From: Saururus chinensis | Taxonomy: Eukaryota; Streptophyta; Magnoliopsida; Piperales; Saururaceae | NCBI GenBank assembly: GCA_035235625.1 | Contig: CP141142.1 | Coordinates: 26,608,995-26,672,994, forward strand | Direction: 5' to 3' | DNA: 64,000 nucleotides | In this document: positions 1 through 64,000 of the stretch, one piece after another | How positions within the stretch are numbered: position 1 is the stretch's first letter | How the letters are laid out: every line of letters begins with the position of its first letter | Made by a program: the position numbers and the translations under genes | Notes under the pieces: model-generated | Seen by the model: only the letters and a program-made list of their open reading frames with translations | Databases searched by the model: none | Told to the model about the DNA's origin: nothing

Positions 1-59
1 GAAATTGCTACATGATTTCTACTTCAAATGATTTTAGCAACTACAATTTCAAATAGTCT

Positions 60-1060
60 ATTAAATTTACGACAATAGACCTACCATGGAATACCACCAA
101 ATGTCTGTGGTATGGGACACAAGGCATTATGGAAGCCTCTATGATTAATTTTATTGGAGTATTAAAATAAAAACTCAATTTTGAATCCTATGTTTTAGAA
201 AATTCATTTGATTAAGAAATCAATCTATTTTGAAAAGACAGTGGAATTATCTAAGAGTAACCACTAATCAACTGCATAATGGGATGCGAGTGTTAGTATA
301 ATACCCTAGAGATAGTTCTAGCGGTATTTTTAAATAGTTGAAATATCTAAATTTTGAAAGTCCAAAAAATCTGTTTAGAAAGATGGTAGAACTACATAGG
401 GGTAATTATGAAACACCCGCGGTATGGCATGCGAGGTGTTAGTGGATAGATCTAGTGCTTGTTTTGCTAATATGTTGAATATGAAATTACATTTCAAATT
501 ATTTGTTTTGAAAAAATTTATTTGCTTATAAACCGAATATATTTAGAAAAGTAGTAGAGTTGTCAAGGAGAAACTACTATACATGACGGTATGGGACGTG
601 AAGTGTTGGTTGATAGCTCTACGACAAATTCTGCCAATATCTTGACACAAGATTTACTTTTGAAATGTCTACATTTGAAACTTGTTTTTAGAAAAACACA
701 GTGGAACTACCTAGGAGAAACCACTCAACGCTCGTAGTATGGTACACGTAGTATTAATATATCATTTTCGGGCTAGTTCTGCTAGTGTGTTGAGATTAAA
801 TTGTTTTCAAAGAAAGTGACATTCCCTAAGAGAAACCACTAAATAACCATGGTATGGGACACACGGTATTAGTGGACCTCTCTAGAGTTGAGTATGCTGG
901 TGGATTTAACATTGAGTTCAAATCCTCTATATTTTGGAAATATGATTTGAAGTTATAAAGTTTTCTCGTTAGCTATTAGAATTGTGGTGGAGAAACCATC
1001 AAAGGGCCATGTTATGAGAAATGGTAGTTAGTGGATAACTCCAATGTTGATTCTACTAGT
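60..1060 (+). repeat. degenerate tandem repeat, about seven units of 115-180 bp
   Basis: A core of the form GGTATGGGACAC followed by a GTTAGTGGATA-like string recurs near positions 108, 278, 421, 582, 737, 852 and 1,008. Each core is preceded by a GGAGAAACCACT-like string. Spacing is uneven and units are heavily diverged, so the array is old. It is probably part of the retrotransposon tail. Confidence 0.6.
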
Positions 1061-1329
1061 GCATTGTGACAAATTTCGATTTCAAGTCTGGTTTGGTTAG
1101 AAATGTTTACTTTGAGTGCTATATAAATTGAGAATATACATTCTAATTTAAATGTGAAAAGTCTATTTTCTGTTAGATGCTTTGATTTTCAATCAAATGC
1201 CTCTGTGAAAAGAGTATGATTGATTTCTAATATGTTTTTTGTCTAATATTTTGATTTTTGAATGATTCTATGAAAAGATTATGATCGACATCTGTTTCTG
1301 ATAAAAACTTCTAATTTGGTTCGTACAAT

Positions 1330-1945
1330 GATACGCAAGTGCTTGCACTGTTTGGATACCCACCGAGAAAAATAATAGGTTCTGGCGCGTGTATATAGGT
1401 GTAGAGCAATATGGGAAAACTCATATCCTTCTGAGCATCTTGCTACCCCATGAGTGTCGGGAGGAACGCCGTTCGGTATCACGGCTCTAGTTTTCTCATC
1501 ACTTTGATGAACCGACAATTTGTGCATATGTTTCTGCATCAAATTGTTTATGAAATGATTCTTTTTCTCACAAACGATTTTTTGAAAAAGACTATAATCA
1601 TCTTCATAAAATTTTGCATAGCATTTATTTTAGATTTTAACTCAGCCTACAGTGTAGGGGGTTTTAAATTCTAAATTTATGCTTATTGGCCATGGAAAAA
1701 TATCATATTTTTGAAATGATCTATATATGTTGCATTATATTTTGAATACACGTACTTTCTTGGTAGTTCTAGGGTAAAACTTGGGATTATCAGTGCACTC
1801 TCTATCTGGATACCTACCGAGAAAAATAATTGGTTTTAGCGTGCGTAGGGGTATGGAGCATCATGAGAATGCTCCTCACTAATGAAGCCTATTGATGCCC
1901 CATGAGTGTTGAGGGGAACATCGTTTGGTATCACGGCTCTGACTT
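1330..1945 (+). repeat. direct repeat pair (about 1,330-1,500 and 1,770-1,945)
   Basis: Both copies contain GATACC(C/T)ACCGAGAAAAATAAT and, about 110-125 bp later, CCCCATGAGTGT followed by GGTATCACGGCTCT. A third, inverted and partial copy lies at about 3,735-3,850 inside the adjacent LTR. The segment was therefore copied both directly and in inversion within the same element. Confidence 0.6.
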
Positions 1946-3024
1946 GTCTATTCCGTTTTGATTCTAAAAATAATCTTATTTTCAAAGTAATAATTAGATT
2001 GTGTTATCTAAGCTTAAGTTATCATATTTTGATCTATCGGATGATTTACTTCCAAAAATTTTTGGATTAATCTTGTTTCTCTGCTTTGATTTTCCATGCA
2101 CTTATCTGATTTGCACTGCTTCGATTCTAAAAAATGATAATCAGATTCTGTTTGACATGATTTATTTGATTTTAAATCAAATTTTGTTTAAATATTTTAT
2201 TCAATCATAATTCGTCAGGCAGTGATTATCTATGAGTTCTCTAATAATTGAATTTTTGAAAGGTTTTGGAATTGTGTTTGCATGGATTGGATTAACCCTG
2301 ATTTGATATGTTGTATTTTGACTCTAATTAATTAATCAATTTTAAGGTAATAATTAAATTTTTATATTTTATCTGATTATAAATGATCGAATAATGTTTC
2401 TCAAGATCCAATCCGATTTTAAAATATCGGATCCTGTTTATGAATGTGAAATCCAAAGTTTTTCTTGGATTCCGTTCATGAGTATTTAGTCTAATTATAA
2501 TTGGATTTCATTTTGTCATCTCCAAGTTTAGACTATCTAATTATGTATTTTATCTAATAAGTTATCGGATAATGTTATCCGATTATAACTTATTGGATTG
2601 TGCTTTTGAATGCTTTGTCCGATTGTAAAACAACCGGATTCATTATTATAATTTCTATCCAACCATGGTATGATTTTATTCCAATATTGTTATCTTTGCA
2701 AAGTATTTTTGGGTGAATTGCGAGGACGCAATTCGTTTAAGGGGGGAAGAATGTAATACTTCATGTTCCGATTACGCATAAACCGATGGGTTAGGGGTAA
2801 TTACATAAATTTATGTTAAGCTTTAAGGGGTTTCAAGTGACGTAATCCCCGTATATGAATAGAGCTAGAAGTAATGAGCCCAATGAATTGAAAAACATGT
2901 GTTCGACACTCGCATCGTGCCGTAGACGTGCGTGTCACATGGGCGTCGGCACGCATCGGCCACATGTGCAGTCCAATCCACATGAGCAAATTTCCTTTCC
3001 TTTGTACACTCACATGAAATCTCC

Positions 3025-3030
3025 TATAAA
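3025..3030 (+). promoter_or_regulatory. putative LTR TATA box
   Basis: TATAAA lies in CTCCTATAAATTC about 270 bp inside the LTR. It is placed as expected for the U3/R promoter of a plus-strand Ty3-type element. No transcript evidence can be seen. Confidence 0.4.
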
Positions 3031-4808
3031 TTCTCATTTCGGTTCAAACTTCCGAAGGATTGTTTTGGAGTCGTTTTGAATCCATTTTCTTCTGTTCAAA
3101 AGGCATTCTTAGCTAATACAAGGGTGTTCTATGCAATGGAAGCACCTATTCCTCGAGTTAGCAACTCTATAAGGGAGAAACTATGATGACCACCATTTTA
3201 TAATTATATACCTTATAACATAGCTTTGTCTGATATGTGTAAATTATATCCATGTGACCGAACATGACAGCTGTCGATGCATATAACACACAAAAAAGGT
3301 TAATTTTGTTTTCAAACTAAACATTGGAGTAATTACACAGCCAAAATATTTTATCAAATTCATGGAACATAGTAATTTTTAATTACATGCATGTGATCAC
3401 TGTGGGCAGAGTAGATAGTTATACAAAGTTGAGGTAGAACATACCTTTACACACTGGTCATAAAATAATTACAAAGATTTTATCTAAAGCAGCTACCACA
3501 TAAATTATTTGGATAACTTTTCGTATCCTATCTCCGTTCTAGTTGTAATTCCTTCATAATTTGGGGGTGGGTGAGTATGTTTATATTCAGCAGGTGGAAT
3601 TAAAATCTAATTTAATGCTAAGTAGAAAACTCAAGATGATAATAATTTTTCCTAGAACAGAGTTTATTTCAGAAAACGAATTCAGAATAAAATTCAGAAA
3701 ACGAATTCAGAATAAAATTCAGAAAACATTGGTTTGTTCGATGATGATAAATATAGTGTCGTGATACTGAACAATATTCCTCCCGACGCTCATGGGGCAA
3801 TGAGAAGCTCAGTAAGTGAGGATTTTTCTCATGCTGCTCCACAACCATGCGTGCAAAATACCGATTATTTTCCATAGTAGGTAACTAGATAAAATATTAC
3901 AATTCTAGGTTTAACCCCATAATTATCTAGAAAATGTAAGTACCATGACACAAATAAGGGTATATAAAACAAAACACGGGTATGACATTTTTCAGAAAAA
4001 TTCAAGCAAATAAGCATAATAGAGTAAAAATAGTGCATAAAATTTCAACGATACAAACAGAGTATGATCTAGAGTTCAAGATCCCCTACCTCGAGCTTGA
4101 AGTGCAAAATTCGGAATTGAAAAGGTCTCAAATGGAAAAATTGAACTGTGTCTGACATAATCCATTTCGCAAGAAACGACTCTTGAATCGTCTGATTCGA
4201 ACTCCGAACAAGGGAGAAATGAGGGAGAGAAGTTGGTGAAGGTGTAAAAGAGAGAATGGTGCGTTGCTTAATGCGTGACGCGCCAGAGGGTGCCACAGCG
4301 TGCCCGTTACACATTGTGCCACAGCTCGATGTGCATCGTGCCATGACGCATCATGACGGTGCACCACATGGAGCAGCATCCATCATGATGCGAATGCGTG
4401 TCCTGCGCGGATTTTGTTATTAATTTTTTTACAAAAATTTCAAAAATTTTAAACGTGTGTAATTTCTCTCCTGGACTCTGTTTTGCGCATTCTTGGTACT
4501 AATGGACTCATGTCGATGAGCCCGATCAAACTAGACCCAACATGGGGAGGTTTTGTAGCACTTCCCAAGTGGGTCCCGCCCATGGAGTACATTTCCCGAG
4601 GTTTTAACTATTGGCCCCAGTGTTCGATTGGAGCAATTTAAGGCCCATTACACTCATCTTTTGGTGCTCTAAGCATATTATTACAAAAACTCGCATTGAG
4701 TAAATTCTTTAATTAATTATAACTAAAAAAAAAGCATTATTAGAGATAGAAAATCACTAACAAAAATCAAGGTCGTTACAGAAATGCTCCAAGAGAAGAG
4801 GAGCCTTT

Positions 4809-5143
4809 GTCCATCATCTACTAAAGCGTAGAGAGAAAAATGTCTCCGGGTAAGGGCAAGTTTTGATTGTCATCTGCAAATGTGTAAGAGGAATAGTTTC
4901 TCTAGGTAAGGGTAAGTTATGTCCGTCATCTATGGATGCATAGAGGGAAAAGTGTCTCCAGGTAAGGAGTAATTTTGTCCGTCATCTATGAACGCGTAGG
5001 GAGAAAAGTGTCTATGAGTAACGGGAGATTATGACTATCACCTTCGGGCTACAATGAGGGAAACATCCAAGTTTAAAGGGAGTGTATGTCCACCACCTTC
5101 AAATGTAATGAGAAAGATGTGCTGGAGCTAGAGGAGGTTCTGA
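4809..5143 (+). repeat. 56-bp tandem repeat, about six units
   Basis: GTCCGTCATCTATG-like unit starts fall at 4,809, 4,865, 4,921, 4,977, 5,034 and 5,089, a nearly exact 56-bp period. Each unit carries a GTAGAGGGAAAAGTGTCTCC-like string. Later units are more diverged. The array lies inside the LTR, or just after it if the LTR ends at 4,778. Confidence 0.75.
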
Positions 5144-5283
5144 CTGCAAACTTCGGACCTGAAAAGGAAGATGCTTTGAGGAAACGAGAAACTCCGAATG
5201 CCGCGACTTTCAAAACAAAAAGGGGAGTAAGCATTATGGACTTTTTGATTTAATTCTATTTATATACATGTGTAACTTAATTA

Positions 5284-5319
<36 letters not shown>

Positions 5320-5984
5320 TAATTAAGATATAGGATTTGCTATGAGTTGGTAGTATCTTTTATTGTTTGATGTGATCTTATATGATATGCTTTAACTCGA
5401 TTTTCTTTGGAATATTCTATTTGATTTGGCATGCTCTAATCTGATTTGATTTGATCTATTATGGTAGGATAAAATCTATTTGACAGAATCCGATATGATC
5501 CAGTCTATTCTTTTGAGTATTTTGTTCTGCTATGTAATAGAGTGGCATGCATGATTCTACTAGGGTTTTGATTCCATTGATTTATTGGCTTTCATTCGAC
5601 TCCGATGATTTATAAGATTTTCGTTTGATTCAGAATGATTTATTCAGATACAAGGATATATGTATTTTATCGCATATAATTTTGTGGTGTTTGATGCAGG
5701 TATTAGCCATTGGCAGAAATACAATACATATGTAGGCAATTAACGGTACGATAACGTTGGCCTGATCCAAATTAGTCATAAAATTAGGTTTGTTATGATC
5801 TACGCGCAACATAACGCTATAGCTCCATAGTGCGTATAAGAGCATTATGACTCTCACACTCAGTCTGCCATTCCTTATCGGTCTTGTTTTAAATTTTTAT
5901 GCTTATTTATATAAACTATGATTATGTTTTTTTGAATAACCCCCGTTCTGGGCCGGGTTTTCCGGATTGGGGTGTTACAACATA

Positions 5985-7100
5985 GAAACACACACTTCTT
6001 CTAAGTCAACCCCAACTCACCAAGGAACCTCTTCAATCGGAACAACTCCTTGCTAGCTTCTATCGCTACAATATACTGTACCTCTGTGTAGAAAGTGCAA
6101 CACACTTTTGCAGTTTTGATTGCTAAGACATAGCTCCCCCTACAAAAGCAAATTGGTAGCCCAAAGCGGACTTCCTTCCATCAAGTTCTCTTGCTCAATT
6201 TGCATCGATAAAGCCTTCCAATGTTGGTTTCACTGCTGCCTAATGTTCCTTGCCTAGATTTGGCAAGAAACCTGCTCACTACACCAACTGCATAAGCAAT
6301 ATCTGGCCTTGTACACACTATAGCATACATAAGACTGCCCATTGTAGATGCATAAGGAACCTTTTTCATTTCTTCAATCTCCATTCCACTTAAGTCACTA
6401 TTCTTTAGTTTGAACTAACTCCCAAGTAGAACACTAACTGGCATAGTATCATTCATGTTGAACTTAGCAAGTACCTTCTCAATATACTTTTCCTGTGACA
6501 CCCATAACTTCCGACATTTCCTGTCACACTGAATAGATATGCCCAAGATCTGCTTTGCTGGACCCAAATTCTTCATTGCACAAGATTTGTTCAAACTCTT
6601 CTTTAGATTTGCAATCTTGGCATTATCCTTCCCTAAAATCAACATGTCATCAACATAAAGTAATAAAATTATAAAATCATTCTCACCAAACTACTTGATG
6701 AACACACAATGATCAAAAATAGATTTCTTTAGCCAATTCTTTCCATGAAAGATTTGAATTTCTTGTACTATTGCATAGGATCTTGTTTAAGGCCATACAA
6801 GCTCTTCTTCAATTTGCACACCATCTGTTTCTTTCCTTTTACTACAAAACCTTCAGGCTGCTCTATTTAGAATATTTCATCCAAATCACCATGAAGAAAT
6901 GCAGTTTTTATATCTAATTGTTCAACTTCCAAGTTCATACTTGCAGCTAATACCAAAACAACTCTAATTGAAGACATTTTCACTACCGGAGAAAATATTT
7001 CATCAAAATCAATTCCTTTCTTCTACCTGAAGCCCTTCACTACTAACTTTTCCTTATATCTTAGTTGTGAATTGTTCTCATCATGCTTAATCCAATAGAC
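5985..7100 (-). pseudogene. Copia reverse transcriptase and RNase H, broken
   Basis: The minus-strand frames give KTAFLHGDLDE and LKKSLYGLKQDP (about 6,790-6,930), then a YVDD box read as LYFMLMTC across a frameshift near 6,650. Next come MKNLGPAKQILGISI, RPDIAYAVGVVSRFL (about 6,260-6,310) and the RNase H part ASKELFRLKRFLGELG. These are the ordered landmarks of a plant Copia polymerase, which copies element RNA into DNA and degrades the RNA. Several in-frame stops interrupt it (for example near 6,858 and 6,775). It ends before the last RNase H motif. Confidence 0.85.
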
Positions 7101-7362
7101 CCACTTATTCTTCAATGCTCTCCTCCCCTTGGGAAGATCCACCAACTCATAGGTGTGGTTGTCATGCACAAACTTTATCTCATCTTCCATGGCTTTCATC
7201 CACTTCTCCTTCTCATTATGAGCTTTTGCTTGACTGAAATTTTCTGCTCTCCACTTTCAGTGATTGTCACATATTTAGATGATAGATATTTGGTGGAGGG
7301 AACTGGTTCTCAAGTGGACCTTTTCATATTGTTAGTTCTTTTTGCTCAGAAGCCTTATGTTC

Positions 7363-8659
7363 CTACTCAATACTATCATCACCAAAATAATCATTATTAT
7401 TCTCATGAATAATCTCATGTTCACCTCCATTGTTACTAGGCAAAGATGTTGGTTCTCCAATCTCTGACTCTTCATCCCGAGTCACCTCATTTCCTTGAAC
7501 AGAGGTTGATGGTTCATTTACTCTTTCAAGAGCTACATGAGTTTTCTTCTGAATTACTTCATCTTTTTCAAGATCCTCAACTATTTGATCCTCTATGAAA
7601 ACAACATCCCTACTACAAATCAATTTCCTATTCTTCAGATCCCATAGTTTGTATTCAAACTTGTCATTTCCATAACCTAGAAATATGTACTCTATAGATT
7701 TATGATCTAACTTAGCCATCTATTCTTTAGGCACATGTGTTAATGCCTTACACCTAAACACTCTTAAGTGTGAGTCATTCACTTCCCTTCCACTCTAGAC
7801 TCTCTCTTATATGTCACTTTCCAAAGTATGTGTAGGAGACCTGTTCATCAAGTAGCAAGCTGTGTTCATTGCCTCATCCCAGAAGCTCTTAGGCAACTTT
7901 GCTGAAGACAACATACTTTTGATTCTCTTAAAGATTGTTCAGTTTATCCTCTCGGCCACTCCATTGTATTTAGGAGGATGAGGAACTGTCTTCTCATGCC
8001 TAATCCCATGCTCACTACAATCCTCATCAAATTCTGTAGAATAGTACTCACCACTATTGTAACTTCTAAGACACTTCAGCTGCTTACCGGTTTCTCTCTC
8101 CCATGACACGAAAGTTCTTGAAGATGCCAAACGCCTCACTTTTATTCTTCATGCCATAAGTTCATGCCTTTCTAGAAGCATCATCAATGAAAGGAACATA
8201 ATAACTAGAACCAGCAAGAGATTTTACATTCATAGGACCACACACATTTGAATGCACCAACTCAAGAAATTCAAATTTCTTAGTACTTGTGCTAGCAAAG
8301 GATGTCCGGTGTTGTTTTCCCATCAAACAATTATCAAATGGGCTAATTGATGTACCATTGACCTTGGAAAGCATATTTTGCTTCTTTAGAACCTCTATTC
8401 CCTTCGCATTCATTTGACCCAATCGATGGTGCCACAAGTCAATAGAGAACTCATTTGAGGAGACATTAACCTCCCCTTGAACTAGACTAGTTTCAATCTT
8501 GTATAAGCTGCAACACTTCTTTCCCTTAGCCACAACTAGAGAACTTTTTACTAATTTACACACTTCTTGAGAGAAGTGTGATCCAAAACCTTCATCATCA
8601 AGTACACTTGTAGATAACAAATTCATTCTGAGATCTGCATTATGCTTGACATTCTTCAA
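7363..8659 (-). pseudogene. Copia integrase region, broken
   Basis: The pre-integrase zinc motif starts with LWHHRLGQMNAKGIEVL, then CLMGKQHRTSF, followed by the core domain with ELVHSNVCGPMNVKS and FIDDASRK. The first catalytic aspartate of the usual VHTDVCGP box is asparagine here. A separate piece at 7,939-8,139 has NSGGEY/YNSGEYYS and HPPKYNGVAERIN motifs of the core's second half. The piece at 7,363-7,719 matches the linker to reverse transcriptase (IFLGYGNDKFEYKLWD). Frameshifts separate the pieces. The function would be insertion of element DNA into the genome. Confidence 0.85.
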
Positions 8660-9663
8660 CTATAACCTGTAATCTGTATTGGTCACAATATGCACATCAC
8701 CCTGACTAATGATTTTCGTGGTACCACTGTTGCCCATCTGCACTGACCCCAAATCTGCCGAATTGTAGGTGAAAAAGATATCATAGTTAGGAGTAGCATG
8801 GAATGATGCACCTGAGTTAACTACCCAACTAGCATCACAACTGGCTACTAAGCATTCCTTGTCGCAATCAACCATAATTACCATGTCATCCTGAATAACA
8901 TTGACATCTTGTCCACCCATTTCATTGTTGTTTTTCATTTTCTGATCTTTCTTGAATTTCCAACAGTTCTTCTTAATATGACCTGCCTTGTCACAATAGT
9001 AGCACTTTAAACTCTTACTAGACTTGGATTTGCTTCTACTATTGTCACTTTTAAAACTGTCCTTAGTTTTTGATCTACCCATATTTTCTTCTGACACTAA
9101 TACTTGAGACCCATAAGCTGGCTTCAAATACTTTCTTCTCAACTCTTCATTTAGCAGACTGCTTATCACTATGGTCATTATCAACTTCCCATCCGGAGTT
9201 GAATTGTTTAAGAAAATAACCAATGTCTCTCAACTGTCTGGCAAGGAAAGAAGACGTAGAATAGCCTGCCATTCATCATCTAAAGTCATCTTCATTTTGG
9301 CAAGTTTGCTAATTATACTATTCATTTTATTCAGGTGTTCCCTAATACTACCTCCATCCTTGAACTTCAAATTGACCAATTTCTTTATTATAAAAGTCTT
9401 GTTGCCCACATCTTTCTTTCAAATACTTCAACAAACTTATCCTAAATTGCCTTTGTAGACAATAATTCATCAGCTACATGGTGGTACACAACTTCATCCA
9501 CCCACTGTCTCAAACAAGCTATAGCCTTCCGATCAATCTTGTTTAATCTTTCTCAATCATCTCTGTCGGTTTCACACCTATAATGGGGTCATACAAATCC
9601 TTAGAATAAAGGAGATCTATCATTTTCCCATTTCAATAATTTCAATTGTTTCTATCAAAGGAA
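8660..9663 (-). pseudogene. Copia gag, zinc knuckle and protease, broken
   Basis: The gag part begins near 9,663 with MVSFDR on the minus strand and includes KDLYDPIIGVKP, interrupted by stops and shifts. Then follow the CCHC knuckle CYYCDKAGHIKKNC (about 8,975-9,015) and the protease site WVVNSGASFH. The catalytic DSG triad of the aspartic protease is NSG here, so the protease would be dead even without the frameshifts. Confidence 0.8.
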
Positions 9664-10115
9664 ACCATCTCTATATATTTAGAACGAATTGATTATAGAT
9701 TCAAAATAAATCACAATCAACAATCTCCCTCTTTGTACCAACCCTAGCCTTCTCTTTTTCTCCCCATGCATAAAAGAGATGTGCCCTTAAAACTCTGAAA
9801 AAACTGATATTGAAACAGGGATGAAAATGATGAGAGTATTTCCCGTTCCGGTGTTGCTTGCCAGCACAAAAAAATTCTCACAATGCCCCTTATTTTTTTT
9901 TCTCTTCATGCACACAGCAAGAAATTTCTCTTCACTGTTTCATTTTGTGCAAAATTTTCTGGCCTTTGTTTTGTTTTTATCACGTACACCACACAAAATG
10001 ATGTTACGTGATTTTAATGTGCACGTTTCGGAATTTCAGCATGACAGTTTCTTCATGCATATAAAACCCTTGTAGGTGGGGCCCACTCATGGGTGGACCC
10101 CAATCCTGCAGCAAA

Positions 10116-10338
10116 TGATAAATGAGAGATAGACAGGCAACTTCACCTTAGGATACATCCAATGATGCACAAGAATTAGATTCCGACCTACTCTAGAGCA
10201 CCAAACAAGGGCTGCTTTTCCGCTCTCTAAGTACGGTTACCTATTTTCACATCCTGATTGGGTTAACTACATCACTTATCCACCAGGATATGTAATTCCC
10301 TATTTTCAAAGTGTACGATGGCGAAGGACAGCCATACG
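10116..10338. other. mitochondrial DNA insert (NUMT), left part of copy 1
   Basis: This block matches 49,848-50,075 closely, and in copy 2 it continues without a break into ccmC. Here it is cut by the hAT element at 10,339 and resumes at 15,297. No gene is recognised in it. Its mitochondrial origin rests on continuity with ccmC. Confidence 0.65.
10331..10338. repeat. left 8-bp target-site duplication of the hAT element
   Basis: GCCATACG directly precedes TAGGGGTGCTAA and occurs again at 15,297-15,304 directly after the right end. Eight base pairs is the standard hAT duplication. Confidence 0.9.
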
Positions 10339-10344
10339 TAGGGG

Positions 10345-10545
10345 TGCTAATGAGCCGAGCCGAGTCGAGTTTTTGCCTCAAGTAACTCGAACTCAAAGTT
10401 AGAATACTAAGCTCGAACTCGACTCGAGGCTCGAACGAGCTCGAGCCTACTAGCTCGAACTCGACTCAAACCAAAAAACACGAGCTCGAGCTCGAACTCA
10501 AGCTCGAACTCATTCCATTACAATGGAAGGCCCAACTAAAATTGA
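10345..10545. repeat. left subterminal CGAGCTCG-rich repeats of the hAT element
   Basis: Short GAGCTCGA, CTCGAACTCGA and GAGCCGAG strings recur many times. They are mirrored at the other end, where hAT transposases are known to bind subterminal repeat arrays. Confidence 0.8.
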
Positions 10546-11629
10546 GCTCGATTAATATATAAAAATAAACCTAATTTTAAATTCAAAATTTCAAATGAAC
10601 ATTGTATAACTGGAAAGCATGAATGTAATTTGGAGAATTAATCTTCCACTGACTTTCTTGTATCCATCTTACCTTAAATCAAGCCTCAGTTGCAGAATCA
10701 ATATCTATAAACAGAATTAGTGAGTATACCATCTTAATTGTCCTGAAACTCATGTCCAATGAATCCACCAACTTGATGAAAATGAAGCACAGAACAAGTA
10801 CTGATGTGCTAAAATAGTATCTTTCATTTTTAGCTGAACACTTAATATATTCCAATGTATAATTCCACTTGAAAGAAAGAAGAGTCTCAAAGCTGGAAAA
10901 CATGATAAACATATTCACTAATGCTTAAAAAGACTGGTTACAGAGAGCTGGCTGTTCACCAAAAGAACAAGCAATTATGTTTATAAACAGAGGAGTAAAG
11001 TTTTCTAACAATGCAATACAAAAAGAACAAAATTTATAAGAAGGCTGGAGAGGGAAGAAGCCAAGCTAACAGCCAGAAATAGAATCATCTTTGTTTGGCT
11101 TAAGCCCAAACACCTCCGGTTGTCTTTTCCTCAAGTCGGTCCTCAAGTCGGATGTACAGAGGTTAAATGGTCTTTCCAAGTTGTTCTTGTTTGCTCATCA
11201 AGAGCCTAAAACCAGATTTCAGACAACAAAAACGCCACTAGAGGAAATCAGTGATAAACTGGTTTACGTTCATACCAATGCTTCAAAAAACCATGAAGAC
11301 CCTGAAACAAAAATTCAATCCAATGATAAAAAAAACTTGCAGCGGAAGCTGACCTCAAGCTTAACAAATGCACCATGTATAATAATAAGTAAATACGGAC
11401 CTGTAAAATATGCATGTACCACTAAGAGGCAGAAGCTGAGCTTTTCTTTCTCTTCTAGTTTGAGTTCTGCAACCAGCAAACTTGAGAGGCTCGTCTCCCA
11501 TATTCAGCACTCCATTTCGATTCGTAGGTCATTGCCAAATGGCACTGGCAAGCATGGAAATGTTCAAGAAGGACGCATTTCACCAGTCTTGTCGTTTCTC
11601 CATGTTGTGATCTCATCTAAAGGTAGCAT

Positions 11630-11834
11630 TTTAATTGAGGCAGATGTTGTCTTCCTCCAATGTTCCCATTTGAAGGCCTTGAGATACAAGCATACAAGTT
11701 ACCAGTGTACTACATGAAGATTATTGCATCACATGGTTCAAAAATAAATCCTAAATTACCTCTCTTCCATCTGGATGTCCATATTTTTCAAACTTTTCAC
11801 CTGTAATTGGATCTGTGAGGGCCTGATACAAAAC
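11630..11834 (-). pseudogene. SEC63/ERdj2-type DnaJ fragment
   Basis: The minus-strand frame at 11,760-11,834 reads [20 protein letters not shown] followed by DGRE and a GT donor. This closely resembles the end of the J-domain region of plant SEC63 (ERdj2), an ER-membrane co-chaperone of the translocon. The next piece, from about 11,677, starts after an AG with GLQMG, the position where SEC63 continues with a GFQMG-like exon, then frameshifts. The HPD-containing part of the J domain is absent. It sits 50 bp downstream of the MRS2 exons in the same orientation, so a fused transcript is possible. Another DnaJ protein is a less likely source. Confidence 0.6.
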
Positions 11835-11884
11835 CTCCAGAAAATCAGAGAGAATAAACAAGCTTTCAGTCTTCTAAAACAAAC

Positions 11885-13369
11885 CTTAAGTTAACTGCTA
11901 TTGAGTCTTCCATTTCCCTGGCAGAATCAAGAAGTCTTTCTGCTTGCCCATGACAAGATTCACATCTGGAATTAGATTTATTAATAAGCAACAAAAACAA
12001 GAAAAACCTCAATGAAGAGCTAGAAATGTTAAATTCGTTATTGGAAAAAACTCTTCAAAAGAAGTGCGATCATTTCTAAACTACATGGTGTAAAATGGGA
12101 ACGATGTGTTAATGAAATTATGTAAGACTGTCACAGAACATTTTAGTTTTTCTCCACTAAAATCATCTAACAGAACACAAACCATAAAATGTATCATTGA
12201 AACAAGAATACCATAAAACATCTGCCTGATTTAATTTTCTACTTGTGTTTACTTGTACAGTTGAAGATGCTTTGCAGAATCAACTAACATAACATATATA
12301 TAAGGTTCATAAGCCACCTTTCCAGTTAAAAGGATCTTTAGAACGGAAATCTAACTTTTTAGAGTTTCAAAATAGGAAAACAAATGTAAATCCACAAAAT
12401 AGCTCACAATTTAAGTTATTAAGTATTAAGAAATAATAACATGAATAAAAATATCATTCTGGAGCTACTTTTGCAGAAGCATCCCATACAAACCTTTGAT
12501 AATAATTTTCCAAGAGCATTTCAATCTCTTCTTCTTCTGCAGACATAAGGGAATTATATTAAGAGATTTGTCATGTTAAAGAAGGAAATCACTATGATTG
12601 TTCAAAATTAGAATGCGAACATGACAAAGCTGTTATCTAATACCAGATATTAATGAAACCAAATTTGACTATTCCAATCTACTAATAACATATTTTAACG
12701 ATATCATCACTGATAACTTTTTATGCTATATGTAGATCCAATTAGTCTCAAGGGACTTCTTTTTTAGTATTCTAGAACTTCATGCAAATAAAAGACTAAA
12801 TATCTAAGTGTATGAGGCAAATAATACGTTCAGCAATCTGCTTTTCTACAGGGAGAGAGCATTCCACATCACTCCCCTTTCGAAGGGTACAATTCCTTCC
12901 CATGACACAAATACGCCTTATTTCATCAGTATCTTCAAGAAGATCAAGAAGCATTTGTCTCAGAGCTCCTGCCCTAGAGCCCAATTCAACCTGGATCAGG
13001 CAAAGAACAAATTAACATTTCACTTAATGCCAATTAAGACATTTAAAAAAAACACAAAATTTTTGGTACTCAATTTTAAATATTTAGGAATAATTATGAA
13101 GCACTACCAAGGTTTGTTTGTTGATGCGAAGCTCTGCTAATATATCAGCTGTTAATCGGTTAGGCAATACCTCAAGCAATGCAAGAACCTAGAGAGATTA
13201 TTGTCTTCAGAAACTATAGTAAGAAAATCCAGGAACATCATATATATTTTATCTCCCTCCAGTAAGTAAAAAGAATATACTCACTATGTATCATACTCAC
13301 ACGAGGTTCCACTTCCATTAGTCTCTTCTCATAACGCTGTATTCTGGAAAGCAGGGCAGCTTCAACAAT
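11885..13369 (-). pseudogene. MRS2-11/MGT10-type magnesium transporter fragment, five exons
   Basis: Five minus-strand exons with GT/AG borders read in phase: 13,301-13,369 (IVEAALLSRIQRYEKRLMEV...), 13,108-13,188 (LALLEVLPNRLTADILAEL...), 12,828-12,990 (VELGSRAGALRQMLLDLLED..., IRRICVMGRNCTLRKG), 12,494-12,536 (EEEIEMLLENYYQ) and 11,885-11,965 (CESCHGQAERLLDSAREMED). They total 437 nt with no stop. They match the cytoplasmic-type helix region of CorA/MRS2 magnesium channels, closest to the plastid MRS2-11/MGT10 branch. The N-terminal part and the downstream exon with the transmembrane helices and GMN pore motif are absent, so no transporter can be made. Introns are kept, so capture was from genomic DNA. 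Confidence 0.85.
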
Positions 13370-13724
13370 CTGTTTTTCCATGCCAAAGTGTATTTAGTCA
13401 ATGATTAATTACCATAATCAAATAGTTTTTCAAACTTGAAAGAATGGAAACTGAGGCAGGTATATATAGGAAATCACAGGAACAAACAGCGTGCAACATG
13501 AAGCATCACTAAAAGAACAGCTAAAACCGAGCTGGTCAAACTTAGAACTGAAAAGAATAAAACAATAGTAATTTATTGAACCCTTGCCCCCTTGGTGGTC
13601 CCTCCCTTGTAAAAGTTTCAATATCTCGATGTTAGGAGAGATTCATGAAACGAAAATGACAAACTTTCTGCAGCATGAGCATAACAACAAACAAGATAGT
13701 AAAAGGGAAAGATTTGGCTTACCT

Positions 13725-13925
13725 ATATGGAGCTTTGATGGACGAAGCAAAGAGCCAAAGTGTGGCAGCCGGATGGGGATAGCCAGTCGCCAGAGAAGCA
13801 AAGAGCCAAAGAGTGGCAGCCGGATGGGGGTAGGGTTTCTAACGAGAGGTTTTGAGGGAGATTATAAGTTTGATGGGAGCTGTTAGATCCTTCAATCCGA
13901 CGGATAAAATAAACTAACATGGAGC
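13725..13925 (-). repeat. 51-bp tandem duplication in a putative first exon
   Basis: GAAGCAAAGAGCCAAAG occurs at 13,744 and 13,795, each followed by TGGCAGCCGGATGGGG. On the minus strand the segment ends in a GT donor-like CATATAG|GTAAGCC near 13,720. It could be a 5' leader exon of the captured gene. I do not recognise its source. Confidence 0.45.
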
Positions 13926-15099
13926 ATGCCCACTGGAGCCGGATTGGTCCAAGGACGGGGAATTATAAATTTGGTTGAAGGTTTAGATATGGTGTTTGGC
14001 TGCGTGGGTTAGCTGACAAGCTTGGGTTAACGGTTAATGAATAATATTTTTATAATTTTATTTATTTTATACTAAAGTTCTATTTATAACGACCCGCATG
14101 CACCGTGAATGGTAACTAAAGTACTTGGGCTACACAAATTCAATTATGTTTGGTGCATGCTAATAAGTGATGAGCGTACGAAATTGAGCTTATTAATTTT
14201 ATCACTATATTTATTTTAAATTGAGTCCCTTTATTATGCATAAAAAACGTACAATGAGCGCATGCAATATGCATCATTGTTACATAATTTTGATAGTGTA
14301 GTGGCTTTTAATAACGCAACATGAGAGCTGTATATTTGATTGCCCTTCTTGTGATCTAATGTGCACCAAATACATATTTTGACTCATAATAATTTTTTCT
14401 TTAAAATTATATAAAATGGTAAAAATAAAAGTTAATATGTGCTCATAGAAAACTGGCTCAAAGCCTCAAACTACGCTCCACTTGAGCTTTAATTGCTCCC
14501 AACTCTCCAGTATATACGATATTAAAATATTATTATTAATTTAGTATGTATAAATATACAACATCTAATTATATAATCAATGTTGTCCCTTCTTTGGAAT
14601 TTTATCTTTGGGTTATAACTACCCTCAATGTTGGTCTCAGTATGTGGTGAGATGTCTTAGGTAGGTTTCTATCTCAGTATTCAAATAATGATTATTAAGC
14701 AAATCATATTATGCTAGCAACAAGAAACTAAGTCTTGTCTTCTTTGACTAATCTTAAATGAATATAACTTGCCTTTATCTTATTAAATAAATAATTTTTA
14801 GTAAATTATTATAAAATTTTAATTTTTAATTATTTCAATTTACACAAAATTTGGAAAAATATATCATAATTTATTTGACATGTAGAGATAAGAGCTAATA
14901 TTGCCGATACATTTTTGTTTGATAATTGGCATATAGTTTAATACGTAGTATAGAAGTATCCCATTTTTTTACCAATTGTACTATATATGTATATACTTTA
15001 TTAGGTTAAATTTCTATGACACAACTAAATTTCAAATTGTGCATATGTACATATAGGTATTAATATGTATTTATGTATATTATAAAATATATTTATATT

Positions 15100-15290
15100 T
15101 CATTTGAGTTCGAGTTTGAGTCGAGTACGAGCCGAGTTCGAGCCGAGTTCGAGTTTTATTCGAGTCGAGCCAAGGTAAGCTCGAGCTCGACTCGAATATG
15201 TTTGAGTTCGAGTCGAGTTTGAGCTGAGCCGCTTCGAGTCGAGTCGAGTCGAGACACCCTTACTCGACGAGCTGGCTCGACTCGTTAGCA
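15100..15290. repeat. right subterminal GAGTCGAG-rich repeats of the hAT element
   Basis: Repeated GAGTTCGAG, GAGTCGAG and GAGCTCGA strings mirror the left end. The open frame through them is a by-product of the repeat. Confidence 0.8.
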
Positions 15291-15296
15291 CCCCTA

Positions 15297-15304
15297 GCCA
15301 TACG
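15297..15304. repeat. right 8-bp target-site duplication of the hAT element
   Basis: GCCATACG, identical to 10,331-10,338. Confidence 0.9.
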
Positions 15305-15439
15305 AATGATATTCTTACGGTACTCTTCCTTCACTAACTAAGCGAACTCGGAACACATTAAAGCAAGGGCTTAAGAGCTTCAGAAGGGGCATAAGTGCTC
15401 CGCTCACCTATCCCTAAATGGTACTCTTCCTTCACTTCG

Positions 15440-15930
15440 CTATTCTAGAACCGGTACAGAAATGGGTGCTTTTTCTACGTTGTATACCTTAGTTACTGGG
15501 GGGTTTTGGGGAAGACCTATGTGTGGCACCTTTTTGGGTGTGGGATGCTCATTTAACCTCCGTATTCATCTCATTCCTTATTTACCTGGGTGCACTACGT
15601 TTTCAAAAGCTTCCTGTTGAACTGGCTCCTATTTCAATCCGTGCTAGACCGATCGATATACCAATAATAAAGTCTCCAGTCAACTGGTGGAATACATCGC
15701 ATCCTCCTGGGAGCATTAGCCGATCTGGTACATCAATACATGTTCCTATGCTCATTCCAATTTTGTCCAAACTTTGCAAACTCCCCCTTCTCAACCCGTA
15801 TCTTCTTCGTTCTGGAAACACGTCTTACTATTCCATCTTTTCTGAACGTCCCTTAACCGAAGAAATAGAAGCTCGAGAAGGAATACTAAAACCTTGTTCA
15901 CTCGCTGAGATTGATAATTCTTTCTACAAA
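15440..15930 (+). pseudogene. ccmC: mitochondrial ccmC pseudogene, nuclear copy 1
   Basis: The frame from 15,523 reads WVWDAHLTSVFISFLIYLGA, then LRFQKLPVELAPISI, IDIPIIKSPVNWWNTSHPPG and ISRSGTSIHVPM. This is plant mitochondrial CcmC, an inner-membrane haem handling/export protein of cytochrome c maturation. WWNTSH lies next to the family's haem-binding tryptophan-rich segment. The 5' third is missing: the match begins about at the LFLRSSGTGTEMG region and is frameshifted until about 15,520. A frameshift after about 15,765 breaks the 3' part. EEIEAREGI near 15,860 marks the gene's end region. It is a nuclear relic, not a working gene. Confidence 0.88.
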
Positions 15931-17303
15931 GCGCCTGATAAAGATAGGCGAGCAGAGCGCTTATGCGCCTTGCTGAAGCTCTTAAGCTCGCATTTCGCAT
16001 GGACGACAAAGAAGAGCGCGTTGCGCTCACGCGGGTCTAAAATGTTCGTTGTTGCCTTTATAGCTTTCTTTTCGAGGGCACTTTCTTTGGAAAAGCTTCC
16101 CCACGTCCACCCCATTGAAAGAGTCCGTTTTTGCCTCTGTTATTGAAAAGTTAAGTCAGGACCTCTTTTGTTGTATCTGCTGTGCCTATCTCGGATTCAG
16201 CTCAAAAAGCATACAGTTTTCTGTACCCATCCACCACCTGGGAAAATAAAGTCGTGCTATATGTATTGTATTTTATCCACAACCAATTGCATCTAATCCC
16301 ACTTATGTCTGTGTCGGTTGATGCGCCCGCCCTCTGATTATTGTTAAATAAGCCCCTTTTTCTTGATTCTAGTCTGGTAATCTATTCTCCTGCTATTCAA
16401 GTTCTAGACCTTACCCTTTCCCTGTGCTCTTTCTAATAGTCAATTTCTTTAGTGAAGCTAGCCTATTTGATAAAAGAACTTTCACTCTCCTTCAAACTTA
16501 AGTCCGGATACGATTAAGGCCAAGAAAAGCTATCCAATGGCTTCAATCACTCCTATGTCAATTTTGCTAAGCTCTTGCTACGTTTCCCTCTCCTACGACT
16601 AGGACTATCCTTTCCTACAACTAAGACTATTTACTGCTGCCAACGATGATTTAGCCAAGTGCTTTGGTGCCACTTCTGAAGCTAAAGACGTCACCTCTTC
16701 CTTGAAGACTATTTATTGCTTGTCTTTGTTGATGGTGTACACTACTTTACTGAAAGCGAATAGTGTGCTATGCACCTTCGACGCAGGGGAAGGCTTGCAT
16801 CAGGCTCCACAGCCAACTGCCCTGATTACATCTTCCACCCCCCAATATATAGAAAACATACCTGGGGGAGCTATGGGAACATCCCTAGTTCGAAAGCACT
16901 TTTCTAGACAAGTGCTTAACACCGGGGTAGAGCTTCTTCCCTCTCGAGTAATAAGAATTGGCATGTGAAGGCGATCGATTAATTCACAAGAGTGATTGAT
17001 CGATAACTCTTAGTTTTGTTTCACATAAGGTGAAATCAAGTGCCCAATTGATCATTTTTTCTTCATACTGTGTTGTGATCGATTGTTCTACCTATAATTT
17101 TACTATTTTACCCTTTTTATCCTAAACTCTTTTGAAACCTCTAAAATTACTTCTAAACTTGTCTAAATAATTTTGGTATATAAATATGATCTGAATAAAC
17201 TTAAAAAACGATAAACATCCTCTTGATCCATAGTAAAGACTCAACTCATAAGAACATGCATGCTCCTATTTTTAAAATTTATCAATTTCAAATCTAACTC
17301 AAG

Positions 17304-18388
17304 CACTACAACCTCAAATCATATTATAAGACTTAATATATACATAAGGTTTCTAGACAATATTTTTGACAAATAAATAAGCAAATAACCTTGACTTATA
17401 AATCATATGTTCTTACATAGATGCTTATGTAAAAGTGTCATAAACACTGTTAGTATTGGTGAAGCTTATGTAAGAGCAGCATACATACCATTTAGATTTG
17501 TGACGCTTTTATTTAAGAGACAATTACTACTTTTTTGAACAAAAAACTATATTCTCTCTCCTTTCTCTCTCTCTCCCTCCCTCTCTCTCCTCTCCTCCTC
17601 TCACCTCCTCTTTCCTTTCCTCCCTCTCCTCTTGCCATTGTCTGCCCCCTTCTCACTCCCCTCCCCCCATCCCCTTCTCCTCTCTGCACCTTTCCCTTCT
17701 TTTCCCCGATAGCCAGATGAGGGGTTGCGGCCTCCTACCCCCGTTGTGGCTCCCCCCTCTCCCTTCCCCGGCTACCCCTACCCCACCCCTTCCTCCGCTT
17801 CCTCTAGTCGGGGGATGAGGGGCTCCAGCATCTCTGACTAGAAGACCTTACACCCCCCCCTCTTCCCTTGCCGGACAACTCTCCACGCATCCCACCGCTG
17901 GCAATATTTTTTTAAATGTTCAATTTTTTATTAGCAACGCTTTTAAAAGCATCACTAACCACATTTATTATAATATTTTTCCTTATTGGCAACGCTTTTG
18001 AAAGTATCGCTAACAATCGTTTTCTTTTTTAAAAAAAATGTTTCTTACTAGTGACACTTTTAGAAGTGTTATTAATTTTTTTAATTTTTATCTTTTTAGC
18101 TATGCATAAATAAGTGTCACTAATAAAGTATTTTTAAATTTTTTTATATTAGTAATACTTTATAAAACGTCACAAAAAAAATTATATGAGCGATGCAAAA
18201 AAAGCACCGCTAATAACAATATTATTAGTTACTTTTTTTATATACATCATTAATAAGCACCATTGGCAGTACTTTCTACAACGGATTTTGCGATGATTTT
18301 TAAGTATCATTAATAGTTATTACTGATACTTTTATAACTATTGGTAACACTTAAAAACATCGCTAATAATTTTTTTTTATTGTAAGAA
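17304..18388. mobile_element. old CACTA-like element remnant, copy 1
   Basis: CACTACAACC at 17,304 and, inverted, a decayed CTTACAATAAAA end at about 18,388 resemble CACTA termini. The interior has a CT-rich block (17,545-17,720) and repeated AACGCTTTTAAAAGCATCGCTAA-type subterminal strings (17,935-18,370, shown here with variation between copies). The same element, without its left end, is at 51,038-52,335, so it predates the duplication. There is no transposase. Confidence 0.55.
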
Positions 18389-19549
18389 AAAATAAGAAAG
18401 TGGCATTCTCACCCTAAATGCTAAAGAATTGAAGAATACTTAGACAACAAAAGTAACATCTCGTAGCTCTCTCATCCCAGCAAACACAAGCAAAGGACTA
18501 ACCAAAAAGAATGAAAGAGTTTCCAATACAAACACTACAACAAAACTAACTATTAGTGATGCTTTTAAGCATCGCAAATAATACCATAAATGTCGCTAAT
18601 ACTTATTAGCGACACAAAACAAGCATCGCTAAATAAGTCAATAAAATTGCCGTCGTTATTAAATATTAGCGACGCATACCTATAAGCATCGCTAAAAGTA
18701 TGTATTAGCGACACATAATAAATGTTGCGATTAGTATATTATTAGAGACACTTAATTACAAGCATCCCTAATAATATACTATTAGCGACATTTACAAAAC
18801 GTCGCAAAACAATTATTTTTTTATTAAAATATAATTTTAAATTTTAAAAAAAATATAATTTAAAATAAAAGTTAAAATAATAAATAATTTATTATAATTA
18901 GCAACGCTTAGATATGCATCGCTAAAAGTATTAAAAACCAAAAAGAATAACCTATAAGCGATGCAGTGTTGCTAAACTATTAAAAAATATAAAAAAACCT
19001 ATTAGCGACGCACTGTAGGAGCCTCGCTAAACTAATAGAATTAAAAAAAAACCAAACCAGGTCACTACTCGAGTGACACGGTTTGGAAGATTTCAGGTCA
19101 CTACTGGGCGCAGCGGCATGGCGTGGGGACGAGGCGGGACCATGGCAGAAGGGATTGGAGGCGGCTGAGCTGGGACAACGGCGGAAGGGAGGAACCATGG
19201 TGAAGAGAGGGGTGGAGAAACTATGGAGGAGAGGGATATAAATACTGTGCGGCTGATTTCGCTCGTGGGTATTTCTGTTTCAACCGCGCAGGTGATTTGC
19301 CCACCCGGTGTTTTATTTTTGATTGCATGGGCGAATGAAAATTCCCCTCGCGGTATTTCGTTTTAGCGACATCACTAAAACACATTCCTATTGCAACATT
19401 TATTAATAAACGTCGCTAAAAGATTAATTTATTGCAACATTTTTTATGAAAACGTCGCTAAAATGTTAATTTACTGCGCCATTTACATAAATGTTGCCAT
19501 TGGTGACTATTTGCGATGTATAATATGCATGGCAAATAATTTAGTCTTT

Positions 19550-20170
19550 TCTCTCCCTTCCCCTTTCTCTCTCCCCCTTACCCTCTCTGCTCTCTCCCCT
19601 CCTCTCTCTCTCCTTTCACCTCTCTCTCCTCTCCTCCCTTTCTCTACCTTTCTCCTCTCTCCCCTTTCTCTCTCCTCTCTATCTCCCTTCTCTATCTACC
19701 CTCTCTCTCCCCTCCCTCTCTCTTGCTCCACCCTCTCTCTGCTCCTCCTCTCTCTCTCTTCCCTCTCCCCTCTCTCCTCTCTCTCCCTTCTCTCTCACTC
19801 TCTCTCTCTTTTCCCTCTCCCTCCCCTCCCTCTGCCTCCCCTCCCCCTCTCTCTCTCTTCCCTATCCTATCCTCTCCTCTCACTCTCGTCCCTATCCTCT
19901 CCTCTCTCTTTCTCTTCCCTCCCCCCTCTCTCCCCTATCCCCTCTCTCTTCCCTCCCCTCTCCTCTCTCTCTTCCCTCCCCCTCCCTCTCTCTTCCCTCC
20001 CCTCTCCTCTCTCTTCCCTCTCCTTTCTCTCTCTCTCTCTTCCCTATCCTCTCCTCTCTCTTTCTCTCTTCCCTCCCCCTCCCTCTCTCTCTCTTCCCTA
20101 TCCTCTCTCTCTCCACCCTTTCTCTCTCCTCTCGCTCTTCCCTCCCCTCTCTCTCCTATCTACCTACACA
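19550..20170. repeat. 620-bp polypyrimidine (CT-rich) tract
   Basis: The stretch is almost pure C and T on the plus strand, with CTCTCTCC and CCCTCCC motifs. It sits inside the CACTA element, and a shorter second tract is at 20,450-20,700. The flanking text (TCTACCTACACACTATCTC and what follows) occurs at 20,157 and again at 20,700, so about 540 bp were tandemly duplicated. Confidence 0.85.
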
Positions 20171-20252
20171 CTATCTCCTCTAATTTCAAATTTTTAATAG
20201 TTTTTATTCTTTAAAATTAATTTTAAAAATAAAAAAATAAATTAAATAAAAT

Positions 20253-20290
20253 ACTAATAGCGACGTATAAATATATACGTCGCTATTAGT
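20253..20290. repeat. perfect 17-bp inverted repeat (hairpin) in the CACTA element
   Basis: ACTAATAGCGACGTATA, a 4-base loop, then its exact reverse complement. A related hairpin with mismatches lies at 20,335-20,372, and a second copy from the local duplication at 20,792-20,829. Confidence 0.85.
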
Positions 20291-21375
20291 ACACTTATTA
20301 TCAACGTAGATATCTATACGTCACTACTACATGTACTAATAGCGATGTATAGAACTATATGTCGCTATTAGTATTTTATTTTAATTAATTTTTTTTATTT
20401 TTAAAAATAAAAAAATTAATAAAAAATTTTAAGAAAATAAAATAAAAATTCCTCTCACCCTCCCTCTCTTCCCTCCCCTATCCCCTCTCTCTTCCCTCCC
20501 CTCTCCTCTCTCTCTCCACCTTTTCTCTCTCCTCCCTCTCTCTTCCCGCTCCCTCCCTCTTTCTTCCCTCCCCTCTATCTCTCTCTTCCCTCCCCTCTCC
20601 TCTCTCTCTTCCCTCTCTTCCCTCCCCTCCCCTCTCACTCTTCCCTCCCCCTCCCTCTCTTCCCTCCCTTCTCTCTATCTTCCCTCCCCTCTCTCTCCTA
20701 TCTACCTACACACTATCTCTTCTAATTTCAAATTTTGAATATTTTTATTCTTTAAAATTAATTTTAAAATAAAAAAATAATTAAATAAAATACTAATAGC
20801 GACATATAAATATATACGTCGCTATTAGTACACTTATTAGCAACACATAAATTAAAGTCTCTAAAAGGTTACATATTAGCAACATTTGGAGTTATGTGTC
20901 GCTAATAGACTACCATTAGCGACACTTAGTATTATGTGTTGCTAATATTGGTATTTTTTGCTACGGTTTAGTATATGTCGTTATTATTACTTTTTAGTAA
21001 CACATAGTATTGCTATGCTTTTACCCAATTTTGTTGTAGTGAAATCAAGAATGATCATTTAATGCATGTAGTTTTTCTAAACCCAAAATTGAAGTTATAG
21101 GAAGATGTAAAAAATTTCAATCAACAGAAGTAACTAAACTAAAGGAAGGTGAAAATTCACCCAACAGGATTGAAAAATATGAATGATATTTTGTTATTGC
21201 TACAAAGAATCTGTTGGAACTGTAAAGCACGCTGTTGGAGACAACAATGACGCTGCTGCCATGAAACAATTCAAGCAACCTTCAGCTGGATTGCTGCTTC
21301 CCTATCCACCTTTTCTTGGGAAACTGGAAACGAGATGATAGAGGTAGAGCATCGCGTCGGGACAAATCAGCAGCC

Positions 21376-21385
21376 AGTTAAAGAG
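21376..21385. repeat. left 10-bp target-site duplication of the giant MULE
   Basis: AGTTAAAGAG precedes the left end and recurs at 39,287-39,296. The match can be read as up to 13 bp (with GAT), because the element may start with GAT or just after it. The paralogous empty site is at about 53,598-53,615 (AAGTCAAAGAAGGTTTAGG). Confidence 0.85.
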
Positions 21386-21745
21386 GATGCGAATTTGCTG
21401 AGGGTCTTTCGCTTAGTACCGATTGGCCACCAATGGGTGCCTTCCATGTCACAAGGACCAGCATCAGCATAGAGACACTCAAATTAATGGATGGCATTTG
21501 GGTCATGGCGACACGGAACTAGGATTTGGGTCATGTTGACGGAACCGGGAACCCGGTTTTCTAACAAAGATGGAACCAAGTTTTGAAACAAACAAAGAAA
21601 ACCCGCCTCATACAAAAGACACGAATCAGAACAAGTTCAGAAAAACCCAGGACTTTTTTCCTGCCTCTCATACTTCCTCCTGGTTGACCATCGCCACCAG
21701 AACTGTCCACCGTAGCGCCTCCCTTTTGATCGATCATGAACAAGA
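21386..21745 (+). repeat. left terminal inverted repeat of the MULE
   Basis: It pairs with 38,925-39,286 over about 350 bp with several small gaps. The shared tail includes CCGCCTCTC.TACTT and CGCC(A/C)CC.GAACTGTCCAC. The open frame running through it (21,570-22,139) has no recognisable domain. Confidence 0.8.
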
Positions 21746-23648
21746 GCCGCCGGAACCGGACTTATCGCATAGATCGGAGCCCAGCAATATAGTCATTCAT
21801 ATGTTTTCGGCACCCATTGCACTCCACCGCAATGTGAGTCATCCTCTGGTTGTCCACCTCCTCTTTGTTCCTGAAGCTCTTGGTTTGTCTTCTCTTTATC
21901 CCATTTTTTGGTGTTCTATACAAAAGAAGAAGGTGAAGAGTCCCAATTACCATGAAGGCCATCTAACCCACCACTCAACTACTTGTTCTGGTCAAAGGAG
22001 TCACCCATCTCACATTCAGCTTTCACGACTCCCTTCTCCTCTTTTGCTTCTTCTTCTACCCAAAAATCGTAGCTCAGGATGCTGGACAAGGAGTAAAAAT
22101 CCTTTTAGAAAAACTACAACTTCCGGTGTGATCTCCTAACTGACCGCCCTCTTACTCTCTTTTTCCCGCCTCTCACAGCTAGGCGCAATACAATCAGGGA
22201 GAAAGGGAGATAGAGTCTAGATGAAATGAGTAGAGGAGGGATGATGCCCTTTGATTTAAAAAATACTCCTAGTAGCTGCAAAAATCTGCTGTAGTTGAGG
22301 ACGACAATTCAGTGACTACGAGGGCTATTGCAATCATAGATATGATTATGTAGCTCTTTTATGTTGTTGTTGAGGAAGACAATTCAGGGGCAATGCTACA
22401 TATTGCAACATATCAACTCTACCACTTTTGAACTGCAGTTGGTGGTAAAGGTAAACACTTTGACTATGTTTATAATCTTATGCAGTCTGTGTTTTTTTAT
22501 GATAAAGCTTATAACTTACTATGTTCATACCGCCTTTTTTTTAGAATAGTTAATACATATAAGATTGAGGAGACTTGATCTCTGCAAGTATATGTTGCTC
22601 TGTTATTGTTTGATAAATTGTATGAATTTTGCTATTCAAACAAATTCTTAAGTGCGTCAATCAAAATGTCCCAATGTAGAACAATTAGTGTTAATGTTAA
22701 GGAGTGTAGGGGGTAGTGGATTATCAACAAGAGTTATATAATACTGTATGTTCAGCTTGTTAATGTTTGTTCTGCTTTTTGGACACTATAGCACAACGAC
22801 TAACATGTTCAAAATTTTCAAAGGTTTTTCTTTGAATTCTGAAATACAAATATAAAATTACTTTGTACTTGGTGTCTATTACGTGAAATTTCTTGCTGAT
22901 TCACATGCTCTTATATATATTTTTATTTATCAAGTATTTTTCTTTGTATACTGAATTGCTAGTCTAAAACTATGTTGTACTGGTGTTAATTCTATGAGAT
23001 TTATTAACATGAACTTTTTCTATTAAAAAAAGTGAAGTTATATCTTTCATATTTTATACTTTCACTAATAAAAAAGGTGAAGATAAATACTCTTGGTTTT
23101 ATTGAGTAGGCTCCTCTTTGTGTTGTTCACGATTGAGACAAGATTGAAAGAAAGGCAAGTTGCGGAGGTATCCTCCCTTAGCACGGTTTGGATGCAACTT
23201 AATCAATACCTTCAAAGAGATGGAAGTGTCTGAAAAGCTCATTACCACGCCGACCACTGAGTGATTAGGCAAGGTAAATTTTTTTCGGTTGCACATTTTG
23301 ATTTATCTTTTACCCGTCGCAATGTGATTAAAAAAAAGTAGGTGGTTACAATGCATTGGGGAGAAAAGGAAGAATTTAGGGTTTCAACATGAGATAACAT
23401 GCTGAATTTCTTATCACTTGAGTGCGATCCATTTTGTGTAGTATGATATTGAGCTGAATCGTTGGTGCCCATGATTTTAAAACATGTATTGGCCCTTGTA
23501 GCATATAAAATGGAGTGAAGACTTATGAGTATTTGGTTAAAAGATTTTGTTTCATGATTGGTTTTTGGCTTCCCTTATTCCTTGTGAGAAGTAATACTTA
23601 TGAAATGGTATGTAATTCATTCTTATTTAATTGTGTAGGCGGCATCAA
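21746..23648. other. non-coding stretch left of the transposase gene
   Basis: AT-rich DNA with no recognisable coding region. It ends in a polypyrimidine/AG (TTGTGTAG near 23,638) just before the transposase start codon, so part may be a 5' untranslated intron. Nothing else is supported. Confidence 0.5.
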
Positions 23649-26077
23649 ATGGAAGAATTAGAAGTGGACCTCGGTAAATCAAGTGATCCTACAGAAGAAA
23701 AAACAAGGGAGATATGGGAGCTAGAAGTTGGTATGAGATTTTCTTCTGAGGAAGAAGCATATGAGTTTTACAATAAGTATGCCCGAAATGTTGGATTTAG
23801 CATTTGTCGAGCCAATTCTCGTACAAATGTGAAAGGTCAAAGGTGTTATAGAAGATTTTGTTGCTCCAAAGAAGGTCATAGACTATTTGATAAGAGACCG
23901 GAAAATCCAAAGAATCATTGGCTAGAAACAAGAGTTGGATGTGAAGCCCAACTGGTCATCAATTTGGAACAAGATGGTGCATGGCGTATTCGGACTTTTG
24001 AAGAAAAACATAATCATGAGGTCACAATCCAAGTCTATGTTAATAGGCTAAGGTCACAAAGGAGAATGAGTATTGTTCAAGTTGTTGCTGCAGATATAGC
24101 AGATGGTTCAGGGATATGCCTAAGAGAAGTAGTTGAATTTATGGCTAAGCAAGTAGGGGGGTTTGAGAACCTTGGCTTTATTCAGGAGGACTACAATAAT
24201 TACTTACGTACGAAGCGCCAAAAAATAATTGACCAAGGAGATGCTTTTGCCATAATCAAGTATTTGAAAGGGAGGCGTACTCAAAATTCCTCATTTGAGT
24301 ATAGCATACAATATGATGAGGATCATAAAATAACAAACTTCTTTTGGGCAGACCCGGTTTCAATTATGGATTATCATCATTTTGGAGATGTTGTTTGCTT
24401 TGATACCACATATAGGACCAACAAATATTGTTGTCCATTTGGTCTGTTTGTGGGTTTAAATCATAATAAGATGACCATTATTTTTGGAGTAGTTTTATTA
24501 TATGATGAAACAATCCAAAGTTTTGAGTGGTTGTTCAAGACATTCATAGATACAATGGGTAGTCATCTAAAGACAATTTTAATTGTTTAGGATAAGGTAA
24601 TGGCTAGTGCAATAGCTTCGGTTTTACCGAATACCTATCATCGTATTTGTATGTGGCATATGTATAGGAATGCCTATAAGCATCTTAACCACTCATTTAA
24701 TTTAGTTATTGATGGCAAGAAGCCATTTGCCCATGACTTCAGCAAATGCATTTATGATTACGAGGATGAGGAATAATTTTACACAGCATGGGATAATATG
24801 CTTGAGAAGTATGAACTTCATGGAAATGAATGGCTAGAAGGGCTATTCAAAGAAAGAAAGAAAGAAATGGGCAATGGTTTATGGGCGACATATGTTCACA
24901 GGTGATATGAAATCAACACAGAGGAGTGAAAGCATGAACAGTATTCTAAGAGGATACTTGAAATCTGAGCATAATTTATGCAGGTTTTTTTATCATTATG
25001 AGAGGCTATTGGCTGATAGACGTTGTAAAGAAGGGAATGTTGAATTTAAGATGAAACATAGCATGCTAATTGTGACTGTTCATTCTTGGATCATGAAGTA
25101 TGCTTCAAGTGTTTACACACAAGTAATATTCAAGATGATCGAAAAAGAATATTTAGGTTGCCTAAACTATGTTGTTATAGAGGTTGTTGAGCATGATGTG
25201 ATGAAGGAGTGTACAATTGAAATGGATCAAACACAACACAAACACATTGTCAATTATGACCCATCAACCAATGTAGTTGTAAGAAGTTTAATTTTGTGGG
25301 TATCTTATGCCGTCATGCATTTACGGTACTTGATCACTTCAACTTACTTGAGTTGCCTCCACATTATGTTCTAAAAAAATGGACCAAAGAAGCAAAATTT
25401 GGTAGTGTTATTAATCGTCGTGGTTCTATAATTGAAGCAGATCCGAATGTTGCTCTCATGAGGAGGAATAATGATTTATGTCTGGCTTTTAGAAATTTGA
25501 CAACAAAAGCAACACTAACTGAGGATGCAACTTTAATTGCCCTAAACTATGTGGATACAATTTTGAAGGAAGTGCAAGAGTGTAATAATTGTGTAATTTT
25601 ACGACAACCCGATGTCATATCACATGGTAGGGTTTGTGATATCCAACATGATTCTTTTGGAGTGGACATAACTTGTAGTAGAAGTGACAAAGCACAAGTT
25701 GACAATGTTAATGATAGTGCAACTTCCCCACTAGTTAAGGGCTTCAAAGTAAAACAAGGAGGAAAGTGAGGTGTTCCTATGATCAAAAGTTGTCTTGAGA
25801 GGACTAAGAAGAATAAAACACTACCCAAAAGGAAGGCCACCAGATTAAATATGGACAATTGTTGTATCGAGGTATTATGTTTTTGTTTTTAGTAATTGAC
25901 TTGTACACTAACCTTAGCTAGATGTATATGTTTGAAATACTCTTTTCTATGGTGTAGGAATTAACCAATGGACTTCCAAGTGATTACATGCAAACTCAAC
26001 TTAGTCAAATAAATTCCCAATCGGAGTCTTCTTTGCATAGCCAATTGCCCGCAATGATCACTGACCAACATGGTTGA
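23649..26077 (+). pseudogene. FAR1/FRS-type MULE transposase gene, broken
   Basis: The ATG at 23,649 opens MEELEVDLGKSSDP. Next comes a FAR1 DNA-binding domain (about residues 25-115: FSSEEEAYEFYNKYARNVGF, CRANSRT, RTFEEKHNHEV). A MULE transposase domain follows (DVVCFDTTYRTNKYCCPFGL, GVVLLYDETIQSFEWL, HRICMWHM), then a SWIM-type zinc finger remnant (FVGILCRHAFTVLDHF near 25,290). Breaks: TAG at 24,588-24,590 where the family has glutamine beside a catalytic aspartate, TAA at 24,774-24,776, a frameshift near 24,867 and one near 25,280 that removes the CxC of the SWIM motif. A last intron, 25,872-25,957, leads to a C-terminal exon ending at TGA 26,075-26,077. FAR1/FHY3 transcription factors descend from such transposases, but its place inside a MULE makes the transposase reading more likely. 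Confidence 0.88.
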
Positions 26078-27231
26078 AGCATGATGAATTTATTATTTGT
26101 AAAACTTCTAATATTTTCCTTTTGGTTATCATCATTATTATACATATGTATAACTTCAAATCTTAGCAGATGAATATGTTTACAGATGCAAAATGTTTCT
26201 ATACCTATGCAAGGGGATTTGATCACTAGCAATATAGATACCATCGGAAGTAGGCATCACTACTTAGATCGAAGTAGCTCTCAGCAACCTAACTAGGTTG
26301 GATATTGTATTTGAAAGCTGCATATTATAGGTTTATCAAAACTTAATCCTTAGATTGAACATACTATAGTTTTGTTTATGCAGGTGGAAGCTTGTTTTTG
26401 TTAGGGGATGTTGTCAAGATTGCTATCCTCATTATGCATACATTGAAGTTTTGACTACTTATTGTGCAGAATGCTTGAACATACGATACTTGTGAAGAAT
26501 TTTTTGGGGAGGATAAGGGATTTTTTTGTGATAGTCATGTATTTAGCAACTAATCAATTTTTTTGTAAACACTGAACATATGCAAGTAGAAACTTGGTAG
26601 TTTTTTGTGCAAAAAGGATACAGATTAATAATCAGATATTGCTCGTACTTTCCATTTTTGTATTATTGTTCGGTACTTTACAGCAGTTAACACTTGATAA
26701 TATATTCTATTATTTTCCTATATCAAGCAACACTTCACTTACTCTCCCAACAGTGACCACAAAAGACTAATTTGCTCATTAATTTCTTATTCTTTTTAGT
26801 GTTATATCTTGTACCTTGCCTTCAACTGCTCTGAAACTCCATAGCCGTTACCTTAGGCCCTTTTTCTTTATCTTCTTTTCTTTTCTAGTAAAGGAGGTTC
26901 AGTGGATGCTTATGGTGATATTCCATTAATTGATTTAGTGTGTCGTATTATAGTATATAACTTGCAATCTGTGTATAAGTTTGGAACTCCCATGGTCTCA
27001 AAGAGGGTTGATTTGGAATATGTGATGTAATGACGTGATGGGGGATTTAAATAAAACCATTTCAAGACACGGCTTGGAAAGTTTTTTTAATGAAGAGAAA
27101 TGATGTCTTATTGCTTCTAAGAACCTTTCTCCAGGTAATTCTTTATGTGTTTGTTGTCTTTTGATCTGTCATGTTTATGTTTTTTATATGTTGCACTGAT
27201 GTTTTTCTTTATTTAACTATGTTATGTGCAG

Positions 27232-28183
27232 TCATCAATTGCATGATGGGATGTTATCCGTAAATGATATGAAGGTACTGGATATACCAGTGGAGTTTTT
27301 TTTTTTTTTGCAATACAAACACTATCATGGTTTGTCCAAATGACTGTTGTTCATGGCCATTTTTTTACTTTTCCTTTTGTGATTACTTGAATTAAACCAT
27401 TCTTGTTTTAGGAACAATTACTGTTGGAACTGTTTGAAAAATCACAGCTAAAGGTACTGGATACCATTTGTTGGTTATTTCATTTCAGCATCCTATCATT
27501 TGGCTGCAATATTTGTTTAAACAAAAAACCTTATGTTGGATTTGTGGTTCATGAAAAAAGCAGGCTTGGTTATCTACATTCTCACAAACACCATGTCAAT
27601 ATGTTTTTTTTCCATGTTGTTTTAATTCTTTTCTATATATTTCTATCACAACAAAAAGTTAGGAACATTGCCCTGAAGTTACGAGGGTATTATTTTTTAC
27701 CAATGTATATGATATACAGTGAACCTTCTAAAAAAATGCAAGTCATTTTTCTTTGGTTTGACCACTAGTTTATGACTTTTATGTCGGTTATTTTAGCTCT
27801 AGCTTGATAGTTTTAGAATATCTTGTGGATTTCTGGAATTATATTCTAACTATGTTTTGTATATTGACTTTCAATTTATTATCAGGAACAGCAAACCTCT
27901 ATGGAGAATGAAATTTTGCACAACCATGCAACTACAAGCTATACTCCATTTCGTTCTTATGATTGTCTGATGGATTGAGAAAAATCCGTTGATGATAATG
28001 GCTTGAAATAATTTGTAGGTTGAAGAATTATGAAGGATGCAAACAACTCCAGTGGGAAAGTATCTAGGGCTGAGATTTGTTGTTGGGAGACAATCCTGCT
28101 TGACACTTGATCAAACTCCTAAATTGGGAGATGAAGCTGAATTTCAGAACCAGGAAGATTCAACCACGACTTTGCACTTGGGG
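27232..28183 (+). pseudogene. 3' exons of a MIKC MADS-box gene (K-box end and C-terminal)
   Basis: Exon 27,232-27,274 (43 nt, AG before, GT after) reads HQLHDGMLSVNDMK. Exon 27,412-27,453 is exactly 42 nt, the size typical of a MIKC K-box exon, and reads EQLLLELFEKSQLK. Exon from 27,886 reads EQQTSMENEILHNHATTS, then YTPFRSYDCLMD and a TGA at 27,976. A later piece ends EDSTTTLHLG near 28,180, like the LHLG(L) tails of AGL15/AGL18-like and related proteins. The MADS DNA-binding exon and the first K-box exon are not found upstream. MIKC factors control flower and embryo development. This piece could only give a truncated K-domain. The subfamily is uncertain. Confidence 0.65.
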
Positions 28184-28189
28184 TACTTG

Positions 28190-29674
28190 TCCCTTTTAAA
28201 CTGTTTTATATTTCCACTCATCTTTCATTCTCTCTGGTTCATCATCTTTGCAATTAGAAGTCTACAATCACCAGATGCAGGTAAATAGTTTTGGCCATTT
28301 CTCATGGAAAAGAATAAATGAATTATCGAATCATAGCTGTTGAAATAAACATATGTTATGTGGTATGTTTTATTACAAGACAGATAATGACTAGCATTCT
28401 CTATCTAACTATGTTATGTGCAATTTTTTATTACAGTTTTGGTGAATCGTATATCCCAGGCTGCTTATCATAAGATACCATCAAAGAACAAAAAAATTTC
28501 ATGTTGAAGATTAGAAGTTAGCAACTAGTTTAAACCTATTCTTGTAGGAAACACCCTTGTAACTTTTAATGCATCATCATTATCATGTGGTTAGTAATGC
28601 ATCTGATATGTACCAAATAGCATAAAATAAAAGAGAACATTATCTTATCTATTTGCAACAGTGAATATCTTAGAAAAGCAAAGAAAAAAATTCAACTTTT
28701 AGTTTTGGGAATATATATGTCAAATAACTATAGGAAGAAAAAGTGTATTAGCCAAATAGTAGAACCATAAAGACAACCACATAAGTTAAAATAAGCTAAG
28801 TTTCCTACTTTGAAATGTGATATTACGTGTTAACTAGATTTCTATCATCCTGTCGTGTTTATCTCCATATCCCGAACTCGATCTATCCAATCTCTCAATT
28901 GTTCATTGCATTTGTGTTACGCTGAGCAGTTATGTAATCTCAATTAGGTCCTGCTCCGTTTTGAAATATTCATTTGTTTTTAATTTATATAATCTAGGTC
29001 TGTCCAACTATTTGTTACTTTTGCTGTAATGAATACAATTCCTCTGTTTCTCTCTTATTTTTTGTCACATGGGGCCTTTGCGCTAGGTAACTAGTTTTAC
29101 TTCTTTTTAGCTCCTAAGTATGCATCTCTCTGCTCTGTTTGTTGGGACTAAGGGCCTATTTGTTTACCTTAATCAGATCTTATCTGACAACCACATAACG
29201 AATTGTGATATTATGTGTTAACTAGATTCTCTCGTCGCAAACTGCCTATATAGAACCTTGTTTAAATATAGTCAAATGAAAAGTTGGATTGAGTCATATG
29301 ACTGTTGATTATGTTTAAGACTATGCATTTTGATTTAAGTATATTGTTCATTGATATGTCCATAAAAACATTTTCGTGAGAGTTCATGTAACTAACTTTG
29401 TTTAATTATAGCTCATTTTTACTAGGACTCTATTCTGTCTTGACTTCGATTCCTGATTTCCTTATGTTGCCCCACCTTTTTTAGTTTAAAACTCTCGTGT
29501 TTCCCATCCTTATCTCACTTTGATAGAATGTTATGTTCTTTGTCCCTAACCATTATGAATTCTAGTGCCCGGTAATATTATTTAATTTCTTACCTTACAT
29601 TTTTTATCTGGTCACATTTGCAAGTACTGTAATTAGTCTGATCAGCTAACAACATCTCATTTGCGTTCCTTGAT
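28190..29674. other. AT-rich stretch without recognisable gene
   Basis: GTGATATTA(C/T)GTGTTAACTAG occurs at about 28,817 and 29,203, a short dispersed duplication. Nothing else is supported. Confidence 0.4.
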
Positions 29675-30145
29675 AATGTTGTAGCAATAACGCTGCAACG
29701 TTGCAGTGATAATGCTACAACGTTGCAGCGTTATTGCTGCAATGTTGCAGCATTAATGGTTGCAGCGTTAATGCTGCAGCATTGAAGCGTTGCCCGATAA
29801 CGTTGCAACATTGTACCAATATCACTGCAACGTTGCAGTGATAATGCTGCAATGTTGCAGCGTTATGGCTGCAATGTTGCAGCGTTAATGCTGCAACGTT
29901 GCAACGTTCCTTGATAACGTTGCAACATTACACCAATAATGCTGCAATGTTGCAGTGATAATGCAACAACGTTGTAGCGTTATTACTGCAATGTTGCAAC
30001 GTTAATGTTGCAACGATGCGGCGTTAATGCTGCAACATTGTAGCAATAATGCTACAACGTTGCAGCGTTGCCCGATAACATTGCAATGTTGCCCGATAAC
30101 GTTGCAACGTTGCACAAATAATGCTGCAATGTTGCAGTGATTATA
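29675..30145. repeat. minisatellite of GTTGCAGC / AATGCTGCAAC modules
   Basis: About 470 bp consist of alternating AACGTTGCAGCGTTA and ATAATGCTGCAA-type modules of roughly 20-23 bp. Modules occur in both orientations, with occasional TTGCCCGATAACG and CACCAATAA insertions. AACGTT and TGCA are self-complementary, so the array is rich in small palindromes. Confidence 0.85.
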
Positions 30146-31996
30146 ACAGTCATGGTCCTGGACACGGACATGGTCAAACTATTTTTTATATATATTTTTT
30201 TTGCTTAGTTTATAGTATTTATTTTGGATCCTATAATAAAAAATACTTCCCCCCCCAACCCTCTCTCTTGCCGCCCTTACAATTTCCCCCACATTTTTTT
30301 CGCCCTTCTCTCTCCCTTCTCCTTGTCCATCTATGGGCAACGTGCTCGAGTTTAGTATGGCCACAATGCTCAAATTTCACTTGCCTATGTAGCCCTCTGT
30401 ATTCGAATTGCATCATGATCAAGGAGTCCTGTATCTAGTACAAGTACAAGTATGATTTTATAGTACATAGTATCAAAACTTTGTCTTATTGTGTCTATAG
30501 ACGTCACCATATATGCAAATTAGGGTTTGATTCATTGGAAAAGAAAATGAAGTTCCAGTTCATAGGTCTCTCTGGTTCTGCAGATCATGATGTCACCTAT
30601 TTTCTCTTCTAATACTCGTTGATCTATAGTAATTTTATTTTTTCTACATATAAATTGTTTGAAAGAGCAGACATTGTGAATCTGAGTGAGGACTTCATTC
30701 TCCAACTCGATTAATTATGTCTGTCACTCTAACCTTAAAACAACACCATTGGGAGATCAGTCCAGTCAACCACAACTATCAGATCTACAATATCCCTTCT
30801 CTGCCATATTCTTAAGCAAACAAGATGCTAATAAGACATTTTTATGCAATCCACAGCAAACAGTCAAATGTCCTTCACTAGACTTATCTTTCTACAAATA
30901 AATACAGGAAGAGATCATATCCGCCCCTATCAATTTTCCTCAATGAAGTGGCCAATATTGTTTCAAACGTGATATGAGCATTTTTAGTTATAAATACATT
31001 AATGGTCAGTTGATTACGTTCTTTACCACACCTAATGGATGTGAACAAGTCGAACTCAGGAACTCCAAAAATAGAGGATACACATTGTTCATTTTAGCAC
31101 TGATTAGTCAATCCACAATATTAATTTGCATTGGAGCATATCACCAACAAAAAATGGTCAAGCAAATGCTATTAGCCCAATAGAACATGTGATGAGCATG
31201 CCTCCCAACCAGAGTTGTGTATTCTCTGGTAACAACCTCCTTCCTGCCCTTTCCCTTCTCAACCATTTTTGCTGCTCCACTCAAATGTGCTCTCAGAACC
31301 ATTTTTATTGCTCCACACAAATGTGCTCTTAGAACCTACATTGATAGAACAAAAATGCTAATATTAATCTCTTTCTATACATATACATAATATATATATA
31401 AGAAAATCATTGAAAGGAATACAAACAAGCACATCTTTGGACTATCACATACATATATGATAAAAACACTAATTAATTGCTATAGATTGCACAAAAATGG
31501 ACCTGAGGCATTGCTACACCAATTAATAGATAGAAGCACAGAATGGAGATAGCTCAAGATGGACAAAAGATCAATATCAATGGCATTGATCCCATTATGG
31601 AATAAATTATCCTCAACTAAGAGTATTGATTTATCCGCACCTAAGAGATAAAATCTAAGCGAGAAACGTAAAAAAAAAACCCTTACATGATACTATAGTG
31701 CAGTCCGATCCCAAAGAAGAACAATTAAATTTCATCCTAGGATGGAGAAAAATGACAATAAAACAGAGATAATGGCTGACACTAATGAATATGCAAGATT
31801 CCTACAATTTCTCAAAGCAACAACAAATGCAAACAAAAAAAATAGAGTAAATAGATTTAAATCCATCAAAGTGATAACAACAGAAAGAGAATTGTGACCC
31901 ATTGGTCAGCTATCTAGAAAACAGTTCAGAGTAGAACCACATTTATATCATTCAAAATAGAGTGCATCCAAAAGGACAACTTATAAAATAACTGAC
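30146..31996. other. stretch without recognisable gene
   Basis: CT-rich at 30,250-30,340. A short direct repeat, CA(C/A)CATTTGTGCTCT-like after AACCATTTTT(G/A), occurs at about 31,260-31,335. TOPLESS exons downstream of the last one at 31,997 were looked for on the minus strand and not found. Confidence 0.4.
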
Positions 31997-33840
31997 TTGG
32001 ATAGCCTCTTTATAATGGGGGCGGACAGAATATACATGAGCTTCATTCCCTTCAGACATATATTGCCGACTGCCAGCTACAGCATCCCAAACCTACCGTT
32101 CGTGTAATATGTATAAATTAATGATCCATTTGTGTTTACTTCTCCTAATTTATATTTCTCTGTTCTCCATCAAAGTTCTCATAAAAATTTACCTTAATTG
32201 TCTTGTCATAACCACATGCGACAATCCAGAGTAGCTTGTTAGGATGGGAGAATACTATGTCATTGACCCCACCTACATGTGCATCAATCTACAGATACAT
32301 ACAAGTCAGCTGCCAGAATACAAGAGGTACAAAATGACACATCGTCCTCTAGAATATAAGATTTGTCTTCCGGGTGTTGTCTCAGTTCTCTAGTTGGACT
32401 ATAAGTGTGCACCCGGACTATATGCTTGGAGAACGCCACACCTAATATTCAAGCAACAGAATGAAAAGTGGTTCTTTTAAGATGAACATGCACATATCAT
32501 GATCATTTAAGACATAGAAACATAAAGATTAGGGAAAGAATTCTACCCAGTATTGACCCATCTGGACCCCAAATGCACTGATTGATAGAAATGGTGGCAT
32601 CTTTCATCAACGTTGTATGGTATACAGTTCACTGTAAAAACAATTAGAATGAGCTCAATGGTGTAACCTCTAAGAATTTAAAAATTGGGAAGAACGCATA
32701 ACACCGTATACATGCAATGGCATTGTTCATGCTGAGATGTCCCAAACTGTGAAAGTGTTATGAGCCAGTCTTTCTCGAGAACCAACCTTCCATATACCAA
32801 TGTTGCCAACATTTGTCCCAACTGAAGTAAAAATATTGGAAATGTTAATGGACCTATGCCATCAGTGACTAGCAATGACTTCATTAGACAATTAGTGATA
32901 CAACTGCACTGCATAAGAGGGAAAGTCCACCAAGTAAAATTGTCTACTGATGTGGATGAAAATCCATGCTCATGACATTTGAACCTTGGCTAAGAGATTG
33001 CACAATAGTCTTTGTTGGTCATCTTGTGAGTAAATATTCAGGTGGATGAGTGGCGCCCAAAAAAGATACCTAATAATACATACCCAATTAAATTATGTAG
33101 CTGCCAACATTTTACTAGCAATAGAGAGGTAAAAACTTTTAATTTTATTGGTTGTTGTAATAGTACCTCATCAGATTAGAACATCCATTTCATCAAGTAC
33201 ACAAGCAACAAGAAAATTCACAATCAACTTAAACATAATACGCATAACTAAGAAGAGAAAATAAGAAGCAAGTTGTTAAATCATATCAACACCTGAAGTT
33301 AACAAGAGTAAGCATTTCAGTAATTTCTTTGAAAAGTTTTTCATTGAAAGAAGCAAATACTTTAAGGTCTTTCACTAAAATTTCAACTATCTTGGCCCTG
33401 TCATGCCTGTAAAGACACAAAACACTAATTCCAATATCCAGTAAATTCTCCAAAACATATTGGAAATAGGCGAGTGCATGAGACCCACCTATCAAGAGCT
33501 TCAAGATATTTTTGCATTCTAATTTCAAAAAATATCTTCATAGAATAACGACTGTCCTCAACTTTCATGAACCCACATAGGTACTTTTCAACTTCATCCC
33601 ATTCACCCACTAGAACTCGGTCCTCAAAGTATTTCATGTTGAAGTAGAAACCAGATTCTTGTTCCAATCTAAAATTGAATGAAACCGCATCAAAAAACTT
33701 GAGCAACAAATAAACCGTCCATTGAAAACCTGAACAAGATGAACTGAAAACTAGAGGTAGGTAAAGAAGTTACTTGTGCACTGTTTCCTTTAACTTCTCC
33801 TCGTCCAAAAACTATAAGATTAGAAATACCAACTGCTCAT
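31997..33840 (-). pseudogene. TOPLESS/TPR corepressor pseudogene with introns, gutted
   Basis: Exon 1 (33,774-33,840) has an ATG, then FLDEEKLKETVHK after a frameshift and a CAG-to-TAG stop. Exon 2 (33,489-33,668) reads LEQESGFYFNMKYFEDRVLV and RYSMKIFFEIRMQKYLEALD. Exon 3 (33,293-33,416) reads HDRAKIVEILVKDLKVFASF. These are the LisH/CTLH exons of TOPLESS. After a gap lie WD40-region pieces: QGSNVMSMDFHP (about 32,950), VGTNVGNIGIWKVGSRERL (about 32,790), ISINQCIWGPDGSILG (about 32,570), GVAFSKHIVRVHTYS (about 32,430), IDAHVGGVNDIVFSHPNK (about 32,260) and VWDAVAGSRQYMSEGNEAHV (about 32,080). The proline-rich middle and the last WD repeats are missing. TOPLESS proteins are nuclear corepressors recruited by EAR-motif factors. 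Stops and deletions make this copy dead. Confidence 0.92.
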
Positions 33841-34125
33841 CGAAAAATTTAGTTGTCTTGCACTGATACTGAAACAATGCTATATTATATAGTAATATCA
33901 AAAGAGAGTATAACAAAAAAATGTTCCTATCTAAATAAGATTAACCTATATGAGTCACAATTTTAACTAATATGGTCCATTGGAAGAGAGATGAAACCTA
34001 TCAAAATAAATGCTAAAATGTACCATCAATATAGTTTTCATCGAAAATATATAAAATTTAAGGTTCTTACCATCACATCGAGGTTCCTACTCATTCAACA
34101 TAGCCTCTCAAGATCTCTGCAGCCA

Positions 34126-36959
34126 TTACAAGTCCCAAGCGCTGAGAGATATCTTCCTAAAATACTTGAAATAATTAATATTGCATCCCCTCACTTTGAA
34201 TGAAGGTACAAAGAAGAAACTCAAATAGATATCTACAATTGGGCCATATACCTGAGTAAAATTAACCGGCAGTCCAGAATTAATGCAATAGACTGTACGC
34301 ATGAGGAAGAACTCACAATCAACCCCATTGCCTTGATATAGTCCCTTCTGACTATTGATCTTCCACTTTTTAGCATTAGAATCCTTAAGGTGCTCCTCAA
34401 CTAATACTCTTATGTTTGCCATCTAGACATATTAGCTGAATTAGTTTAAAAGCCATCACTGAAAAAAGACATTTTCACTTAATCAAACAATTACTCACCA
34501 ATTTCCTCACATTCGGCAGCCTTTTCTTATGGCCATACCCTAGCATTGAATCAAATCATTTTACTTCACCCTCGGTCACATCTACCACCAACAAGTGGAA
34601 ATGTGCATTGTCACATAGTGGTAAGAAGATGAAGTCAGGGCAATCTTTATCAGCTCCAAAACAAGTGGTCGTTAGGTCATCCATTATGTCTTTTGCCATA
34701 TCCTTCTCTAGCAATTGGTGTGGATTTGACTTAGTACATATCCTAACTTAATTCAATAAATAGACATTATACGATTGACCATAGCTGGGTGAAATAATAT
34801 TGCAAGGCAAAGCTCCTAAAGTGGCATTTGGGAAAGGCATCTATAACCTACATGCATCGAAACATACATTTAATATATAAGCAATATTAACTAGTTAAGA
34901 TTTAAAAGGGATAAATTGTAGTCTTACATTAGAGGATATGTACTCCGCCTTCAACATATCTATCAAGTCTTTGTCAGCGACACCAACCCCCGCCATAGAG
35001 TGGTTCCCGTCTTTAATGAATTTTTCAATAGTATCTTGGTCCCACTTAGTCAAATTAGAGAGGAGACTGAATAAATTCATCTTCAATGGCTGGCGAAGGA
35101 TGGTAGGGACTGGTTGCTTGGTTGAGGCCTAGGAAGAAATTACAACAGTTGCAGCCTCCACGTCTTCAGTCAATGCCTTATTCTCCCTCTTTGCTCTCTT
35201 TGTCTCTTATGTAAATGGAGTCCCATACTTCTTGCTTTTATATTTCATCCGTACAGGCCTCTTCAATGGACATTCCACATTATCAACACCCCTATTCTTA
35301 TATCCATCTCCCTCCTCATCCTTCTTTCTCTCCTCCCCATCTAGCCCCTCCTCTCTCTTACCCACCTCTTGCTCCTCTCCCCCATCCTCTCATCCATCCT
35401 CTGCCTCTTCCCCCTCCTTACCCTCACCTCCCACATCATCACTCTTCTCTCCATCATCTTCATCAGCTGCTTCACCACCTTCCTCATTGTTCCCAACTCT
35501 AGGGGGGGAGGCATGCCTCATCTTCTTTAGTGGCCTCTTCACCAAATGATTGGCCATGCTTTTAAATTTTGAAGAGTTTTCTGAAATGGCGTCAATTACA
35601 CCATGTAGCTAACCTGTATGGTAACCCTCCTCATGTAATATATACATGGCACTCTGCACAACTCCAAGTGCAGAGGACATATTCTCTATGGAGGACTTCA
35701 AGACCAATCGTCCTCCCCCACTATCCTTCCCCTGCTCCAGAGCCTCGGCTCCTACCTTCCTTTTCTTTGAAGTTTTTCTTGCCTCTTGAAATAGATATGC
35801 CTCATTTGCAGTAGGAACCAACGTAGATAAAACCTGCAGTCAACATATGCACAATTATTTAACATCCAACTTTCAATAAAATTAAGAGTTGAACAACTCT
35901 AAAAAACTCTCAAATAATTTATTATATATATTATCATGTTGCAATTACCTCTTATGGTCTCACATATTTGAACAATTGCGCATATCTACCCACCGACCTG
36001 TGGTGTGTTCCCTCTTTTTCACCCTTTACAAGGCCACAATTTGGCCATTTGCAAAATTGGGGTAGCTTCTCCGGCATAGGGGATATGAACATCCAAAAAT
36101 GTTCAAACACCCACACCAATGACATATAATAGATATACATTAGTATCTTGTAGCTCCCACATAAAAATGAAAATATAATTATGTACAAAGTATAAAATAC
36201 CTGTAGGACAAATGCGGCTCCAATCAATGATCCGTATCCCTCAAACTTGCCTTCCTCCTTCAACACAAGCTTCCTATGGAGCGCTAAGGCTGAGCTTACT
36301 AAAAAGTCATAAATAGCTTGCGGCTAGTCATACCGATGGAGGTTGCCCATGTCTTCCACCAGGTCAACTAACTCGTTCTTGACCACATGGTTGGTCTGAG
36401 GAAATGGAAGGCATACAAAAATGTGCAAGACGATCAATCTTGCACAATCCTCCATTGATTTATAATCAGTCTTGCCCTGTAATAGGTCCAGTTTCCTTTC
36501 AATTTTAGACCTTGTAACCTTCTTCCCAAAATGGTGCTTACAAAAATCACCCCTCTGCCGTTTCTGGCCGAATACCACCCGATCGCCCCCCATTTTTAGG
36601 CTAGTGATGAGGGCCACATCCTCCACAGTAAAGTCCTCTCTGTGTCCCCTGAATGTGACCCCAAGTTGAGCCTCAGACCAATAACCCAAAATAACTTCAA
36701 ACAGTGATGCCTGACAAATAATGGTTATGGCTTCAAGCAATCTGATGAATGGGGTCTGGCCAACCAAGTTCTTCACCTGCGGGATGGTAGAGAGAATGTT
36801 GATTGACTTTGCTACTCCCATGGGGGTGCAAGGGACTTTTAGTGACTCACGCCTAATAATTTTTGACCATACTGAAAGGTTTGGGCTCCTCTTCTTCATT
36901 TCAAAAACTTCTGCACATATATCCACGGATGAGTACGAAGGTATATAGATGTTTAACAA
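34126..36959 (-). pseudogene. Ulp1 (C48) protease / DUF1985-type transposon gene, broken
   Basis: The N-terminal part at 36,959-36,324 reads TPFIRLLEAITIICQASLFE and GVTFRGHREDFTVEDVALIT, like plant DUF1985. The piece at 35,952-36,266 adds YGSLIGAAFVLQ and VWVFEHFWMF. An acidic, lysine-rich linker follows (about 35,215-35,550). The C-terminal part has the C48 catalytic histidine and aspartate context HFHLLVVDV...FDSMLGYG (about 34,530-34,610) and the cysteine box QGNGVDCEFFLMRTV (about 34,310-34,355). The usual glycine after the cysteine is glutamate, and the tryptophan before FDS is TGA. Further stops occur in the linker. Ulp1-like proteases remove SUMO. In plants such genes are carried by Mutator-like elements (KI-MULEs). 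It lies 286 bp upstream of the TOPLESS remnant in the same orientation. Confidence 0.75.
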
Positions 36960-38380
36960 AAGTGTTCAGTATACTCCATGAATAACATAGCCATATAATT
37001 CAATATCTTATGAGTAGAGATCTCAATTCAAGAATCATTTTTACTTATGAATCTTTTAAAATGAAAAAGAAAATTAAAATAGTTGGTGAAACATACATCA
37101 AGAAGCTTGTTGAAACGTTATAACAATAAAGCCAAATCATTATACAAATCATGTTATAAAGTCTTAGCAATTATACGATAACAATTTACTAATAATGCTA
37201 ACATGGTTTTAGCAATAATGCTTGGAAAATGTGGCACATACTTAATTTATTGATAATAGGATTATCATCTACGATAATGCTAAAGCATCAACAACAATGC
37301 TAAATCATTAGCAATAATCATAATACATCAGCAATACTCTTACAAGTTCAACAATATTGCTAACACTATTTCACCATAGGGATTAAAGAAAACATACTTG
37401 ATTTATTCTTCATGATATAGGGATTTGATATATGGAAGCCTCGTGTGGAGAAGACACTAAATGTTCAATGACAACTCCTGAAACATCATAAAGTGCATTC
37501 ATAAAGTTATAATGTTGTGAAGAGAATTTAGCATTTTAATTTTAGAATAAGCCAATCACATAACATAAAACTAGAGACATATAACATATCAATAGTACAC
37601 ATGAAATCAAATGCACAAATGAGATGCTTGTATGTAGTTTGTAGCATTAAGCAAATTTCTTTAAAAGTGATGTGAATGGAGATCAAAATATGAACAATTT
37701 GACCATATGAGGGATTTCAAAGTCTCACGTCCTAAGAAATAGATATAAATGACAGAATATCTCACAACATAGACCAACAATTGAGCATTGAAAGATAATT
37801 TTTTAAAAGACATTAAGAGGTTTTTTTTCGAGAAATTGAGCGTGGCAAACTGAAAAAGAAAGAAATTCATAGAAGAACATAGTGACTACTATTCAATAGA
37901 CAAAAATAACCAAAAAGTTGGATAGACCCAGATCAGAAAAATTATAAACAAATGAATATGGCAGCACGGAGCAGGTTCCAAATGAACAAAAGAAAAAAAC
38001 ATCCAAATGAAAGCACATAACTACTCAACTAGACACTAATGCAATGAACCGATTGAGAGATCAGATAGACCTAGGTCAGGATACAGAGATAAACATAACA
38101 GGATGACAGAAATTGAACCCAGGCCAAAAATTTGTTATAGGGGAGTTTCCAGAACGAGTGAGGACGAGACCCAGGAAGGCAAACCAGAGAAAATGGCTCA
38201 AAATTGGGCCATGCCAAGAGAAGGTAGAGGAGAAATAGAGCACGAAATGCAGGTGATCCCCGCACCATGCTTCACCAACATATACAGAATAAGCAGGGAC
38301 TAGACAAAGAAAATTAATGCAGAAACACAATGATATAAGAGACAGATGAAGAAATATTTGGCATTACTATTCGGGAGCCG
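36960..38380. other. AT-rich stretch without recognisable gene
   Basis: AGCAATAATGCT-like strings recur at about 37,150-37,370, a weak tandem array that shares the ATAATGCT module with the minisatellite at 29,675-30,145. Nothing else is supported. Confidence 0.4.
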
Positions 38381-38740
38381 CTACGACTTCCTCGGTTCTG
38401 GCATTGACGGCCAATCAGGAGGGAGGAGGTGTGAGAGGCAAGAAAAAGGGAGGCTTTTCTGGCAGCTAAGTGGTCGCAGTCGATCAAGAGGGTGGCGCTC
38501 CGACTTCCTTGGTTCCGATGGTGACGATCGATCGGGATGGAGGAGGTGTGAGAGGCAAGAAAAATAGAGGTTTTTTCCGGTGGTAGTTTGGTCATTGGCG
38601 ATCAAGAGGGAGGCGCTCTGACTTCCTCTGTTCTAGCGGCGACGGTCGATTAGGAGGGAGGAGGTATGACAGGTGGGGAAAAAGTCTAGGCTTTTTCTCC
38701 CGATCTTCTCTCCCGTGTTCGTTTGACTAGTTTTCTAGCG
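38380..38740. repeat. 117-bp tandem repeat, about three units, right end of the MULE
   Basis: GACTTCCT(C/T)(G/T)GTTC starts units near 38,384, 38,501 and 38,619. Each unit contains GGGAGGAGGTGTGAGAGGC-like text and GATCAAGAGGG(A/T)GGCGCTC. Confidence 0.75.
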
Positions 38741-38783
38741 GGAATTTGGTCAAGGTCAAGTCTATGCAGTGGACAAGGAGGGA

Positions 38784-38940
38784 GGCGCTGCAAGGGACAA
38801 TTCTGGTGGTGATCAAAAGGGAGGCGCTGCAAGGGACAGTTCCGGTGGCAATCGAATGTGAGGCACTGCTATGGACAGTTTCGGTGGCGATCAAGAGGGA
38901 GGCGTTGCAGTGGACAGTTCCGGTGGCGACGATCGACTAG
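38784..38940. repeat. 39-bp tandem repeat, four units, right end of the MULE
   Basis: GGCGCTGCAAGGGACA-like unit starts fall at 38,784, 38,823, 38,862 and 38,901, an exact 39-bp period. Only one unit equivalent exists at the left end (about 21,695-21,735), so the array expanded at the right end only. Confidence 0.85.
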
Positions 38941-39286
38941 GAGGGAGCAAGTACGAGAGGCGGGAAAAAGTCGGTCGTTTTTTGAGCTTCTTGATTCGCG
39001 TCTTTTGTACAAGAGGTGGGTTTTCTCTGTTTGTTTCAAAGTTTCAGAACCTAGTTCTATCTTTGTTAGAAAACCAAGTTCCCGGTTCCGTGTCTGTTAA
39101 TTTAAACATGACCCAAATCCTAGTTCCGTGAACGTGACCCAAATCTTAATTCCGTATCGCCGTAACCCAAATGCCATCAGTTAATTTGAGCATCTCTTTG
39201 CTGATGCTGGTCCTTGTGATGTGGAAGGCACTCATTGGTGGCCTATTGGTGCTGAGCGAAAGACCCTCCCCAGCAGATTCGAGTTC
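38925..39286 (-). repeat. right terminal inverted repeat of the MULE
   Basis: Reverse complement of 21,386-21,745, with extra short duplications (a second GGAACTAGGATTTGGGTCA-like block near 39,105-39,135). Confidence 0.8.
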
Positions 39287-39296
39287 AGTTAAAGAG
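39287..39296. repeat. right 10-bp target-site duplication of the giant MULE
   Basis: AGTTAAAGAG, identical to 21,376-21,385. The host sequence then continues GATTTAGGTGG as in copy 2. Confidence 0.85.
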
Positions 39297-39788
39297 GATT
39301 TAGGTGGTTAATGGTTTGAGATATTGAGAATTGTTGGCTTGTGATACGAGTCTTTCACTAACTCAAATTCAGAGGGCCTCCTCTGCATTCAGCCGCAGAG
39401 TAACATAGCCCTTACGAATATTCCTCTTTCCATATCAAAATCAATCTGTCCTTGAATTATATAGTTCGTCCGATGATCAAAATTTAATAACGCGTGATAT
39501 AATATATATATATATATAGAGAGAGAGAGAGGTATTTACTTTTTGTTTATATCTCGGCTCTACTACGTGACTGTATATACATCTATTCATATTTAAACAC
39601 ATAAATTAATATTCATACCTTTATCTTACTGGTAAACACGTATAATTTAATTAAACTTATCACTCATCCGAAACACATATCTACGACATCGTCGTACAAA
39701 ACGGTTCCACTCGGTAATTTTTCTAAATACGGACCGTAAATGGCCCAAAACTGCAAAAACTCATGATAAATATGGTTCATAATACTAG

Positions 39789-40202
39789 TTACTCGACAAC
39801 TCTTGCAGATTCACGCTCCACTGCTTGCATCAAGAAGCTGCCCTCTTCAAGCACCATCTGAACAGGCAAGAAGCCCAGCCCGTCTGCCATGGCCAGCAAC
39901 ATCTGCTTCATCTCCGCCCTGAACTCTTCGAGATCCACCTCCCCGCTGCAGTCGTGGTCGAACTGCGCAAAGAGCCCGTCGTAGACCGGCCGCAGCTCAT
40001 CGGCCCTCATGACCACGTCGAAGCCGAAGTGTTTCTCCAAGACCCTAAGGCACCTGAGCTCGTTCATGAGCTCTGAATACGACAACCGCCCGTCGTCGTT
40101 CGCGTCCAGCCTGCGAAAGAGGCCGTCCACCGACTTGTGGAAGGCGCTGTCGTCCTCCACGAAGCTGCGGATGGTGGCACCGTCCAACACCTCCACACTC
40201 AT
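39789..40202 (-). CDS. two-EF-hand calcium-binding protein, intact
   Basis: A 137-residue protein, single exon, starting at the ATG whose product opens MSVEVLDGATIRSFVEDD. An in-frame upstream ATG at 40,271 would add 23 residues, but family members begin at the chosen one. EF-hand 1 (about residues 37-48) is DANDDGRLSYSE and EF-hand 2 (about 86-97) is DHDCSGEVDLEE. Both have acidic residues at loop positions 1, 3 and 12, or conservative equivalents. The tail GLGFLPVQMVLEEGSFL is typical of the small plant family annotated as calcium-binding EF-hand family proteins. It is probably a soluble calcium sensor; partners are unknown. The coding part is much richer in GC than its surroundings. A dead paralogue is at 54,077-55,492. 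It is the only apparently working gene in the window, about 500 bp from the end of the giant MULE. Confidence 0.9.
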   Translation of the reverse strand: MSVEVLDGATIRSFVEDDSAFHKSVDGLFRRLDANDDGRLSYSELMNELRCLRVLEKHFGFDVVMRADELRPVYDGLFAQFDHDCSGEVDLEEFRAEMKQMLLAMADGLGFLPVQMVLEEGSFLMQAVERESARVVE

Positions 40203-40358
40203 CCTAGCCAAATGATTAAAAATGGCAACTAGAAACAAACGAAGAAGGGAAAAAGTGGCAACGAGAGACAAACGAAGAAGGGAACTGAAGGAAAGAAAGA
40301 GGCTCTGGTGCGATAACTTATCTTCCCGTATGATATGATCGTTTTCAGGGGAATTTTG

Positions 40359-40366
40359 TATTTATA
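40359..40366 (-). promoter_or_regulatory. putative TATA box of the EF-hand gene
   Basis: The minus strand reads CTATAAATAC about 155 bp upstream of the ATG. The equivalent upstream text is partly kept in the paralogue near 55,630. Confidence 0.5.
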
Positions 40367-40732
40367 GATGGATCCACCTCTAGCTTCCACCGCCATGAAT
40401 ATATGTGCCCAGGAACGAAGGAAGCAGTTTAGCATTTCAAGACCGACACCACGACGGTCTTTTGAGGAGTTAAAAAACTATTTCGAAGCTCAAAACGTTC
40501 CTTTGAGGAGCCACCGAACAAGTTGACAGAATTTCAAAGAATAAATTTCCGCGCTTTTATGCCGCTTTTTTACAGTCGGTCAGTAGACAAAGGCATGTGT
40601 CACGCGTCTTTTACTTAGCTGGAATTTGAGGCCGGGGCTTATCCGCACGAAAATGCGCCTACATATCTGCCGTACTAGTCTTATGCCACTTAAAAAAGTG
40701 GGGGCGAAAAACCTATCACCTTCTTACCTCGG

Positions 40733-40948
40733 GAAATATAATCCCCTGGTGAAGCTTCATTACGGAGGCCTCTCGTGAAGTCATTAATTGCTTGCCACGT
40801 AAATGTTTTATGTGGGTTTTAAAAAAGGACTCAAACGCGTTTTTTCAAATGCCATATTTACCTTAAGTAAGTTCACGTATACGTGGCTAGCAGTAAATGG
40901 ATTCACCAGAAGCTTCTCTGGTAAAGCTTCATAAGGGGATTACAACTT
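40733..40948. mobile_element. 216-bp MITE, probably Mutator-type
   Basis: The ends GAAATATAATCCCCT and, inverted, AAGTTGTAATCCCCT match imperfectly over about 27 bp including GAAGCTT. The 9-bp flanks are TTACCTCGG and TTGCCTCGG (one mismatch). Copy 2 lacks it (near 55,935). Confidence 0.7.
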
Positions 40949-41571
40949 TTGCCTCGGCGAATCATGTTAGTGAATTAAAAATCCCCAATGCACAATTATT
41001 ATGATACTTCTCAACTATTTTATTTTAAAAATTTTACGCAAACAAATCTTATTTAAGTATACTCCATTTTAAAAGTGAATTTAAGTATTAAAAAATATCC
41101 ACTTTAACCTTAAATATCATCTACTTCTCATTACCCAACTCTATGTCAATTGTCCATTCTTATGAAAAATTAAGCCGGCTAGAGCTCCCCATTTCCGGCC
41201 TTCTTCAACCTCATCATCTCTCAACACTACTAATAATGGAACAACGGCGAAGAATTAAACAAATTGTAGCTAATAATATATGTATGTGATGTGCAATTTA
41301 TTTGGCCATCGCTATTAAATTTTTTTGTGTATTAGCCATCACTGATGATACCCACCACCAGTTTCTACGGTTTTTTCATACATTTGCAACAGTTAAAAGA
41401 AGCCAATGATGGTAACCAAAACCAAACAATGGTGGATGAAGCCTTCATCCATGGTATTAAGTTATATGTTATGGCTGAATTTAGCCATCGCTAATGATTT
41501 TGCCTCACACCTACGTTTTCAGTGGAGTGAGGCGGACAAATCGTGTGTGACACGAGGGTTTCGTTGTGCTC

Positions 41572-42545
41572 AGGGGCAGTTGGAGCATTAGGCCATTTAG
41601 GCCCTTGCCTAAGGCCCCACAAGGAAGACAAGGCCCCCTAATAAACATATTTAAGCTATGAGATTATATTAAAATTTTGTTTATTTAACAAAGCGCCTAA
41701 GAGTTACTGTGATTGTTTATGTCACCATAATTATTCTATATACAACTATTATGGGGCCTTATTGGACTATATTAAAAATATGCAAGATGATGTAAAAAAT
41801 GTTATTTCTAAGATGTCATAATATTTTTATTACACCTTGCATATATTCTTCTTTATTTAATATATTAAAATTTTCTTTATACTATTCTTATTTCTTAGCA
41901 TAGTATCAATTATGATAGTCTTCGAATGTTTTTAAATAAGTTTATAATTTGAAAGAAGTTTTTCAATAAAAAAATATTGTGTGACTGACACATCTAGCTG
42001 AGCATGGCATGCAAATAATTCAAATATGTCTGCTCTTTGAATAACACAGATCATTGGTTTAAAATTTAAAAACATGTTATATGTTTGATGCAAGCTCAGT
42101 TAAATGCATTTATATACTAATAAAACTTATTCAAATATTATCTTTTAAAAATAATAAATTAGCAAAGGGACATCAAGCCCATATTGCAATTGCAATAGGG
42201 TTAATGTGTTGTAGCCCTAACTATAAACTAATAGCAAGTAGTGCTACTAGTGCATGAGACAAAACCTCTAACCTTAATTCGGTAGCCACGGGGGATAATA
42301 ATATAGGGGAATGAGCCCCTAACCATGTTCTAACTATGGGATAAGATGCACTAGCCCGCCAACTAAATATCTCCTATTACTAAAATGTGTGTAATAACTG
42401 AATTAATAAATTTGATTCTCAAAGTATAAAAGGAATATATTTTAAATAAATTTATTTAATTAATGTATTAATATTTTTATTAAATATAAAAATAAGACAC
42501 TTAAAATGCCTCTTTAAGCCTCCATTCGTCTCAAGCCGGCCTTGG
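41572..42545. mobile_element. 974-bp hAT-like non-autonomous element
   Basis: It begins AGGGGCAGTTGGAG and ends, inverted, CCAAGGCCGGCTTGAG. The 8-bp flanks are TTGTGCTC and TTGTGCTG. Early text TTAGGCCCTTGCCTAAGGCC is typical of plant hAT relatives. Copy 2 lacks it at the corresponding point (about 56,715-56,730). The interior is AT-rich with no gene. Confidence 0.6.
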
Positions 42546-42910
42546 TTGTGCTGCTAGCTTTCTCCTCCAATTGGCTCCAAAACAATTTCAATTAACCTGC
42601 CTCAACCCCGGTGCCTCACAAATCCTCATCATCAATACCAACATGGTGCTTAACCAAGTGATTGTTGTGGCTTTTTTGTGTCCCCCTTTTTTTTGGCTTC
42701 CTTGCTCACACAAATTTATTTTAAATCTTTGAATTTTTTGTTTTTGTTTTAGAGACTAATTTTCTAGAGAATGCACCAATTGAGTGTGTGGTGGTGCTGG
42801 AGGAGGCAAAAAGTAAGAACCTTACTATTTACAACCCTTTGCAAGCTCTTTGTGCCAACTTGCTCCAAAAATTTTGTGTCTTGTCTAATGAGCACCACAA
42901 GTAATTTCCT
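42546..42910 (+). pseudogene. unidentified two-exon-like fragment, copy 1
   Basis: It matches 56,690-57,080. In copy 2 the first part reads SAASFLLQLASEQFEATCLN and ends at a GT after NMVLNQ. The second part follows TTTCAG and can read FLENPPIEDVVVLKQVKSKN. Here both parts carry changes. I do not recognise the source gene. Confidence 0.35.
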
Positions 42911-43205
42911 TCTATACTTAGAGCAATAAAGCATATTTTATTTAATATATTTAGGTTGAGCTACATAAGTGCTTAGACATTAGATTTATCTTATTATGCC
43001 CTCATTATGTGTTTTTGTGTTTGTCATTGATGTTACAGCCTACTATATCCATTGGTCATTTAGTGTTTATTAAAAACTATTTTTGCTTCCCTAATGTAAC
43101 ACATCAAGCTTTGGGTGCCTTAAACGGCCAAAGTTGACACGTAGCTTAAAAAATATAGGAATAAAAATTTTCCTTCTTTTAGGAGCATCTTTTATATGTG
43201 AGAGC

Positions 43206-44904
43206 TGTAACATTCCTCTGCCACTAGAAAGCACTTCAATGTGAGCTCACAAAAATAAAACTATAATTTATTATTAATTAGATTGGGACAACATTGTCAT
43301 AATGTTGGTTGCTTACGTACTTATTAGATAACATCTCTTATGTTATTCTAATAAGATTGAATCCAAATGTAGTTCTTCTTAGCGGCTACTACTTTTTCAT
43401 ACATCATAAAATCAAATATTTCATTCACTTATAATCCAATAAATCATTCCTTCTCGGAATTAGGTAAATCATTTGGTATAGACTATGGTAAATCTACTAT
43501 TTATGGGATCCAATAGATCCTTCTTTCATAGTTAAGAATCTCATTCTTTCACATAATCTAATAAATCATTCGCAATTAGATTCTCATTCATTCACAGAAT
43601 ATAATAAATCGATCATTAAGAGAATTCAATATATCATTCAGAATCAAACATATCATTCTTTCATAGTGCAAAGCATAGAAGAATAGATCATAGTAGATCA
43701 TAGTAGAATGACCAAACCATAACAAAGCAAATGAGGGAAAACCATGTCAGAGCTGAGTTATAACATCATTCTTTCACAGAGTAGAGCCATGGTATGTAAT
43801 GGCTTATTCCCACCCTTCTGGGGCCATGAAAACCATAAAGATAAGATTTGCCATGATATTCTACATCTTGTGTGCACTAGAGAAAAATATAGTCTAAAGC
43901 CATGATACCTAATGGCCTACTCCTACGCTCATAGGGTTACAAAAGTGTAAAGGATAGAAATTTCCCATGATATTCTACATCATGTGTGTGTTATAGCCAA
44001 ATATGAGAGGTATCCAAAAAGTTAGAAGACCCAAAACATCTGAATTCCATAAATCATTCAAAATATCATCAAATCAATCATTCTTTTATTGAACAAAAAG
44101 TCTTTTCATAGTAATATATAATATCTCATAAACCATGTCATTAGGAATCCTCCATATGACACCACTTTTAAAGATATAATTGTGGGATTAGCCCAAAAAG
44201 AAATTCTTGAAAACCGAACAATACAATCACATAGTCATAAATCAAAACTTCTTACCCTCTTTCCTTTAAGTCTTAGTCATGGCGTTTAGAACCTTTCCAT
44301 GTTTAGAGCCCAATTAAGCAGAGCCTCTCTTTGTCTAGGGTTGAGGCAAGTGGAGCCTCTACTCGTCCAAGGTTGAGGCAAGTACAATCTCTCCTTGTCT
44401 AGGGTCTAATCAACCAGATCCTATCCTTGTTTAAGGTCCAATCGAGCAGAGCCTCTCCTTGTCCACAGTTGAGGCAAGGGGAGCCTCTCCTCATTGTGGA
44501 TCTTTCTCTTTAGAAGCTTCTCTCTTTCCTTTGGAATTCTCTCTTTCTACAAGGTTTTTCCCTCTCTAGGATACTCAACTCATAAAAAATACCCTTCCAA
44601 TGCATAGAAAATGCTTGAATTCGCTAGAAATGCCTCTTGAATGGACAAAACTAGACTTAAAATGACTTAGAAAGGGGAAACCACCTCCCGAACTATCCAC
44701 CTCCTCCCCTTTAAATAGGAAGAGTTTATGTGCCGCATAGCACCTGGACTAGCTGTGTGTCGCGCAAGGCCACATTGCTTGGAACGGGCAAGTAGTGTGT
44801 CACAAGGCCACACTGCATGGCGTAGTTGACACAAGCCACTACATCATCCTTTCCTCTTTTTTATTATTATTTTAATCTTTTTAAATTTTTAAACATGTGT
44901 AACA
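43206..44904 (-). mobile_element. Ty3-type LTR, about 1.7 kb
   Basis: Bounded by TGTAACA at both ends as written (TGTTACA...TGTTACA on the minus strand), next to a minus-strand Ty3 protease remnant. It contains ATAAATCATTC/TCATTCTTTCA repeats. The left half recurs at about 57,385-61,031 in copy 2, so the LTR was in the ancestral segment. Its promoter is not certain; TTTAAATAGG lies at 44,711. Confidence 0.6.
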
Positions 44905-44916
44905 TCTAGGAATTTT

Positions 44917-45449
44917 CTAAATTCCCGAAGTCGACCACGGGAAATTAGGATGTTGGACCCCTTGACCTTCTCGTTTGAATAACTTGATCATCAATTGGAA
45001 GTGATAGCTTAATCTTAAATTTATAGAAAGTAGGTAGAAAGAACTTTGATACGCCTCCTTTGTGGGCAACAAGAAAAGGTCAGTGGCAAACGTGTTACCC
45101 TGAATCGAGAGGGTAATCTTAGCGCATACATCGGCACACCGAAGATGCTTACCATCGCCAATCAACACATCGAATGGTTTTGAGTCCAACACCAAACACC
45201 TGAGGCGGTGAGCTACCTTATCATTAATAAAATTATGAGTGGAACCATTGTCGATCAAGACACCTATTGAGTCCGATACCAATGATGTGCCTGATGCAGG
45301 CACAATCGATATCTAAGAGAATTATACAATGAAAGGGGAGAAGTAGAGAAGAAAGGGGAGAAACTGGAATTCAATACTTTGCATAACTCTAAAAATAAAG
45401 GAGATCGCCCCATAGAGGGGACGACCAATTCCTTAGGGAGTCGCACCAA
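44917..45449 (-). pseudogene. Ty3-type retrotransposon protease fragment
   Basis: The minus-strand frame from 45,303 reads GVLIDNGSTHNFINDKVAHR, then LVLDSKPFDVLIGDGKHLRC and FATDLFLLP. These are the marks of the aspartic protease of plant Ty3 elements, where the active site is normally DSG/DTG (DNG here). Reverse transcriptase and integrase are missing between it and the LTR, so the element is internally deleted. Confidence 0.8.
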
Positions 45450-47633
45450 CCCAACCCAGGCCGGCCCACTTCCCTAGGGGCGCATGCCAGTTAGTGGTTC
45501 GGCTAACCCAAGCCACTGACTGAACCAACCCAAAATACATCTAAATATCCATAATACTAACTATTATAATAGCAAATCGTCCAAAGCAACTATGAAAAAT
45601 ATAAAGTAAAGGCTAAGCACTAATCCTTCACTAACTGGTCGAGTCTGGTCATCGTGCACAACATAGTATGTTCCATTTTTGCTGAAATAGATAACCTAAC
45701 GATCAAGCGTTAGGGTATGCTCTAGTGATGTTAAATGGCTTCAAAAGGAAGGAGTGTAACAAGCAAGTGACACGAAGACCTTAACAGGCCACAATGTCAT
45801 GGGAACCCTAATTTTTAGGGTTTAAGACAGCGAATTACACGTGTCTGCAACCGATTACATCGATCAACTAGAGTATTATATACGTAATTCGCGTGATGCA
45901 TTAGAGTTGTTTACACTCTCAGGATTGGAATCACTGAGCCCTGGCTTTACGAAGGAGTGCAACGGGCCTCCGTTTATTTGTTATGCACTTGTGTGACTGC
46001 ATATATTATATGTTGATTATTCTGATGCTTGCATTTATTATTGTCGTGTTAAGTTTTATAAGCAAATCAAGGTTAATAAAAGAGTAATCAAGAGATTTTG
46101 GTTGTCGTTGGATTGGGGGATGAACACCTAATAAAGATAATGACTAAAATACCCTCTTGAGGGTTGGGACCAGTTCAGAGAGTGTGCAAGGCCCTGACAT
46201 AGAATTTTACATTGGTTAATGAACCGAGGGTGGTTATTGGATATTCTTGGAGTCAAAGTTTAAGCTCACAGTAATAGCCATGGCAGATATTTAGGACTTC
46301 GTGGTCTCCATTTCTTCGGGATGATGGATCCCTGTAAATGCGCAAACCAGGTTTTTGAGCATCATGGAAGGCTCATCAACCTCCAGCCAGTGTGTCCATG
46401 AGCAGAGCTGGTACCTACATCTCTAGGCCCATGGCTGATCCAAGTGGATCTCTAGAGATGCTGGGATTTCTAATAATAGCCATAGCGGTAATCTTTCAGA
46501 CCTTCGTAGTCTCTGCTCCATTGGGACGATGGATCACTGCAAATGCGCAAACCAGGTTTTTGAGCATCATGGAAGGCTCATCTACCTCTAGCCAGAGTGT
46601 CCATGAGTACAATTGGTACCTACATCTCTAGGCCCATGGCTAATCCAAGTGGATCTCTAGAGATGTTAGGATTTTTGTTAGCATACAATTACTCCTTTGA
46701 GTGGGAGTCGATATTTTTAGGTAACAATTAGTGTATTGTTTCCTAAATGGTGTCCATTGTTTTGTGCATTGTGTTGGTCTTCATTGGTTAAAGGTCAGCC
46801 AATGTTTCTGAGCTATGTTTTATTCAGTGCTCTATATATTACTTTATATGTATCATTGTATATTGATGTTCTGCATGTTGGAGTCTTATATCTGGAGATT
46901 TCTTGACGGGTGAGTTGTCTCTAAGTGAATATAGATTTGTTAGTGTTAATTATCAAAAAATATTTCAAGAGATAATTACTAACATTATTTGATATTGCTT
47001 TTTAATTAGACAAGTGGAACGATTAAAGGACTTGCATGAAAGGTAAGTTTCTTTAAAATACTTAAGCATTGCATGGTTGATGTTATGCTTCTTAGTATAG
47101 TGTAGTTTTTTAGGCAGAACTACATCTGGATCGATCTTGTTGGAAACATTGGAGATGCTATGTAATGAATACGTAGGCAACTAACATCGGGTGATGTTGG
47201 CTCAATCCAAAAAATATTAATAAAATCTTTTATCTTTTTGGAAAATCTTCTCTTGAAGGCGGAGAGATTCCATTGTTGTCGTTTTGTTGTTTGGTTTAGT
47301 TAGTTGCAGGCGACAATAAGTGAGACTAAAACAAGCGAGCACAAGAAGAAGTTTCTGTAACTCTGGTACGTAAGTGTTTCATTAGCATGAGAGTCAACTT
47401 AATTATATATTTTCATATGGTTGACGAACTTGTACTTAGATGGATGAGCTATTCTTAGTGAATTTTGAGACGTGTAATAATATCATATGATTTGATATTT
47501 ATATTTGTGAACCCTAATTATCATGACCTGGATATTTAATCAAATAATTTATTTTGTATTTAAGAAAAAAAATTATCGTTACTTACCGTTTATGCTATTT
47601 TAGAAAGGCTTTTTAAAAATTCAGGTTGTGATA
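45450..47633 (-). mobile_element. second Ty3-type LTR fragment (homologous to 61,032-62,500)
   Basis: Read on the minus strand from 47,633 it begins TATCACAACCTGAATTTTT, the decayed form of TGTCACGACCCGGATTTTT at 61,032. It continues in parallel: CTACGTA.TCATTACATAGCATCTCCAATG-like text at about 47,160-47,175 against 61,490, and the ACCTAATAAAGATAATGACTAAAATACC-like block at about 46,125 against 62,240 (both given approximately). The left limit is unclear; 45,450-45,720 may be internal element DNA. No gene. Confidence 0.6.
46273..46676. repeat. 202-bp tandem duplication inside the LTR fragment
   Basis: AATAGCCAT(G/A)GC starts at 46,273 and 46,475. Both copies contain AATGCGCAAACCAGGTTTTT and TACCTACATCTCTAGGCCCA. 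Confidence 0.85.
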
Positions 47634-47869
47634 AGAAGTGACCATTTAAGTTGTCAGTAATAGGGCAACCTTGGGCTATATTTTTAATAATTTAAGGTTT
47701 TCAACTTGCTTGGCAAAGGAACTCAAAGATGGCCACCTGGTAAGCCCACTTCTGATACAGCGCCAAAAGAAAAAGACACACTCATCCAAGAAATCTAGGG
47801 TGGCTACTAGCAAGGCATGATGGCTCGTACCTTTTAATGGAACTGGGCTATCATCACTGCAAGGGTCCA

Positions 47870-48580
47870 CGGGCAGGCCAAAATAAGAGGCTTAAGCCCA
47901 CCCTCGGACAAAGCCCTAGATTTCACTAAGCTAGGGCACTCTTCCTATGTGGCCTTCCTTTGAAACCATCCACCTCTTAGGTTTTTTCCTTCCGCACCCG
48001 CCAACATCTGGCCTGCATTAGAGGGGAAGATTTAAAAAGCGGGAAAAGAAAGAGGGAGAGGGAGCAGCATCTAATTCTCTTTGCTATAACTTCCGGATCG
48101 GATGAACATTTGGAATGGGCTCCGCATTCATTTCCTTGGTAGAAATGATCCAGTCCATTGGGGCTTCGAGGAACCCAAAAAGGCTGACTGATACCGAGCT
48201 TATGGAACTAAATCATTCTTGCAGCTGGAAACAAGCATTACTGCATCGTGCTCATGATTGGTGCATGTCGGTTCTGCGTTTAATCCCTATGGATGGAACA
48301 AATGTGTTTGCTTCTCCTAAAGGGCCTCCAAAGTTTGTCCGGTTTAATACTGGTCAACCTTTAGGGTACCTCTCCTCTTTGCCACTATTTGCACTCATCA
48401 CATTCTTACTAGGAAGATTCCTAAAACGAACCGAGTACTAGGAGAAATTCTGGAAGCATCATTTCGTTAACAGAGATGGATTGGCCTTCTTATTATGGGA
48501 ATGCTTAAAAAAGCTCTGATTCCAATAAACTAGTGGCCACCAGTCTGAGATGTAGCTGGGAACAAAACTCGTGTCTTTGT
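47870..48580. other. probable mitochondrial DNA insert with mitovirus-like fragment
   Basis: The stretch differs in composition from the AT-rich DNA around it and contains an RNA-virus polymerase remnant of a kind known from plant mitochondrial genomes. It lies just before other mitochondrial DNA (49,371-51,037). Borders are approximate. Confidence 0.5.
48115..48441 (+). pseudogene. endogenous mitovirus-like RdRp fragment
   Basis: The frame contains FNTGQPLGYLSS followed by LPLFALIT. It resembles the conserved GQP-G-SS motif B region of mitovirus RNA-dependent RNA polymerases, which copy the viral RNA in mitochondria. Only about 100 residues remain. The upstream motifs and the downstream GDD region are absent, and the text after the motif has diverged. 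Such fragments are known in plant mitochondrial genomes and, through them, in nuclei. It is non-functional. Confidence 0.55.
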
Positions 48581-49370
48581 TACAATTATAGAAGGTTGTA
48601 CGGTTGATATGGGCATGTATCGAGTGCATATCAATTGATATAGGTGCATATTGGCCGAGACTAATAAGGTATAGTTGGCAATATGCCTTCTATATATTTA
48701 TGATATGTATCGGCTATATCGGTCATGCCATATTGATGCACTATTTAAAATTATATTTTTTAATTTAAAAAAATAAGAAATATATTCCTAAAAATAAACA
48801 CACAATTCAAACCTAACTTCTTTGAACGTTTAAGTTTTTGTTATATTAAAAATAATATTTTTAAAGTTATATGAAATCAATATGGATAGGTCCATACATT
48901 TTATATAATTATTTTTTTATATATAGTTCTCTACAAATATATATTTATTTAAATATATAAATGTGACTCATATTAAGCATATTATTTATTTTTAAAATAA
49001 ACTAACTTTAGAGCACTTAATATGGGAAATAATGAGCAATAATTTATATAGGATGGAGAGCATAATAGTGTATGGTTCTAAAGTAACTAATTTTAGAGTA
49101 CCATATCGGTTAATATGGTATTCTATATCTTTATTATCCTCTAGAATAAGTATTATAATGATATATTATTAGTTATAATATTTTTTTATGTTTGTAAAAG
49201 GGTTTATGTCCGTTTCGGTGCATATCATCGGTATGTACCCGTATCTATGATCATTAATACTGTCATTCGTATCAATACTGCTTTCCATGATTACAATACA
49301 ATAATTATAAATGGTTTAAATTAAATTAAAATTAAAAATAAATTAAAAATATTCTAAGGTTGTACACCTA
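48581..49370. other. AT-rich insert without recognisable gene
   Basis: GTGCATATCA(A/T) strings occur near both ends (about 48,630 direct and 49,220), together with ATGTATCG/GTATGTACC text. It may be a small transposon within mitochondrial DNA. I could not find a convincing terminal repeat or duplication. Confidence 0.35.
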
Positions 49371-49378
49371 ATTTTTCT

Positions 49379-49451
49379 ACAATTGTAGTTCAATCGGTTA
49401 GAGCACCACCCTGTCAAGGTGGAAGCTACGGGTTCAAGCCCCGCTAGTCCT
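49379..49451 (+). tRNA. trnD-GUC: trnD-GUC relic, plastid type, damaged acceptor stem
   Basis: ATTGTAGTTCAATCGGTTAG, anticodon loop CCTGTCAAG (GTC at 49,413-49,415), GGGTTCAAGCCCC and AGTCCT follow plastid tRNA-Asp closely. The first three bases (ACA for GGG) no longer pair with the 3' end, and CGCTAGTCCT replaces CGTCAGTCCC. Plant mitochondria often hold this plastid-derived tRNA, so it probably came in with the mitochondrial insert. It should be considered a pseudo-tRNA. Confidence 0.8.
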
Positions 49452-50162
49452 AACTGGCGCTGGCAAGTTTAGCGGTAGCCTTGGCTCTTAGTCCAAACCA
49501 ATCCATGCAAATAAGAGTAGAAAAATGCAGGTTATTACCGTCAGTATTAGAAGATGTTACTGCCCTACCTTCACTCTCTGTTTTAGTCTATGAAATTGAA
49601 AAGATAGACTAGAAGAAACTGTTTGAAATCTGAAAATGTATAAAGTTGGCTTGACGCCCACCTCCCCCTAAATTGTACTTGCAAGTTTTCCCAAGCTCTC
49701 CACGCCTACTCTTAGAATAGAAAGAATTCGTTACGGACCCATTTTGAGTCTAGATTTTGTCAATCAGCGGCGGCTTTATCTTAAGTTCTTACTTAAGCAG
49801 TTGACAATAAAGAGGTGATGCTTTTATAGAGGAAGGTAAGGGTGTGGATGATAAATGAGAGATAGACAAGCCACTTCACCTCAGGATACATCCAACGATG
49901 CGCAAGAAACAGATTCCGACCTACTCTGAAACTCTAGATAACCAACAAGGCCTGCTTTTCCTCTCTTTAAGTACGATTACCTATTTTCACATCCCGATTG
50001 GGTTAAAAGTATCACTTATCCACCACGATATATAATTCCCTATTTTCAAGTCTATGACGGAGAAGGAAAGCCATATGAACGGTGCTCTTCCTTTAGTAAC
50101 TGAGCCAACCAAACTTCAGCAAGGCGCATAAGTGCTCGTCTCACCTATCCCTAAACGATACC

Positions 50163-50600
50163 CTTCCTTCACTTCGCTATTCCGGAACCGGTACAAAAAT
50201 GGGTACTTTTTCTACATTGTTTACCTTAGTTACTGGGGGGTTTCGGGGAATACCTATGTGGAGCACCTTTCTGGTGTGGGATGCTCATTTACCCTCTGTA
50301 TTCATCGCATTCCTTATTTACCTGGGTGAACTGCGTTTTCAAAAGCTTCCTATCGAACCAGCTCCTATTTCAATCCGTGCTGGACCGATCGATATTCCAA
50401 TAATAAAGTCTCCAATCAACTGGTGGAATACATCGCATCAACCTAAGAGCATTAGCCGATCTCTTGTCCAACTTTGCAAACTCCTTCTCAACCCGTTTTT
50501 TTGTTTGTTCTGGAAACACATATTCCTATTCCATCTTTATCCGAATCTTCCTTAATGGAAGAAATAGAAGCTCGAGAAGGAATACCAAAACCAAGTTCAC
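50163..50600 (+). pseudogene. ccmC: mitochondrial ccmC pseudogene, nuclear copy 2
   Basis: The frame from 50,199 reads MGTFSTLFTLVTGGFRGIP, WDAHLPSVFIAFLIYLGEL, RFQKLPIEPAPISIRAGPI and WWNTSHQPKSISRS. This is plant mitochondrial CcmC, a haem-handling protein of cytochrome c maturation. Relative to copy 1, about 30 bases are lost after ISRS (the GTSIHVP part), then frameshifts follow. EEIEAREGIPKPS near 50,560-50,600 marks the gene's 3' part. The 5' third is missing in both copies, so that loss predates the duplication. Confidence 0.88.
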
Positions 50601-51037
50601 TTGCTTTGATTGATTATTCTCTCAACAAGAGCTTGGGCTACGTAAAGTAAAGTAAGGAGTGACAAAGCGAGCGGAAAAATGAGAGCGTCAAGATGCACAA
50701 CAAAGATAGGTGAGCGGAGAGCTTATGCGCCTTGCTGAAGCTCTTAAGTTCGCATCGCGCATGGACAACACAGTGGAGCACGTTGTGCTCACACGGTCTC
50801 ACACATTTGTTGTTGCCTGTATAGCTTTCCTTTCTAGGGCACTTTCTTTACAAGAACTTCCCCAGGTCCACCCCATTGAAAGAGTCCTTTTTGCCTCTGT
50901 TATTAAAAAGTTAAGTTAGGACCTCTTTTGTTGTATCTGCAGTGCCTATTTCGGATTCAGCCCAAAAAGCGTACTTTTACCTATACCCATCCGCCACATG
51001 GGAAAATTAAGTCCTGCTATATGTATTGTATTTTATC

Positions 51038-52335
51038 TGGGACTTATTACATATACAAAGTTTGTAGACAATAATTTTGATAAATAAATAGCAAATAACC
51101 TTAACATATAAGTTATATGTTCTTACATAGACGCTTATGTAAAAGCATTGTCAACATTGTTAATATTGGTGAAGCTTATGTAAGAGCATCATAAATACCC
51201 TTTAGATTTGTGACGCTTTTATTTAAGATTTGTAATTATTATTTTTTGAACAAAAACTATATTCTCTCTCACTCTTCTTTCTCTCTTTTCTTTCTCCCTC
51301 ATCTTTCTCTCTCCTCTCCTCTCTCTCCCTCCCTCTCTCTCTCCTCTTCTCCTCTTGCCCCTTCTCTCCCTCTCCTCTCTCCCCCTCCCCCTCTGCCTCT
51401 CACCTCTCTCCTCTCTCCTCTCTCCTTCCCTCCCTCCCTCTCTCTCTCTCTCCTATTTATGACACTTCATATGAAGGGTTGCAATTTTTTGGGTATTTGC
51501 AATGCTTCAAGAGAAGTGTAGCAAAAGGGAGAGTGCTGGCCAAATTTTTCCCATGGCTCTAAATTCCCCCTCCCCATTGTAGTCCCACCCTTTCATTGCC
51601 ATTGTTTGCCCCCTTCTCTCCCTCCTCCCCCCCCCCCCTTGTCCCATTCTCCTCTCTGTTCCCTTCCCTTCTCTTCTCTTCCTTGATAGCCAGAGGAGGG
51701 GCTGCGGCCTCCTGCCCCCATTGCAGCTACCTCCTTCCCCACTACCTTCCTGCGCTTCCTCTAGTTGGAAGAAGAGGGGTTCCTGCACCCCCCCCCCCCC
51801 ACATCTCTTCCCTTGCCAAACAACCCTCCCGTCATCCCACCTCTAGCAGAATTTATTTTAAAAATTTTAAAATTTTTATTAACAATGCTTTTAAAAGCAT
51901 TACTAACAACAATTATTATAATTTTTTTTAAATTTGTTCCTTATTAGCACTGCTTTGAAAGCATAGCTAACAATAGTTTTCTTTTTAAATTTTTTTTCTT
52001 ACTAGTGACACTTTTAAAAGTGTTATTAATTTTTTTTCATTTTTTCTTATTAGCAACACACAAACAAGCGTCGCTAATAAAGTTTTTTTATATTAGTAAC
52101 ACTTTATAAAACGTCGCAACATAAAACTATATGAGGGATGAAAAAAAAGCATAGCTACTAACAATACTATTAGTGACTTTTTTTTATATACATCACTAAT
52201 AAACACTACTGATGATACTTTTTACAACGCATTTAGCGATGATTTTTAAGTATTGTTAATAGTTTTTATTGTTACTTTTATAACTATTAGCAACACTTAA
52301 AAGCAACGCTAATAGTCTTTTTTTATATTGAGAAA
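51038..52335. mobile_element. old CACTA-like element remnant, copy 2
   Basis: Counterpart of 17,328-18,388, with a CT-rich block (51,260-51,460), GCC-rich text and AACAATGCTTTTAAAAGCATTACTAA-type subterminal strings (variable, 51,885-52,310). The left terminus is deleted. No transposase. Confidence 0.55.
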
Positions 52336-52566
52336 AAGTAAGAAAGTTACATTCCCACCTTAAATGCTAAAGAATTTTAAAAAGTTGGGACAACAAGAGT
52401 AGCATCTCGTACAAATCAAGAATGAACATTTAATGTATATAGTTTTTCTAAATGCAAAATTGAAGTTTTTCTAAATGCAAAATTGAAGTTATATGCAGAT
52501 GTAAAAATTTTCAATTACCAGAAGTAACTAAGGAAGGTGAAAATTCACCCAACAGGATTAAAAAAT

Positions 52567-53192
52567 GAATGTGGCTATTCATACCCAGTTTTTTCCCTGT
52601 ATCCCCCCACAAAAAAGTAAAACTATGCTTTTTTTTACTTCTTTCCCCTTGTCTCCCCCATCCCTATTACCCATACTTCCCCCAATACATAAACCTCACC
52701 CTTTTTCCCTTTTCCCCCAGTACCAACTCTAGCTGGCCAGATTCGGCTGCCTACTCGTGCCGGTGGCTACTGGCCACATCTGACCTCCTGATTGCAGCCA
52801 CTGCTACTAGCCATGGCCGGCAGCCAAATCTGGTAGCAGCAGTCGTGTGCTACGGCCATTGCTGGCCACGCCCAACGACTGATGCTGGCCACGCCCAACG
52901 GCTGATGCTGGCCACGCCCAGCATCCACACCCAACGTCCATGACTAGTGGCCGTGGTCGCATTCAATGGCCCAGTGGCTACGCCCAGCGGCCGCGACCAA
53001 CCATGGCTTGTGAGAATAGGTCGCCGGCGTTAGTACTGATGTCGGATAAAAAGAAGGAATTGTCAAAGAAAGAAAGTGGGGAAGAAGGGAAGTAGGGTAA
53101 AAATAGAGAATGTGAGAGATTTTAATAAAAGATAGTGGGGTAAGAGATAAACGGGGGACACATGGATAAAATAAGTCTAAATAGCCACATTC
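52567..53192. mobile_element. 626-bp element with 13-bp ends and 9-bp duplication
   Basis: The ends GAATGTGGCTATT and AATAGCCACATTC are perfect inverted repeats. The flanks are TTAAAAAAT and TTGAAAAAT. Copy 1 shows the empty site near 21,170. The interior has a short GC-rich array with CTGGCCACGCCCAACG repeated three times (52,861-52,920). A 9-bp duplication suggests a Mutator-type MITE. No gene recognised. Confidence 0.75.
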
Positions 53193-53302
53193 TTGAAAAA
53201 TATGAGTGATATATAGATATATTATGTTACTGCTACAAATATAAAGAATATGTTGGTACCATAAAGCACGTTGTTAGAGCCAAAAATGAAGCTGCTACCA
53301 TG

Positions 53303-53482
53303 GGCTTCGGATCAGCTAGGTGGCATTCCCACCACAACCCATGCGAGTGTCCAATGAGAGCCAGCCGTGTAAGCAAAATACGTTTGGCTCAATCTGTGTC
53401 AAAGCCAGACGCATTTTTCTTACGCAGCTGGTTCTCATTGGGCACCCGTGGGTGAGAGCGCCCACCCAACTGATCTCATTAA
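53303..53482. mobile_element. 180-bp fold-back MITE
   Basis: The two halves are imperfect reverse complements nearly end to end (GTCCAATGAGAGCCAGC against CCAATGAGAACCAGC when inverted). The flanks are GCTACCATG and GCTGCCATG, a 9-bp duplication. Copy 1 has the empty site at about 21,255-21,270. Confidence 0.75.
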
Positions 53483-53787
53483 GCTGCCATGTACCAATTC
53501 AAGCGACCTTCAATTGGATTGTTGCAGCCTTATCCACCTTTTTTTTGGGATTCTGAGAACGAGATGATAGGGGAAGAGCATCGCGTCGGGACAAATTGAC
53601 AGCCAAGTCAAAGAAGGTTTAGGGGGTTAATGGCTTTAGATATTGAAAATTGTTGGCTTGTGATATGAGTCATTCACTAACTCAATTTCAGAGGGCCTCC
53701 TCTGCATTCAGCTTCAGAGTAACATAGCTCTTACGAATATTCCTCTTTCCAGATCAGAAATCACACCGATCAAAATTTAATGGTGCG

Positions 53788-53889
<102 letters not shown>

Positions 53890-54076
53890 GTATTTACTTT
53901 TCATTTATATCAGTGGCCCGTTCAGTATTTATCAAACTTTGCTCAATATTTATGTAAGATCGTTAGGTTTACATCAATGAATAAAGCCTCTTTAACCACT
54001 TTATTACCACACATATATGGACCGTAAATGGTCCAAAACAGCAAAAACCCATGATAAATAACGTTCATAATACTAG

Positions 54077-55492
54077 TTACTCGACAACTCTTGCAAATTC
54101 ACGCTCCACTGCTTGCATCAAGAAGCTGTTGTTGAGTGACCGGCCAGCAGCAGAGGACTTGGTTGAGGAGGTGGCGCATATAAAATTCAAAACTTTATAT
54201 GAGATCTACACCATACATGCAATAAACTAACACCAATTAGCAATATCAACATGTATATAATCAAATCATGTATATGAATATAAATATTGGAAAGATACAC
54301 ACTGACCTGGGCTTGATCTAGCCCTACCACGCCCTTCAAATTAGCCTTTTTCGCATCAATAGCAAGATCAAGAAGAAGAGATTAAGATTTACCTCTCTAA
54401 TGTGCAGATCCCTCAACACAGTGCTTGGATTGATGAATAAACTCAGCAATATTAGCCCAAGATATTAGCCCCCAAGTCCAAGCCTAGGAAGATAACCCTC
54501 TTCCTCTTTCAGCCTGCCAAACACACCTTGAAGGAGGGAGAACCAGGGTGGCCAGCAGCTTTTCTCCAAGAAAAAGTAGGCTGCACCAATGGATGATGAA
54601 GGGACAGGAGAGTAAGGGAGTGCCAAACCAATTGGGAAGATGATACTCAAATGGGGTGGGGCGCCCCAAACAAATAAGGTATGAAATAAAATCCTCTTAA
54701 TTATCCTTTAATTCACTCCCTTTATAACCCCCCCTTCCTTATTTAGACGGTGTTTGAAATTGGCTCTCTTAATGGGCTTTTGAGTGGGCTGAACCAAATG
54801 GGCTAAGCTGACAACATCATTCCAGTTTAACAAGAGGGTCTAACACAATGGGAGCGGGCTTTGTTACATAGAGCCCGCAGAGGCCTAGACCCCCTGCATA
54901 TGGCCAAACCAGCGAAAGGGTCGACCCCTCACTGAACACGTGGGTCCCACTCGAATTATGTGTAATGAAGGTACATGTGGGGTCGGCGCGACCACCCCCA
55001 CCACCCTTAGACCCCGTGGCTAGAACCGGCTCACCCGGACCGCGACACCGTTGGACCAAACCGGGCCCGAGCCCATACCATGGTCCAACATCCCCCACTA
55101 TGGGTGAATGACTCATATAGTCCAACAGCTGCCCTCTTCAAGCACCATTTGAACTGGCAAGAAGCCCAGCCCGTTTGCCATAGCTAGCAACATCTGCTTC
55201 ATCTCCGCCCTGAACTCCAGAGATCCACCTCCCCACTGCAGTCGTGGTCAAACTGCGAAAAGAGCCCGTCGTAGACTGGCCGCAGCTTATCGGCCCTCAT
55301 TACCACGTCGAAGCCGAAGTGTTTCTCCAAGACCCTAAGGCACCTGAGCTTGTTCATGAGCTCTGAATACAACAACCGCCCGTCATCGTTCGCATCCAGC
55401 CTGTGCAAGAGGCCATCCACCGACATGTTGTAGGCGCTGTCGTCCTCCACGAAGCTTCTGATGGTGGCACCATCCAACACCTCCACACTCTT
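54077..55492 (-). pseudogene. EF-hand protein pseudogene, split by a solo LTR
   Basis: Paralogue of 39,789-40,202. The start codon is AAG (55,490-55,492). The frame reads SVEVLDGATIRSFVEDDS, DANDDGRLLYSE and DHDCSGEVDL. A one-base deletion near 55,217 shifts it. A 1.0-kb LTR (54,128-55,127) then separates the last codons (54,077-54,127). Start loss, frameshift and insertion each suffice to kill it. The promoter region upstream (about 55,500-55,700) still resembles that of the working copy. Confidence 0.9.
54128..55127 (-). mobile_element. solo LTR, about 1.0 kb, inserted in the EF-hand copy
   Basis: On the minus strand it starts TGTTGGACTATATGAGTC and ends TCACTCAACA. The flanks share AGCTG. 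The uninterrupted sequence in copy 1 (AAGAAGCTGCCCTCTTC at 39,832) is the empty site. It lacks internal retrotransposon DNA, so it is a solo LTR; the small frames in it are not genes. Confidence 0.75.
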
Positions 55493-56689
55493 CCGGGCCA
55501 AATGATAAATAATGGCAACGAGAGACAAACGAAGTAGGGAACTGAAGGAAACAAAGAAGCTCTGTTGCGATAACGTTTCTTGCCGAACAATGCTCCCGTA
55601 TGATATGATCGTATTCAGGGGAATGTGTATTTATATATGGATGCTGCTGCCACCACCATGAATATATGTGCCCAGGAACGAAGCAAGCAGTTTAGCATTT
55701 CAACCGGCGCGGCCCATAATATTTTGCAGAATTCAAGACCGACACCACCGAACAAGTTTAGCTTTTGTGCCGCTTTTTTGCATTAGAGTAGATCAGCAGA
55801 CGAAGGCATGTGCCACGCGTCTTTTACTTAGTTGGGATATGAGCCGGAGCATCTGCGCGGGACATGTTCCTATGCCGAATTAGTCTTATCACACGGTTAA
55901 AATAGTGGGGGCGAAAAACCTATTACGTTCTTACCTGGGCGAATCATGGTCGGTCAGTTGAAACTCCCCAATGCACAATTACTTTGATACTTTTCAACTA
56001 TTTTATTTTGAAAATTATAAGCAAGAAATTTTATTTAGGTATACACCATTTTAAAAGTTAATTTAAGTATTAAAAAATATCCACTTTAACCTTAAATATC
56101 ATCTACTTCTCATTACCAACTCTATGTCAATCGTTCATTCTTATGAAAAATTAAGGCGGCTAGATCTCCCCATTTCCCAGCCCTTTTCAACCTCATCCAT
56201 CTTTGAACAATAGCGAACGATTAAACAAGTTGTCGCTATGCTTTGTTGTGATGGCTTATAATATTAGCCATTACTGATGATATCTACCACCAGTTTCTTT
56301 TCTTACATTTGCGATGGCATAAGGAAGTCAGGGATAGTCACCAAGACCAAATAATGACGGATGAAGCCTTTAGCCATCCGTATTAAGTTATATGTAATGG
56401 CTGAATTTAGCCATCGCTAATGAGTTTGCCTCGCCCCTACATTTTCTCTACCCCTCCCTTCTCCCCCGCCACATTTTCCCATCCCCCAATTTGCCTTCCC
56501 CACCTTCCCCCCAATTTTCCCTCCCCCTCCCGTCTCTTCCACCACATTTTCTCTTCTCCATTTCAATCCCCTCTCCCCTGCACATCAAATTCTGCCTCAT
56601 CCCCCTCACTCTCCTACTTATCTTCTCCCTCCTCTTCCCCCTGCCCTCAAAATCCTCATCCTCCTTCAGCCTAGGATCATTTCAGTAAT

Positions 56690-57080
56690 TGGTTTGGTCG
56701 AGCCACTAGGGTTTGGCAGTGCTGCTAGCTTTCTCCTCCAATTGGCTTCGGAACAATTTGAAGCAACTTGCCTCAACCCTGGCGCCTCCCAAATCATCAT
56801 CATCAACACCAACACCAACATGGTGCTTAACCAGGTGAGTGTTGTGGTTTTTTTGTGTCCCCCCTTTCTTTGCATCCTTGCTCACACAAGTTTATTTTAA
56901 TTCTTTGGAATTATTTTATTTTTGTTTCAGAGATTGATTTTCTAGAGAATCCACCGATTGAGGATGTGGTGGTGCTGAAGCAGGTGAAAAGTAAGAACCT
57001 TACTATTTACAACCATTTGCGAGCTCTTTGTACCAACTTGCTCCAAAATTTTGCGTCTTGTCTAATAAGCACCACAAGTA
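56690..57080 (+). pseudogene. unidentified two-exon-like fragment, copy 2
   Basis: The first part can read GFGSAASFLLQLASEQFEAT and ends NMVLNQ before GTGAGT. The second part follows TTTCAG near 56,930, can read ENPPIEDVVVLKQVKSKN, and ends without a clear stop or donor. Splice-like borders in the right places suggest a host gene piece, but I do not recognise it. Confidence 0.4.
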
Positions 57081-57818
57081 ATTTCCTTCTACTTAGACCA
57101 ATAAAGCATATGTTTATTTAAAATGTTTAGTTTGAGCTACATAAATGCTTAGAGATTTGATTTCATCATATTATGCCCTCATTATGTGTTTTTGTGTCTA
57201 TCATTCATGTTATAGCCTACTATATCCGTTGGTCATGTAGTGTTTATGAAAAATTATTTTTGAATCCCTAATGTAAGACCCTAGTCTTTGGGTGCCTTAA
57301 AATTAACGGCCAAAGCTGACCCGGGTCTTCAAAAATATTGGAGTAAATTTTTTCCTTCTTCTAGAAGCATCTTTTGTGTGTGAGAGGTATAACATTTATT
57401 CGCCACTAGAGTGCTTTAGTGCTTCATTGTGTGCTCACCACAATAAAACTATATTTTATTATTAATTAGATCCAGACAACACTACCATAACGTTTGTTGC
57501 TTATGTACTTATTTGATAACATCTCCGATTTTATTCTAATAAGATCGAATCCCACTGTAGTTCTTCCTAGCAGCTACTACTTTTTCATACATCATAAAAT
57601 TTGATATTTCATTCACTTCTAATCCAATAAATCATTCCTTTACGGAATGAGGTAAATCATTATGTATAGACTATTGTAAATCTACTATTTATAAGATCCA
57701 ATAGATCCTTCTTTCATATAGTATAATAACTTGATTATCTAGAGAATCTAATAAATCATTCAAAGTCAAACATCTCATTCTTTCATATAATCTAATAATT
57801 CATTCACAGTTAGATTCT

Positions 57819-58155
57819 TTGTTGTGAACCGGTGTCCACAATGGCCTAGCAACCTAGTAATGGGAAGGGAGTGGTACAAGATGGCGAGAAAGGGGAGAGG
57901 GAGCGGCATGGCCGCCGAGAAGGAAGGAGAGGCAGGGGAGGAGACAAGAGGTTATTCATTCCATCCTCAAATTTGAGCATAACCCTTACACTTATATAGA
58001 CAAACTAGTGGGCTTACTAACGAAAATATAAAAGCCCACTAAACATCATTTAATAGAAATAACAATTAACTCCTTAATAACTAATAATTAACTAATAAAC
58101 CCTAAGCAACCCTATGACCTAAGCCCCCCTTAGACAGACTATTTCTAGTACACAA
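57819..58155 (-). repeat. 3' LTR (left) of the HACL-carrying retrotransposon
   Basis: Shares CACAATGGCCTAG, AGTAATGGGAAGGGAGTG and CCTAAGCCCCCCTTAGACAG with the right LTR, with several indels and substitutions. The insertion is therefore not very recent. Confidence 0.85.
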
Positions 58156-59263
58156 GATTCCACCACACTTCGTTTGCGAATCACCTCATCCTTGAGGTGA
58201 CCTAAAACTCCAAGCATTGGGCCCACCACAGTTTCACTATGAATAGCCGGTCCGGAACTATGGATGAGACAATTAGAAGAATGCAAGGCAATAGGTCAGT
58301 ACTCAAAACTAACGTGAAGAAGCTAATGGAACATGTAAGAAGTCAAGTTGGTTGATGGCGGCTAAGAAGATAGGGAACCGTGCGAAGTGGGTAACACCAT
58401 GGACACTGAATCCGAGGGCAAGAGATCTTAATAGTCGGCAGGGATGACTAGAGATGGTGGAGGCGACAGAGCAATGGAATGAGCTTGATTTTTTGGGTGC
58501 GGGACAACATGGATTTCCTGCACAGGTCTCCAATAAGCGGGGGACACCATAAGGACAGTAGGGTGTCCCGAGATAGCCTACAGAGGGCATCAAACAACAT
58601 CAAGGTCAGATAAATAACAAAGACATCAATCAACATAGGTATGATCGGTGCAACAACTTTGAACATAGGTGAAGTAATGGACCCATGTGGCCACTTAGAT
58701 TCTAGAGCCAACGGAAGGCCCAGCCTATGCACAAAGCTGCTTATTGATTCGAGTAGGAGTAGACTCGTGCAAAGTCCACCCAAAAGGACTGCCAAGTTGT
58801 GGTATAGCCCAGGACACACACAAAACATATGAAGTTGAACAGAGACACATGTTGTGTAAGTGTCACTCATACACAAGAAGGCATGTCTGTCTTGCATAAC
58901 ACCTTCTTGTGGAAACGTAGTGAAAACAAGGATACATGCCAAGATTTTTTCCAGTGGTAAAGGCATAGTAGGTTTCAATTTAGGCATTATTAGATCGGAA
59001 TCTAGGAAATCCAATGTAGGCACCAGAATTCCAACAACACCGGAGTCCCCATCACTGGTAAATCGCCAGAGATCCTGATGGAGAGCAGTTGAAAAGCTCC
59101 AACTGTAGCCAGTGGAAATCAGACCCACACGGAAAAGAAAATCTCGCATGATCAGGGCCATCTTGAGGAAGCAAATCCCGGATTTCTTACAATTACCAAA
59201 GTGGGAGGTGGTGGCGGGATTACGTGTGGGTGAGCAGCGACTGGAGGAGGAGCAAAATTTGAT

Positions 59264-59500
59264 GTCCGGCAGCAATCCCTTCTCCATCGGGATTGGCAAG
59301 GGGATTCCCGTGGTGGCAATCAACTTCAACAATTCATCTTCGGCCATTGCACTGGCCGCACCTTTGCCAAGCACAACAAGAAGACTCTGTGTGCTTCTCA
59401 ACAAAGCCATCACTTTTCTAATTTCAAGGGTGCCAGCGGCTTCCAGTTTAGTAATCGTCTGGTGCAGAACGTTCGTGGGAAGGTCGAAAGAGCACCCATC
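59264..59500 (-). pseudogene. 2-hydroxyacyl-CoA lyase (HACL) fragment, intron-free
   Basis: Within a 376-codon minus-strand frame (59,578-58,448), residues 27-105 read DGCSFDLPTNVLHQTI, then LLVVLGKGAASAMAEDELL and LIATTGIPLPIPMEKGLLPD. This follows plant 2-hydroxyacyl-CoA lyase, a thiamine-diphosphate enzyme of peroxisomal alpha-oxidation, across the end of its first domain and start of the middle domain. The family motif reads P(T)PMGKGLLPD; here a glycine is glutamate. The flanking frame on both sides is not HACL and is not recognised. The missing thiamine-diphosphate domain rules out activity. Lack of introns across the piece fits capture through RNA. Confidence 0.85.
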
Positions 59501-60272
59501 TGCAGTGACAACCAGCGGCTTGTTCCGGAAGATCAAGGCTGCGCTGTTGTAAATCCCGTGGTTCCAGAACCCCCACACACCATTGCCAGACCTAGGAAAG
59601 TCAAGGCAGTGGGCAACTTCACTGGTGGCAACAATGACGGAGTCAGCCTCGATGACGGTTTGGTTATCAGGAACGACCCTAAATGGCCAGGAGTTGAAGC
59701 CATCGGAGGGGATAGTCTCAGTGATGATCTTGGTGTCGAAGTGGAGCGACTAGTTCATGAACTTGTTGGAGGCCGAGAATTCCCTTTGGAAAATTGGAAA
59801 AGTTCTCAACGTCGGTGGTGGTGGTGAGTTGTCTGCCTGCGCTAATGTTTTTGGCGATCCATCCCTTGAAAAGGACTGGGGAGAGGGTCGTGCACGCTGC
59901 ATGAATGGCAATGGTGTGGGAGATGTTTTGCTCTCGATAATGCAGACGTGGGTCTAGAGTGTCTGAGGCCCGTCCATAGAGGCGTTAGCTATGATGCCTT
60001 GTAGTCCATGAGATGCCATGGTTGTGTGGAGCAGTTTTTGCTGAATAACATTTTGTGGATATGCTAAAACTTGTACGAATGAACCAGTAAAATTTGGTGT
60101 TGCAAGGTGGATTCCAATCATGGGAATGATCAGACCGGATGAAACAGTGGGCAAAAATCCAACTGGACTGGATGCCTTTGAACGTAAGAGTGGAGGTGGA
60201 TTTGGTAGCGGCGGAGGATTTGTTGTTGCATACTGGTTGATAGAGTGAAGGCGATAATTTTAGGAATCGATT

Positions 60273-60284
60273 GCTTTGATACCA
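60273..60284 (-). other. primer-binding site (initiator tRNA-Met type)
   Basis: The minus strand reads TGGTATCAAAGC, 11 of 12 bases matching the plant initiator tRNA-Met complement TGGTATCAGAGC, directly inside the right LTR. Confidence 0.75.
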
Positions 60285-60286
60285 TT

Positions 60287-60603
60287 GCTATCAACCGATA
60301 TCTACAATGGCCTAGAGACCCAGTAATGGGAAGGGAGTGACACAAGATGGCTAGGAAATGAGAGTTAGGGGAGAAGACAAAGAGAATTAGACTAGAGATT
60401 ATTCGTTCTATCTCCAAATTAGGGCATTGCCCTTACACTTAAATAGACGAACTAGTGGGCTTACTAACAAAAGCCTAAAAGCCCACTAAATATTATTTAA
60501 TAAAAATAACAATTAACTCCATAATAATTAATAATTAACTAATAAACCATAAGTAACCCTATGACCTAAGCCCCCCTTAGACAGACCATTTCCGGTGCAC
60601 AAC
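60287..60603 (-). repeat. 5' LTR (right) of the HACL-carrying retrotransposon
   Basis: Direct copy of 57,819-58,155. Near the internal edge the two LTRs differ (TATCAACCGATATCTACAATGG here). Confidence 0.8.
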
Positions 60604-63189
60604 ATTCTCATTCATTCACAGAATCTAATAAATCGACCAATCAGACAATATGATAAACCATTCAAAATTAGAAATATCGTTCTTTCAAATAATTTAATCA
60701 ACAATTCATTCAAAAAATCCGATAAATTATTCAAAATCAAACATATCATTCTTTCATTATGCAAAGCATAGGAGAACATATCATAGCAAATCATAGTTGA
60801 ATAGAACAGAGAATAGCAAAACAGATGAGAGCAAAGCATGTAAGAAAGAGTTGTGACACAATTCTTTCACAAAGTCAGAGCCATGATATTTAATGGCTTA
60901 TTCCTACACTCATGGGCCAGAAAAACCATAAGGATAAGAATTGTCATAATATTCTAAATCTTGTGTGCACGAGAGAAAAAAAATGTTGGGTATCCATATC
61001 TAAAGCCATGATACCTAACAGCCACTCCCGCTGTCACGACCCGGATTTTTCAAAGCATTTTTAAATAGCACGAACGGTAGGTAATTTTTTTTTTCTTTAA
61101 ATACAAAACAAATCCTTCGATTAAATATCCAGGTCATGATAACTGGGGTTCACAAATACGAATATCAAATCATATGATATTATTTAACATCTGAAAATTC
61201 ATAAAGACCAGCTCATCCATCTAAGTACAAGTCTGTCACCCGTCTGAAAATAAATAACAAGTTGACTCTCACGTTTAAGGTACACTTACGTATCGGAGTT
61301 TCAAAGATGCGGAAACCTCTTGAGCTTGCCTGCCTTGGTCTGACTTGTCGTCGCTTGGAGAATCTGCAACATAGCAAACAAAACAACCACAACCACAATG
61401 GAGCATCTCCGCCTTCAGGAGAAGAGCTTCCAATGGACAAAAGGTTTTATTAGTATTTTTTGGATTGGGCCAACATCACCCGATGTTAGTTGCCTACGTA
61501 CTCATCAGACAACATCTCTAATGTTTCCAACAAGATCGGATCCAAACGTAGTTCTGCCTAAAAACTATACTATACTAAGAAGCATAGCATCACCCATGCA
61601 ATGCTTAAGTATTTTCAAGCAACCTACATTTTATGCAAGTCCTTTAATCGTTCCACTTGTTCTAATTAAACAAGCAATATCAATCAATATTATTAATTAT
61701 TTCTCGAACCATTGTTCGATAATTAATATTCCCGTCTAATCCCAAAGACAGACAGACACATCAGATGTCAACCTAAGTGACAAATGATAAGAAACACCCT
61801 GGAATCCACCAGGAAGTGCCATCTCCCAACCTAGCCCATAAGGACCTGACCGGAGTGGAAGGGCATGGCCCACAACTGCACCTGAACAGAAGTGGTCAGA
61901 GATGCCAACTAAGCAGGATGTCAGCGACCCTAATTGCGTGTACACTAAAAGATCCTCAATAGATCTGCGGTGAGCCTGGCTCACAAAGAACTCCCTCCAA
62001 TGGGGAGGTGTAACTTCACGGTCAAATCAGCGGCTCCTCAATAGAGCTAGAACTCAGGAAAGCATTCTGAACCCTATCTTGCTCATCTATAAGCCAGGAT
62101 TCCGAATGACTATCCCAAACCCTATTAGTCCCTTCTAGACTAAGGTTTACAACTCAAAACATGCCATCGGTTCATCAACCAAGGCAAATCGCCAGGTCAA
62201 AGGCTTTGTTCACTGTATGAACTAGTCCCGCACTCTCTGAGGTATTTTAGTCTTTATCTTGATTAGGTGTTCTTACCCAATCCAAAGCTATCAAACCCCA
62301 AATAATTATTCTTTCAATAATTTTCAACTAGTGATAAATTACTATCACAACATCAATATCAAAAATTGAAACAAAGAACAACATAAACAATCAGAACTAC
62401 ACATGTCCAAGCATATCATAATATCAATAATAGAATTCATTAATGATATAAGAATCATTCGAGCTCTCGTGCCCTAACCCTCCTTGGGTTATCTTAATAA
62501 ATCTTTATTAAATTGGTCGAAATGCGCCTAAGGGCATTAGAATAATTATCCAACATTGGATACAGTCCTCTCTGCACTCGGGTATGTCTTTAACCTCTCA
62601 AAATGTTTCAGTATTACATTGGCCTGTTAATAGCATCTATGCGAATATGGGCCAGTTTGCATAGGGGTAGTTCTGTCATTTGGTTTAAGGCCTTAATGAT
62701 ATCCAATGGGTCTAAAATTCAACTCAAGGGTACTACTGGCCTTCATGGACTTTGTGTAATTTTCTTGACATGTAACGGGGTCATGAACCCCTTGAACCGA
62801 CCCAGGTTTGCTTAATGGTTTACTATAAACCCTAAGGACAAAAGGGTCAATTATCCACTCACTGGGATTTTTTCTCAATAAGTGGTTTAGCCCATAATTA
62901 GTTTACATATTAAACTATCACTGAGAATTTTTCTACTTTTTAGATCAACTCATAGGCCTTTGAACCGGAGCCTCTAAAACAGGTAAGTGATTTCACATGA
63001 TAACTTAACTACCAGGGGTAAAAAGGTCATTTCACAATCTCTGGGATTTTTCCCCAAGCTGAAACTCGGTCAGAATAATCCCAAACCTCTCCAGATACAT
63101 GAATATTTTTATAGAATTTATTTGACACTTTTAGCCCCTTGAACCGGACCCGGTTCACTCCCTTCTCTCTTCTTTTCTTTTTTTTTTTA

Positions 63190-63740
63190 AAAAAAACTCG
63201 GCCCGGACCGGGTCGGTTTGGGTCGACAACCCGCAGCGCGGGTCGTCTTCCCCGCGTCCGGCCAGAGGCGTTTCGGCCTCTGGCGGCGCCGCCACCCCCG
63301 CGGCGGAGGTTTGGGCGGCACACAGACCCCGGATCGCCGGAGCACGGCGGAACCGACAAGATCGGTCCCGCTGCCGTCCGGTGTCCGGCCGGCGGCCAAA
63401 AAGCTGGCCCCTTTTTCGTCTTTTTTTTTTTTAAACTGGCGGCAATGCCGCCGCGGCCGGAGCCAGCGCGGCCCAGGCCGGTGCGTCCGGGGCCGTCGTG
63501 GCCTGGGCCGGCACGGCCGGGACCGGTGCGGCCACGGCCGGCATGGCCTCGGCCAGTGCGGCCAGCGGCAGCGTCTCGCTGTCTGTTTTTCTTTTTTTTT
63601 TTTCTCGCGCGACGACCAAACGGCTTGCAGCGGCAGTTTCACTGCCGCCGCCAAGGCCGCCGGAGTCGGGGCTTCTGTGGCCAGAGCCACGGTCGCCACG
63701 GCGAGGGCCAGCGGCCCCCTTTCTAGGATGATTCCGGCCA
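63190..63740. repeat. GC-rich low-complexity block in the LTR
   Basis: Built of GGCCGG, GCACGGCC and GTGCGGCC modules (clearest at 63,450-63,570) and interrupted by T runs at about 63,174-63,190, 63,421-63,433 and 63,591-63,603. Several overlapping frames on both strands are by-products of this composition. Confidence 0.75.
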
Positions 63741-63972
63741 TTGAAAATACTGTTCACTAATCACGTGAACAGTTTTTGCAGAAATTTGCAGAAATTACTA
63801 TAACTTTTATTAAAATTAATTAACGACGTCTTTGTCCATCTCAATTCGAAATCTTACCTCTAAGGTCGAGTTGTTGTCGATCCACTACCGCCAACGCCTC
63901 ATCGGAGTTTCGCCGGAAAATTTGCTTTCCTTCACTGGCCAAAAAGCTCCCCCAATCGGGCAAAAAGACCCC

Positions 63973-63978
63973 TATAAA
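63973..63978 (+). promoter_or_regulatory. putative LTR TATA box
   Basis: CCCCTATAAAAGCCC, a standard plant LTR promoter context, 2.94 kb inside the LTR. Confidence 0.45.
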
Positions 63979-64000
63979 AGCCCTTATTAATTCTATTTAT

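Follow-up and report, generated by a model that had tools for sequence, protein, structure and literature searches.

The window, the whole 64,000-nucleotide stretch of Saururus chinensis DNA analysed here, contains, with a probability of about 95%, a single inserted element that belongs to a large, multi-copy, Jittery-type family of Mutator-like elements (MULEs). The original prediction of one MULE insertion at 21386..39286 was borne out by inverted ends, a target-site duplication and an unoccupied paralogous site (Table 1). Terminal inverted repeats are long in many MULEs and missing in some. Here the ends had been described as about 350 bp long, and a BLASTN comparison agrees, pairing 21390-21732 with 39281-38888 (343 and 394 bp; 398 columns, 74.6% identity, 9 gap openings). 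A direct repeat, AGTTAAAGAG, is present at 21376-21385 and 39287-39296, within a 14-nt string common to both flanks. The duplication had been read from it as 10 bp; it is instead 9 bp (AGTTAAAGA), a register decided by the relatives. Among 12 registers tried over the 16 terminal bases, the 9-bp register gave 12 ungapped pairs, the 10-bp register 4 and none of the rest more than 7; when 30 positions were counted, the 9-bp register scored 15, level with one other. Family copies begin with GGA(C/T)GCG, and in that register an exact 9-bp duplication flanks 4 of the 8 fetched two-ended copies (one of them, C5_42.61, read by eye from its flanks), with 8 of 9 bases matching in one and no duplication in three. 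Because the relatives fix the duplication at 9 bp and not 10, the element spans 21385-39286, or 17,902 bp.

Table 1. Features of the element and its target site (positions in the window)
Feature	Position	Strand	Basis or remark
Left 9-bp target-site duplication, AGTTAAAGA	21376..21384		Direct repeat, register test, relatives
Left terminal inverted repeat	21385..21732	+	BLASTN; genome matches
Broken Jittery-type transposase (FAR1, MULE, SWIM)	23631..25766	+	Pfam
Segment repeated inverted at 37890-38113	28838..29035	+	Old family feature
Minisatellite, near-palindromic 22-bp unit	29678..30141		Repeat search
Captured TOPLESS fragment (LisH, CTLH, WD40-like exons, introns)	31858..33834	-	Pfam, PDB, parent gene
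Antisense DUF1985-Ulp1 gene, in-frame stops	34100..36965	-	Pfam; 34100 bound by eye
Inverted partner of 28838-29035	37890..38113	-	Self-comparison
Tandem repeats, 118- and 39-bp units, kin to terminal repeat	38373..38929	-	Right arm
Right terminal inverted repeat	38888..39286	-	BLASTN; genome matches
Right 9-bp duplication copy	39287..39295		Direct repeat, register test, relatives
Paralogous unoccupied site	53483..53763	+	Single target copy ~53606-53614; ~14 kb away

A paralogue near 53,598-53,615 had been proposed to run through the site without the insertion, and it does: the joined flanks are identical to it at 245 of 281 columns, with 21255-21384 matching 53483-53614, 39287-39443 matching 53606-53763, and a 9-nt overlap between the two. 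The 9-bp duplication falls within the 8-11 bp range of MULEs (PMC6446971), and both terminal inverted repeats and a MULE transposase domain are present. An LTR or CACTA origin was rejected, as there is no LTR pair and the domains are those of a MULE. In this reading a transposase, presumably supplied by a copy of the family, made a cut staggered by 9 nt at a point ~0.5 kb downstream of an EF-hand gene, one of a locally duplicated pair. Repair doubled the 9 bp, and the sister locus retains the old site.

The transposase in the window matches FAR1 (1.8e-22), MULE (PF10551, 2.5e-13) and SWIM (3.6e-5) in Pfam; PF10551 reaches 4.9e-28 in the relative C3_50.96. Its reading frame has stops at 24588 and 24774 and, by eye, frame changes near 24850 and 25275, and the conserved ILTD motif is altered. 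With its transposase interrupted, the copy in the window is dead. Three of the seven full-size relatives that were read have a stop-free transposase within the matched span; with such intact regions present in the family, the copy in the window could in principle be mobilized in trans. The Jittery group (group 36) is defined by an N-terminal FAR1 domain and a C-terminal SWIM or CCHC finger (PMC6446971), and this domain order is present here. The same table gives the group an 8-bp duplication and ends that measure 39-292 bp or are lacking (PMC6446971), values from which this family, with 9 bp and ~350-bp ends, departs. These values may not be defining ones, because maize Jittery itself is described with 9 bp in the available text of PMC9569675. 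On its transposase domains the element is probably Jittery-type.

In the 516-Mb host genome there are at least 41 matches to the left end (40 of 142 candidates scored), at least 45 matching rows for the right end (40 of 159) and at least 39 transposase places (40 of 103). When each of 41 left and 40 right matches was paired with its nearest opposite match, 21 end pairs, 5-33 kb long, resulted, with sequence checks for the fetched copies; 10 pairs are 17.9 kb or longer and 9 of these contain a transposase match. One pair of 32.9 kb, on C4, may hold a nested insertion. Full-size copies are mostly 18-23 kb. Two align collinearly along 22.3 kb with 97% identity, one of them with an exact 9-bp duplication and a 754-aa transposase open reading frame, and for most stretches the window is 86-96% identical to relatives such as C7_40.195 and C9_0.404. 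The same interior thus recurs between the same ends, as expected of one element. The family moves as a whole unit of ~18-23 kb, with the transposase on one strand and the DUF1985-Ulp1 gene on the other. The element had been called very large for a MULE. It is large, but its size is not an oddity of this copy, since, of the 10 end pairs in its own genome that reach 17.9 kb or more, it is the smallest, and grapevine MULEs of 14.4-17.7 kb have been published (PMC2528002, available text). The copy in the window is an old, small and decayed member of its family.

Two related MULEs might instead have been joined in this copy, with the inverted segment at 28.8 kb left over from a second left arm. That segment matches 37890-38113 in inverted orientation at 71%, and the sign of the GC skew switches near 29 kb. 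However, three relatives (C7_40.195, C9_0.404 and C3_5.66) hold both arms and the sequence from the transposase to 29.2 kb at the same places, so the inverted segment is an old trait of the family; among the 25 inverted pairs listed of 42 there was no second pair of ends. Such a fusion is thus very improbable. We give still less weight to two independent or nested insertions that mimic one element. More than half of the length (9,332 of 17,902 bp) has no named gene or repeat, which would suit such an origin, but in relatives much of this unnamed part is again found between the same ends. The idea partly holds at 31738-33697, which is absent from several relatives, as captured cargo. Relatives carry the 22-bp minisatellite at the same place and in their left arm too. 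The internal inverted repeat was also considered as the trace of a structured RNA, an idea rejected because the Rfam and tRNA scans matched solely at 49.4 kb.

At least four unrelated gene bodies had been predicted inside a single insertion. Three are supported (transposase, DUF1985-Ulp1 and TOPLESS), two of them a published combination; 47 of the 69 open reading frames of at least 60 aa were scanned singly against Pfam, and the other 22 overlie named genes or the right arm. The Ulp1 gene lies on the strand opposite to the transposase, as in the Kaonashi-type (KI) elements. A chain of the antisense pieces matches Peptidase_C48 (PF02902) at 1.5e-6, above the cutoff, placing a C48/Ulp1 domain between the ends, while the same pieces scanned one by one against Pfam gave no Peptidase_C48 match. 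DUF1985 was found at 6e-10 in C3_50.96, where the antisense gene is 93% identical to that of the window. When the antisense chain was searched against proteins, none of the 7,996 scored was a match.

TOPLESS is a central plant corepressor. The fragment in the window matches TPR1-like_2nd (2.6e-41), LisH_TPL (4.4e-11) and WD40 (1.7e-7) in Pfam, and has a PDB match; it lacks a start codon and ~0.92 kb of its middle, and has a stop in the first exon. It was copied, introns included, from a host gene at C7:1017163-1020103, to which it is 94% and 90% identical over two blocks, and would have been captured during repair of a transposition gap. The parent's start codon lies just beyond the edge of the captured segment, the parent runs on as does a second host TOPLESS gene, on C8, and no other MULE sequence was found in 9.1 kb around it. 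A working TOPLESS protein from this copy was rejected: over two exons, window and parent differ by 6 synonymous and 9 nonsynonymous codon changes, which are small numbers, against 27 and 1 between the parent and the second host gene, and we saw no sign of protein-level constraint on the piece. A PDB search with the open reading frame at 32681-32989 gave no match, which is weakly informative as its frame differs from the WD40-like reading. TOPLESS pieces occur at 30 places in the genome, the two host genes among them. Among the seven full-size relatives the piece is whole only in C5_47.96, because the other six diverge from the window at 33697. Another subfamily carries a mitochondrial-carrier fragment at the same place. 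TOPLESS pieces also adjoin end repeats at nine loci (L011-L013 and L015-L020), which may be Pack-MULEs.

Pack-MULEs proper carry host gene fragments between MULE ends, and in the set cited in the available text of PMC6431247 none exceeds 7 kb. The element in the window likewise has a host fragment with its parent elsewhere, but it also has a transposase gene of its own. A strict Pack-MULE, with host fragments only and the FAR1-like piece taken from a host FRS gene, would account for the fragment with introns, and the relatives listed from databases are often annotated FAR1-RELATED SEQUENCE. Yet the at least 39 transposase places, 84-96% identical and many between the same end pairs, leave this origin scarcely credible.

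Known elements share parts of this organization. Among the grapevine MULEs in the available text of PMC2528002, Mutavine-1 (17.7 kb), Mutavine-18 (16.2 kb, with Ulp1), Jitvine-2 (14.4 kb) and Jitvine-1 (11.9 kb) are of the same size class, Ulp1 lies downstream of the transposase, some Jittery-like families included, and one family contains cellulose synthase exon and intron sequence. Jitvine-1 and -2, however, are given there without ends or duplication, whereas full-size copies of the family described here reach ~22 kb, and their cargo is TOPLESS or mitochondrial-carrier sequence. Arabidopsis Kaonashi/KIU and the Ulp1-carrying MULEs of melon also have the Ulp1 gene, antisense in KI-MULEs, but KI-MULEs have a mudrA-type transposase and no inverted ends, and the window element differs on both counts (available parts of PMC2528002 and PMC13317346). 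Maize Jittery has the N-terminal FAR1 domain, long ends and a 9-bp duplication, although its ends are ~200 bp and the available text mentions no cargo (PMC9569675). A candidate precedent for a Mutator-like element with TOPLESS, PMC3503547, was set aside, as in its available text the two are separate genes of a cluster.

The separate ingredients are all published for MULEs. For TOPLESS capture by Pack-MULEs or Mutator-like elements, and for swapped cargo and a 22-kb MULE length, our literature search found no report. Cargo has been swapped in this family, and its benefit is conjecture: the position behind the DUF1985-Ulp1 gene could be a slot refilled by host genes (TOPLESS, mitochondrial carrier) and kept since read-through from the Ulp1 gene makes small RNAs or a truncated protein against host TOPLESS, a proposal we regard as very unlikely. 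A ~22-kb MULE family with terminal inverted repeats, copies 97% identical and a stop-free transposase goes beyond the largest MULE in the compared papers (17.7 kb) and offers a test of cargo-limit ideas for DNA transposons (PMC6431247, available text). It has also spread TOPLESS pieces whose parent gene is known; hence, the steps and timing of the capture can be worked out.

The giant Mutator-like element (MULE) in the window belongs to a family of transposase-bearing MULEs of about 18-23 kb that combine a gene pair known from the literature with interchangeable cargo from the host. The wider result is the family; its kind is already known, and its scale and cargo are new to us. In the parts consulted of one grapevine study, MULE families reach 17.7 kb, Ulp1 occurs in MULEs including Jittery-like ones, one family holds cellulose synthase exons with introns, and duplications, where detected, are invariably 9 nt (PMC2528002). 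The portions consulted of six open-literature papers (PMC2528002, PMC13317346, PMC6446971, PMC3310237, PMC6431247 and PMC9569675) mention neither a MULE longer than 17.7 kb nor TOPLESS cargo in MULEs, and a targeted open-literature search found none of the latter.

The original prediction of a MULE insertion with inverted ends, a direct repeat and an empty-site paralogue was structurally right, but its bounds (21386..39286, 17,901 bp) and its 10-bp duplication need correction. The ends form an inverted repeat (21390-21732 against 39281-38888, 74.6% over 398 columns) flanked at 21376 and 39287 by AGTTAAAGAG, part of a 14-nt string common to both sides. Among 12 registers compared, the one that yields a duplication of 9 bp brings 12 of the 16 terminal bases into ungapped pairing, against 4 for the 10-bp register and 7 for the best of the others; over 30 positions it pairs 15, equal to one other register. 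Family copies elsewhere in the genome begin with GGA(C/T)GCG, and four of eight fetched two-ended copies (named by contig and Mb: C7_40.195, C3_50.96, C1_32.65 and, judged by eye, C5_42.61) have an exact 9-bp duplication in the same register. In C9_0.404 eight of nine positions match, and in three of the eight no target-site duplication was seen. The window element is therefore 21385-39286, 17,902 bp, with the 9-bp duplication AGTTAAAGA. Relatives also have the inverted pair found inside the element (28.8 and 37.9-38.1 kb), so it is no scar peculiar to the window copy.

The paralogue matches one flank at 83% (53483-53614) and the other at 90.5% (53606-53763), the two matches overlapping by 9 nt; the joined flanks agree with it in 245 of 281 columns. 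The local duplication continues in several pieces to either side, with an EF-hand gene beyond the site in both copies. Local duplication followed by MULE insertion is the simplest order of events. A search with the EF-hand protein gave 282 relatives, of which the best 120 were plants wherever an organism was named, with identities mostly of 62-70% and a top value of 75%.

As originally proposed, the genome (516,460,831 bp, 11 contigs) was searched for further ends and their interiors were compared. With about 40 candidates scored per search, the counts are lower bounds: at least 41 left-end matches (40 of 142 candidates scored), at least 45 right-end rows (40 of 159), and at least 42 transposase rows at no fewer than 39 places (40 of 103), at 84-96% identity, the window itself aside. 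Each of the 41 left matches was joined to whichever of 40 right rows (5 short ones were set aside) lay closest in opposite orientation, at most 40 kb away, which gave 21 pairs spanning 5.0 to 32.9 kb, one right end being common to two pairs. Ten are at least 17.9 kb, the window copy being the shortest of these, and nine of the ten enclose a transposase match; the longest, at 32.9 kb, has none among those scored. Nine copies were fetched, seven of them full-size (in C5_47.96 the left end alone was recognised); most of the window interior is common to them in the same order, mostly at 86-96% among the matches listed. Collinearity between C6_17.36 and C3_50.96 extends for about 22.3 kb, at 97%; C2_0.395 has lost about 3.2 kb and is otherwise for the most part 96-99% identical to C6_17.36. 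Because C3_50.96 carries an exact 9-bp duplication, about 22 kb must have been mobilised as one unit.

The window transposase matches FAR1 (1.8e-22), MULE (2.5e-13) and SWIM (3.6e-5), with a second MULE match past a stop (2.3e-5, under its cutoff); it has two in-frame stops and, by eye, frame changes near 24850 and 25275. An ILTD motif, whose Asp we take to be catalytic, is present in all seven aligned relatives; the window copy has ILIV, then the first stop. A protein search gave 757 relatives, the best at 47% identity among the top 120. Against a Magnolia relative of 713 residues, three of seven full-size copies (C6_17.36, C2_0.395 and C3_50.96) match in one frame without stops, from residue 32-46 to 640-666, and the remaining four have 1 to 16 stops, with frames split in some. 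The 754-aa ORF of C3_50.96 is a sign of recent activity.

For the antisense DUF1985-Ulp1 gene, a chain of the C-terminal pieces in which X replaces each stop matches Peptidase_C48 (1.5e-6, 28.6 bits, cutoff 20.7), no single piece matches a profile at cutoff (the first reaches 0.075 against plant mobile domain), and a protein search with the chain found no relatives. Its counterpart ORF in C3_50.96, where the sequence shares 93% identity with the window, is DUF1985 (6e-10, 39.7 bits, cutoff 35.1).

The TOPLESS exon chains match three profiles: LisH at 4.4e-11, the TPR1-like CTLH domain at 2.6e-41 and a WD40 repeat at 1.7e-7. One ORF has five PDB hits, every one to TPR1 or TOPLESS. Two GT-AG introns are complete in the fragment, and of a third the donor remains. 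Window 33834-33191 corresponds to C7:1020103-1019460 (94%) and 33198-31858 to C7:1018537-1017163 (90%); the parental start codon, at 1020122, lies just beyond the captured piece, and 922 bp of the parent, with middle exons, are absent between the two blocks, which have 8 nt in common. The C7 host gene is therefore the parent, and the piece was captured from DNA.

A TOPLESS DNA search gave at least 43 rows at 30 or more places (40 of 75 candidates scored). Other MULE sequence lies beside the piece at 10 of 11 loci read (L010-L020), the exception being L014. L014 and L048 are together a host TOPLESS gene: it reaches upstream to its start codon, continues downstream like the C8 host gene, and over 9.1 kb has no match to the rest of the window element. 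In the window and in L010, the Ulp1 gene is followed by the retained 5' part; beside end-repeat sequence, the piece starts at 33714 (window coordinate) in L011-L013 and at 33432 in L015-L020, which retain the middle and in several cases extend further into the gene. One capture then trimming, or several captures, would both fit. Because six of seven full-size relatives diverge from the window at 33697 but retain a stretch with the first TOPLESS exon, this exon at least predates the split of the full-size copies compared. Codon changes were counted in two exons, of 59 and 34 codons. Between the C7 parent and the C8 gene 27 are synonymous and 1 is nonsynonymous, whereas the window departs from the parent by 6 synonymous and 9 nonsynonymous ones; changes between the window and other MULE copies are mostly nonsynonymous, close to the neutral share of 0.75-0.79. 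We read these codon counts as suggesting that the window piece evolves neutrally. In the shorter exon, synonymous changes exceed nonsynonymous ones between the parent and L010, L016 and L018, with 3 to 5 changes each.

Features located in the window and in the 22-kb relative (loci L040 and L041)
Feature	Position	Strand	Match or remark
Transposase ORF of C3_50.96, 754 aa	L040:2602-4863	+	MULE 4.9e-28, FAR1 9.6e-25, SWIM 2.7e-5
Mitochondrial-carrier fragment (PF00153)	L041:4697-5164 (C3, 50.98 Mb)	-	1.2e-15
Retrotransposon pieces	7363-9229; 44917-45312	-	gag pre-integrase, Pol beta-barrel, SH3-like domains; retroviral-type aspartyl protease
Cytochrome c assembly-like (mitochondrial) ORFs, one in each local-duplication copy	15493-16146; 50100-50555	+	copies 82% alike; first ORF PF01578 2.4e-5, under cutoff
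Long CT-rich arrays directly before the element	19550-20697		two stretches 86% alike, 402 columns
Minisatellite, near-palindromic 22-bp unit	29678-30141		such arrays at two places in relatives
EF-hand gene, both copies	39789-40361; 55199-55630
Mitovirus RNA polymerase-like ORF	48106-48441	+	PF05919, 9.4e-7
tRNA-Asp	49378-49454
Insertion of 998 bp close to the EF-hand gene of the paralogous copy	54129-55126		5-bp direct repeat AGCTG
ORF, 433 aa	58448-59749	-	thiamine pyrophosphate enzyme domain 2.4e-6, under cutoff

In C3_50.96 the place of TOPLESS, between minisatellite and Ulp1 gene, is taken by the mitochondrial-carrier fragment. Its 1,261-bp surroundings gave 32 rows in the genome (32 of 32 candidates scored). 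Of these rows, 14 span the full length with an identity of at least 95%, and none is a diverged host parent. Outside the element, the mitovirus-polymerase ORF lies near the tRNA-Asp and a ccmC-like piece; the three are perhaps mitochondrial DNA transferred to the nucleus.
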